Shown here piece after piece: positions 1 to 64,000 of a stretch of DNA of 64,000 nucleotides (position 1 is the stretch's first letter; each line of letters starts with the position of its first letter). The notes beneath the pieces are model-generated. The model saw nothing but the letters and a program-made list of their open reading frames with translations. It ran no database searches and was not told the origin of the DNA. Origin of the DNA: Pteria penguin (lineage: Eukaryota > Mollusca > Bivalvia > Pterioida > Pteriidae). The translations under genes and the position numbers were made by a program. The stretch spans positions 18,160,501 through 18,224,500 of the forward strand of contig CM068585.1 in the NCBI GenBank assembly GCA_035048485.1, written 5' to 3'.

Positions 1-453
1 AATCAAAGGACGTACATTTAAAAATTTATAAATAATCCTCCATGTAAAGAACAAGGGTTAACAGGTATCACATATTGAGAGGTCATAAAAATATAAACAC
101 GTAAGGTATTGTAAAAAACATAATGGTATAAAAATATATGCGACATCAACATGATAAACCGTGCTCTGCCAGTCTGAAAGGGAGCTAAGACCCTAGATCT
201 GTAGGAGTCCCGACTAACAGTCAGAGGGGACGAGGTTCAGGACCATGCCTCCTGTGAAAGAGGTTTGGACAAGGCCCGTCATATAGTCCCCACCGCCCTG
301 TTAGTCAGCGTGCAACGTTCAAGTAAAAGTCTGCATAAGGCTGTAGAGGGGCCAAATACAAGACCTATAGTCTTTTTGATGATCTCAATATCATATTGTC
401 TATTTAGAAGACGTTTGACTATTTCATTACATGATAAAATAACGTTATCGGAG
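1..453 (-). pseudogene. Naiad-type Penelope-like element, lineage 2, C-terminal and 3' tail fragment
   Basis: The minus strand encodes the last part of a Penelope-like reverse-transcriptase ORF, ending in LTNRAVGTI and a stop near 279, followed by the lineage-2 3' tail down to base 1. The same ending recurs at 7845, 16870, 28770 and 35464. The fragment is 5'-truncated at about 453, where R1 sequence begins. It is a dead fragment. The assignment rests on the longer copies in this window, which carry the RT and GIY-YIG parts. Confidence 0.8.
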
Positions 454-470
454 AATAACATAATATATCG

Positions 471-785
471 TAATGTAAAATACAAAGGTAACTAGTGTCA
501 CATGAATGTAAAATACGAAAATAACCGGTGTCACATGACTATAGCACTAACAACAATTTACCACAGTGGACATTCACGGACCCCTGAAATTCAGAGGTGA
601 GACCAGGTGCCCGGGAGAAGTGAGCGTCTCCTGTTTGGCTAGCCACACCCGCCGTGAAAGCCCTGACATACAGACGAAACAATATAATTCAACACTGTAT
701 ATATACATGAATGTGAACAAACACTTTGTAGAAAGTGTCACAGCCACATAACGTCAGGAAAAACGGTATAATAACACTTAAGTCA
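471..785 (+). repeat. Dispersed repeat R1, copy 1, with partly duplicated start
   Basis: About 280 bp closely matching 9310-9590, with truncated relatives at 837, 59718 and 63393. It runs from AATGTAAAATACGAAA to AACACTTAAGTCAAA and contains the core that reads GGTGTGGCTAGCC on the minus strand. The first 32 bases are present twice (471-502 and 503 onward). No coding function is seen. It could be a SINE or a non-autonomous element; no clear terminal repeats or target duplication were found. Confidence 0.75.
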
Positions 786-836
786 AACCCCCCACGGGGA
801 ACTTTTTTACGAGCTCCACACTACAAAGGGAAGTAT

Positions 837-1003
837 GACGTTCATGTAAAATACGAAAATAACTGGTGTCACATGACTATGGCACTAACAACAATGTACC
901 ACAGTGGACATTCACGGACCCCTGAAATTCAGAGGTTAGACCAGGTGCCTTGGAGGAGTGAGCGTCTCCTGTTTGGCTAGCCACACCCGCCGTGAATGCA
1001 AGT
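837..1003 (+). repeat. Dispersed repeat R1, copy 2, truncated
   Basis: A second R1 copy in the same orientation, only about 50 bp after copy 1. It stops just after CACCCGCCGTGAATG, so the 3' third is missing. Confidence 0.75.
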
Positions 1004-2575
1004 ACAATATACATTGTTCAATATTAGGTGAAATTTTTGAAAACTGTAATTTTGAAGTTTCTTTTGGATGAAATGTATATGAATCTATTCTCTTATAGTT
1101 GGATATCGAATGTTCATAATTACATAATTACCATTGAGTCGAGACTAAAAGTCCCAAAGGGTAACTAAAAACCCAGTTTTCAGAGCTTCTGTGCTAACCC
1201 GAAATGTATATTTCCAATTCACAGTGACAAAAGTTTGTCTTGGTAATTTGGCCTCTACTTTCAGATCAATCTGATAAGTTAGCTTTCAAAATATGTACAT
1301 TTGGACTTCCCTTGAGCATCAGAGAGATATTAAAGTTGTCGAAATTCGTATACGGTGCCCTAAATTTATCTAAGTATATATGTACTGATATTTATGTAAG
1401 CAGCTGATTTTGGTGATGTTTGGTAAAATAAAATTAAATATGTTCCTAATGCTAAATGATTTCTAGCTTCCAAGAAACAGCAATTAATTGATATTTTTCT
1501 GCAAAAAGAGATGCGATCCTCGAATTTTCTCCAAAATGATTTTGTTCAAATATTTGATTGATACCTTCTCACTTCAATATTACACGAGAAAACCTATTCT
1601 GGAAAATTTGATGTTTTCTTTCTAGATTTCGATAGTCGTTCTTTACATTAGCTATAGAACAGGGCCGTTACAGAAAGAATGAAAGAAATGCCAGGGTATA
1701 TTCTGTTTGTGATGTAACTGGGGATGACTATCATTTTGTACCTATGGTTCTTACAGGAGTCCGATAGTCTATATCTCTGTTTTGTCTGGTATGATGGATG
1801 TTCCTTGTTGACTACCACCTGGTACCTTAAAGTTGTATACCCTATGTTCGCATATTATAGGTAAATTTATTCTAAATTGTTTTGATTACATATATAGGCC
1901 TTTAACATATTAAAAAAGAGCCCTTGTAAATTCTGCGTTCAAATTCGTCTTATTAAGCGAGATATGGCTGTTTAAAACGCGATGTTTGTAAACAGAATGT
2001 TTACAACCAACTTACCACGTGATCTAATTCGGAAGCCGCCGCATCATGGACACTGATGGAGGGCGAGGTGAATAAACTTGACGAGTAACTTTAAAAATCT
2101 GCATTCAAGTCTACTAAAGTTAGTATTTACTGCAATCGTTTTCTTCTGGAGTCTCCCTTCATCGTATTTGTTTTTGATTAAACTGCGCATGCGCGAAGTC
2201 AGGTTATGGTTGTATTTATGGAATACCCACTTTATTTACGAAGAATTCTCTTTTTATTTTGATATCTCTGAGGGTTTGAAGCAACAAAAAGTGTTATTAA
2301 CGCAAAGTTAATAACTTCAGCCATACAAGAAAAATACAGTTTTTGTTTTACATGCCCTAATTTTTGAAATTATACCGAATTGTAGGGTACACAACTTTAA
2401 CACTTTACTTTGTATTAGTTCGCCGTTCTAGTTTGATTTAGAAGACTCATTCATTACTCATACTATTCAGTTCATATTTCAATGCTCGAGCTAGTGCAGG
2501 TAATCTCTTTGCAAATAGAAAGCAAATTTTGTGTGGTTAAGCCGAACCTTTATTAAATACTTGCGAGAAAACGAT
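1004..2575. other. No gene seen; decayed dispersed repeat R2 at about 1172-1350
   Basis: AT-rich sequence without a supportable exon. The stretch 1172-1350 resembles 39160-39405 and ends in the R2 signature (GAGCATCA, GAGA, then GTCGAAAT), a dispersed repeat seen again at 43735, 50095, 50755 and 51205. The single 77-codon frame at 2078-2311 has no recognisable domain. Confidence 0.5.
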
Positions 2576-2576
2576 G

Positions 2577-2707
<131 letters not shown>

Positions 2708-2905
2708 CGTTGCATGTACTCTTGGTAAATATATATGCCCCACGTTTCATGTCTCTCATTCTTAGAGTGATCACTTAATTAATCGATAAATTGTATTTTG
2801 TATGTAATATACATAAACTTGTGTTTTTCGCTGACAGACCATATTCATTGTAAATGTAAAGTCATAGTAATTATTTAATTCATTCTTATAATACCAACTC
2901 AGTTT

Positions 2906-3084
2906 AATACGGAGTATCGCAACTACTAAAATCCGTCATGGTTTGCATTTAGTCACCTACCAAATCCATCGTTCTCAATGTTGGCTCTTCTATATGAGCA
3001 ACTTACATCATTATTATATGACGTCATAACACTCACAAAGTGTGCATGTATGTTGACGTTATAGTAGTTGCGATACTCCGTATT
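2906..3084. repeat. Perfect 23-bp inverted repeat, possible MITE or foldback element
   Basis: Bases 2906-2928 (starting AATACGGAGTATCGC) are the exact reverse complement of 3062-3084, with 133 bp between the arms. No clear target duplication was found, so the class is uncertain. Confidence 0.6.
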
Positions 3085-5784
3085 GGGGCTTGCATTTGTC
3101 TCATTGTTTGAATATAACATTGTACACAATATTGTCATTTTATTCCATGACCTTTGAGATGCAATAAATAACTCTTGGATATTTCGTCGTTGATTACTTC
3201 TTAACTCAATATCATTACTGCAGAAACCAACAATTTTCATGATATTTTTCATAGCGTTTTATTTTAATCTATATGTCATGTCATGTTTCACCTCTAGAGA
3301 ATGTTATACAGTATTAATTAAGTTTATTTCTAATGCACTCTGCATTCTGATTAGGTAAACGTTTCCAAAACTGTATGGGGATTCACGTCTCACTACAGAT
3401 TTTGTAATAACATCACGTCAAAGTCGTTGTTGACGACGTCGTTTAAAACTAACGCATGTTAATTTTTTTTATGTGAAATCATTAGAATAGGGTTAATATG
3501 CTGGTATTTACGAAAACTGAGAGTGTATTGGTGAATCCCCTGTCAGAAATATCTGTTCTGCTGATACCCTGTCAGTTTTTGTAAAACACTAGAATGGTAA
3601 CCCCAAAATACTACAAGTTTCATCATCGGGAACAGAGGACAATTTCACTAGAATTATGTTTAGTCCTTTTCAGTTTCTCTTTCCAGAGAGAACGATACTA
3701 CTTCAAGCACGTACACCACAGAAAATCAACTTTTGTCGTTTCATGTCGGGTATTTGGTCCAGTTTTGCACGTGCGATATAATTAGGCTTTGCTTTTTGAG
3801 ATTCTTAACGCCATGCGTTAAATTTGAGTAACATAGTGCATATAGTTAGGTTTATTTTACCATTTTTATGTTGCTATCTCTTAGGATTTGACAGGTTGAT
3901 TGATATTTAATGAGCACTCCCGGTGGATATGGCCGCACTCTAGGAGATTAGGAATTCTTCAGGGCTTATGTTTCCACCTTTTACTTTTATAGGGTTTTCA
4001 GTTTTCTACTGATTAAAATGTATTATTCTTATTTACAATGACTGTCATCCTGTGTCAGTTCCACGTGCGTTGTCTCACACTCATCCATGTATAATAAACA
4101 GATGAGAGATTGACAAAGATATGTCAGACTTGTGTAAAACATAAGGACGAGGGCCCAAACGTGATCTTTTATGTCGACATTTAAGTGCAATGCACATTTA
4201 TTGTTGTATTTAACACTTTTATTTCATGTGGTTTTCCTTGGATGTTGGTAGAGATGTGTTACTTAACATGCATCTCAATACATCTTCCAATGGTATGAAT
4301 TTTTATTTGAGTAAGTTGTACACAGGTAGTATCCTGTGAGAATGAAACTTTATCCGACCTAGGGTTTTTTCTTTCCAGAGACAGGTTTTAATTTCTCGCA
4401 CATTATTGTACCGTTGCTGGGTGATATCCGACTATGTAATTTACAGTCAGGTTTGTGTATAAATAATAAATATCTTCTGATAATCAGTGTTTGAGTTTGT
4501 GCATAAATCATTTGCAAATATACGCCCCACTACATGATGGATCCCTTTTGAAGTAAAAAGATTTCCATGTCACTCCCTCCTCTCACTTTCGTCAAAATTT
4601 CTGGATGCGACTAAATACAACACGCAAACATATACAGCATCACTTATATAAAAACAACATATGAATAGATGCGACATGTTTTACACTTCATTTATTGATT
4701 AAAAGCTTTGCATTTTTACATTTCTCTATCTAAAATGCACTTGTAGAATTTTTGTTGTCGTAATACAGTAAACCTTATGAATAACATTTCATATACGTCC
4801 AATCTGTATACACATTCAGTATCATTTATCTATAAATAGATGAAACACATAAATACAGTGTTATTAATCTACAACTACAAGATTTATGACATTGACACTA
4901 CGATGTGCTAAAATGATTGAAAAAGTGTCATAAACGTGTCAAGAATTTGATTTTGGAATGGCAACAAAGACAGTACTTTTTACCATACTTTCCTAGATCC
5001 CTGTAATGCGTTCGGTGTGTCGGCCAGAAGGTTGTCAAAGAAAGATTATCCTTTACAATCTGCAAAATCCGCCTTGGATTAACCTGTTAGTGGTTCAGAC
5101 CAAAGCAGTTCTTGAAGAGTTTTTCTCATTTCTTTTAAGTTTCATTAAGATATTTCTAGTCATTTCAAAGAAGCTGATAAACAATTGTCAGACAGACTAC
5201 AGTCGGCGCGCTAAACCCATAGCTCTCTGGGATCATGTGGGCTGAATATAGTACACAAATGTATTCAAACAATAGACATGCAATATGTACAATGGGTAAA
5301 CTGTTACAGTTTGTAGTCAGCAGTATGTGTCTTCGTTCTATGACAATCATGTATAACTTCCCCATTCACGAAGTATGTTTCTCCTTCCGACATATATAAC
5401 ATTCCTTGGGATAATCAGTGGGTCAATTTACATTTCGGAATCAGCACCTTTCCCGAGTGTTTAATTAATGAACATATCCTGGTGTTTTGAATACTACGAG
5501 TGTCACTGGACTTGCTGTTACATCACGATGCAAGATCGGCCTAGAGTAATACAAAATAACAATTAATCTGTATCGGAATATTGAGTGATATACTAACAGA
5601 TATATCATAAGGAATTGTATTTATAAATCAGTATAAAAATATGATATGTAAAAATAAGGATATGCACCATAATAAATATTATTTACCATTTTCTTTGTTA
5701 CTATAAACTTAATTTTGTCGATGTAACTGAAAAGTAGTAGTAGTAGACAACGAAACTGAACAGTAAAATCTGGATTTAAAAAGA
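3085..5784. other. No feature recognised
   Basis: AT-rich sequence with only short frames and no convincing domain, splice-phase chain or repeat match inside the window. It may hold downstream regulatory sequence of the minus-strand HEPN-GIMAP gene, but nothing supports that directly. Confidence 0.4.
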
Positions 5785-5858
5785 TCACGAATAAATTTTA
5801 TTTGTATTTTTTAATTTCTTTTTCTTTGAGTACTTTTGTTTGTTAACGTATTTCTTCA
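5785..5858 (-). CDS. Candidate last exon of the GIMAP gene
   Basis: A 74-nt stretch after an AAAAAG acceptor completes the split codon left by the GTAAGT donor at 6250. It encodes 24 residues rich in Lys and Asn, then stops with TGA at 5787-5785. It is the nearest phase-compatible exon found. The acceptor is poor, so another downstream exon is possible. Confidence 0.35.
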
Positions 5859-8800
5859 CTTTTTACAACAAAAATAATGGAATATTTGCATTGTAAGTAC
5901 TAAAATGAGTATTTCTAAATACTGGAATTTTTTTTGTTTTATATCAAGTACAGTTATATGTCAGAAAGATGGATAACTCAAATGGCAACAATTTAACATT
6001 TAATTTCATGTTTTAAGCATCGATAATGTTTTGTCTTTAATGAGACTTCAATGACACCTTGAGGATAATAATGATAATGACCCTATGAGATCAAGAATAC
6101 CATTCTCTTAATATTACGAAAGATTTTGGAATGAGTCACTGTAGAATATTGTGTCTTTATGAGTTTATATATAAGAAACGTTTCAAAACAATTGAAATAA
6201 CTCCAATAGCTATACTCAATGTCTATGTCGAAAATGATAATACTACTTACGACGACTTTTCTTGATTTCCTCTTGTAACTTCTCAGACTGGCTTTGAAGG
6301 TTCGATGCATTTTGCCGTAGTTCAGTGGTCATCTTTTCTCTCTCCTCTTGTAACTGATTCTGCTGCTCCCGAAGATCCAGTGCTATTTTACTTTTAACTT
6401 CATTTATATGTTTTTCATATTTTTCCTCGTAACGTTTTTTGATTTCTTCCTGCATCCTTGTTCCATCAGTTTTGCTTCTTCGTTTTATTTTCTGGATTTC
6501 TTCTTCCATTTCTTTTCGTAGCTGCGTTTTATATTCCAACAGATGTTTATTGTATTTCTCCTCTATTGCTTTCTCTATCTTTTCGAGCAGATCTTTGTGT
6601 CGTTCATCAAATTCTTTAGCGAGCTTTTCCTCTTGCTGACGAAGGAATTTCGTATTCTCATCATACATTTCATTTGTATACCATTCGTCTTTGTTGTGAG
6701 AGATGAGGGATGATATACCACCGTAAATGGTGTCCACCTCATTCTGGTCCAAGTTCTCATTGTCTATACCATAATATCGATAGTCACATCTTTTTAAAAG
6801 ATTTGCTAAATAAACTGGAGGATCTTTGAGGAATGAGGATAGCTTCTTTTTCTTTTTCTTCAATACATCCATTCCAGTGAATATAAGTATCATGAATTTT
6901 TCAGCTTCTGATCCAAAGCATTTGAAAAATTCCTGAACACTGTTTGCTTCTTCATTTGTAAATCTGTTGAAGGCCTGGACGTATAGAAACACATGTGGCC
7001 CGGGAGTTGTCATGGTTATACAGCGAGATATTTCTTTCGCCAGATCTTCAGGGGGAACATGTGTATCAAAGAACCCAGGAGTATCAACAATACACACCTT
7101 TTTGCCATTCTTCAGAATAGTTTGTCCTTTCTTGCATACTTTCGTGACAGATTTCGTAGATAGATCAGTTTTAAATGTTTTTCGTTTGCGACCTAGTAAT
7201 GTATTACCTGTAGAGCTTTTCCCACTTCCTGTTTTTCCGAGAAGTACTATTCTTATTTCATTGTGTGCCCAGTCTGGTGTGTACTTTTCGGAATCTGAAA
7301 TATTTCATAAACGCTTTCATACACGATAAAGACTATGCTAATTCATGAAATTAATCTCTAGAAGGTTTAAAAGAGAAAACTGAAGACATATGACAAAGCT
7401 GTATGACAAAAATCACCAAGGACATGCACACGAAACATGATAATAATAGAATATACACGGAAAAACATTACAAAAATATTCGATTGTGCTGCATTTACGA
7501 TACCGAATTAGGACGGTCAATTGAAGTAACAAACGTCATTCAATTGGTGTGGTTAACCGGTTTGCGGGCGCCTACCTTCCCACTCACCACAAATCTCCAT
7601 ATAGAGAACAAGGATTAACAGGTTTCTCAAGAAGAGAGGTCATAAGAATTTTATTACACACGAAAAGTTTATAGAATAATATGTTGCTATCAAAAATATG
7701 TAAGGCGACATCAACATAAGTAAACCATGCTCTGCCCGTCTGTAAGCCTAGTTCAGATCCTTGATCAATAGGAGTGCCGACTAACAGTCAGAGGGGACGA
7801 GGATCAGGACCTTGTCTCCTCTGAAAAGGTTTGGACAAGGCCCGTCATAGAGTTCCCACCGCCCTGTTAGTCAGCGTGCAACGCTCAAGCAAAAGTCTGC
7901 ATTGGGTTGTAGAGGGACCCAATACAAGAACTATGGTCTTAGCGATGATCTCGGGGTCATACTGTCGATGTCGAAGGCGTTTAATAATTTTAGAACCCGC
8001 CGATATGAAATTATCGGAACCTTTGACCCTTCTTAGTTTGTGCACTAGATCACCATAGAAATTGGAATGGGATATTCCGCTGGATACATATTGTTGAAAA
8101 ATCACATTTCCAAATTATATATTATGTCCGAATAAGATCTGTAAAAATTACCAAAAGTTTTTCGAAGTTTATGATATCTATAATCCTGAGTAAGAAGTTT
8201 AATAGTAATCTGAGAATTTTTTGCCGAACCAATTTGCTTATATATATACCATATGATGGAAGTCTGGGGACATCACAATCTAGATAAGGGAAATTTACAA
8301 TAGGAAATCCAAAGTCATCACGTTTATCATATATGTTGGCATGGATATTGTTGTTAACAATTTTAACATTTAAGTCCAAAACGGTGTTTCCTGGTCGGAA
8401 GTATTGGCTTTGTTTAACTGAAGTTCAGATGGATAAATGTCAGTAATAAAGTTTTCAAACTCAAGGTTATCGATAACTAAAATATCATCGAGATATCTAG
8501 AGATGTCATTGAACTTATCATTAAGGTCGAAATGTTTAGAGGTTGAATAGAATGCATAAAGTCTCTCTTATAACAGTATAAAAATAAATCTGCTATAAGG
8601 GGAGTGCAGTTAGTGCCTTTAGGAATCCCAATAATCTGTTGATAAGTTTTGCCATTAAATTGTACATAAATATTATCCATCAAAAATGTGATGGCATTAC
8701 ACAACTCAGTACAAGTCCATAATTTATAATTATAATATTGTTTGTTAGAGAAAAATCCAGATGTAACTGAAATACAGAGGTATGATTTAGACTCTCTGTT

Positions 8801-10993
8801 GAAACATTAGCGTATGAGAGACAACAATTTGGTTTTGATTAAGTCAGGAGGTAGAGAGGTATATAGTGTTGAAAATAAAAAAAGTTGAAACGTTATTTGC
8901 CTTAAAATTTCTCAAACGATTTTTTCAATGACTTCATTAGAAGTTTTGATAGACCAAAACTAATTGACGTTACTATTGCTGAAGACAACATTACAGTACT
9001 TGATAACATGGTCTTTAACTGAAATATGAGCGGAGGTAATATGTTTAGAGAGGAGGTAATAATTAAAAAGGTTTAAATGAATAGGAATAAAATTTTCATG
9101 AGAAAAAACCCATCGTACAAGTCTTTAGAATGGCTATACTTTGACTTTAATAAACATGACGACGACGATGATGATGATGATAATAAACGGGATGATGATG
9201 ACGACGAATATGATGGTGCTGATGAATAAATAACAACAACAATAATGATAATTATTATCATTAGTAGTAGTGTCATTATTATTACGATAATGATAAAAAC
9301 AATGATAAGAAAAATACGAAAGTAACTGGTGTCACATGACTATGGCACTAACAACAATGTACCACAGTGGACATTCACGGACCCCTGATATTCAGAGGTG
9401 AGACCAGGTGCCCGGGAGGAGTGAGCGTTTCCTGTTTGGCTAGCCACACCAGCCGTGAATACCCTGACATACAGACGAAACAATATAATACAGCACTGTA
9501 CATATACATGGATGTGAACAAACACTGTGTAGAAAGTGTCACAGCCACATAACATCAGGAAAAAGGGATTAATAACACTTAAGTCAAAAAAAGTGTTTGT
9601 GTCCTTTGAAGTAACAGCTTGTTTTTATTGTATTACTTTTTATAAAGTGAAATCAAAACCAAGACTCAAATGAAAACATCATAAAATTATCTCACTGTGT
9701 TTGAATGATTTTCTTCTCTTTTTGTCCTCAGTTTTGTTGCCACCTTTCTTATCTTTTTCCTTCATTGATTGTAATGTCTGCATTTTGTTCACTGAAACGA
9801 TATTTTGAGGTTATGCAGACAGCTGTCTTAACATGATATCATGACAAATAATAATATTTTACCTTAGTAAAACGTCTTGAAATTAATTTAGTTGAATTAA
9901 TTTATAGTCCAATAAACAATTTCGAAAAATAAAAGACAAAGAAAAAGTGAGATGTTTTAACATTTGAAAGAACAGGACGAAGAAGTCCGTCATAAATAAA
10001 GATATAAATATATACTTGTATCAAGACATTTTTTCATCATGTCGACCATCTCTTTCCATTTTATTTCATTGATCATAAAGGTGGACAGATTGTTAATTTG
10101 TGTTACATAGTCTTGCTTTAAGCTTGCTTTCAGTCTAGTTGCAATGTCTTGTATCTGCTTCCAGGTGCCTTTATATTCACGGTCGTTCAGTCTTTCTGAA
10201 TGAACATGACTGTAAGCGTTGTTTCTCAAATGCCTTATTCGTTCAATATCATCACTTAAGGTCACGTGATTTGGAAATGGACATTCGCCCCATTGTCGTG
10301 TTGGTTGAATGTTGCAGACATTTCGTAACAAAGTGTACATGATTGTGATATCCAAGTTCTGGTACCCTTCTTCTTTTGTTTGTCTTATAAGCTGCATTTG
10401 TGCTTTACTAATTGGGCAACGACTTGGTAGATGCTTTACTTTCTCACTCAATTCTGTATGAGGGATAAAAGAAGTTAGGATATCTCTGTACATTTGAGTA
10501 CATGGTCCTGCTATTGCCTGTCCTACTCGACTGAAATTTTGTCTTTCTATATTTATCAGGATATCATTAATGGTAAATACCCTGAAAAAGAATATATTCA
10601 ATTCAAAAAGCATAATTCTGTATTTTATAGGTTAATTGCACAAATCTGAATGATGTTATTACATAATATGACGCATATATATTATATACCCTACAAGTGA
10701 GTAAAAGTTAAGTGTTAACTATTGTTTGTGATTTTAGGGACACACATAGGACAGAGAAAAGCAATTCAATATAATGTTTTGTTAGATGTCTTTATCATCG
10801 AACTTAAAATCAGCATTTTGTATACATAACTCAGCACTGCAATTCGAATATAGGAAATTCGTATGTTTCAAATTCCGAATGTTACACACCTATTGTTTTC
10901 TAAGGAAAGTTCACTATCTTCATCGTTTGACTTGCTCTTTTTAGTAGAAGATTCGTTATTATCTGATGCTGTTGTTGCCTTGCGTTTCCCCAT
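5785..10993 (-). CDS. HEPN-GIMAP (AIG1) fusion protein, five-exon gene model
   Basis: Proposed minus-strand coding exons: 10993-10890, 10581-10016, 9791-9696, 7294-6251 and 5858-5785, giving about 627 residues. Phases chain without a break (2, 1, 1, 1) and four donors read GTGTGT, GTATAT, GTGAGA and GTAAGT. The order is a Lys/Ser-rich N-terminus (1-34), a DZIP3-like HEPN domain (about 35-223) with an Rx5H motif at R154-H160, a Lys-rich linker (224-255), a GIMAP GTPase (about 268-460) and a long charged coiled coil (about 473-603). HEPN domains often act as RNases or in RNA binding. GIMAPs are GTP-dependent scaffolds, usually on membranes. The last exon is weakest: its acceptor has a poor pyrimidine tract. 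Alternative: two adjacent genes, since the third exon read through its donor stops at 9679. Confidence 0.6.
6251..7294 (-). CDS. GIMAP/AIG1-type GTPase exon with coiled-coil tail
   Basis: The minus-strand exon begins after a TATTTCAG acceptor and ends at a consensus GTAAGT donor. It holds a whole AIG1 G domain: P-loop GKTGSGKS followed by STGNTLLG (G1), DTPGFFDT (G3), FTGMD in the G4 position, and YYGIDNEN near G5. GIMAPs bind GTP and oligomerise, often at membranes, and are expanded in bivalves. After the G domain come about 130 residues rich in Glu, Lys, Arg and Gln, a predicted coiled coil. The first upstream GTG or ATG in frame is only at 7097, inside the domain, so translation must begin in an earlier exon. 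That supports the join to the HEPN exons. Confidence 0.9.
7375..9070 (-). pseudogene. Decayed Naiad-type Penelope-like element in the GIMAP gene intron
   Basis: Minus-strand reading finds RT palm pieces at 8704-8477 (GIPKGTNCTPLIADLF), then the IYDKRDDFGF and YGIYISKLVR segments at 8379-8122, and the C-terminal LTNRAVGT ending at 7845. A diverged 3' tail with GGTTAACCGGTTTGCGGGCG continues to about 7375. Several frameshifts and stops show it is dead. It lies between the linker exon and the GIMAP exon and is co-oriented with the gene. Confidence 0.8.
9150..9305. repeat. Low-complexity GAT/GAC and AAT-type sequence
   Basis: Imperfect trinucleotide repeats (GACGACGATGATGATGA, then ATTATTATC-like runs) just past the 5' limit of the intronic Naiad. 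Confidence 0.8.
9310..9590 (+). repeat. Dispersed repeat R1, copy 3, near full length
   Basis: The most complete R1 copy, from AAAATACGAAAGTAACTGG to AACACTTAAGTCAAA, closely matching 504-785. Apparent 60-70 codon frames inside it are shared by the repeat copies and show no domain. Confidence 0.8.
9696..9791 (-). CDS. Phase-neutral Lys-rich linker exon of the HEPN-GIMAP model
   Basis: Exactly 96 nt, phase 1 at both ends, after an ATCGTTTCAG acceptor and before GTGAGA. It adds 32 mostly Lys, Glu and Asn residues. Because it is symmetric, it can be included or skipped without changing the downstream GIMAP frame. If the donor is not used, the frame stops at 9679, which would give a HEPN-only product of about 260 residues. 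Confidence 0.5.
10016..10581 (-). CDS. HEPN domain exon, DZIP3-like
   Basis: The exon follows a TTCTTTTTCAG acceptor and ends at a GTATAT donor. It encodes about 189 residues that match the HEPN domain named after DZIP3, which is common in invertebrate immune-type proteins. Seen directly: an N-terminal helix region, the segment CPISKAQMQLI typical of this family, WGECPFP ahead of the catalytic helix, and R-N-N-A-Y-S-H, which fits the HEPN Rx4-6H ribonuclease motif with both residues kept. It may therefore cleave RNA, although many HEPN domains act only as binding modules. The frame also runs on past the donor to a stop at 9990. Confidence 0.85.
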
Positions 10994-11025
10994 TATGTGT
11001 CTTACGCTACCATGATTCAAACATA
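10890..11025 (-). CDS. First coding exon of the HEPN-GIMAP model
   Basis: On the minus strand a TTTCAG acceptor precedes base 11025, and the start codon is at 10993-10991. It encodes 34 residues rich in Lys, Ser and Asp beginning MGKRKATTAS, then two bases of a split Arg codon before a GTGTGT donor. The KRK and KKSK clusters could act as a nuclear signal, but that is inference. A short upstream ATG frame lies in the same exon. Confidence 0.55.
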
Positions 11026-11935
11026 CTGAAACACACAAAAGATAAATTACTTTGCAAAACTACCAATCTTTTCTTTTCTATCATAATCTTTATGACGGAA
11101 TTTCTTTAATTCCGGAGATATGTTATTATCTAAGTAAACTATTGACAGGACAAACTCCCTAGAGACAGGGTACGAGTTAATAAAAAAAAGGCGAAAAAAG
11201 AAGGGATACATGTAATTGTTTCTTATTCACAATTAGACAAATGCAAGTTATTCAAATACAGGTCATTACATACAAGCTACTCTAACCGTAATAGATATTT
11301 ACATAACTTTGTATGGTTATATGTTTGTTTACAATCTAACATCCATATTATAATATACCATGAAGCGTCTAGAATATACATTCGTTCTCCTTTATTAGAC
11401 AACACTTCTCCTTTCTTTAATTTTTATGCTCCCTGAAATCTTAAGGGGAAGAGAATATTGTCGCTGTTTACAGGTTATATTTTTGTCTAGGTGTCAATAG
11501 ATTTAGATAAAACTTTGCACAAGTGTTACATATGACTCTACAGTTACTGAAGTTGAGGGTCACCAGGTAAAGGTTAACAGGAGATAGTAGACAACTTAAG
11601 TTTTACTCCAGCTAAAGTATTGTAGTACAATATATTGGAGTAATAGAAGTAGTATAATCATTTCATGTTATTCCATGTGAATTGTCTGATAATGCGAAAA
11701 TGGTCTAAAACAATACAGGTATAATTCTTTTAATGATGCATTGGTTGCTTTTTTCCTGATGTCTTATCAACATGTTTTATACCTCGCATACAATGCTGGA
11801 CGTATTAAAGTACCATGCTGATGCCCATTTTTACGTTCGTTTTTCTATTTGACTGTATGAAATTGTTCACGTTTCTTGCTTATACCTTTACAAATACAAA
11901 ATGTCTAGCGACTGTGATGATTGGTGGTAATGTAG
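11026..11935. other. No feature recognised; region 5' of the HEPN-GIMAP model
   Basis: AT-rich sequence upstream of the first coding exon. It should hold the promoter or a non-coding first exon of the minus-strand gene, but no confident TATA box or donor was picked. Confidence 0.3.
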
Positions 11936-11939
11936 AAAC

Positions 11940-12330
11940 ATTAACATTACCTCAATGATACGACATTAGGATACAACAATTGCTATGATAACAAAAATGT
12001 TATTTCATTACACCTTACGGCTTTAACATTACGACCCAATCGCTACAACCAAATGTGAAATCGTTACACCTTAATGATATGACATTACAAACTAATCGCT
12101 ACAACTAAATGTTATCTCGTTATACTTTAATGTTATAGCAGTACGACCACACAACTACAGCCAATTGTTAGATTTATATACCTTACTGCTATAACAGTAC
12201 CACCCAATCGCTACAACCAAATATTATATCGTTATACTTTAATGTTATGGCATTAAGACCCAATCACTACAACCAAAGTTTACTAGTATATCGCCCATTC
12301 AATGTGATGACATTCAGCCAATGATTATAA
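11940..12330. repeat. Degenerate minisatellite, unit about 57 bp
   Basis: Roughly six diverged copies of a unit containing CATTACGACCCAATCGCTAC, AACCAAATGTTAT and TCGTTATACTTTAATG. The copies differ at many sites, so the array is old. Confidence 0.75.
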
Positions 12331-12754
12331 CGAATGGAATATCGATTATCTTGGTACACATATACCTATTTTTATTAAAACTCAATGGCACGGCATTATG
12401 TTCAAATTTCGTATACGTACAGCTCTATTTTCTAATGATAATTCAATGTCAGTGATATAACTAGAAGCCAATATTACATAGAGCTGACCAATGATAAATG
12501 AATGAGTGTCTAAGGCAAATTCCCTCTTATAGTTATTGTGGCGCATTGCTGTGTATGACACAGTGACATAGCATGACATTTACTATAGAATTTTACATTG
12601 TTATAACACTTACCTCCTTTGCAGTGCGGCGCTTGTAACAAATTCTCTGTGTACGGTTTTGACTTAAGTGTTTATACCCCTCTTCTGAACACAGTGATGG
12701 TCTACTGCATTTCAAGATGCAGTGTTAAAATGTTTTGTTTCTCCTGTTTTGGCT

Positions 12755-12905
12755 TCATGGAGGGGGTTGCCAGCCAAATAGAAGACACTTACTACTCCTG
12801 GATATCTAGTCTTATATGTCAGGAGACGCTTCCTACTCCTGGACACCTGGTCTCACCGCTGACAGGAGACGCTGACTCCTCTCGGACATCTGAGGCTAGT
12901 TCCTC
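12755..12905. repeat. R1-core tandem copies, first block
   Basis: About three diverged head-to-tail copies of the R1 core in minus orientation (CAGGAGACGCTTCC, then CTCCTGGACACCTGGTCTCA). The block is interrupted by the inverted-repeat element at 12906 and resumes at 13125. Confidence 0.7.
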
Positions 12906-13120
12906 GAAATTTTAACCACTAGTTAAGTTAAGCAATGGTTAAATTTTACTTGCCTGCATCTTTGAAATGAGAAGTCTTTAAGTTGATATATGTACTTATC
13001 TACAGTATATGAAACCAGACTTGTACTGTAATTTAAATATTTACACAATATCTTATGAATTTAATTAATTATATCTGAAACATTAACCAACGGTTAACGT
13101 AACTAGTGGTTAAAGTTTCA
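12906..13120. mobile_element. MITE-like element with terminal inverted repeats
   Basis: The left end (12906-12941, with TTTTAACCACTAGTTAAG) matches the reverse complement of the right end (13083-13120) over about 35 bp with a few differences. The interior is about 140 bp of AT-rich sequence with no coding potential. It splits the R1-core array. A target duplication was not resolved. Confidence 0.6.
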
Positions 13121-13124
13121 AACA

Positions 13125-13500
13125 TCTGGCCCTGGTATCACCTCTGACAGGAGACGCTTACTCCCCTGAGCACCTGGTTTCATTTTTGACAGGAGACACT
13201 CCCCCTCGTCATCTGGTTTCATCTCTGACAGGAGATGCTTACCCCTCACAGGCACCTGGTCTTACCTCTGACAGGAGACGCTTTTTAATCCAGGACACCT
13301 GTACTCACCCAAGACAGGAGACTCTCCTCTCAGCACCTGGTCTCAACTCTGACAGAAGACACTTATTCCTCCCGTACACCTGGTCTAACCTCTGACAGGA
13401 GACGCTTACTCCTCTTGGCATCTGGTCTTACCTCTGACAGGAGGAGACGTTTACTCCTCTCGGACTTGGTCTTACCTCTGATGTTCCACAGGTGTTCATG
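13125..13500. repeat. R1-core minisatellite, unit about 40-45 bp
   Basis: About eight copies of a unit reading ACAGGAGACGCTTACTCC, then CGGCACCTGGTCTTACCTCTG-like sequence. This unit is the core of repeat R1 in reverse orientation. The array ends in ordinary R1 flank (TGTTCATGAATGTCC), so a single R1 copy seems to have expanded internally. Confidence 0.8.
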
Positions 13501-13744
13501 AATGTCCATCCAGGAACATTTTATAGTGAACTTAAATGTCAAATAAGTTAATATGGATGAGGGGACATTTGATTTGCGCAATGCCATCGGGAAGTAAATT
13601 AGCATACGCTTGCCTTGAAGTTATGTCAATCTCTGGTACTTCAAGTCTTTGTTTTCAGTATTAGCATTAAATCAGAGTTTTACAAACAGTGGTTTAAGAT
13701 AATGTTTCAAAACTGCTTTACTATCTTAATGTGTAGTACAATCG

Positions 13745-13830
13745 ATTTAAGTGGACTCGAGGTAGTGCAGTCGATACCGTGATTTGGACGCTAGCCGAAA
13801 GGTCCCAGTTTAACCTGTAGACTTACTGTC
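13745..13830 (+). repeat. Possible tRNA-derived SINE head
   Basis: The stretch GAGGTAGTGCAGTCGATA followed about 35 bp on by AAAGGTCCCAGTTTAACC resembles a degenerate Pol III A box and B box. No tRNA fold is conserved. Confidence 0.3.
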
Positions 13831-14394
13831 TTTCGAATGAAAATAGATAAAATAATAGTAATAATAACAGAAAAAACCGAGGTTGCCATAGTTAAGTTCA
13901 GGCGTATTATTTACAAAGAAACTAACGTCTAAGTGTAAGACTTAAGACCCTGCGTGTGCATTAATTTTAAGAATAAGTCAACGGTTTCTATGCAATTAGT
14001 ATATCAAGCATACTACTCAGAGAAACTTTCAATTCATTCTTAGAATTAGGACACATGCTATTATAGGTCTCATAATCTTACACGTAGACTTAAGTTTCTT
14101 TGTGAATACATATACAGGGGACTTAGGTTATATCAGAAAACGCCCTCTGTTGGGAATTTTTATGGAAGAAGTTACAGCTGTATAATTAAATACATTAATG
14201 AGAAAAAGGTGAATTACCAAGATTTTCAACACACGAAAAACTTGCCTTACATAAGCATGTGGAAAGTATCTGACTGCTACAAGCACAAACATGTAAGTGA
14301 AAGAATCTTTCTTTGACTATAACCATTCACTATTCACGATGTTGTTTGTTTGATTCTTGTTTACATCACACCAAGATTTTTGTACTTATAGCGT

Positions 14395-14525
14395 ACCACA
14401 CGAACCTCGGTGTTTCTGCCTCATTCAAGACGGGACACCGACATACCACCGACGGGACATGAATCCAGGACCTGTAAGCCACGAGTTAGACACATTGCCG
14501 ATAGAGACTCGCGGACTCACTGTTC
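14395..14525 (-). repeat. Possible tRNA-derived SINE fragment
   Basis: Read on the minus strand, GTCTAACTCGTGGCTTAC followed by GGTCCTGGATTCATGTCCC resembles a tRNA-like internal promoter. Both boxes are degenerate. Confidence 0.35.
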
Positions 14526-14817
14526 AAAGTAAAACAATCAAGAATTATACAATACACTGTTACATCATCGCTTACCTTAATGAGACGAACACTAACGGTT
14601 TGAATCTACTGAGTAAAGATTTATAACTACCGTGACTGCTAGAATTTAACACCTTATCCAAACACTTACTTCGCTCGACGCGAGATCTACATGTGAAATA
14701 ATAGTATGTAGGTCACAGTGAAAGATCGATTTCTATTTTTACTACCATTTTACCAGGTAATCCCGATGTTTAAATATAGAGTGTTCTAAATCTAGCACCA
14801 GTATATATATATATATG

Positions 14818-16086
<1,269 letters not shown>

Positions 16087-16602
16087 AATAATTATTACTA
16101 TTATATACAATTACAATGCAGCATACAAAATATATACAAACAACAATGACAAAAATATCATTCATATTCCATTCACTCAATAAGAATTAAGTAATGCATA
16201 CATGAAACATGAGCATACAACCAAGATATGTTTCATATCAACAATTATCAGTTAAAATACTGAAAATTATACTTATATACATGTATTAAATACACGTTAA
16301 CTCATTATATTAAAGTAAACAATAACTATGGTACGATGCGTTATTAACTCAGTCATATATTCATAATTAATGATATATATATTTATGATATTATACGAAT
16401 CCCGATGTTTAAATATAGAGTGTTTTAAATTTAGCACCAATATATTGTATGTATCTGGGGTTGTTTTACAAATACTTTTGTAGAAATATAATGGAAAGAT
16501 TATTATATATCATTTGGACAGAAAAAAAGATAAGATAAGCAACAATATTAGACTGTCCAGAATAATGAAAATAAGACGCCGTAACTCACCGTAACAACAG
16601 AA

Positions 16603-17078
16603 TAATCAAAGGACGTACATTTAAAAATTTATAAATAATCCTCTATGTAAAGAACAAGGGTCAACAGATATCGCATATTGAGAGGTCATAAAAATATAAA
16701 CACGTAAGGTATTTGTAAAACACATAATGATATAAAAATATATGCGACATCAACATAATAAACTGTGCTCTGCCAGTCTGAAAGCGAGCTAAGATCCTAG
16801 ATCTGTAGGAGTTCCTACTAACAGTCAGAGGGGACGAGGTTCAGGACCATGTCTCCTCTAAAAGAAGTTTGGACAAGGCCCGTCATACAGTACCCACCGC
16901 CCTATTAGTCAGCGTGCAACGTTCAAGTAAAAGTATGCATAAGGATGTAGAGGGGCCTAATACAAGACCTTTAGTCTTTTTGATGATCCCAATGTCATAT
17001 TGTCTATTTAGAAGACGTTTGATTATTTTATTACATGATAAAATAACGTTATCGGAGCCTTTTACTTTCCTTAGTTTA
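16603..17078 (-). pseudogene. Naiad lineage-2 fragment, C-terminus and 3' tail
   Basis: Minus-strand copy of the same C-terminal end and tail found at 1-453 and, on the plus strand, at 28560-29055. It is 5'-truncated at a short TA run next to the perfect hairpin at 17096. Confidence 0.8.
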
Positions 17079-17095
17079 TATATATATATATAGAT

Positions 17096-17141
17096 AACTG
17101 ATCCGATATGCTAGAAAAAATTCTAGCATATCGGATCAGTT
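17096..17141. repeat. Perfect 21-bp hairpin with a 4-nt loop
   Basis: Arm 17096-17116 (AACTGATCCGATATGCTAGA plus A) is the exact reverse complement of 17121-17141, with AAAA between. The right arm belongs to a Naiad coding segment reading QLIRYAR on the minus strand; the left arm is the same segment turned back. It marks the junction between two Naiad fragments. Confidence 0.95.
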
Positions 17142-17770
17142 GAAACACATAAACACCATATGCAAGTAATAAAGGAATGTTACTACAAGTGTGTGAAAAG
17201 TTAACAATAGAAAAATTAAAGTCGCCTCTTTTTCATATAGTGAAGAACTTAGATTACCATCTTTGTCAATCTTTATAAGATCTAAATACGAAGCGCAAGA
17301 ACTGGATTCTGTTGTATCTTTAATTTCGAGTTCTTTGGAATATATTGTGTTCATCATTAAAAGACAATACATGAACAATATATCAGAATGTGCAATTGCA
17401 CTTCATCGCCAATTGTGTGGGGGGTTTTTTTTACATAAAATCTCTTATATAAAGTCAGCTTCGTAGGAATAAATGTAGAATAAATGCAGAAATCGGTCAA
17501 CAAAGGTGCAAAATTAGTGCCCATGGGAATGCCGACAGTTTGTTGGAATAGTTTGTTACCAGATACAACATATGCATTGTTTATTAGAAATCCCACCATG
17601 TTTTAATGTCCACTTTAGTGTATTTCAATTTCGAATTGGTGCCTTTTTCACAAATTTGTGTTTGGATAACACAAAACTATGTACTAGAATCTTCTAGAAC
17701 ATTTCTTTGTTACTTATCAATAATTCTAAATATTCTGCTTTTCAATTTGTCATGAAGGATAGTTGTGTAA
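17121..17770 (-). pseudogene. Naiad-type RT fragment of a diverged lineage
   Basis: The minus strand encodes VGIPMGTNFAPLL (RT palm) at about 17555-17515, a SYLDLIKIDKDGNLSSSLY-like segment, and YGVYVFQLIRYAR at the 3' break. Frames shift several times. Its differences from lineages 1 and 2 suggest a separate family. Its 3' end is cut at the hairpin. Confidence 0.7.
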
Positions 17771-18790
17771 AGTGTCGTAAATCGTGAGAGTTAACCATAG
17801 ACAAATTCACATTCTGAGATTTCAAGTTTTCTAAAAGGAGTTTTTAATTTTTAATATACAATGCTGATTGAAACAGTTCTATAAAGGAGTAAATTGGGGT
17901 ACTTCTGAGGTTTTTCCTTTCCTTTTTTTAGCTATTGATAAAATATTTCTCTGTTTCAGATGTCTTTGTGCTTTCTTTCCTCACTTGACACTTGCTTTGT
18001 TTCATTTTTTCACTCTCTCATCATTACATCTTTTGTTTTTCTTTTCGAAATGATATCCTGTGAGGTAGACCATGCTTTACTGACAATTTTAAATTCACAC
18101 ATGTTCAGAAGTTTATTTTGTATAATTCTGAAATTACGTTTGGACTTCTATCATTGAAGTTTAAAAAGGCATAAATATACATGTACGTTTTATTGATATT
18201 CTGAATTTGTCTGCAAAGAAGTTGTCAGCCCTTCCAAAAGCTTTTGGATTCCACGAAATGAATTGGGGTCATTTTGCTTTTTTAACCGACAAAAGTTTGA
18301 ACAATGTATGTAGTATGAAATTTGATGTTGTCGACCTTTCCACCTCTGTACCATTTACATCCACAACAAACAAAGGCTTAAAAGGTGTTATTTTGTGGAA
18401 ATAATCAAAACTTGGAAGATGGCAATTTAGACCTATCCGACTGTACATAGAAAAGAATGTGATCATCGACATTAGCTGCTGTATCGGCAAATGGATATGG
18501 AACTAGATCTCATTTCGAGAAAAAGAGAGAGTATATTGGAATGGATAGGGGACACATTCGTTACTTCCTGAATGAACGGCCTTGGAGAAGAGACCAGCGG
18601 AACGTAGAGAGTCAGCGTTGCGACGAGGAACACGACATCGTGTACAGGTTTTAAATTTAATTTTGGCGTGGGTTGTACTATGTGTTATGAATTGGACAAA
18701 ACTATAGCATTACATCCAGTCACAGGTCAGCCTAAGCCATCTATCTCGGAGAAAAGATAAGATACCCTGAGGTATATAGATTGTTAGTGG
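17771..18790. other. No gene assigned; minus-strand frames of unknown origin
   Basis: The minus strand has broken open frames near 18660-18270, one with CTRCRVPRRNADSLR, but no domain is recognised with confidence. It could be the upstream part of the diverged Naiad or another repeat. Confidence 0.3.
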
Positions 18791-18809
18791 TAACATGAGT
18801 ACTTACAAT

Positions 18810-18880
18810 GCCCAATACGAAAGGTCAGGTGACTATGGCACTCGCAACATTGTACCATAGCGGATATTCACAGATATTCG
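18810..18880 (+). repeat. Dispersed repeat R1, short diverged piece
   Basis: Matches the start of R1 (CAATACGAAAGGTCAG, then GACTATGGCACT and TTGTACCATAG) with several changes, and breaks off after about 70 bp. Confidence 0.55.
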
Positions 18881-18965
18881 AGATAAAAGAACATGAAACC
18901 AACAATGAATTATTCAATTTTATGAATGATCTTGATTAACTGACTCGTCTGGATTATAGATTCTA

Positions 18966-19765
18966 GAAAGTGATCGACGAACACTTGCTTTCAATTAATA
19001 ATCCTTCATTCGCGGATTACCTTAGCATCATCTATCCAAGTGAACTTGAGGTCCAAGAAACCACAGAAAGTAGTAATTCTACTTCGTATTTAGATATTAT
19101 GTTGTCTTTCGACATTAATGTTCAATTGAACACCTCACTCTATGACAAACGTGACGATTTCAATTTCGCTATCACAAAATTTCCTTTCATAAGTAGCAAC
19201 ATTCCACCATCGCCCGCATACGGCGTATTCATATCTCAGTTAATACGTTATTCCAGAGCATGTTCAAATTACAGTGACTTTGTTCTGAGGGCTACGCGAC
19301 TTTCAGTTAAGCTGCTCAACCAGGGTTATATATGTGCTAGACTAGCAACGTCACTGAGGAAATTCTATGATCGTTACGAGACTCTTATTACTCCATATGA
19401 TATCTCGTTATCCAGACTTTTAAATGATATTCTGGACTGAGACCGATTCCGATCATTTTACACAGATTTGACACCTTCTATACTAGAAGGTTACCTACTT
19501 CGACTTCTCCATATATAAATACATATGGAATTTACACGATCTGACTCTTTCTACTGGGTATATGTGACAGGTGTTGCTAGCAAGCAGGAGATGCTCACTC
19601 TCCCCGGGCACCTGATCTCACTCCATCACAGGGGTTCACATATGCTCTTTAAGTAGACATATTTTGTTATTTTCCATTTGTTTTTCATTTTCACTGATTT
19701 TGTATGTCCTCTGGTTTTATGATTTTTGGACTTGTGCTTTGGATTTATCCATCATCTTTACATCT
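18966..19765 (+). pseudogene. Naiad lineage-1 C-terminal fragment with 3' tail
   Basis: The frame at 18970-19440 starts next to the RT catalytic YxDD position (here changed) and carries SINNPSFADYLSIIYPSE, YDKRDDFNFAITKFPF, YGVFISQLIRYSRACSNY and the ending LSRLLNDILD. The tail follows, including the shared core at about 19568-19636, and ends at TTATCCATCATCTTTACA. The copies at 20700 and 38211 are very similar, so insertion was recent in relative terms. It is severely 5'-truncated and cannot move on its own. Confidence 0.85.
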
Positions 19766-20698
19766 CGCACTCTTCACTACAAAGCTTGCAATCACAATAT
19801 GTACTATGACTTTACTTCTCTATTCTCTACAGTATAAAACAGAGGATGTTTCCTATCATCCATAGGTCGTGACAAAAGATTTTGGAATATGATAACTAAA
19901 ATTAATGCCACAAACACGATTGGATATCTTCCCGCCTGTTACGAAAATGGAGGAAAGGGCACTTCTTGGCACATGGTGTATTCCTGGAGTTCTCCAGGTT
20001 TTGAACAATGCATATTAATTGATCAAGATCCACGAAATATAAAACAAAAGTCTGCAACTATCGACTTCGACATCATTTAAAGAATTCTTGTCTTCGATCA
20101 AAAGTAAAACAAAAATTTCCTCCTGGAGAAATTTGGACAACGTTCCAAAATTCCAATTTTAAATGCAATTACATGGATTTTGCCAGCAGACCTCATACCT
20201 AATGCAAGTCGTCAAATATTTTCACATCATTTGTAACAATCTACATCTATTAAAACATCAATAAAACGATAACTGTATTCGGACCGACTATAGTGACAAT
20301 ATTTCCTTGCAATTTTCACGACGTGCTTGGCGGTTTTTAGCTGAACAACATAATTGAGCCTTTATAACTCAAAATGCTGTATCACGGCAGACACCTTCAT
20401 TTTTATTTATGACCTGCATCTAATACTTATGTCAGTTTGTTGATAGATGCCTATATTTCGCTTATAGAACTTTATCTCTAAAAACGCTGCGAAAGGTAAC
20501 AATTATTTAAAAGAGTGGAAAATGAACATTTTCAATGACATACCTTTCTTTCTCATTATAAAACATCTTAATATCGATGACGTTACATTTAATGACATCC
20601 ACCGACATGCACGTTGTCATTGACACGATTACCTATTGAACTGATTAAAGATGGTGGTTTGGTTTAGTACCGCCTTTCAGTTTTAATGGATATTATCA
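19766..20698. other. No feature recognised
   Basis: AT-rich spacer between two lineage-1 Naiad fragments. A 63-codon frame at 19889-20080 matches no known domain. Confidence 0.4.
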
Positions 20699-20699
20699 A

Positions 20700-21478
20700 T
20701 TAATCAATTAATAATCCTTCATTCGCGGATTACCTTAGCATCATCTATCCAAGTGAACTGGAGGTCAAAGAAACCACAGAAACTAGTAATTCTACTTCGT
20801 ATTTAGATATTATGTTGTCTTTCGACATTAATGGTCAATTGAACACCTCACTCTATGACAAACGTGACGATTTCAATTTCGCTATCACAAACTTTCCTTT
20901 CATAAGTAGCAACATTCCATCATCGCCCGCATACGGCGTATTCATATCTCAGTTAATACGTTATTCCAGAGCATGTTCAAATTACAATGACTTTGTTCTC
21001 AGGGCTAGGCGACTTTCAGTTAAGCTGCTCAACCAGGGTTATATATGTGCTAGACTAGCATCGTCACTGAGGAAGTTCTACGGTCGTTACGAGACTCTTA
21101 TTACTCCATATGATATCTCGTTATCCAGACTTTTAAATGATATTCTGGACTGAGACTGATTCCGATCACTTTACACAGATTTGACACCTTCTATACTAGA
21201 AGTTACCTACTTCGACTTTTCCATATATAGATACATATGGAATTCACACGATTTGACTCTTTCTACGGGGTATATGTGACGGGTGTTGCTAGCAAGCAGG
21301 AGATGCTCACTCTCCCCGGGCACCTGATCTCACTCCATCACAGGGGTTCACATATGCTCTTCAAGTAGACATATTTTGTTATTTTCCATTTGTTTTTCAT
21401 TTTCACTGATTTTGTATGTCCTATGGTTTCATGATTTTTGGACTTGTGGTTTGGATTTATCCATCATCTTTACACATC
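20700..21478 (+). pseudogene. Naiad lineage-1 C-terminal fragment with 3' tail, second copy
   Basis: Nearly identical to 18990-19765 but truncated about 20 bp further in, just after the YxDD box. It has the same LSRLLNDILD ending at 21153 and the same tail and core (about 21276-21345). Confidence 0.85.
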
Positions 21479-23285
21479 ATACAAATTCTCTTGAAAGATG
21501 GAGGATAAACCTTTTGTTCTAAATCTACATAAAATGTAATATTTCCCACCATTCATGTCAATAATGTTATCTTAAACCGGAAGTACATTACTCCGGGGAT
21601 TTCCAGTAAAGAATTCCCCTTACGAACTACACGGATTATCAAAGGTAAACATATATATTGATACCAAACTTTCTACTCAACAACATATGTTTTCTGATAG
21701 ATATTTCAAAATTATGGATAACACGAATGTTTACAGAGGTGTAGATGTTAATATTTGTAAAGTTTCCTTTTCTGAACTATCTATTTTTTATTCTTGGTCT
21801 AACCATATTATATATGTATTTGTTTGATTTTGCACCGTTTGCATGTTACTATTTAACCTGTATGACAGTTATCTGATCTCGGCATTATTCTTCAATGTGA
21901 TGATGCTACTCTGATATATATAAATGCCAGAGTGAGGCATATGATAAACGCCCAGAGCCAAATTCATCTCTGAACTGGACTATATAATATTTCTGTGTTG
22001 TCTACCATGATTGAATTTATAAGTACCACGATAGATGTCCTAGTAACTGTTGTCTCCGTGTTTACAGCATCGTTATTGTCATGTTTTCATCATGTCTTAC
22101 GAGCACGAGAAAATTTTATAGTATTTTTTTGCCATTGTATAATGTGGCCTCGTCATTTTCAATACTTTGTAAATCATGCAAAAATGTATAGAATTGAAAT
22201 ATTTTTGTCTCTTATTTAGGTATTCCTTTTTGTTGTTGCCTATTTATTTGATCTGAAATTTTCAGGGGTTCAGAAAGGGGCGGGGGCTGGCAAATTTGGT
22301 CTAGTCAGATTATTTATTTTCAGATCTTGGAAAGATAGAATATTTATTTCCTTAATATCCTGGGACAGATTATCTATTTTCTTGACTTTCTCATCGCCAA
22401 TAAATACTTGTCAGAATTGCATACAAATATATGTCATAAACAAAACAAATGCTAATAAACCACACAAAAACAAAACAAAACTAAAAAAAGTATTTCATAA
22501 ATATTTTTGCTATATTTGATTTATTTCTTTAGCATTTTTAACTTTGTTTTCACTACTTCTGGATTGAACATGAGAAAATTTGGCAGATGTGAAGCAAAGA
22601 TATTCCTGTACAATTTTACATGTTTTAAATTTAAAAGAACCTAAAGACGAATGATCATCTACAAGCATTGTACAATAATATTGTGCAATGTTTTCTATGT
22701 CTCAGGTGAACAATACAGACCCACTTGGGACTCTTTTGAAAAATAACTGTTCAGAATTAAACGATCTAGAATGTTAATTATGATACACTAAATTGATCGC
22801 TCTCCACAAATACTTTGACTAATAGACATGATTTGAACATGTATTACATAAGATGATTTCATTTTTACAAGATCTATTGTTATTTAGGTGTTACATTGCG
22901 AGTGTTTTACAAAAATTAACGGTATAGGCAAATAACCTCTGAGAAATTGAGTTTCACCGCGAGGCGTTACTCGTTTAAACTGTGTTGAAACAGACTGAAA
23001 ACCTTGTACTTTGGCAACTGTGAAATGTATAAAGTCTTATATCTTTCCTATTCTTTGTACTACTATCATCATGAGACATATTTCGGTCATGTCTTGATAT
23101 TTAAGGCATTGTATCAAAACTTTGACGACTTTTCACTATAAGTCAAATGTCAAAGGCAATGCATTTCAAATCAACAGTAGCAGTTTCAATTTTCCAAGCA
23201 ATACTTTCACATCACTATAAATGCAGTTTCCAATTTCCAGCAACAATTCCACAAATTTTAAAGCTTCACTAACCGAACAAAATAC
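21479..23285. other. No gene recognised
   Basis: AT-rich region with scattered short frames. A G-rich spot at about 22275 (AGGGGCGGGGGCTGG) precedes a diverged repeat-like stretch to 22400. Nothing is assignable. Confidence 0.35.
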
Positions 23286-24050
23286 ATGGACCATGGTGTA
23301 AGACCAAAGATCCATATGGCATAACCCTGATCATCTGGTCCTGGGAGACTGTAACCAGAAGATATAGTTTTACCACAAAACGAAATAATAATTTATCTGA
23401 TATTGAGATTTTCCAAAAATAATTGAAGATCACCTGGTCCTGGGAGGCAGTACCAGATAACCAAGTGAAGCTTAGTGTGACCTTTTTCCTACTGATGAAT
23501 CCATGTAACTGTATGCGTATTTCATGTATTTTCTTATCCGGTATGGATATTCTCCAGTCAATTGTATCAAGACTAGTCCTAAGTATTTAAGTCTAGTGAA
23601 AGGGCCCTCATTTTTGTCAAGGGCCAATGGAAACTCCCAATTGACTGCAAACAGTGTCAAAAGCGTTCATTAACTGAAGACAATTTTCTAAATTACTGGC
23701 TATGAAAATAAAATCATCTAAATAGTGGTCTAAAGTGTTAAAACCAGATGTAATAACTGTTTGATGGCGCAGTGTATAAAACTTGAAAACTTTTAAAACA
23801 GGTTACGTGATAACCCATGGGTAAACATTTATCTATGTACAATTTTCCCAAATGGCTAAACCCTAGAAGGCACAAAATGCACTGGATCTACAGGCAAAAG
23901 TATAAAGGAAGACTTTATATCCTTTTTCCAAAGAAAGGCACCTCTCCCTATTTTCCCTATAATTTCAACAGTATTGTCAAAACTGGAGTAATTTACACTG
24001 CTTTCAATTTGGTCAGTAAAATGATTAATACTGAAACTTAGGGGAGCCAA
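23286..24050 (-). pseudogene. DIRS-like retrotransposon reverse-transcriptase fragment
   Basis: Minus-strand reading across several frames gives SSFDNTVEIIGKIGRGAFLW and KKDIKSSF (RT motif A region), CLPMGYHVTCF (motif B region), HYLDDFIFIA (catalytic LDD) and GPFTRLKYLGLVL (thumb-side LGL motif). This order and spacing fit DIRS/tyrosine-recombinase elements and not the Penelope RTs elsewhere in the window. Stops and frameshifts show it is dead, and no recombinase part was found nearby. Confidence 0.7.
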
Positions 24051-24795
24051 GAGATATGTAATGAGGCGCCATGTCCCTTGTTGTTTTTTTGGTTTTTGTT
24101 TTGGGTGGGATGTTCTTTCAGGCCAATGGGCGAAATTCGTAGATTGTGTCCCATTATTCGATCTTTACTTATTTCTACATTCGTAAAATTTTAAAGCTGA
24201 AAAGGATAAAACTTAGTTGAATTCAAATTCCAAGCATTTGTTTGAATATTTACACTGCTTTTTTAGACAGACATATTTGTAGTTAAGGTCATAACATGGG
24301 AGGGCTGGAGCGCTGTTTGATCTTAATTGCTTGAGATTTGACATATACGTTAATCAGAGCTCCCCGTCCACAGTACCCCAAGGTGTGGATAAGTTCAGAG
24401 CTTTGCGAACCATAACCTGTCCGCCTTGATGCTGCAATTTTTACTGTATCCAAGTGCTATAGTAAGCTCTGTATTTGATTGCGATGCTTCGTAATAAAAA
24501 TGCTCAAGAAAGTTATGAATGCTTTTATCCAAGTCTCAAATATCTGTTATTCGTTTAGTAGAAGTTTTGTTGTTCAACAATTCCCCATTTATAATCAAAA
24601 GCTTTTGACTTTTGCCTGAATGGTCCCTTGGTAAGCGTTCACCGAGGTCGTCTATGAATTCCCCAGTCCAAATTCTTTCTGTTTTTAGAAACGTGTGTGA
24701 GCCAATCTTGTTGCAAGCACTTAATAATGATATTGGAGATATAATTGCCCCTTCGATAAATATTTTAGATGGTGATAGATTTGTTTCGTTCAGTT
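24051..24795. other. No feature recognised
   Basis: AT-rich sequence. A short plus-strand frame at 24612-24806 has no clear domain. Confidence 0.35.
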
Positions 24796-24796
24796 A

Positions 24797-25805
24797 TAAA
24801 GACTGACCACTGCTAAGTATCTTATCTTCTTTTATACAGACGATGATATTCACTGACGCAATACGAATGGTTAGATTATAGATAAAACCATTCAGTAGTC
24901 CTTAAATCATCAAACCGAAAGAAAAACAGAAAAATACAATATCAAATAACCATAGACCATCTATTAAGGGGCATAAATGAGCCCAAAAAAGGGAGTGAGA
25001 TTAGATGGCCGGGAAAAGTAAGCATGTTTTGCTTGACAGAAACACCTTTCTCTTAAGTCCGGTAGAAATTGTCAAACCTGGTAAATAACGATGATAGTTG
25101 GAATAGGTCTCAACCCAGTATATCGTTCAACGTTCCGGATATGTTCGAGATGTCCTCTTTGGTTTGCTAAACTTGAAGTTCGCATGGACAGATAATGCTA
25201 AAACAATCCTTGAATGTATGATAAATAATTGAAAAAGAGTCATCTATTTGTGAAGCTGAACGAAAGAGTTAATGGCTTCTTCCATTTAAAGAATTGAGAT
25301 GAGTGATGTGAGAACACTGAGTATAGTGTCGAAAAATCGGATGACTTGATAGAGTGATTTTTATAATATTTGTTTTCAGAGCTTTTTGAGTTTTAGGATA
25401 GGATTCATATCTGGTCAGAGCTACTTCTAGCTTACATTACTTCACAATACTCTTGAAAGCCAGATTTAATTCTGATAGAAGTCTTGTGGATTAGATCGAA
25501 ACAAATTCGTGAAACGCTAAGAGAAACCAGCAATAAAACACGATTTTGTTTTGTGCATTTTAGGAATGCAATATAATGAAGGCAAATCTAAATGTAATAC
25601 ACGTGTGTTGATACCAGATATAGTGAGAACATATTTATGGTTGTCAATCACTTCTGAAATAGAAAATTTGTGAGAGCGCAAGATTAATATCCTGGAATCT
25701 TTTTCCTAATCATTCACCAACTGTCATAGTAATAATATTTTAACATGTAAACGTATAATTATTTTAAGTTTTATCTTCTGACGTTATGCTATATTAATCT
25801 TGGAG
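24797..25805 (-). pseudogene. Naiad lineage-3 fragment, first copy
   Basis: The minus strand carries QIDDSFSIIY at about 25256-25227, the RT catalytic IDD, followed by decayed coding and 3' sequence. The segment is collinear with 27113-28010 and clearly similar, apart from about 180 bp near the right end. At 25805 it meets a plus-strand lineage-2 tail. Confidence 0.7.
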
Positions 25806-26080
25806 AGGTTCTTTGACCCTTGTTCTTTACATGGAGGATTATTTATAAATTTTTAAATGTACGTCCTTTGATTGTTCTGCTGTTACGGTGAGTGGGAAGG
25901 TGGGCCCGTAAACCGGTTAACCACACCATTTGTTTGGCTTTTGTCATATTAAATGAACGTCCTAATCGGTATCGTAATTGCACTACAATCAAATATTTTT
26001 GTAATGTGTTATATGTTCTAGTATATTATTTATGTATTGTATAGCTCCATGGTGACTTCTGCCACATAACTGAGCCAGTG
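25806..26080 (+). repeat. Naiad lineage-2 3' tail
   Basis: Plus-strand match to 28990-29277, including GGTTAACCACACCATTTG and the terminal GTGACTCCTCTTTTTTTC. No coding part is attached upstream; it abuts an oppositely oriented lineage-3 fragment. Confidence 0.8.
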
Positions 26081-26205
26081 ACTCCTCTTTTTTTCTTTGA
26101 TGTGATAAAAGAACGCATCGATAATTTTACAATTAAACCCCATTTATTCAAACAGCCACATTATATACCAATCCAGTCTATAAAAAAGAAAATGGCTGAT
26201 TTACA
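26081..26205 (+). pseudogene. Naiad linker fragment directly after a lineage-2 tail
   Basis: The frame reads KERIDNFTIKPHLFKQP and SIKKKMADLH, matching the region between the CxC linker and RT in the copy at 35166-38210. Tail followed directly by internal coding sequence is the tandem pseudo-LTR arrangement described for Penelope-like elements. The fragment ends at a microsatellite. Confidence 0.75.
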
Positions 26206-26210
26206 TAATA

Positions 26211-26227
26211 CTGTATGTATGTATGTA

Positions 26228-26266
<39 letters not shown>

Positions 26267-26291
26267 ATGTATGTATGTATGTATGTATGTG

Positions 26292-26347
<56 letters not shown>

Positions 26348-26349
26348 TG

Positions 26350-26388
<39 letters not shown>

Positions 26389-26610
26389 ATGTATGTATGT
26401 GTGTGTGTGTGTGTGTGTATGTCTGTCTGTCTGCATGTATGTATGCATGTATACATAATGTATGTTTATCTATTGATTATTTTTATAGGTATGTATGTAT
26501 GTATGTATGTATAATGTATGTTTATCTATTGATTATTTTCATAGGTATGTATGTATGTATGTTTGTATGTATGTATGTATGTATGTATGTATGTATGTAT
26601 GTATACATAA
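26211..26610. repeat. Complex TGTA/TGTC/GTGC/TG microsatellite
   Basis: Blocks of (TGTA)n, (CTGT)n, (TG)n and (GTGC)n to 26456, then (TGTA)n runs separated by three near-copies of ATAATGTATGTTTATCTATT. Cys/Val or His/Thr frames across it are artefacts. Confidence 0.95.
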
Positions 26611-26869
26611 TGTATGTTTATCTATTGATTATCTTTATAGATGAAATGTGTATAATGTGAGTACTGCTTTATGGAAAAAATATATTTGATATATTTTGGG
26701 CTATCGTCCGATATTTTGCAAAAATGACAGTGATTCGAAGTTTCAGAAATCTAAAAAAGGAATAATAACATACTTGAATTATATTATATTAAATATATGT
26801 TGCATTTTGTGACCCACTTTTCCAAAATTAATCCGTATTCCTAAGAGCATTAATTTGTTTACTTTACTA

Positions 26870-27112
26870 ACAGATTTGTTCCTTTATTCGTATAAAGATG
26901 AAGATGAAGATTTCAATTTTCCTATCATTAGCTTTCCATATACGTGTATTCTTTTATCACCTGTATTTTGTGTCTGTATATCTCTATTTATACGATAAGC
27001 TAGAGCTTTTTCAGACTACGGTTATTTCATTTATCAAACTACTGAGCGAAATGTTAATATCAAAAGGATATGAAAACCACGTCAGAAGTACTAATTTCGC
27101 AAAATTTCTGTT
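26870..27112 (+). pseudogene. Naiad-type C-terminal fragment
   Basis: The plus strand reads DEDFNFPIISFPY, CVCISLFIR and FIKLLSEMLISKGYENH, a diverged match to the DFNFAITNFPF-to-LLNQGY stretch of lineage 1. It meets the inverted lineage-3 copy at 27112. Confidence 0.6.
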
Positions 27113-28010
27113 GTTATAAAGACTGACCACTGCTCAGTATCTTATCTTCTCTCACACAGAGAATGATCTTCATTAACGCAATAGGAATGTTTGTATGATA
27201 GATAAAATCATTCAGTAGTCCTTAAATCATCAAACCGAAAGGCAAACAGAAAAATACAAAATCAAATAACAAAAGAACATCTACTAAGGGGCATAAATGA
27301 ACCCCCAAAAGTTGGTGACATTAGATGGCCGGGGAAAGTAAGCATGTTTCGCTTGACAAAACACCTTTCTCTTAAGTCCGGTAGAAATTGTCAAACCTGG
27401 TAAATACCATGTATCAGTGTCAAATTCGATGTTTAAGATAGTTGGAATAGGTCTCAACCGAGTATATAATTCAACATTCCGGATATCGAGATGTCCTCTT
27501 CGGTTTCCTAAACTTCAAGTTCTCATTGATAGATAATGCTAAAATAATCCGTGAATGTAAGATAGATAATTGAAAGAGAATCATCTATATATTTACTTGT
27601 GAAGCTGAACCGAAGAGTGAATTGCTTCTTCTCTTTAGAGAGTTGATGGGGGGGGGGGGGGGGGGGGGGGGAGGGATCATTGAGTATAGTGTCGAAAAAA
27701 TCAAATGACTTGATAGAGTTTTATTGAAATATTTGTTTTCAGATCTTACAGTTCTTTTGGATTTTAGGATATGATCCATATCTAGCTAGAGCTACTTCTA
27801 CCATACACTGGTTCACATTACTTTTGAAAGCCAGATTTAATTCTGATAGAAGTTTTGTGGATTAAATAGAAACAGATTTGTGAAACACTAAGATAAACCG
27901 GCAATAAAACATGATTTTGTTTTGTGCGTTTTAGGAATGCATTATAATGAAGGCAAATCTACATCTAATTCACTTGTGTCTCCTGGTGTTATGCTATATT
28001 AATCTTGGAG
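27113..28010 (-). pseudogene. Naiad lineage-3 fragment, second copy
   Basis: Minus-strand TLRFSFTSKYIDDSLSIIY-like RT catalytic segment near 27610-27575, then LTFTDYFSIIY and decayed downstream sequence. It is a direct repeat of 24797-25805. Both copies share GTTATGCTATATTAATCTTG at their right edge. A 24-base G run interrupts this copy. Confidence 0.7.
27648..27671. repeat. Poly-G run of 24 bases
   Basis: Uninterrupted G homopolymer inside the lineage-3 fragment. The equivalent place in the first copy has no such run. It could form G-quadruplex structure or be a length error of assembly. Confidence 0.9.
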
Positions 28011-28389
28011 TGGAGCAAGTTCTCTTATCACATCAGGGACATTGAAAACAGATTTGAACCTGGTGTTAAAAGAACAATGTTACTCATCAACTCTATTACG
28101 TAACACTCCAATTGATTTATTTGATCCATTCTGAAAGATTGTCCACCTCTGCATCTTCCTTCTGTGCTCATCTGCTTGAATAATCCTCACACGGATTCAG
28201 GAGTATTTCGAAATTCAGGCATCATGATAAAGATATTGGCTCTTGGTATCTTGGACCGAAAAGCAAATTGGCACTTTTGACGATGTGTAGATCACCAGTA
28301 ACGATATAAAGCAAGTAGAATATTTGAAATGAAGCATATTCACAAGGTTGATGATGTTAAGAAGTGTTGCTTGGATCAATGCTGTTGTA

Positions 28390-29277
28390 CTTGTATTTTT
28401 ACAAATTACTACTAAACTTTTAACTCAGGGTTACAGATATCACAAGCTAAGAAAAACATTCGGCAAATTCTTCAGATCTTATTCAGACGTTCTATCTAAA
28501 TTTGGAAATATTTCTTTTCAACAGTATGTATCCAATGGAATTTTCCATCATAATTTTTACGGTGATCTCGTATATAAACTAAGGAAAGTAAAAGGCTCCG
28601 ATAACGTTATTTTATCATGTAATAAAATAGTCAAACGTCTTCTAAATAGACAATATGATATTGAGATCATCGAAAAGACTATAGGTCTTGTATTTGGCCC
28701 CTCTACAGCCTTATGCACACTTTTACTTGAACGTTGCACGCTGACTAACAGGGCGGTGGGGACTATATGACGGGCCTTGTCCAAACCTCTTTCAGAGGAG
28801 ACATGGTCCTGAACCTCGTCCCCTCTGACTGTTAGTCGGGACTCCTACAGATCTAGGGTCTTAGCTCGCTTTCAGACTGGCAGAGCACGGTTTATCATGT
28901 TGATGTCGCATATATTTTTATATCATTATGTGTTTTACAATACCTTACGTGTTTATATTTTTATGACCTCTCAATATGCGATACCTGTTGACCCTTGTTC
29001 TTTACATGGAGGATTATTTATAAATTTTTAAATGTACGTCCTTTGATTGTTCTGCTGTTACGGTGAGTGGGAAGGTGGGCCCGTAAACCGGTTAACCACA
29101 CCATTTGTTTGGCTTTTGTCATATTAAATGAACGTCCTAAGTCGGTATCGTAATTGCACTACAATCAAATATTTTTGTAATATGTTATATGTTCTAGTAT
29201 ATTATCTATATTCATGTATTGTATAGGTCCATGGTGACTTCTGCCACATAACGGAGCCAGTAACTCCTCTTTTTTCT
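28390..29277 (+). pseudogene. Naiad lineage-2 C-terminus with the longest intact 3' tail
   Basis: The frame to 28770 carries ITTKLLTQGYRYHKLRKTF, NGIFHHNFYGDLVYKLRKVK and the LTNRAVGTI ending. The tail runs to the CTCCTCTTTTTTC end at 29277. It includes the roughly 205 bp that the nested copy at 35166 lacks. It stops about 14 bp before the CARD exon acceptor. Confidence 0.85.
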
Positions 29278-29290
29278 TTTATCGCTATAG

Positions 29291-29577
29291 GAAGAGATAC
29301 ATTTCGACCATGGACAGAGATTGTATTAGAGAAAATTGGGATTATCTCGTGAAGAACATAGAGGCCAAAGAATTGATTGATTATTTGTACCAATGCAGAA
29401 TACTTAATGAATATGACATTGAAAAAATTCCTACAATGTTACGTCTTGACGGAAACAGGCATCTTTTATCAAAAGTCGAAAGGCATGAGCATGGTGTCCG
29501 GAAATTGTTTGAAGCTCTAAGGAGAACAGATTCCTATTTCATTGAAGAGGAAATCCAGAGGAAATCGAAAGAAAAGA
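29291..29577 (+). CDS. CARD domain exon
   Basis: Begins after TTTTCTTTTATCGCTATAG and has a good start context (GACCATGG) at 29310. The 89 residues show the CARD pattern: NWDYLVKNIEAKELIDYL, then QCRILNEYDIEKIP, LLSKVERHEHGVRKLFEAL and a last helix ending near EEEIQRK. The acidic and basic faces typical of CARD-CARD contacts are present. The frame is open to the acceptor, so residues before the chosen Met are possible. Confidence 0.85.
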
Positions 29578-32500
29578 GTATGTTTTTCTGAATTATTATG
29601 ATTACATCTCGATAATTTAAATCTGTTAAGTATATATTATTTTGAACAATGGAGAACTACTCAGTATTACATCAACGGAAGTACATAGTAAACCCTGCAT
29701 TTACTTCACCGTGATGAACAAATACATAATATATTGTTTATAAAGGTTATCGATCATTGGGTGACGTCATAGATTTAGATTTTTCGTCAAAAGAAAGGGT
29801 GGGGAAAATGAAACCTTGTTGATTTGTCTTCATTAAAAGATGCATTTATATCATAGTAGTAACAAAAGAACGTAAAATAGTAGGTCTCAAACATATATCT
29901 GATTAGTTATAACTTTCCAAGTCAAATAGGTTATTTGCATCAATTTTGTGTCAAAATAAGATGGCGGTGTTACATTATTTTGCGTATTTTTCAATTTAGC
30001 ATGGATATATATATATAAAGCACAAAGACACTAAAGCTTACAAGGCACCATATATTTGACTTATATTAGTTCCCCGTCTGGGGCTCGAACCAACAACCTA
30101 TTGTACCGAATCACCTATATATATGTATATATTTATTTATATTTGTGCTCCAATAAGCATCTGACATTGTAGAAAGAGTGCAATGTAAACTTAAGAATTT
30201 TACATATTATTCATCTATATAAGAGCTGCCCTTTCGGTTTTTTTTTACAATGATTTGGCGACAAAATAATGGGAGGGCGCTGTAAGGATATTAAAATCTT
30301 ACTTTACGCTAAATCTAACGTAGTCACATATATATTTCTTTTGTTTATTAAGTACATATGACAATGGACCAAGAATGACAATAAATCAAGAAAATGAGAT
30401 TTGCATATATTTTACATTATCAGCACTCTATATATCATATTTTCATCATATTTACGGGGTATAAGTTTAGCCAACAGAAATGCAAGACAGCTTTTTCTGT
30501 CATTATGCATATCAGGGATTCTAAAATTGAAACTGAACCATGAAGGAAAAATAGTATACTTCAATTAAGAAGTGTTTATAATATGCTGATTTACATCAAA
30601 CTGCACGTGCAATGATATCTAATAGATGATTTGTTTGATTAAGGAATTACCAAAATATGAACTAAACCTTTTAAGACTCTATAGTTTTGAATTCTTGATC
30701 AAACGGAAACAAATATTGGTAGTTAGTGTTTTAACACCACCAATTTATTTGTGTCGTATATGTACTTAAAATTAAACAATGAAGCACACAATTTTCACTT
30801 GAAAGTTTTTAGGAATAGATAACCCCTAATCAGTGTATAAAATATCAATGTTATCTTTACTCGTTATAACGTCGACTATGTAGTTTTTTGAATCAGCTGC
30901 TGCTGACTCATAACAGGTTTATCTAAGTTTTTGTTGCATTTGTTATCAGAAGAATGTCTCCGTATATCGATCTTGTATTTTTAAATCAAGTTTTCGGCAC
31001 CGGAGTTATAAAAGCTAAAAATAAATATTTTCGAACTAGGTCTCATTATTTTTAAATGTGATCTGTATAGGTCTTAGTGAATTTTTATGTTTGTTACATT
31101 CTGACATCTGACTACTTTTCGACAAATTTATTGGCCCTTAAAACCAGTGACCTCTGCCAGAGACATGCAAACGCGATCTGCAGTCATGGCTGTATTTGCT
31201 TTTCTTTCCAAAGGCAATAATAATTTAGCATATCGGTTCAGTTTCACAAACAGGTACATCGATGACGCTTTGTCAACTAACAAAGATAACCTTAACTATC
31301 ATATATCCAAAGAAGCTCGAGATAAAAGATACAACGGATAGCGCATCTTCTGCTGCATAAATCGATATACTACTATCAATTACTGACGATGGTTCATTAG
31401 TAACCTCTCTTTCTGACAAACGTGACTATTTAGAGTTTCATTATAACCAAATTCAGCAACATACCTTCCTCTCCCGCATGTAGCGGTACGCTATGCCAGA
31501 GCATGCTCTAAATACGAAGATTTCGTCCTGAGATTGAGGCCCCTTGTCATGAAACTATTCTCACAGGGATAAATGGAGGAACGCATGGAATTGTCACTGA
31601 GGAAGTTCTATGGTCGATATAGGGATCTGGTGCAATTTGAAATCACCATTTCAAGAATGCTAACCGACATTTTGGGATCTGACCATACTAACTAACCTTC
31701 TTAACTTCCTGGCTATACTTAACCTGACATAATATGTATATATACAAACATTTTTTCATTCCGACACCGGAATTTCTGTGCGACAGTATTTCATACCGTA
31801 AATAGGATAATTTGAATCAATGTTCTTCTCTCCTTCATGTTCGCATTAACCTGAATATGACACTGTATGCGGTGTTGTCATTTTATATTATGGACTGCAA
31901 GATATGGTTAACCCTTCGGTACTTCTTCGTTTATTACTTTAATATATATATATATATCTAAAAATTGAAAAGCACTATTTCGAATTGGGATTTTTTTTCG
32001 TTTTTGTTTTTGGTGCATATATGACCTGACAACTAAGAAAACGAAGAAGTACAATAGACGTATAATTGATTAATCCTTGAAATAAAAGAGAAATTAATGT
32101 TTACAATACATTTTTTTCTACAAATACTTCACTAAATGAATAAACTTAATACATAATAAGGTATATCAGTCATTAAAGAAAATTGTGTTTACCGAATTAT
32201 TTTTATTTCTGTAGACAACACTAAACCAGCATGATAGTGTACCTTACCTAACTTGACTGAATTAACCTAACTGATGAATACTAATTACACAAAATGACAA
32301 CAAAACACAAACATCGCCACACAAACGAAAATATACGTGCAGTCACTTACTTAATATAAATTTCAGTTCAACCGAATTTTATGTCGTGAATAGGATAATT
32401 TGACTTACTGTTCCCCGCGGAGGATTTGTGTTTTAATACTTTTTTCCTGATTTTATATGGCAATGACACTTTTAAAACAGAGTTGGTTCATATTGAGTTG

Positions 32501-35500
32501 AGAGTAAGTGTCTCAGTCGCCATGGATGTCCTTACATACAGAAGAAACAAATGTAAGTAAGGACATCCATGGCGGCTGAGACACTTACTCCTCTCGGACA
32601 CTTGTTCTCAACTCAGGGGTCCGTGAATATCTGCCATGATACATTGTTGTTTGTGCCATAGTCACTTGACACCAGTTACTTTCGTATTTTGTGTTATCCT
32701 TGTATTGAAACGCGATTGAGTTAGGTAGACTGTCAGATATGTTAATAACAAATGCAAAATTACTACAGCACAAAAGTAAATATTGATGCAAATGAGTCCA
32801 AACATGAAAGCCCATCTATATACAGGAGCAAATATTTTTCAGTTGATAGATAATTTCATGTAACTTTACAGTTGTTATTTGTTTTCTGTTTTATTTTCCT
32901 TGTTTTTTTTATTTTTAGTATCGAAGGATAGTTATGGTTCAACAGATTCTGAGGTACAGGGTGCAGATAGAAATCCTGTAGCAGAATCGGTAAGGACTAA
33001 ATGCTCTTCATACATTGACTACTTAAAATATGAATAATAGTTTGCAAATTATTCTAAAACAAATGAGTATCTATCGCCACTTCAACCAGCCTGACCACTC
33101 TATTCTCTCAATGAAAATTAGAATTATAGAAAAAATATATCACCCCACAAACAATGCCAATCTGAGCACTCCTTTTCGTCGGAAAAGAGAAGAATACTGG
33201 ATAAGACGTCTCGGCACTGCTTCGCCCTATGGATGCAATGACAATATTAGTAGTATTGGTAACCTCACTAGTCCTGCGTGTCAATCAGTTAACGTACTCG
33301 GTTTATTCAACAAAAGCCAGAGGAGGCATCGAAGTTATGGTACACGCAAATACAACAAACCTGAAATACATAATATTTCCTTTGATGCTCTTTTGCCATT
33401 TATAAATAAACCTTTGGGCGTTCATCACATTCGTACAAAACTTTATTCTATTTCACTGAGAAAATTACACGAGTTGTACGTATCGTCCAGACACCGTATA
33501 TTTACTGATATAAGCTCTGCAGAGTATAAATGGCATTATTATGGACATATCGACCGCTAGACTTTTTCGTCCCGTCAAGTCAGATATTTCTATGGAAAAA
33601 TCTAATCGCCCTTTCATCAAAATTAAATTTGCAAATAAAGGCATTGATTATTTAAATTTTGGCCAAATTTTAAATCATAAGTCTGTTTTAGAGAAAATAC
33701 CTCCATATTTCAAAAACAAAGATCCGCCATGTATTTCCTATGGCTACACGCCATCAGTTGCATCCAAAATTTATAATTACAAAGGGTTTCTACAGTGTCT
33801 TGATCTTAGCAACTCTGCATGCCATCCTCAATCGTGTGCATGTTCCTCATCTAATTTTGTATATTCTCCTTGTGGCCATGTCGTTACTGGTGATCTCGAT
33901 ATTGTTAAAAACACTAAATTAAGAGAACTTTTACTTAAAGGTCCAAAATACAGAGAACCCAGATCATTCACATGGAGCCAAAATTTTGAGAATATTATGA
34001 ACTGCTGCGAGGAATATGCCACACGATGGGCAAAAAGAGAGGAAGTACAGATCGACATTCTTTCGGAATGGATAAAATCTATTGCAGTACTGCTAAGATC
34101 AAAAATTAAAAAATTACAATGTTCTGTAAACACTAGATTCGAATCTATTTTTAAAGATCCTGATGTTGTCAGAGAACTTACCTTCCTCCAAGAACATTAT
34201 ATCATTACACCAGCAGATAAAGCATCCAATAATTATACATTTACTTGTAAGAAATATTACTTTGACAGCCTAGTGAAAGAATTAGGATTAAATTCAGCTC
34301 CAGGAAATCCTACTTATACTCTCACGAACTTTTCGGTTTCGGAAGTACTCGAGAATCATAAATCTGTCCTCAATACGTTTGGTATTGACTCAAATAAATT
34401 AAATTTAGAACATCCATATTTGTACTGCATTCCAAAAATGCACAAAAAATCCTTACAAACAACGCTTTATCGCTGGTTCCTTGAAGTGTTCCACAAAATC
34501 TGTATCGATGCTACTCACAAAAATATTATCAGAAATTAAATCTGGCCTTCATAGATATTGCAAAACAGTATATTCCAGAAGTGGAATTAATCAAATGTGG
34601 ATCCTTAAAAATTCAAAAGAGTTGTTAAAAATCTAAAATCAAAAAGTTTTACTAAAATTCACTCTATCAAGTCTTTTGACTTTTCGACTCTTTACACAAC
34701 GATCCCTCATCAGAAATTAAAAGACAGATTAGCGGAAATTATTCAAAATGCATTTACTAGTAAAAACGGAAGCCGCAAATTCAAATATATAGTAATAGGC
34801 CACGATAAAACTTACTTTGTTAGGGAAAATTCTGATTCCAAAAATAAATACACTGAAACAGCTGTCATCCAGATGTTGAACTTTCTTATCGATAACATTT
34901 TTGTGGTGTTTGGAGGTAAGGTTTTTCAACAAATTGTCGGCATTCCAATGGGCACTAACTGTGCTCCGCTTCTGGCTGACATATTCCTTTACTCATACGA
35001 AGCTGAATTCATTCAGTCTTTGCTTTCGCAAGGAAAAAAAAAAAACAATTGGCTCTTGGCTTCAATTTTACTTACAGATATATAGATGACTTGCTTTCAA
35101 TTAATAATCCTTCATTCGCGGATTACCTTAGCATCATCTATCCAAGTGAACTTGAGGTCAAAGAAAAAAGAGGAGTTACCGGCTTAGTTATGTGGCAGAA
35201 GTCACCATGGAGCTATACAATACATGAATATAAATAATATAACAGAACATTTAACACATTACAAAAATATTTGATTGTAGTGCAATTACGATACCGACTT
35301 AGGACGGTCATTTAATTTGACAAAAGCCAAACAAATGGTGTGGTTAACCGGTTTACGGGCCCACCTTCCCACTCACCCTAGATCTGTAGGAGTCCCGACT
35401 AACAGTCAGAGGGGACGAGGTTCAGGACCATGTCTCCTCTGAAAGAGGTTTGGACAAGGCCCGTCATATAGTCCCCACCGCCCTGTTAGTCAGCGTGCAA

Positions 35501-38500
35501 CGTTCAAGTAAAAGTCTGCATAAGGCTGTAGAGGGGCCAAATACAAGACCTATAGTCTTTTTGATGATCTCAATATCATATTGTCTATTTAGGAGACGTT
35601 TGACTATTTTATTACATGATAAAATAACGTTATCGGAGCCTTTTACTTTCCTTAGTTTATATACGAGATCACCGTAAAAATTAGGATGGGAAATTCCATT
35701 GGATAAATACTGTTGAAAAGAAATATTTCCAAATTTAGATAGAAGTTCTGAATAAGATCTGAAGAATTTGCCGAATGTTTTTCTTAGCTTGTGATATCTG
35801 TAACCCTGAGTTAAAAGTTTAGTAGTAATTTGTAAATTTCGTTTATGAAAGTCCAAAACATCGGTGCAGCCTCTGACAAATCGAACTAATTGAGATATAT
35901 AGATACCATATGATGGGAGTCGAGGGACATCGCCATCCAAGTAAGGGAAATTTACAATAGGAAATCCAAAATCCTCACGTTTATCATAAATATTAGTATA
36001 TATTAGGTTGTTGATAATTTTGATGTTTAAATCTAAGAAAGGTGTAGATTTATCTCAAATATTAGCTTTATTCAATGTGAGCTCTGGTGGATATATTTCT
36101 GACATAAATTGTTCGAATTCAGGGTTGTCGATCACCAAAATGTCATCCAGATATCTGCAAGTATTATTAAATTTGTCAATGAGGTCAAAACGTTTTGATT
36201 TTGAATAGAAACCATAAAATCCCTCTCATAACAATAAAGAAATAAATTTGCTATCAGAGGCGCGCAGTTAGTACCCATAGGAATCCCAACTATTTGTTGA
36301 TATATCTTGCCATCAAATTGCACAAAAATATTATTCATGAGAAAATCTAGTGCTTTACATAATTCCTTGCAAGTCCAGTATTTATATGAAATATATTGTT
36401 TGTTGGAAAAGAATCCAGAGTTATTGGAAGTACATATGTACGTTTTAGATTCTCTGTGAAAACACCATTGTATAAGAGACAGCAACTTGCTTTTAATCAA
36501 ATCATGAGGCAGAGATGTATAAAGTGTAAAAAAATCAAATGTAGAAATTTGAGTCGCTTTGAAATTTAGCGAAAGAAGTTTGTCTATAACTTCATGAGAA
36601 TTTTTAATCGACCAAAAGTAATTGATGTTACTATTATGAAATGCGACATCACAATATTTGATAATATGATCTTTTATAGCAGTTAGAGCAGACGTAATGT
36701 TTCGATAGTACCGTAGTAGAGCAGTGGCTAGAATTAGATATGAAACGTGATTTATATGGACTTTTATGTAGTTTTGGGAGCCAATACATGGTTGGTAGAT
36801 CAGATTTATCAGTTTTAATTTTGAAGTCGGACATGGTCATGAGGTGATCGTGCAAGGTGCTCTCTTTTGAGGTAGGGCTTTCCACAAATGTATGAGTGGA
36901 GTTTAATTCGTTTTTAAGTACTTCAATATAATATAGTTTTCAAACAACTATTATGTTATTACCTGCTTTATCAGCGGGAACAAAGACATATTTAGCATGT
37001 AAGTCAGCTATCTTCTTTTTAATAGAATTTGTCGTCAATGTATTAGGCTGTTGAAATAAATGCGGATTTTCCGTAAAGTTCTTAATACGGATATCGACAA
37101 TTCTTAAAATCTCGAATTTCCAATCATTAAGAGCATGAACCTTTACCTGTTCTTTTTTACACCAACGTTTACAATATGTAGTTAAAGCATCTTCTATAAC
37201 GTCACGGCATTTATTGAAATCTATCCTGGACGGTAACCTATATTTAGGTCCTTTTCCAAAAAGGGTGCGCAATTTCTTGTCCGAAATACAGTTTAGGTCA
37301 CCAGTAATAACATGACCTGCCGGTTTATAAACATATTTAGAATTTTCACAAGAACACGACGAAGGAATAGAGTCTGAAACATCAGGGTTAGATGTAACTT
37401 TATTATAATTTAAAATAAGATTTCTTATAGGTTTTTTGTACTGGTAACAAATAAGTGGAGGTTCTAAATTCTCAAAATATTGGGGGATTTTAGATGTGAC
37501 TCTATGATCACGGAAAATATTAGAAATGTTAAGTAGATCGAAGCCTTTATTAATAAATTTAATTTGAGAAATTGCTGCTTGGGTGGAAGAGACGGAATAC
37601 GAGGAAAGAGTTTATTATATGAAAATAAAATAATCAAATTGAGTTTATATCAATCAGAATTGCGTAAACTTCGAAGATCAGCTTCGTCCAGGATAGATTT
37701 CAATTTATTTACCGGAATAGAGGATAGTGCATGCAAAAGTTCATGACGGCCATTATTTTTTGCAATAAATAGAAGATCGTTTAATGACCTATTTAAACGA
37801 TTACGTTTTCTTATGTTACGATTACGACGACGACCATGTGACCTACGTTTTCTAATAGTTTTATGTCTTAATGTAAAAATATTGATCTTATTCTGACGAG
37901 AAGAAATATTACCTTGTCGATATATTTGGTCGTTGAGACCAATATGGTATGGGGTTTGTAGTTGTTTAATCCAGTAGAGCTCGGTTTCCAAAAGTCGTTT
38001 TTTAACATCTGATTTCGTATCACCTGGTAATTTAGAGATATTTTCTACTGGAGTTATTTTCACATTGTTAATATTATGTTGGTATTTATTAAAGTGGTTA
38101 TAAAGAAAATTCTGGTATTTACGTCGTGAATTATTACGAATTTTATAAGAATGATTCCGAAAACGTTGTTTCAAAGTTTGAGAAGTTTCCCCGACATATT
38201 GAGCCCCACAGAAACCACAGAAAGTAGTAATTCTACTTCGTATTTAGACATTATGTTGTCTTTCGACATTAATGGTCAATTGAACACCTTACTCTATGAC
38301 AAACGTGACGATTTCAATTTCGCTATCACAAACTTTCCTTTCATAAGTAGCAACATTCCATCATCGCCCGCATACGGCGTATTCATATCTCAGTTAATAC
38401 GTTATTCCAGAGCATGTTCAAATTACAGTGAATTTGTTCTGAGGGCTAGGCGACTTTCAGTTATGCTGCTCAACCAGGGTTATATATGTGCTAGACTAGC

Positions 38501-40174
38501 AACGTCACCGAGGAAATTCTATAGTCGTTACGAGACTCTTATTACTCCATATGATATCTCGTTATCCAGACTTTTAAATGATATTCTGGACTGAGACCGA
38601 TTCCGATCATTTTACACAGATTTGATACCTTCTGTACTAGAAGGTTACCTACTTCGACTTCTCCATATATAAATACATATGGAATTTACACGATCTGACT
38701 CTTTCTACTGGGTATATGTGACGGGTGTTGCTAGCAAGCAGGAGATGCTCACTCTCCCCGGGCACCTGATCTCACTCCATCACAGGGGTTCAGATATGCT
38801 CTTCAAGTAGACATATTTTGTTATTTTCCATTTGTTTTTCATTTTAACTGATTTTGTATATCCTCTGGTTTTTTGATTTTTGGACTTGTGCTTTGGATTT
38901 ATCCATCATTTTTACATCTCCCTCAAGTATAGCTCTGTTCTATTCTGAATTCTTTGGCTAAGCTCAGAGTGATTATTTGTGTACTGTTGAAATTTTCTTG
39001 CTACAGGATGTTTCTGGTCTTGACGGAGAGTATCAATGAAGAGAAATAAAATATCGATACGTGTATATGATGCACTATACTAATACACGTATATATCTTA
39101 TATTTATATTTACCATTGTGTTGATACCGCCGCTGTAGACTGTTAGTTCATTAAGGTACCATGGGCCAAGGTTTTAGAGTTTCTGTACTGACCCGAAATA
39201 TATATACTTAAAATCTACTGTAATGAAAGTGTGTAAATTATTCTTTAAAAAATGAGTATATCCCCCAGACAGAGTTCTAACCTGAGATTTGTTCCTTAGC
39301 CTCTTACTTTTAGGTCAATTCGGTAATGAGTTTAAATGTTTATACTGTGGGATTTTACAGTTTAGGCTTTGGGCATCACCGAAGAGACATACGTTATCAA
39401 AAGAGGCATATAATGACCAAATAAATACTCGTATATAACTTCATCTTCATATATTAATTATTTTCTATTTAATCCTTACAATTACCGTTATTTTGCTATT
39501 ACATGTAGCAAATGTATATATTGTATGATTGCTAATTACAGATTGACACACAAGAAGACGTATACCTGCTGACTTTTAAATCTTCAGAGAATTTTTCAGA
39601 CGGTGGATGCCGATTTCAATGGCTTTATTTTGCACTAGTATCAGATACTTCGATCAAGATAAGGCTAGTCCTCTTTGATGATCAGATAGATGATTACGCA
39701 TTCACGATGGAAGGTTTTTCCTACAAGCTCCAAAACATAGAAAGAACAAGTGTAGACAAGTCTGCTTTCCATAAAGATGTACGGCTTGGAGCTGGTTTCG
39801 CATTTAAAATTACAGACCGTTTTCAAATTATAAAATATTCATGTAACATTTGCAATAACGTGCCATTACCCAAGAAAATAAATATATCTTCGGCAAATAA
39901 GTTGGCAGAAAATGAAGCGGTAACTTTGGACGGAATAATCGTTTATACATGGGAAGAAAATTGGGGCCGTAGGAATATTCGTACAAGATGCCTCATAATA
40001 ACAGATCATACTAGGAAGAGGATAAAAGTGAGGGTCTTCATTGAAAAAGAAGTTAAGAAAATTCATCATTCTCATATCAATCACAGAATTAAAGTCGAGT
40101 ATGGGATAATGAAATTTTATGAGATGAGCAAAGAAATACATGTATCGCGTTTTTCAAGAATAGAAATTTTGTGA
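29310..40174 (+). CDS. CARD plus OB-fold-like protein, three-coding-exon model
   Basis: Proposed coding exons: 29310-29577, 32919-32989 and 39542-40174, 323 residues. The first ends in phase 1 at GTATGT. The second (71 nt) completes the codon and ends in phase 0 at GTAAGG. The third starts in phase 0 after a TTACAG acceptor. An AATAAA at 40189-40194 follows the stop. Residues 1-89 form a CARD, a homotypic interaction domain of innate immune and apoptotic adaptors. Residues about 90-113 are a polar linker. Residues 114-323 look like beta-rich OB folds: GIIVYTWEENWG, CLIITDHTRKRIKVRVF. OB folds of the RPA type bind single-stranded nucleic acid, so a nucleic-acid-linked CARD adaptor is possible. 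A coding exon upstream of 29291 is not excluded. Confidence 0.65.
29990..30120 (-). repeat. tRNA-derived SINE fragment
   Basis: The minus strand contains GGTTCGAGCCCCAG at about 30091-30078, a canonical Pol III B box, preceded by tRNA-like GGTGATTCGGTACAATAG. A low-complexity TA run follows at the 3' side. It lies in the first intron of the CARD gene. Confidence 0.5.
31140..31760 (+). pseudogene. Naiad-type fragment of a fourth lineage
   Basis: Plus-strand FSFTNRYIDDALSTN keeps the RT YIDD box. Downstream, SLSDKRDYLEF, SKYEDFVLRLRPLVMKL and LSLRKFYGRYRDLV match the C-terminal region of the other lineages across several stops. It lies in the first intron of the CARD gene. Confidence 0.7.
32460..32700 (-). 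repeat. R1-related repeat with foldback
   Basis: Bases 32550-32700 are an R1 copy in minus orientation (CTCGGACACTTGTTCTCAAC, GGGGTCCGTGAATATC). Bases 32500-32540 are an inverted copy of 32550-32593 with few differences, sharing GACATCCATGGCG and GAGACACTTACTC. The two arms could form a long hairpin. Confidence 0.7.
32919..32989 (+). CDS. Small linker exon of the CARD gene
   Basis: Seventy-one bases between a strong acceptor (TTTTTTTTATTTTTAG) and GTAAGG. In the only open phase it encodes a Ser, Asp and Gly-rich linker (SKDSYGSTDSEVQGADRNP). Its phase fits both neighbours. Confidence 0.65.
33058..35166 (+). pseudogene. Naiad lineage-1 element: GIY-YIG end, CxC linker and RT, first half
   Basis: The most complete Naiad here. 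Order on the plus strand: C-terminal half of an N-terminal GIY-YIG nuclease (KREEYWIRRLGTASPYG), a linker with HPQSCACSS (the CxC mark of N-terminal-EN Penelope elements), VTGDLDIVKN, TPADKASNN, then RT motifs FDFSTLYTTIP, GIPMGTNCAPLLADIF and YRYIDDLLS. Frame breaks near 33560, 34445 (extra A in an A run), 34625 and 35040 (A run) make it non-functional. It lies in the second intron of the CARD gene and is interrupted at 35166 by another Naiad; its end resumes at 38211. Confidence 0.9.
35166..38210 (-). pseudogene. Nested Naiad lineage-2 element inserted in the lineage-1 element
   Basis: Minus strand from 38210 down: FCGAQYVGETSQTLKQRF and HNINNVKITPVE (GIY-YIG domain with YVG), LLETELYWIKQLQTPYHIG, IPSSCSCENSK (CxC), VPADKAGNNIIVV, RT pieces with QQIVGIPMGTNCAPLIANLF, YDKREDFGF-like, and LTNRAVGTI at 35464. 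The 5' start is truncated. It has several frameshifts and stops. Its 3' tail lacks about 205 bp relative to 28860-29064, with GGT at the deletion edges. The flanks share GAAA (35163-35166 and 38211-38214), a possible short target duplication. Confidence 0.9.
38211..38915 (+). pseudogene. Naiad lineage-1 element, second half and 3' tail
   Basis: Resumes the interrupted element at TTESSNSTSYLD with the same frame content as 19060 and 20775, ends at LSRLLNDILD (38594), and continues into the tail with the shared core at about 38720-38790. Confidence 0.9.
39160..39405 (+). repeat. Dispersed repeat R2 copy
   Basis: Starts at AAGGTTTTAGAGTTTCTGTA and ends near GGGCATCACCGAAGAGACAT, a diverged match to 1172-1350. 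R2 resembles interspersed repeats I recall from bivalve sequences, but this cannot be checked here. Confidence 0.55.
39542..40174 (+). CDS. OB-fold-like C-terminal exon of the CARD gene
   Basis: The open frame begins exactly at the acceptor (CTAATTACAG) and runs 210 codons to TGA, with AATAAA 15 bp later. Residues about 114-210 (FQWLYFALVSDT, IKIRLVLFDDQ, GFSYKLQNI) and 235-323 (NEAVTLDGIIVY, IRTRCLIITDHT, KIKVEYGIMK-like strand) each alternate hydrophobic beta strands as RPA-type OB folds do. A CxxC (CNIC) sits between them. Family assignment is by pattern only and needs a profile or structure search. Confidence 0.6.
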   Translation: MDTQEDVYLLTFKSSENFSDGGCRFQWLYFALVSDTSIKIRLVLFDDQIDDYAFTMEGFSYKLQNIERTSVDKSAFHKDVRLGAGFAFKITDRFQIIKYSCNICNNVPLPKKINISSANKLAENEAVTLDGIIVYTWEENWGRRNIRTRCLIITDHTRKRIKVRVFIEKEVKKIHHSHINHRIKVEYGIMKFYEMSKEIHVSRFSRIEIL

Positions 40175-40531
40175 ACTACTTTAATGACAATAAAGAAGGA
40201 GACTTCTTAAATACTGACAAATAAAGAAAAATATTATCACTTATGCAGTAATGGCATCTACTTGATACACTGCTACAAATTCATATTCATCTATATATGG
40301 ATATATTACGTACCAATGTCAGACTTGACACGGCACCTCAGTTTAAACTGTTTCATACATATCCTACTGAGTTGCTGAGAAAATATTGTATTTAAAAACG
40401 GAACACATGGTTGTACTAGAAAGAAGCATATAAATGTGTGACATGAATGTCTAAAAACAAATCAGACATGTACTTGTGCTTAACATTTATTGATACGTCT
40501 TGGACAACCCTATACCCTTTACCATCTGTCC

Positions 40532-40744
40532 TTAACCACCCACGCGACATTCTCGTGGGCACTCGTTTCTTCGCACTTCACATTTTCTCATGCATCTGTT
40601 ATAATTTGCTTTATGATGTCTGCACTGTTTTTTACAATTCGATGCTTCTATATTGCACCTTTCACGACAGTTAATGGCGGTACTGACACTGGCAATGGAG
40701 AGTAACATCAACGTGACAATCAACACCGTCATAAGAGATTTACC
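40532..40744 (-). CDS. Secreted CX3C-type peptide 1, main exon
   Basis: Minus-strand exon after CTATATACAG at phase 0; the stop is at 40532. With the tiny start exon at 43264-43255 it gives about 72 residues: Met-Lys, a hydrophobic signal core (LMTVLIVTLMLLSI) ending near STA, then a mature part with eight cysteines spaced CX3C-X6-CX3C-X9-CX3C-X6-CX3C and rich in Arg and Lys. A minus-strand AATAAA lies at 40491-40486. This looks like a secreted antimicrobial-type peptide. I do not recognise the family, and venom-type or other roles are possible. It is convergent with the CARD gene, whose stop lies 358 bp away. Confidence 0.8.
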   Translation of the reverse strand, partial: GKSLMTVLIVTLMLLSIASVSTAINCRERCNIEASNCKKQCRHHKANYNRCMRKCEVRRNECPRECRVGG

Positions 40745-41674
40745 CTGTATATAGCAAATACTTTGTAATTTAAATATATATCACTAACATGTACGTCCAT
40801 ATTATATCATAATCTTTTATTATATCAAATTCTCAACTAATATGTTGTCGAATATATTACTGGTACAAAGCAAATGCAAACAAATATGGAATAAATATAT
40901 TGCATTCGAGGTTTATTATAAAACGTGTATTTTCATAAAATGTAAATGTACATATTTATGTGTGTATGAAAAGGATTTCTGCTGATAATAAAACAAACTG
41001 AAAATATACTGATTCTACTACACTTTTTCCATATTACTTAATTGTAATAGTTATTTCCCATTTGTGAAGGTATCTGACGACAAAATCATTGTGACGTCAT
41101 AGATTTCCTATTGAAGTGTTATTCTTGTGCTTAATGTCCCTTAATTCTACATTAATGTCCGAGAGACCGGCTTACCTCGTGTCAGATATCTGCTCAATTG
41201 GTAGATTACTCTGAAAGCTCATAACAATTATCATACAAAAATCTTGTTCGCGTAAATACTTGTACAGACATCCTTTACTGACATTGATTTATCAGATTGT
41301 ATAGCTGCCCATTGAATTAGATAATATATTTGTCTTTTAAATAATTTGTAGATATATATACTATTTTATTGTAACGACTTAGAACATATATCTTATACCT
41401 GATAGTCAATGTGAACATACCCTAAGATTTGAATTCTAAATTTTTATTATTTATCTAAGCAGTATTTGTATTTGAACTGCATAATGTGCTCCCCGTACCT
41501 TGTAAAATCAATTCAATCTATGTATGGGAACTTTCTTTGTCTCTCCAAATGACAACCTTGACATATGACACAAACATAATTATGATCTGAGTTATAATTA
41601 ATATTATAGCAATAACCAGTAACCTTATTAAAGCATAGACTATTTCAATAAGTGGAATTGTCTGCCCTCGATAA

Positions 41675-43075
41675 CTGAAACTTTCTGTATATCACAGTAA
41701 GATATATAGGTTATTGATACTAGATAATGATAACTTTCTGTAAGTCACAATAAGATATATAAAGGTGATTGATAATTGATAATTAGAATGGCTGTCACTA
41801 TAAGATATATAAAGGTGATTGATGCTCGATAATTATAACTTTCTGTAATTCACAGTATATTATGGTGATTGATACTTGATAATACTGACTTTCTGTAGTC
41901 ACAATAAGATATATAATGGTGATTGATACTTGATAATGATAACTTTCTGTATGTCACAATAAGATGTATAAAGGTTATAGAAACTTGACAATTAGAACTT
42001 TCTGTATGTCACAATAAGATATATAAATGTGACTGATGCTTGATAATTAGAATTTCTGTATGTCACAAAAATATATATAGGTGATTGATAGTTGATATTA
42101 AGAAATTTCTACAATTCACGATAAGATATATAAAGGTGATAGAAACTTGATAATGATAACTTTCTGTATGTCACAATAAGTTATATAATGGTGACTAATA
42201 TTTGATAATGATAACTTTCTGTCTGACACAATAAGATATATAATGGTGATTGTTACTTCACAATGATAAGTTTTTGTATGTCACAATAAGATATATAATG
42301 GTGATTGATACTTAATAATTGTAAATTTCCGTATGTCACAATAAGATATATAATTATGATTGATACTTGATAATTATAACTTTCTGTGTGTCACAATAAG
42401 ATATATAATTATGATTGATACTTGATAATTATAACTTTCTGTGTGTCACAATAAGATATATAATTATGATTGATACTTGATAATGATAACTTTCTGTATG
42501 TCACAATAAGATATATAATTATGATTGATACTTGATAATGATAACTTTCTGTATGTCACATAAGATATATAATTATGATTGATACTTGATAATGATAACT
42601 TTCTGTATGTCACTATAAGATATATAATTATGATTGATACTTGATAATTATAACTTTCTGTATGTCACAATAAGATATATAAATGTGACGGATACTTGAT
42701 AATTAGAATGGCTGTCACAATAACATAAATAAAGGTGATTGATGCTCGATAATTATAACATTTTGTCTGTCACAAAAAGATATATAAAGGTGATTGGTAA
42801 TTGATATTAAGAAATTTCTATAATTCAGGTATATAAAGGTGATAAAAACTTGATAATTATAACTTTATGTCACAATACGTTATGTAATGGTGACTAATAT
42901 TTGATAATGATTACTTTCTGTATGTCACAATAAGATATATAATGGTATTTGATACTTGACAATTAGAACTTTCTGTATGTCACAACAAGATATATAATGG
43001 TGATTGCTACTTGATAATGATAACTTTCTGTACGTCAAAATACGATATATAATGGTGATTGATACTTGAACGACT
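41675..43075. repeat. 55-bp minisatellite in the intron of peptide gene 1
   Basis: About 25 copies of a unit containing AACTTTCTGTATGTCACAAT, AAGATATATAATGGTGATTG and ATACTTGATAATTAT. The copies at 42361-42640 are the most alike; the edges are diverged. It fills more than half of the second intron. Confidence 0.9.
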
Positions 43076-43254
43076 ATATTTCGCCATGGTGAATTTGCAA
43101 TAAAAATATATATAGTGAATTTTAACAGTCATTAAAACCCATTTATGCCATAATTTTTTCTCCGAGGAATACCTTAATGGACATGCGCATGTATCTCACC
43201 ACATTGAATAATATATTCATCTACAGGTGATAACTGATCAGCAAATGCACTCAC

Positions 43255-43264
43255 CTTCATAACT
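43255..43264 (-). CDS. 10-nt start-codon exon of peptide gene 1
   Basis: On the minus strand, ACTTTTGTAG is followed by AGTTATGAAG and then the donor GTGAGT. The exon encodes only Met-Lys and ends in phase 0, which fits the phase-0 main exon at 40744. Genes 2 and 3 have the same layout. Confidence 0.75.
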
Positions 43265-43404
43265 CTACAAAAGTAATATTAAACATATGTTAATAAAATT
43301 GAAAATTTTAAAGATCTTCATAAAATTGTAGACAGAAATTAAGTAGATAACGAAATTAAGGCTGAAAGAAAATAATGATATAATGATTTGAAAATAAAAC
43401 ATTG

Positions 43405-43474
43405 ACTTACATTGCTTGCTCGAAGTTTTATGTGTGAATGTTTAATGGAGTTATGAGACCATTCTATATTTATA
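43405..43474 (-). promoter_or_regulatory. TATA box and non-coding first exon of peptide gene 1
   Basis: TATAAATA at 43474-43467 (minus strand). Transcription would start about 30 bp on, near 43440. A non-coding exon ends at 43411 with GTAAGT. The transcription start is inferred from TATA spacing. Confidence 0.6.
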
Positions 43475-43734
43475 CATAGTTGTAAGCTTATGAAAGATGA
43501 ATTGTCATGGAGATGGGTCATCCTTGTATCATGTGGTATTTACGAATTCTATTTAGATCTGATTTATGTGCATAAAGTCAACCATTCATGAGTACCATAT
43601 TTGCAGTAAATATTCAGGCAAAATAAGCAGTGAAATAAAATATTCAATGACTACGATAATAGTTTATAAATTATTGGAAATCATAGGATATGCCAAATTT
43701 ATACAGCAGTCGTTAGATATTTTTGGTCTTTGAA

Positions 43735-43830
43735 TAAAATCAATTGTGCACATAGTTTTCTAACATTTCAGCAAATTAGACCTTGAGCATTACCGAAAAG
43801 AGTCGAAATTTGCATCTGGTGTGCAAAATT
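43735..43830 (+). repeat. Dispersed repeat R2, short copy
   Basis: CCTTGAGCATTACCGAAAAG followed by GTCGAAATTTGCATCTGG, the R2 3' signature, upstream of peptide gene 1. Confidence 0.55.
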
Positions 43831-43837
43831 AATGTAA

Positions 43838-44160
43838 AGATGATGGATAAATCCAAACCACAAATCCAAAAATCATGAAACCATAGGACATACAAAATCA
43901 GTGAAAATGAAAAACAAATGGAAAATAACAAAATATGTCTACTTGAAGAGCATATGTGAACCCCTGTGATGGAGTGAGATCAGGTGCCCGGGGAGAGTGA
44001 GCATCTCCTGCTTGCTAGCAACACCCGTCACATAGACCCCGTAGAAAGAGTCAAATCGTGTGAATTCCATATGTATCTATATATGGAGAAGTCGAAGTAG
44101 GTAACCTTCTAGTATAGAAGGTGTCAAATCTGTGTAAAGTGATCGGAATCGGATCGGAAT
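43838..44160 (-). repeat. Naiad lineage-1 3' tail only
   Basis: Reverse complement of the tail at 21154-21475, including the shared core (43967-44033) and ending near TTGACACCTTCTATACTAGA. No coding part is attached. It lies about 360 bp upstream of the TATA box of peptide gene 1. Confidence 0.8.
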
Positions 44161-45430
44161 AATGTTAGTATATACGCTACAGTTATTATAAATACATGAG
44201 TCATATTTGATATCATATTCATAGGTCGGATAAAACATTTTGTCGCTTTGTAGAAATGTGATGCATTTCGTGTATTAACATCTAGATACCTTACTGTTAC
44301 TGTCCACTCCGTGATATATTAATTATTATTATAATCATGTGGCGGTTTTGATCCGTACCTACGTCTCTGTTGCATCTACGCCTACCTGCGGGTTTTTCAG
44401 TGGTTTAGGGTCACCTATATTTCAAATTTTGTGTGGGTGTTTGGATATTCCTATTTGATAACTACTCAACATTTAACCAATATAGTTATTTAATATCTGC
44501 ATATCGTAGCGACATTTCTCCTACAACAAATGTCGTATTTCCGCTCTTATCAATACTGTATATTCACATAAATTTTATACCTTTCAGATAAGATTTAATC
44601 AATTATAAGCTTCCTTTCGCACTGCATTATTGGATTTCCGGTGTAGAAAATGGTAGTCAAATATCAAATGTCTTTTGAAAAAGTGATTTTTCTTATTAAA
44701 ACTTTTGAGAACTAATAATACAGCTTTATTTCAGTTATTATGTCACCATAGAATATGTTTAAGAGAGGACTCTCCAACATCTTACTAGTCTGTAAGACAA
44801 GAATCACCACAGACATGTAGAGCATACACGAATAAAGATATAGAATTAATCTACTTTCACTTCATAAATTGCGATAATCATTGAGTGCATCATATGGTCA
44901 TTACGATTAACAATTCATCTACAGTGCAGTGATATTACTGTGATCTCATTTTATCTAAGAAATACCTAGCATATTTCTTTCTCTAAGCAAATCTTAATCA
45001 GAAATCAGGTTTAAGTCCATGTGACGAGTTAGTGCTACGAATCATTACGATCAATTGATAATAGCTACAGCTCTTTTATACATCGCTCGAGTTTTCTTCC
45101 ACATTACTAGAGCAATTCTAAAGCCAACACAGTTAAGAGATTAGTCAAGTAGTGACAATTTGCACAACTTTATAATGAATTATGACTGGTGTTCTACGAG
45201 AAATGAACAAGTGAAGGCGACAGTTTTCAATTTGGGTATGAAGTACATGTCTTCAATCCCAGGGCTACATACATATATGTACGATACTAAAAAGTTCGTA
45301 GTTTGACATTAATATTGTTCAAATCTGCCCTAATTTTCTGTGACATGAAATGGCCAAAACTTATGTCATGTGTGAAATTATAAAGCATTGAGCTTCTTAT
45401 GTATGTTTTGGCTTTTTTATAGCGAATATT
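44161..45430. other. No feature recognised
   Basis: AT-rich spacer without supportable exons or repeats known from elsewhere in the window. Confidence 0.4.
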
Positions 45431-45439
45431 GTTAATTTA

Positions 45440-45535
45440 AAGGAAACAGCTCCTCCTACTGTACACCTGGTCTGTCATCTGAATTTGAAGGGTTTATGAA
45501 TGCTCATTGTTGTAAATTGTCGTGAGCGCCCCAGT
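45440..45535 (-). repeat. Dispersed repeat R1, decayed copy
   Basis: GAAACAGCTCCTCCTACTG followed by ACACCTGGTCTGTCATCTG, TTATGAATGCTCATTG and GTTGTAAATTG matches the R1 core and flank in minus orientation, with many changes. Confidence 0.55.
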
Positions 45536-46244
45536 TTATATAGCAGAAGGCTCCCGTAGTTTACTCATGTGATTTGTTTGGCACGGAAATGTTAAAATAT
45601 GAGATTTCTAGATATTCTGACTTGCTTTATGCGTGGTGATCAATGCAGAAATTAAGTAGTGTTATTCGATGTGTGTGTGTCTGAAAAAGTATCACGGTCA
45701 ACATCGATTAATGCATCAATTTAGGTATATAAATTTATATACAGCTCTCAGCCACTTGTTATGTTTTGTATAACTTCGTAATTACTGATGAACATTTTTT
45801 ACCCTGAAGTTCTATTCATATTGCAAATTTTGGACTATTTTAATGGATACTACACTTTGTAGTCTTATCAGATTCATACAAAGAAATGCAATAAATCTCC
45901 AGGCAAACGGACTATGTACTGCATAGCTTGGACTTCTTTCATCTTTATATTAGCATCAAAAAATAAATACTTGTAGGGTCGGAATGAGCTTTGACGATGC
46001 ATAAATAAAGTTTTAATGTTGAAATTTGATCTCTAAACATTGCAGTACTATCTTAAAGGGTTCGATATAGACTTATAAGGACCTGGTAAGGTGTGCTCAA
46101 ATCGTTGTTAAAATTTTATATTTTTCTTATCATTCGTATTTTTTGTAACTATATCACATCATGCATATCATTTATAACTTTAATCAGACTATGACTACGG
46201 TTGTGCTGAGTAAATCCTTCTAGAATAAACTTTGACATCGTTGT

Positions 46245-46320
46245 GGGTATTGACGATTACCAGAGGATGCTTACTCTTTAAGGGCATCTGATCCGATCTC
46301 CCTCTTTCAGGTTCCATGAT
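46245..46320 (-). repeat. Shared core motif copy next to a TA microsatellite
   Basis: ACCAGAGGATGCTTACTC followed by GGGCATCTGATCCGATCT is a diverged copy of the core shared by R1 and the Naiad lineage-1 tail. It runs into the TA tract. Confidence 0.5.
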
Positions 46321-46328
46321 TCCTTTTA

Positions 46329-48780
<2,452 letters not shown>

Positions 48781-48786
48781 AATAAT

Positions 48787-49029
48787 CTATGAATCTCCTT
48801 CGACGTATGCACCAATGCCACCTCCTCTTCTACATCGACGCATACAATGTTCCTTTTTTCGGAAACATCTTTTTTCGCATCTCCATGGATTTCGACCTTC
48901 GAATCTACATTCTAGTTTGCATTCCCTCTCCCGCCTATCACATCTATGTCGACATCTTCTTCGATGATTGGCATCAACAACTGAAAGAAGTATCAGCGTC
49001 ACCAGCAAGACGATAATCAGAAATCTACC
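48787..49029 (-). CDS. Secreted CX3C-type peptide 2, main exon
   Basis: Minus-strand exon after ATCTTCTTCAG at phase 0; stop TAG at 48789-48787. With the tiny exon at 50494-50485 the product is about 82 residues: Met-Lys, signal core FLIIVLLVTLILLSVV with likely cleavage after VDA, then an Arg-rich mature part with CX3C-X6-CX3C-X9-CX3C-X6-CX3C spacing and a Gly-rich C-terminal tail. By my count the mature part has 21 Arg/Lys against 9 Asp/Glu. The strong charge and the cysteine ladder suggest a membrane-active or antimicrobial peptide; this is inference. The frame also extends upstream through the acceptor, which would give a longer non-signal start; the shared exon structure argues against that. 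Confidence 0.8.
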   Translation of the reverse strand, partial: GRFLIIVLLVTLILLSVVDANHRRRCRHRCDRRERECKLECRFEGRNPWRCEKRCFRKKEHCMRRCRRGGGIGAYVEGDS

Positions 49030-49559
49030 CTGAAGAAGATAAAACATGCAAGAGAAATCCGCTTCATCACTAAGACTCTGATAGAGACAAAATCTGAATA
49101 TTACCTTACAAAACATGGATAATTTGTACTATTTGAACAAGGCACGTGCATCAATATACCATAGATAACAACCATTAACCCATGGAAATAACAATAAAGA
49201 CAAAGTGCTCCAATAGCGCTGCTGATTTTGCAGGTCATCTCAGAACGAACGAAAAATACAAATAAAAAAAGATGTTTGAAAGATATTAACTACACACATG
49301 GAATAAGGAATAAAAAGCAAAGTATAATTTATGTCCACAAAGTATTATAATGGCCGTGTAATAACTGTCGCTCACAGGCAAGTTGTGTAGAAATTCCATA
49401 ATTATTTGGTATAAATAAAACGTCGAAAGTAACGACTACAAAGTGAGCACAAGGCCTAGCAGCTGTCGTCCTAGTCTAAACGGCCACTTTGTTCTATACT
49501 AGTAGAATTATAATAAAAGAATGAGCATTAAAAGTTGTGATATGTGAATTAAAAGAAAA

Positions 49560-49870
49560 GATAAAAGACATTTACAAATCTGTATGACAGAACTCATAAA
49601 GGACATGCGCATTAAACATGATAATCAAATAAACACAAGAAAACGACATTACAAAAATAAATATTGTACTGCAGCTACGATACCGAATTAGGACGGTCAA
49701 TTAGAGTACCAAACCTCACTCCATTGATGTGATTAATCGGTTTACGGGCGCCCACCTCCTCACTCACCGCAAAAGCAGTACATTCAAAAGACACACATTT
49801 AAAAATCAATAGATCAAGAGAAGATGAATCAACAGGCTTCACATGACGAAATGTCATAAAAATCAAATTA
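49560..49870 (-). repeat. Diverged Naiad 3' tail
   Basis: Matches the tails at 7375-7640 and 59555-59717: ACGATACCGAATTAGGACGG, then GGTTTACGGGCGCCCACC and CTCACTCACCGCAAAAG. No coding part remains. It lies in the second intron of peptide gene 2. Confidence 0.65.
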
Positions 49871-50094
49871 ATGGTTATTGTTGCTTTAATTTTGTGATAG
49901 ATGTGTATACTGAATTTATTTATTAAAAATTTGAATATGAGCAATGAAAGAACACCAAATAATATACCAGAAACCTTCCTTCATATTTATTTTCAGTTTT
50001 ATCAAGAGTATCAAATGTAATATTGATAAAATAGCCAATACGTTTGTAAGTATGAAGTAACATACGTATGTAATATCATAAATATAGAACATAT

Positions 50095-50215
50095 ATACCT
50101 CTTAATTTTGTGCACCAGATGCGCATTTCGACAACTGACGTCTCTTCATTGAAGCTCATGCTCATAACTTAAATATTTGAAGAGCAGTATTAAAACGAAG
50201 ACAAAGAATCAATCT
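50095..50215 (-). repeat. Dispersed repeat R2 copy
   Basis: TTTTGTGCACCAGATGCGCA, then TTTCGACAACTGACGTCTCT and TCATTGAAGCTCATGCTC, the R2 end in minus orientation. Confidence 0.65.
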
Positions 50216-50484
50216 AATGACAGACCTATGCATTGGTGAGATACTCCTTAGTTTTAGAGTGATTTACATAAATTCGTGACGGAAAATTTTCAGTATATAT
50301 TTAATTACAACAACAAAAACAATTACCACTACTTCCAGCACCACCAACGCAACCACACCATCAACAGCGATAGTAAAATTGCTATTTAAACAATACTGGT
50401 GTAATAAATTGAAGATTTAAGGATAATTAAATAGGAAATCGAAATGAATACGGCTACATTTATAAAATGATAATTATTTCTTAC

Positions 50485-50494
50485 CTTCATTACT
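50485..50494 (-). CDS. 10-nt start-codon exon of peptide gene 2
   Basis: The minus strand reads TCTATGTTGCAG, then AGTAATGAAG, then GTAAGA. It encodes Met-Lys only, in phase 0, as in genes 1 and 3. Confidence 0.75.
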
Positions 50495-50524
50495 CTGCAA
50501 CATAGACAATATAAGATTTAATAC

Positions 50525-50626
<102 letters not shown>

Positions 50627-50754
50627 GAATGCAATACACTATGCGCTTGGCTCATCTCTTGCCCAAAATTGAAAATTAATGTTTTCAGTACAGTGCCTTT
50701 TTGTAGTAACTCAATTATAAGCATGAAAACATATATGCCCTTATCTATAATAAT

Positions 50755-50900
50755 ATTAAATATAGAACATACCTTTTAATTTTGTGCACCATATGCGTAT
50801 TTCGACAATTTATGTCTCTTCAGTGATGCTCGTGGCCGAATTATTGGAATTCTCAAAATATATAAAAATATGAAGAGCAGAATTGAAGCCAAAATGACCG
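50755..50900 (-). repeat. Dispersed repeat R2 copy
   Basis: ATTTTGTGCACCATATGCG, then TTCGACAATTTATGTCTCTT and CAGTGATGCTCGTGGCC. The best-preserved R2 end in the window. Confidence 0.7.
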
Positions 50901-50969
50901 AAAAGTGAACCAAAGAATCTATCTAAGGACAGAGCTATATTATACGCTATACATGTTTCGAAAACTGGG

Positions 50970-51075
50970 CTAGTGTAGCTTCGTGGATAAGGTGCTTTGT
51001 CCCAGACCGAGGGGTCCCAGATTTGGTTTCTGTTGTCAGCACACTGGTGTCCCGTATGTAGGTGAAACAGTAAAA
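50970..51075 (+). repeat. tRNA-like SINE head
   Basis: CTAGTGTAGCTTCGTGGATA followed by AAGGTGC (A-box-like) and GAGGGGTCCCAGATTTGG (B-box-like) about 35 bp on, in the first intron of peptide gene 2. Confidence 0.4.
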
Positions 51076-51204
51076 CTCGAAATTCTGTGTTACAAAAGGC
51101 ATTATACGTGAAAGATGTACTCGCTCCTTTTGCTTGGTCCGTTTCTAAGGTATAAATTTCTATGGATTGTCGTACTGGTTATGTAAAATAATCATGGAGT
51201 GGCG

Positions 51205-51320
51205 TAGAAGAATAATCAGTCCATCATTTCGACAACTGATGTTTCTTCATTTATGCTTAGGTTAGAAATTTTGAAATGCAAAACATTTATTAAATGCAAA
51301 TTATTTGCAAAATATTTGTT
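51205..51320 (-). repeat. Dispersed repeat R2, diverged copy
   Basis: CATTTCGACAACTGATGTTT followed by CTTCATTTATGCTTAGG, close to the first exon of peptide gene 2. Confidence 0.5.
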
Positions 51321-51475
51321 AAAGTAAGAGATAGAACCTAATTGAAGACGGAGATATTTGTGAGGGAGAAATTCCTTCACAATATGAATAATTCTACAAG
51401 ATTGCACAGAGGAAATACTTATTTAAGATCAATTTCATTATCTTCCATGCACAGTAGTAACAAATGTAAATAATT

Positions 51476-51539
51476 ACTTACCCGGCTTATCAAGGATTAA
51501 CTTGACTGATATTCTATTCACACATGGACAGCCTTTATA
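51476..51539 (-). promoter_or_regulatory. TATA box and non-coding first exon of peptide gene 2
   Basis: TATAAAGG at 51539-51532 (minus strand), the same octamer as gene 3. A non-coding exon ends at 51482 with GTAAGT. The start site is inferred at about 51510. Confidence 0.6.
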
Positions 51540-51770
51540 CGTGCTTGTTTACCTGAGCACGTAAAAGGATGTTGTTGGCTTTGAGAATAATGCATCAAAT
51601 GATACTGTATCTGTCTACTGCATGTGATTAATCACATTATAATTCAAAACGATGACACATTGATAGTCATATAGGGTTAGAGTGATGAATACTTCTCATT
51701 TAATATCGGAAACAGATTTCCGAGAATAATGCAGATTGATATGTCGATGGTCAGAGACGGATCGAGTGCG

Positions 51771-51835
<65 letters not shown>

Positions 51836-51867
51836 AATCATCATCATCATCATTATTATCATTATCA
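51771..51867. repeat. (ATC)n microsatellite
   Basis: About 30 trinucleotide units with two interruptions. The poly-Met frame on the minus strand is an artefact. Confidence 0.97.
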
Positions 51868-52206
51868 ACAGTAGCAACAGTGTAGTAGTTTTTTTTTAAT
51901 TAACGAATCTACATGAACACCATTTAAAAGACCTCTGAACACTCTTATGCAATTCAGGAATGGAACTGGGTTCCTCTAATCATCAGTGGTGTGTCTAACC
52001 ACTACATCAATTACATGTATGTAATTGGCTAAAACATTTTTATTCATTTCGGTACTTTCATATTCGACTTGTGCGTGCCCTTTTCATGCATTTCATGGAG
52101 ATTGGGTTTTGAGTACGGAACTCAAGGAAATAAAAACTAGAAACTTTTTAATTAAGCTATTGTCTGTTGATTTCTTTATCATATGTTTAAGGTACAGTAA
52201 ACATTA

Positions 52207-52443
52207 TTATGAATTTTCGGCGATGCCTCCACCTATGCTACCTGTTCTACATCGACGCATACACAGCGAGTTTTGTGTAGAGCACCTTCTTCTACATCTC
52301 ATTTGAATTATACTGTTGAACCTACAGTTCCGTTTGCATCTCGATTCCTCCCTGTCACATCTCTTTCTACATCTTCGACGGTTGGCGTCAGCAAGTGAAA
52401 GTAACATCAGAGTAACCACAAAGACTATGATGAGAGACCTGGT
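52207..52443 (-). CDS. Secreted CX3C-type peptide 3, main exon
   Basis: Minus-strand exon after TTCCAATTTAG at phase 0; stop at 52207. With the tiny exon at 53235-53226 the product is about 80 residues: Met-Lys, signal core SLIIVFVVTLMLLSLA with likely cleavage after ADA, then an Arg-rich mature part with CX3C-X6-CX3C-X9-CX3C-X6-CX3C spacing and a Gly-rich tail. It is the closest relative of peptide 2: both have Asn-to-Arg-rich starts after the signal, the loop begins Arg-Phe, and the last pair reads CMRRC. The two genes are tandem duplicates about 2 kb apart. Confidence 0.8.
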   Translation of the reverse strand, partial: TRSLIIVFVVTLMLLSLADANRRRCRKRCDREESRCKRNCRFNSIIQMRCRRRCSTQNSLCMRRCRTGSIGGGIAENS

Positions 52444-52825
52444 CTAAATTGGAAATATATAGTGGTAATATCACAAAAAGAACACAATACATCGTGATAA
52501 ATACATTACTACGGTTCCTTCATTCAGCGAGGCAAATTACGTAGTGAATGTTATTATCACAAGGATATGAAATCAAACGCCTAAAGTCAAGATTACGCAA
52601 ATTTTACGGGCGATATTAAGGTCTGTGTAGAATTATCAGATATCATTGTCCGACATGTTGACTTCGCTATTCGGTTGTAGATGTTTTTATCGTTTAAATT
52701 GCAGTAGAATTCTTTTGCAATAATACAAGTCGCGACGTTTTACCAAATAAGACTACGGTATTATACCATCTACTGAATATCACTCGCAGTTTATAATGAC
52801 TCGACATATATAATGGTATCACGGC

Positions 52826-52910
52826 GGGTGTGACTTGTCGACAGGGGATGCTTACTCCTTCATGGCACCTGATCCCACATTGGAATTTTTTAGTGTCAGT
52901 GATTGTTGCT
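52826..52910 (-). repeat. Shared core motif copy in the intron of peptide gene 3
   Basis: GGCGGGTGTGACTTGTCGAC followed by AGGGGATGCTTACTCC and GGCACCTGATCCCAC, a third variant of the core found in R1 and in the Naiad lineage-1 tail. Confidence 0.65.
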
Positions 52911-53225
52911 ACTCGGTATCTTATAGTTGTTGTATATGATTATCTGAATGTGTTCTTAGTTTATAGTAGATAATGTTGTTTCCTGTTCATAAACAATAAA
53001 TGGCACTCAATTACATACAGCTAGTAATATTATAAAACAATAATACAATAATGATAATAATAATACAATGATATCTAAACACAACATATACTATTAATAC
53101 TAGCGCAACATTTAGATTCGATTTAGATTTGAAGAATAAGAGAAATACAACATTACTATTTCAATATAATTCAGTTTAGTCACAATAAGTTCTATTTGAA
53201 TTCTAATAATTTAACAAATACTTAC

Positions 53226-53235
53226 CTTCATGATT
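53226..53235 (-). CDS. 10-nt start-codon exon of peptide gene 3
   Basis: The minus strand reads TTCTGTATTGTAG, then AATCATGAAG, then GTAAGT. It encodes Met-Lys only and ends in phase 0. Confidence 0.75.
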
Positions 53236-53593
53236 CTACAATACAGAAATCTAAAGTGATACAGATATAAAACGTGTCATTTGTAAATTAAACACGTATT
53301 TCATGTTCAATAGAGCTTTACAGGTTTGAAAAGAAAACTAATGTAAGCATCATTATCTTATTTATCACGAAATTCAGAGACATAAAAACTTTAATAAAGA
53401 ATGGGAACAAGACTTCTATTGAAATCTTGCAAGTGAAAACACGTGTTATCAAATCTTAACTTTCGGAGAACATCAGTCTTTATGTTGATGTGAAATACAC
53501 AGGCATTTGGTCTTATTTAATAGTAGTGGAATATTATTCAAACGGAACTTTGAATTAAATTTAATGTAAACAAATTATCTAGAGTGATAAATA

Positions 53594-53655
53594 ACTTACC
53601 TATATCTGCAATTATGACAGTATTGATAGTGTTACACGCATTTCATACCTTTATA
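53594..53655 (-). promoter_or_regulatory. TATA box and non-coding first exon of peptide gene 3
   Basis: TATAAAGG at 53655-53648 (minus strand). A non-coding exon of about 25 nt ends at 53600 with GTAAGT. The start site is inferred at about 53625. Confidence 0.65.
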
Positions 53656-53699
53656 GTTATGTGTTAACAAAATGATGAAGAATACATTTCACTGAATAT

Positions 53700-54780
53700 G
53701 ACGGTACTATGCCATAGAATGCTATATTTGTCTATTGTGTAAGTGATTACTATCACTACTTATAATTGATATCATAATCATTTATTATTATGACAAATTA
53801 TCTGCAATAACAAAGCAAAATATCATTAATGCATGTATATTAAATACCCCTGTGTCGTGTTTGTTACTGTTTGATAACGACCTTCACCCACATACAGTCG
53901 AAACATGGACGCTGCAGATGGTGAAGGATGATTTCGCAAGGCACCACTTTATACGATTACAGGATGTAACATAAACAGAATGCTTCGATTAAAGTAAACA
54001 ACGAATAAACACCGATAAGAAAATATATATGTACATATTCAACGCATGCATAATGTACATGTTACATGGCATGTGTGAATTTGCAGCGGCTGATACGACA
54101 CACTAGTAGAATTTGTGAAAAATATGATTACATGGGTCGATTTGGTCTCAACACTTATGATATTAATATCTATAAGTGCTTCAAAATGAAAAAAAAATCC
54201 CAATTACATTATCTGCAAGTTCTTCTATGATCAATTATTACAAAAGTTAAGCAACCTTATTATATGCTTAAGAACTAAATATTTCAATAAGCACTAAAAT
54301 TCTCAAATTCTGAAGCTGAGATAGAGCAAATACTTATAAAGACGGGTAAAGTATTCTCCCAATAGCATGGCTTCTTACAGATGCTTATTATTTCAGTACG
54401 ACGCATTTGTGAAAAAAAAAAATAAATAAATAATAAAACAATGAAATATACTCCCTTGTGTGGCTGTTGATGCAGATTTTCATTTCACTTTCTTATTTCG
54501 GTTTGAGAATTTAATTCGCGGAGCATGGGAACTATTATGTATAATTTTGAATCATAAAACATAATTGAAGTTAGGTAAAGGTAATTTTGATCTATCAATT
54601 TGCTGTCTGTAAACGCAAACTAGAGTTGTCTACCGTGGATAAAATCTTTAAAATTAGGCAAATAATTAAAAATAATTACTTAGTTGAATATATAATTAAA
54701 TAATGAAAAATGTACATTGTATTTACAAATATTATAATACTTGTTTGTATATCATTGTACACATGAACGACATGAGCAAG
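53700..54780. other. No feature recognised
   Basis: AT-rich spacer upstream of peptide gene 3. No open frame or repeat from elsewhere in the window was seen. Confidence 0.4.
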
Positions 54781-54782
54781 AT

Positions 54783-55705
54783 TATAGCTCACTCAACTAT
54801 AGGAAACAGGATTTATCATCATAGCTCACTTAACTATAGGAAAAAGGATTTATCATCATAGCTCACTCAACTATAGGAAACAGGATTTATCATCATAGCT
54901 CACTCAACTATAGGAAAAAGGATTTATCATCATAGCTCACTCAACTATAGGAAACAGGATTTATCATCATAGCTCACTCAATTATAGGAAACAGGATTTA
55001 TCATCATAGCTCACTCAACTATAAGAAACAGGATTTATCATCATAGCTCACTCAACTATAGGAAACAGGATTTATCATCATAGCTCAATAAACTATAGGA
55101 AACAGGATTTATCGTCATAGCTCACTCAACTATAGAAAACAGGATTTATCATCATAGCTCACTCAACTATAGAAAACAGGATTTATCATCATAGCTCACT
55201 CAACTATAGAATACAGGATTTATCATCATAGCTCACTCAACTACAGGAAACAGGATTTATCATCATAGCTCACTCAACTATAGGAAACAGGATTTATCGT
55301 CATAGCTCACTCAACTATAGGAAACAGGATTTATCATCATAGCTCAATCAACTATAGGAAACAGGATTTATCATCATAGCTGAATCAACTATAGAAAACA
55401 GGATTTATCATCATAGCTCACTCAACTATAGGAAACAGGATTTATCATCATAGCTCACTCAACTATAGAAAACAGGATTTATCATCATAGCTCACTCAAC
55501 TATAGGAAACAGGATTTATCATCATAGCTCACTCAACTATAGGAAACCGAATTTATCATCATAGCTTACTCAACTATAGGAAACAGGATTTATCATTATA
55601 GCTCACTCAGCTATAGGAAACAGGATTTATCATCATAGCTCACTCAACTATAGAAAACAGGATTTATCATCATAGCTCACTCAACTATAGGAAACAGAAT
55701 TTATC
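54783..55705. repeat. 37-bp minisatellite, about 25 copies
   Basis: The unit contains TAGCTCACTCAACTATAGG, AAACAGGATT and TATCATCA. The copies differ at only one to three positions, so the array is young or homogenised. The period is not a multiple of three and no frame stays open. Confidence 0.95.
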
Positions 55706-55844
55706 CATCAGCGAATAGGACAGAGGCAATATTGATTACTTGTATAAAAGATATATCACAAAAAGGATTATTTGCAATATATATATAAATATATGCAATG
55801 ATACATGGAATACAAAACAATATGGCATCAGATAAGATCGAAGT

Positions 55845-57250
55845 AAACGATAAGCTGCGTGTTGGCATAATAAGTACACTAAATGATAAGCTGTATGTTG
55901 GCATAATAAGTAAACTAAATGATAAGCTGTATGTTGGCATAATAAGTACACTAAATGATAAGCTGTATGTTGGCATAATAAGTAAACTAAATGATAAGCT
56001 GTATGTTGGCATAATAAGTACACTAAATGATAAGCTGTATGTTGGCATAATAAGTACACTAAATGATAAGCTGTATGTTGGCATGATAAGTACACTAAAT
56101 GATAAGCTGCATGTTGGCATAATAAGTAAACTAAATGATAAGCTGTATGTTGGCATAATAAGTACACTAAATGATAAGCTGTATGTTGGCATAATAAGTA
56201 CACTAAATGATAAGCTGTATGTTGGCATAATAAGTACACTAAATGATAAGCTGCATGTTGGCATAATAAGTAAACTAAATGATAAGCTGTATGTTGGCAT
56301 AATAAGTACACTAAATGATAAGCTGTATGTTGGCATAATAAGTACACTAAATGATAAGCTGTATGTTGGCATAATAAGTACACTAAATGATAAGCTGTAT
56401 GTTGGCATGATAAGTACACTAAATGATAAGCTGCATGTTGGCATAATAAGTAAACTAAATGATAAGCTGTATGTTGGCATAATAAGTACACTAAATGATA
56501 AGCTGTATGTTGGCATAATAAGTACACTAAATGATAAGCTGTATGTTGGCATAATAAGTACACTAAATGATAAGCTGCCTGTTGGCATAATAAGTACACT
56601 AAATGATAAGCTGCATGTTGGCATAATAAGTACACTAAATGATAAGCTGCATGTTGGCATAATAAGTACACTAAATGATAAGCTGTATGTTGGCATAATA
56701 AGTACACTAAATGATAAGCTGCATGTTGGCATAATAAGTACACTAAATGATAAGCTGCATGTTGGCATAATAAGTACACTAAATGATAAGCTGTATGTTG
56801 GCATAATAAGTACACTAAATGATAAGCTGTATGTTGGCATAATAAGTACACTAAATGATAAGCTGTATGTTGGCATAATAAGTACACTAAATGATAAGCT
56901 GCCTGTTGGCATAATAAGTACACTAAATGATAAGCTGCATGTTGGCATAATAAGTACACTAAATGATAAGCTGCATGTTGGCATAATAAGTACACTAAAT
57001 GATAAGCTGTATGTTGGCATAATAAGTACATTAAATGATAAGCTGCATGTTGGCATAATAAGTACATTAAATGATAAGCTGCATGTTGGCATAATAAGTA
57101 CACTAAATGATAAGCTGCATGTTGGCATAATAAGTACACTAAATGATAAGCTGCATGTTGGCATAATAAGTAAACTAAATGATAAGCTGCATGTTGGCAT
57201 AATAAGTAAACTAGATGATAAGCTGCATGTTGGCATAATAACTACACTAA
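55845..57250. repeat. 36-bp minisatellite, about 39 copies, open in several frames
   Basis: The unit contains CTAAATGATAAGCTGTATGT and TGGCATAATAAGTACA. Because 36 is a multiple of three and the unit lacks stops in three of six frames, frames of 487 codons (plus) and 467 and 539 codons (minus) stay open. The plus frame would give a 12-residue repeat (NDKLYVGIISTL). There is no signal, splice context or codon bias to support a protein. Units 18-26 and 27-35 form a 324-bp higher-order duplication. Confidence 0.95.
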
Positions 57251-57660
57251 ACGTAATATAACAGTAACAGTAACAAATCTTCTGTAATTTCTTAGTTTCT
57301 TCTACACAAACATTTGGCATTTATTATATGGAAAAGTGATTGAATATATTTTGTGTGTACCTTTTATACATATCATTTTTCTGTGTTTTGTCTCTATCAT
57401 GTGTTTTCTTACATTTGAAAGTCTTAGTTTTTTAAATATATGTTTTACAAATAAGTCGAAAGCTGTTAGGTTTAAGCTGTATACTTTTCTTAGTGTCTTT
57501 TACATAGATACATGATAATAGTACATCCTACACTCATATGACACCAAAATAACCTTGACACAATAGGCTTCTAACAGTGATCATTCATATTTGATTTAGT
57601 AATGCAACATATGGCATTCAAATGTCATAAGTTTATGCCTATATTGTGATATATTACATT
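57251..57660. other. No feature recognised
   Basis: AT-rich sequence between the 36-bp array and the TATA box of peptide gene 4; probably holds its upstream promoter. Confidence 0.35.
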
Positions 57661-57668
57661 CAAAAGTG

Positions 57669-57739
57669 TATAAAAGCTCATTTTACTGACCATAATTATC
57701 TGCTAATACACAACTTTTGTTCACGGTATTCAGGTAAGC
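57669..57739 (+). promoter_or_regulatory. TATA box and non-coding first exon of peptide gene 4
   Basis: TATAAAAG at 57669-57676. A non-coding exon ends at 57733 (GGTATTCAG) before GTAAGC. The start is inferred near 57700. The layout matches genes 1-3. Confidence 0.6.
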
Positions 57740-58255
57740 AATGATATTTAGCTTTAATAGTAGATGTAATCCACAAACCATGAGATCATGTATTAATATT
57801 AATTTATATCTATATTTCAATAAATAATGACTTTCATTTATGCTCAAGACAAAAAAAATGTAGAAGCCTGAAATATAAGAAGAGCAAACTCATTATCAAA
57901 ACGAACTAAGTGGAAAAGGCCCCTCTCTCATTTAAGGGTAAAGCTATGAATGGGTTAAAAACTCCTTATTTTAGGAGAGTAGCTATACAATAACAATAAA
58001 CTAGAGTCAGTTACAGATACCCTGTAATTAAAACAAATACGGTTAAAGGAAAGATTCCTGATCTTAGGTGCCACATTTTATCACTGTGCTACGTTGCAGG
58101 TGGTTTAAATCAGTGACATCGTTTAAAATACTGTAATGCCAGAGCCGTTATCATCGTATATTCTTATTGTGAATAGTTGCAAGTCATCTTTAAATTTAGA
58201 TTATTATCAGGACTTTCAGTTCCGTTGCTTATTTTGCGAATTTATTCTATTTCAG

Positions 58256-58279
58256 TAGCTTTCTTTCATCATGATGAAG
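58256..58279 (+). CDS. 24-nt start-codon exon of peptide gene 4
   Basis: TTCTATTTCAG is followed by 24 nt ending ATGATGAAG and the donor GTTTGT. It encodes Met-Met-Lys (starting at 58271) or Met-Lys (58274) and ends in phase 0. It is longer than the 10-nt exons of genes 1-3 but has the same role. Confidence 0.65.
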
Positions 58280-58610
58280 GTTTGTTTTACATTTGTCAAC
58301 GTTACAATGTTACTATTCATTTTTAGAAAATTTCCTCTTAGATATAATTATTAATGGTCTATCTATCAATGTGTAAATTTTTTATGTTTTGCTTGGTTAA
58401 AGATAGTCATGGTGGAAGTTTTATGTAATTTATTTCATTTATTGTCAATATATCTGATCACGTATGCTTTGAGCTAAAAGAAACCATAGGAAAAATTTAT
58501 TAAACATAAAACATGTGTAAAGAAGTTGTAAATTTTGTAGATTTCTTTATTTACTGGGAGAAAAGACACTAATGTGAGATAAGTTTATAATTACATTGAT
58601 GTTGTTTCAG

Positions 58611-58808
58611 AGTAAAGTTCTGTTTGTTTTGGTGGTGTGTTCCCTCCTCCTGATATCCGTGTCTGCGATTAGCAGACGTGCGTGCCGTAAAGCTTGTAAC
58701 GCACAAGAAAACGTCTGTGTTGCTGGTTGCAAACCGAATGCTAGCAGATGCAAAGGCAAATGCGTGACTGCTAAACAGGATTGCCTCTCGAATTGTCGGA
58801 ACAATTAG
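58611..58808 (+). CDS. Secreted CX3C-type peptide 4, main exon
   Basis: Plus-strand exon after GATGTTGTTTCAG at phase 0; stop TAG at 58806-58808 and AATAAA at 58908-58913. With the tiny exon the product is about 68 residues: signal core VLFVLVVCSLLLISVSA, then eight cysteines spaced CX3C-X6-CX3C-X6-CX3C-X6-CX3C. The central loop is six residues where genes 1-3 have nine. It is also less Arg-rich, has no Gly-rich tail and lies on the opposite strand. It is a diverged paralogue. An Asn-Ala-Ser sequon falls in the central loop. Confidence 0.85.
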   Translation, partial: SKVLFVLVVCSLLLISVSAISRRACRKACNAQENVCVAGCKPNASRCKGKCVTAKQDCLSNCRNN

Positions 58809-58919
58809 CTGTTACGATCCCAAATGTCAGCACGTATGGCAAGAATTTTTAGATGTAATATTGCTGATTCTGTCATATTCTAATAAGAATATTTACAACT
58901 GAAGTTGAATAAAATGACC

Positions 58920-59550
58920 AAAAGAAAAAAAAAGTTTTGCATTTTATTTTCACAATTCTGTACGTGATTAATTATTTAAAGCCAGTTTGTTTTGCTTTAG
59001 GTGGGATCTGAAATGTAGATTAGTCAGATACTCATTCGGTTTTATAGTCTGAATTTCATGTCAGTTATACGGATGAAAGGTACATGCTGTAATACTGCAC
59101 AAAGTAAAATGGTATGATTTCAAACAGTGACTGGTATGTAAGTATGCAATTCTCAGAGGCGCAATAAAAATTGGATAAAAATGATAGACCCCTGGAATAA
59201 TCATTTGTGGGATTACACGCCATGGAGTTAAAACATGCTTTGTTGAGAGATCACACCCAGTATGATGCATTATTCAGGATTGAATAAACTAGTGAAGCTT
59301 GTAGTATAATGTAGTTAAAATTGTATGTCAACGCATCCATAGTTAGTAATAGCATAGAGATACATAGGTGAACATGTTGCAACATTCATGATTTTAGAGT
59401 GGTTTAACGATGCAAGATCTTCACTGCTACACACTAGCAGTGCAAATAAAGGCAACCATTGAAATGGTAGCGTAAAACCATGTATCTTATATTATTCAAA
59501 TTATATTTTATTATGTTTTTCATGATCACTAAAGAAAATTTTAATACAAA
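58920..59550. other. No feature recognised
   Basis: AT-rich sequence downstream of peptide gene 4. Short frames only. Confidence 0.4.
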
Positions 59551-59554
59551 ATGA

Positions 59555-59717
59555 GTTATTAAAGAGAAAACAGATGACATCTGACCAAGCTGTATGACAC
59601 AAATCTCCAAAAACATGTATATAAGATATAATAATAGTACAATATAAATGGGAAACAGCATTACAAAAGCATTCGATTGCACGGCAGTTATGCTACCGAC
59701 TTAGGACTGTCAATTAA
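59555..59717 (-). repeat. Diverged Naiad 3' tail
   Basis: Related to 7375-7540 and 49560-49700: GACCAAGCTGTATGACACAA, then CATTACAAAAGCATTCGATT and ACCGACTTAGGACTGTCAAT. It ends exactly where R1 copy 4 begins. Confidence 0.65.
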
Positions 59718-59900
59718 AGTAAAATACGAAAGTAACTGGTGTCAAATGACTATGGCACTAACAACAATGTACCACTGTGGACATTAACGGATCTCTGATG
59801 TTCAGACCAGGTGGTCGGGAGGAGTAAGCTTCTCATGTTTGGCTAGCCACACCCTCCGTGAATGTCCTTACATACAGATGAAACAAATATATTTCAGCAC
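59718..59900 (+). repeat. Dispersed repeat R1, copy 4, 3'-truncated
   Basis: Begins TAAAATACGAAAGTAACTGG and keeps the core (TTGGCTAGCCACACC). It breaks off after CATACAGATGAAACAA. Confidence 0.75.
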
Positions 59901-60614
59901 TACATGTACAGCGCTGTAACTTCTCAAACATATGCTCGTATTCTTGTTATAATTCACACCTATTACTATTGCACTTACATGGTAGCGGGACCTGCCTGAT
60001 GCAATGCACTGAAGTTTAGACATTCAATAAACCAACCCGAAATAGGGATTTTTTTCCCTTTTTACTTGCCATGTCTATCGTCATGTGGGACTTTGGTCTT
60101 TACTTTCTCAACTAGAAGACGGATCATTGGCGTAAGTTAAACCAAGTACCTTTCAGTTAAGTGACGAGCTTTTTACTGCCGAGCTTGTAAATAGCTCAAC
60201 GTGAATGGTTTGATTCAGTCTTCCCACCCTCTGTTAGATGTTTTGTTGTTGGGAAACATTCTATAAAATATACGTTCGTAATAGTTTCGCAGACATTGCT
60301 TAATTGACCGTATATTCGAGTTGGAAAATGACAAATTGGCTTTAAACAGGAAAAGCTTACTTCTCCATGGCACTTGAAATCAAATTAATGAAACAATCTC
60401 AGACCGATATCAACACATTTATTGCCAATAAAAGCTTAATATGCTATCAGAAGCTTTTCAGTTTTGCTACCCGTATCCGACATCTGAACACTTTAAATTT
60501 CAAGGTAACCTGACTTTGATAGTCGTAGATGATAAATTCTATCAATTTCATTTTAGCCTAGAATTGCCTCATAATCCTCTGGCCTTGGTCTCACTCATGA
60601 TCGTCGGGGTTCTA

Positions 60615-60705
60615 TTATATTATTTATATTCATGTATTGTTTAGCTCCATGGTGACTTCTGCCACATAATTGAGCCAGTAACTCCTCTTTTTTCCTTCAT
60701 GAATG
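60615..60705 (+). repeat. Naiad lineage-2 terminal tail piece
   Basis: TAGCTCCATGGTGACTTCTG through GAGCCAGTAACTCCTC and the T run, the last about 80 bp of the lineage-2 tail with nothing else of the element. Confidence 0.75.
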
Positions 60706-60739
60706 TTCAATATACGTTCCGTAAAATATTTGTTACTAG

Positions 60740-61040
60740 CATTAGTCTTTGTAATAAAATAGTAATTATTATAGCAAGCGGTGTTTGTGAAACACTAATG
60801 CCCCTGGCGGCACCAAAGTCCAAAAAGTTATTTTTAGCGTGAAGGTCATTGACAAGGTCAAAAGGTCATCGATCTTGGTGTTATTTGAAAGTGCTTTATC
60901 TGTTAAGTATTCATGTCAAATATGAAGTCTTAAATCTCTCACGGTTCAAAACTTATAACCAAGGTTAAAGTTGACGTCAGACAGACAAACAAACAAACAG
61001 ACGGGATCTATTGATCCAAGGGCATAATTATGTCTATCAT
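60740..61040 (+). repeat. Dispersed repeat with AAGGTCA motifs and a CAGA/CAAA end
   Basis: Contains GAAGGTCATTGACAAGGTCA and AAAAGGTCATCG, then CAGACAGACAAACAAACAGA and CCAAGGGCATAATTATG. This is the pattern of a dispersed repeat common in marine invertebrate genomes (from memory). It occurs once in the window. Confidence 0.5.
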
Positions 61041-61094
61041 GTGTATTTTTGACTGTTATGACTGTAAAGCGACTATTTGATAAACTAGACATGT

Positions 61095-61200
61095 TAATGG
61101 TAGATTGATAAAATCTTTCAGAAAATTCTATGAACTACACAAGGCTATGATAATAAAGCTTGATCTATGTTGAATGATATTTTGAATTAAGGAAGAAAGA
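61095..61200 (+). pseudogene. Very short Naiad C-terminal fragment
   Basis: The plus strand reads SFRKFYELHKAMI, a match to the LRKFYGRYETLI segment near the C-terminus of lineage 1, with stops. It is followed at once by an inverted lineage-2 tail. Confidence 0.55.
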
Positions 61201-61204
61201 AAAG

Positions 61205-63830
61205 TTATCGGCATAACAGAAATCACATATATATAGTAGTTACGATATCGACTTATGGTTATCATTTGATTTGACAATAGTCAATCAATTAGTGTGGTTA
61301 ACCGGTTTAAGGGTCTACCTTGCCTACTCACCGCAACCGCAGAATAAGCAAAGGACATAAATCTAAAAATATAACTAGTCCTCCATATAGAGATTAACGG
61401 TCTACAACCGTCACAATGTGAGAGGTCATAAACATATATAAACACGTGTGGTAATGCAGAAAAACATCATGGTATCAAAGATATATAAAGCAACCTCAAA
61501 ATGAAAAATACAACAGTGCTCTACCGTTCCGGATGCGAACTCAGATAATTGATCAATAGAAGTCCCGACTAACAGTCAGAGGGGACGAGGTACAGGACCA
61601 TGTCTCCTCTGAAAGTTTCACCAAGGCCCGCTGTTTAATCCCCACCGCCCTGTTAGTCAGCGTGCAATGTTCAAGAAAAAGTCTGTACAAGGCTGTAGTG
61701 GGGCCCCAATACAATGTACAATACGAAAGTAACTGGTATCACATGGCTATGGCACTGACAGCGATGTCTGTTTGATGATGTCGTTGTCATATTGTTTATG
61801 ACGAAGGCGTTTAATTATTTTGGAACCCGACGAAATTGTCGAAACCTTTGACCCTCTTAAGTTTGTATACAAGATCACCGTAGAAATTGGTTTAGGAAAT
61901 TCCATCGGATACATATTGTTGAAAAGTGATAATAGTTCTAAATACAATCTGAAGAATTCACCAAATGTATTCCTAAGTTTGCGATATCTGTAACCCTGAG
62001 CTGAAAGTAAGTTATGAATTTTTGGGTATGTCCAAGTCCAAAACATCAGTACAGCACATGACAAATCGAACCAACTGAGATACCATATGATGATAGTCTA
62101 GGGACATCACCATCCAAATAAGGGAAATTTACAATAGCAAGTCCAAAATCGTCATGTTTATCGTAAATATTAGTATGAATTTTATCGTTAATTATCTTAA
62201 TGTTGAAGACTAAGAAAGGTGTTTCTGTATCATACTTCATTAGCTTTGCTGAAATGAAGTTCGGCTGAGTATATTCAAGCAAATATCTTTCAAACTCAGG
62301 GTTACTGATAAACGAAGATGTCATCAAGATATCTAGATGTATCCTTGGATTTATCAATCAGCTCAAAACGTTTAGATTTTTAATAGAGTGCATAAAGTCC
62401 ACAGTATAGAAATAAATCTTCTATAATGGTGCACAGTTAGTACCTATAGAAATCCCAACTATTTGCTGATAAATGTTGCCATCAAATTGCACATAAATAT
62501 AATCAATAAAAAATTCGTTGGCTTTATATAATTTAGCGTAAGTCCAGTATTTGTTTGTTCGAAAAAAAAAAATCAAATTTATTGAAAGTACAGATATGTT
62601 TTAAATTTTTTGTTAAGACACCAACGTATGAGAGACAACACCTTAAACATTTAATCAAATCATGTGGAAGAGAAGTATATAAGGTAGAAAAAAACATCAA
62701 ATGTAGAGATTTAAGTACCTTGGAGGAGCTTTTCTATAACCTCGCTAGAGTATCCACATGTATAAACCAGAAGTAATTGATGTTACTGCTATGAAAAGCG
62801 ACATTGCATCAGTAATATGTTTAGAAAGTACACTTGTGGACCAGTGAATAGAATTAGATATAAAACGTGATTATATGGATTTTTATGTGTTTTAGGAAGT
62901 AAATACATAGTTGAAAGTTACATATTTATCAATGTTTATTTTGAAATCAGACATAGCCATGAGGTGGTTATGCAAGTTGTTGTCTTTGGACGCAGCGGTT
63001 TCAACCTATCTTTTGGTGGAGTTTAATTCAGTTTGAAGTACATTATTATAACATAGTTTCAAAGAAGTATTATACTATTCCCTGCTTCTTCAGCAGGTAC
63101 GAATACATATTTAGTATGTAAATCAGCCATCTTCTTTTTAAAACTTATAGACCGATCTGACAGTATATTTGGCTGTTTGAGGATTTTCCGTAAAATTGTT
63201 AATACGGATGTCGATAATTTAAATTTAAAGGCATGAACTTTTTCTTTTTTTACACCAACGTTTACAGTGTGTTTGAAACGCTTACTGAAATCTATTCTGG
63301 ATGGTAACCTATTTTTATGTCCATTTCATAACAGTGCTAATTCGGTGGAAGCGACGGAAAATCTTTGTTATATGAAAATGAAATATTTAATAATGTAAAA
63401 CACGAAAGTAACTGGTGTTACATGACTATGGTACTAACAACAATGTACCACAGTGGACCCCCTCAAAATTTAGAGGTGAGACTCGGTGCCCGGGAGGAGT
63501 AAGCATTTCCTGTTTGGCTAGCCACACCTGCCGTGTATGTCCTGAAATCATATTAAGTCTAAAACACTCATAACTGCGTAAACTTCCAAGATCAGCTTTG
63601 TCCAAGGTAGGTGTCAATTTAGTTACCGGAATAGATAGTGCTTGTAATAGTTTGTGACGGTCATTGCTTTTTGCTATACACAGACGATCGTCCAATGATC
63701 TATGTAATCGATTATGTCATTTTGCCATTACGGCGAAGGCCAAGTGACCTATGTTTTCGTTTCACATTTGCTCTCAGTGAAAAAATGTTAATATTGTTTT
63801 CACTGGAGGAAATATTTCTTTGTTGATGTA
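61205..63830 (-). pseudogene. Long decayed Naiad lineage-2 element
   Basis: Minus strand from 63830 down: linker-side GIY-YIG remnant (DDRLCIAKSNDRHKLLQAL), RT remnants between 63390 and 62400, FNIKIINDKIHTNIYDKHDD and FPYLDGDVPRLSSYG at 62230-62080, the C-terminal region at 62000-61760, and the tail with GGTTAACCGGTTTAAGGG to 61205. Many frameshifts and stops. R1 sequence interrupts it at 63393-63545 and replaces a short internal stretch at 61717-61770. Confidence 0.8.
63393..63545 (+). repeat. Dispersed repeat R1, copy 5, inside a Naiad
   Basis: TAAAACACGAAAGTAACTGG through CAGTGGACCCCCTCA, the core and TGCCGTGTATGTCCTG, inserted in opposite orientation to the surrounding Naiad. Confidence 0.75.
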
Positions 63831-63867
63831 AATATATATATATATAGGTATTAAACCGACAATATCT

Positions 63868-63930
63868 ACTATACAGGACATGCTAACTCTCCATGGGCAC
63901 CGGATTTTATTCCTTTTGAGGGTTTTGTAA
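63868..63930 (-). repeat. Shared core motif, diverged copy
   Basis: ACAGGACATGCTAACTCTCC followed by ATGGGCACCGGATTTTATTC and TTTTGAGGGTTTTG, aligned with the core of R1. Confidence 0.5.
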
Positions 63931-64000
63931 ATTATTCAGAAACTAAGGATTTCCTCCTATAATCTCTAAAATCGATAGCTCTCTCTCTCTCGTCTCTCCT

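Follow-up and report, generated by a model that had tools for sequence, protein, structure and literature searches.

Genes for eight-cysteine peptides with a predicted helical hairpin fold form a large family in the genome of the bivalve Pteria penguin

The 64,000-nucleotide stretch of Pteria penguin DNA analysed here (the window) contains four genes for small cysteine-rich peptides, all of them at the coordinates given by an earlier sequence-only reading. The main coding exons, each with its stop codon included and each recognised by cysteine pattern, reading frame and splice acceptor (AG in gene 1), lie on the minus strand at 40532–40744 (gene 1, leader plus eight-cysteine mature part), 48787–49029 (gene 2) and 52207–52443 (gene 3), and on the plus strand at 58611–58808 (gene 4). 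These exons had been placed correctly, but the likely start is absent from them; it sits in a small predicted upstream exon, ending in ATGAAG before a GT, which is found in all four genes and had been overlooked. In genes 2 and 3, the leader begins without a Met in the main exon. For gene 1, a 10-base start exon (AGTT-ATGAAG) bounded by an AG acceptor and a GT donor is predicted at 43255–43264 on the minus strand (ATG at 43260); the 10-base exons predicted from splice signals for genes 2 and 3, also on the minus strand, lie at 50485–50494 (ATG at 50490) and 53226–53235 (ATG at 53231), and the three resemble one another. The start exon predicted for gene 4 (58256–58279, plus strand) ends in ATGATGAAG with ATGs at 58271 and 58274, and a TATA-like box, TATAAAAG, is suggested purely by sequence resemblance at 57669–57676 on the same strand. 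When the upstream regions were compared, the start exons of genes 1–3 matched weakly and gene 4 gave no clear match to genes 1–3. The predicted introns (about 2.5, 1.45, 0.78 and 0.33 kb in genes 1–4) are all phase-0 and placed after Met-Lys.

From the translations, it is clear that all four genes carry two CX3C-X6-CX3C halves behind a signal-like leader, as had been described, with tip loops of 9, 9, 9 and 6 residues. The cysteine intervals are thus 3,6,3,9,3,6,3 in genes 1–3 and 3,6,3,6,3,6,3 in gene 4. Plotted on a helical wheel, the offsets 0, 4, 11 and 15 of each half take angles of 0, 40, 20 and 60 degrees, which bears out the proposal that the cysteines share one helix face. The two-half pattern (loop 4–14) occurs four times in the 64-kb window and in none of 40 order-3 Markov simulations, by which chance ladders are ruled out. 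Simple repeats were also rejected, the CXXXC runs at 26.2 kb being a short tandem repeat.

Protein searches by a method that needs shared 5-residue words, using alignments of four and 12 sequences, yielded 551 and 1517 candidates respectively, none with E ⩽ 10, and a literature search found no report of a bivalve family with an eight-cysteine ladder. Within these searches, the statement that no described bivalve family has this exact pattern therefore holds. All Pfam matches of the four window proteins were under the curated cut-off, and none of those of 12 family members rose above it (best E 0.057); Toxin_3 and Ac110_PIF were dismissed as non-significant, as were matches to PDB sequences, among them adenylate kinase and serum lectin.

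AlphaFold2 returned a two-helix hairpin in both genes modelled, and rigid-helix geometry preferred the nested bridges 1-8, 2-7, 3-6 and 4-5. An antiparallel helical hairpin with four nested disulfides, as first suggested from the cysteine spacing, is thus the predicted structure, backed by the models, the geometry and solved precedents. A Foldseek search with the gene 2 model gave a single weak match. The fold is already known, its precedents being nemertean neurotoxin B-IV (1VIB) and acrorhagin I (6UX5). The latter, from Actinia equina, is a helical hairpin stabilised by four disulfides, and it gave the top TM score among small stapled hairpins against a predicted model (TMq 0.75, TMt 0.70); one of its bridges is described as linking a helix to the loop (PMC11722136).

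What is new is the scale of the family, not the fold. The four genes had been taken as the whole family, a count that proved far too low: four further genes lie within 23 kb beyond the window end, giving a cluster of eight, and dozens occur elsewhere, with at least 46 frames in the host genome combining leader and ladder. One locus (C2) was excluded since it has a different cysteine order, despite a family-profile E of 4e-6. A second branch of 33 frames (C7) lies on another chromosome-sized contig and combines a conserved leader and fixed cysteines with a fast-changing mature part. In disjoint pairs, the pooled dN/dS of the C7 mature part was 1.29, short of significance (p = 0.07), and that of the leader 0.48; these values supersede a count over all 395 overlapping pairs (1.45 and 0.50). 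The window cluster is under purifying selection (dN/dS 0.23). Acrorhagin-like peptides of octocorals also form large paralogous families, but their genes are described as intronless (PMC11896702), in contrast to the intron predicted in the window genes.

Strong positive charge had been noted for genes 1–3, and these are indeed cationic (+8, +12 and +14), but the property is not confined to them, since gene 4 reaches +8 as well. Net charges between −4 and +13 were obtained for 44 family frames, so charge marks the window cluster rather than the family, and the antimicrobial role once read from it is reduced to a hint. We consider it an even chance that the family is an arsenal of secreted defence peptides, with many different surfaces displayed on a single rigid scaffold, the predicted nested-disulfide hairpin. 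On each helix the cysteines would occupy a single face and be buried between the two helices, which would leave the outer faces free; in the window cluster, outer faces rich in Arg and Lys may promote attachment to acidic surfaces of microbes or mucus, and the C7 branch may follow changing targets.

The closest precedent in spacing, where the sequence-only reading had named none, is neurotoxin B-IV of Cerebratulus lacteus, a solved hairpin of near-identical spacing whose eight cysteines have a span of 40, as in genes 1–3. In the cited accounts, B-IV is secreted and cationic, with CX3C-X6-CX3C in its second half and two antiparallel helices held by four disulfides, and the tip loop of its relatives is 10 or 16 (PMC6410017, PMC11126048). 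Five of its seven intervals (3,6,2,10,3,6,3, as given in PMC6410017) equal those of genes 1–3, and the other two are each off by one and cancel: B-IV has CX2C at Cys3–Cys4 and a loop of 10, the window genes CX3C and a loop of 9. Gene 4, with its loop of 6, departs from these intervals. Eight cysteines in two halves and a precursor with a signal-like leader, as in neurotoxin B and the beta-nemertides, are present in all four window genes; the helical hairpin is shared by prediction, and the structural similarity to 1VIB is weak. When profiles were run against PDB sequences, 1VIB was the third of three matches listed for the 12-member profile (E 3.5) with its cysteine register in agreement, and was not among the matches listed for the four-member profile.

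Such resemblance in span, spacing and register, together with the fast mature change behind a conserved leader on C7, is what might be expected of ion-channel toxins or deterrents of the B-IV kind that the animal would release into its mucus to ward off predators, parasites or competitors. We nevertheless judge this reading quite improbable, since the sequence match to B-IV is not significant and bivalves are not known to have a venom organ. Moreover, Arg17, Arg25 and Arg34, reported as critical for B-IV activity (PMC6410017), are not conserved in the four window peptides, where their counterparts in genes 1–4 are N/D/D/N, Q/E/N/G and Y/P/Q/A, respectively.

Other cysteine-rich peptides also differ. 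The large Mytilus CRP-I family likewise pairs a conserved signal with a highly diverse cysteine-rich mature part, but its members are described as six-cysteine knottins with an adjacent CC, a propeptide and the mature part in the fourth exon (PMC10138031); the array C(X3-6)C(X1-7)CC(X3-4)C(X3-5)C was rejected for the window genes, whose mature parts lack an adjacent CC and are spaced differently. Plant alpha-hairpinins and scorpion kappa-KTx (CS-alpha-alpha) are also cysteine-stapled helix-loop-helix peptides, often defensive, and in the kappa-KTx-type motif two disulfides are said to cross-link the helices (PMC11722136), against four predicted here. The window genes, with eight cysteines, do not follow the four-cysteine scheme of two CX3C pairs of these groups. 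In plant alpha-hairpinins, too, the helices are joined by two disulfides.

Attractin is another helical hairpin, and recognition proteins are known to diversify rapidly; the peptides might thus be water-borne or gamete signals of the attractin type, stable disulfide-rich molecules for reproduction or recognition. Aplysia attractin is also a small, secreted, disulfide-rich mollusc peptide and acts as a pheromone, but it is described as having six cysteines in three disulfides, against eight cysteines here, and a single copy per precursor (PMC3484142). Since the 46 or more copies per genome also seem more than a signal needs, we regard this role as unlikely. The least probable reading, and a very doubtful one, is that peptides on the hairpin scaffold inhibit enzymes or bind metals: no loop residue common to the whole family would serve as a reactive site, and His is absent from genes 3 and 4 and from g5.

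We tentatively propose, with somewhat less than even confidence, that a non-venomous animal has a hyperdiverse superfamily built on the four-disulfide helical hairpin, its genes distributed over several chromosomes, in which the scaffold is rigid, the secretion signal conserved and the surface quickly altered. Disulfide-stapled helical hairpins have been called an emerging toxin fold and are described from a handful of toxic animals and from plant seeds. If the proposal is true, the superfamily would be for bivalve mucosal defence what conotoxins are for cone-snail venom; the hairpin toxins of nemerteans and cnidarians would then be scattered examples of a scaffold in wide use among animals. 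A large bivalve family with one conserved cationic cluster and another that changes fast would offer very stable mini-proteins as a ready-made natural library and a lead for the mucosal immunity of filter feeders; it would also allow a test of how hairpin toxins originated, by recruitment from defence peptides or by convergence.

A six-frame scan of the window returned exactly four open frames with a double CX3C-X6-CX3C ladder, at 40532-40780 (gene 1), 48787-49128 (gene 2) and 52207-52443 (gene 3) on the minus strand and at 58578-58808 (gene 4) on the plus strand, in agreement with the four genes that the sequence-only reading had listed. The ladder did not occur in any of 40 order-3 Markov simulations. 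All that a looser cysteine pattern brought in besides was a tandem-repeat artefact at 26.2 kb. The gene bounds of that reading, on the other hand, lacked the 5′ ends. A small exon-like stretch lies upstream of each gene, ending in ATGAAG and followed by a GT donor. The predicted start ATGs of genes 1, 2 and 3 are at 43260, 50490 and 53231 (minus strand), each in a predicted start exon of only ten bases, a stretch covered by weak matches among the three genes (E 0.07-0.8); the predicted start exon of gene 4, ATGATGAAG, has ATGs at 58271 and 58274 (plus strand) and also ends at a GT donor. When joined to the predicted main-exon acceptors, the spliced products of genes 1 to 4 would begin MK-GKS, MK-GRF, MK-TRS and MMK-SKV ahead of the hydrophobic leader. 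A phase-0 intron after Met-Lys would be common to all four, even though identity between the mature part of gene 4 and those of genes 1-3 reaches only 32-36%. A search out to 1.5 kb turned up no ATGAAG|GT stretch for the four further cluster genes just past the window end (g5-g8). A 55-bp array (41793-43069) falls inside what would be the first intron of gene 1, and the interval between genes 3 and 4, which diverge, holds two long minisatellites, one of 25 copies of a 37-bp unit (54784-55710) and one of 39 copies of a 36-bp unit (55844-57251).

AlphaFold2 models from four-row alignments gave two helices joined by a short turn both for gene 4 (pLDDT 90.5; helices 3-19 and 26-45) and for gene 2 (pLDDT 81.9; helices 2-24 and 28-47, with a disordered tail). 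With cysteines placed at 0, 4, 11 and 15 on two rigid ideal helices, only 2 of the 24 pairings of four cysteines with four are fully satisfiable. The nested antiparallel set 1-8, 2-7, 3-6, 4-5 is one of these (Cys4-Cys5 distance 4.9 Å), and it works because the cysteine spacing is palindromic, as the sequence-only reading had pointed out. The parallel set is the other, but it leaves a 24 Å gap that the short loop must be fully stretched to cross. A CX3C pair cannot bridge within one helix, where its C-beta atoms are 6.4 Å apart. The helical hairpin with nested disulfides, originally a guess, is well supported as a prediction by the models and the rigid-helix geometry. The hairpin fold itself is already known, and B-IV, a nemertean neurotoxin, is built on one; a channel toxin of this kind is a rival to the defence role discussed below.

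Searching the 838-Mb genome (49 contigs) with gene 2 (14 places) and a relative on contig C7 (49 places) gave 53 distinct places after merging: 40 on C7, eight on C6 (four inside the window, which occupies C6:18160501-18224500, and four within 23 kb beyond its end), three on C11 (a pair at 27.1 Mb and a single one at 13.7 Mb), and one each on C2 and C3. A complete eight-cysteine frame is present in 44 of them, corresponding to 42 distinct peptides; the other nine were left out as broken, incomplete or variant, and of these seven are on C7, one is on C11 and the last is the C2 locus. The exact 3,6,3,loop,3,6,3 intervals are kept in 38 of the 44 frames, the remaining six having a deviant first half (3,6,5 in three, 3,7,3 in two, 3,8,3 in one). 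Tip loops are mostly of 8 (24 frames) or 9 residues (12), with 4 (3), 6 (3), 5 (1) and 12 (1) also seen, and Met is missing at the usual place in three frames (L042, L064 and L070). With a second C7 peptide as query, 65 matches reached E ≤ 1, of which 22 had not been seen before (nine on C10); those near E 1 may be chance, and the genome-search counts are lower bounds. Among eight new places fetched, L076 and L078 have a leader and an exact ladder, L080 has a ladder with its leader out of frame, L077 has a near ladder, and four hold variant or broken frames, so that at least 46 frames carry both leader and ladder. A cysteine-rich frame with a leader on C2 (L027, 2400-2657, minus strand; E 4e-6 by family profile) has a different cysteine order and is possibly a diverged cousin.

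The C7 peptides have a near-constant leader and a mature part that is highly variable around the cysteines. Over 14 disjoint C7 pairs (each gene used once, near-identical copies removed, although tree paths may overlap), dN/dS was 0.48 for the leader (p = 0.002; dN 0.08) and 1.29 for the mature part with shared cysteines excluded (p = 0.07, not significant; dN 0.37), the extremes being k2-k3 with zero replacements and k1-L032 with dS 0.05 and dN 0.54. In contrast, the mature dN/dS of the window's C6 branch was 0.23 (p = 8e-8; three pairs, dS saturated in one), and the C11 pair was likewise constrained (0.13 against 0.77). The genes of the window cluster are thus conserved as a group, whereas those on C7 are either diversifying or under relaxed constraint while retaining their cysteines, a retention that is partly a product of row choice in this set because inclusion required the full ladder. 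A midpoint-rooted tree places C6 and C11 on one side and C7 and C3 on the other.

No match at E ≤ 10 was obtained with the 4-row or 12-row alignment in the protein collection labelled nr, UniRef and EukProt, a search that needs shared 5-residue words and could therefore miss far-diverged relatives that keep only the cysteine pattern in common; Pfam gave no family above cut-off for the ladder peptides. Literature and database searches found no description of the family, its size or its two evolutionary regimes.

Beside the cluster, the minus strand carries AIG1 (GIMAP) GTPase and HEPN_DZIP3 domain frames (6249-7304 and 9993-10631), which are likely parts of a single gene, as judged from the two-domain arrangement of a Pinctada imbricata protein. 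The best E-values of the AIG1 protein were mostly to fish proteins with partial coverage, and its fullest-coverage named relative is the HEPN_DZIP3-AIG1 protein of this pearl oyster (41% over 97%); limpets and a scallop are also among its relatives. These matches are consistent with a bivalve host, although they are no proof of one. A CARD domain frame (29238-29588, plus strand, E 1.2e-9) lies in the same window. Three SECIS_1 matches above the Rfam gathering score, at 28759-28822 (plus strand, 36.6 bits), 35412-35475 (minus, 36.6 bits) and 7794-7856 (minus, 38.8 bits), each lie at the end of a separate copy of the same repeated open frame, whose TGA stop is inside the SECIS-like core. Pfam returned nothing for this frame, which we take to resemble a Penelope-type retroelement; a selenocysteine-type hairpin at a retroelement 3′ end would be odd.

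Genes 1 to 4 have net charges of +8, +12, +14 and +8. Over the 44 frames, net charge runs from −4 to +13, a spread that counts against a simple membrane-lytic role. L022 (C11:27097580-27097993) and L023 (C11:27104075-27104347) have a Thr-rich tail behind the ladder and charges of +1 and −4; being near neutral or acidic, they indicate that the scaffold serves without a cationic surface too. Rival roles are a water-borne signal, by analogy with the Aplysia pheromone attractin (PMC3484142), and an inhibitor or metal binder (PMC11722136). The Mytilus cysteine-rich peptides CRP-I, built on a knottin scaffold, have a pattern comparable to that of the ladder peptides (PMC10138031). Taken together, the many copies, the signal-like leader, the rigid disulfide scaffold, the cationic window cluster and the fast change in C7 favour a putative defence role for the ladder peptides.
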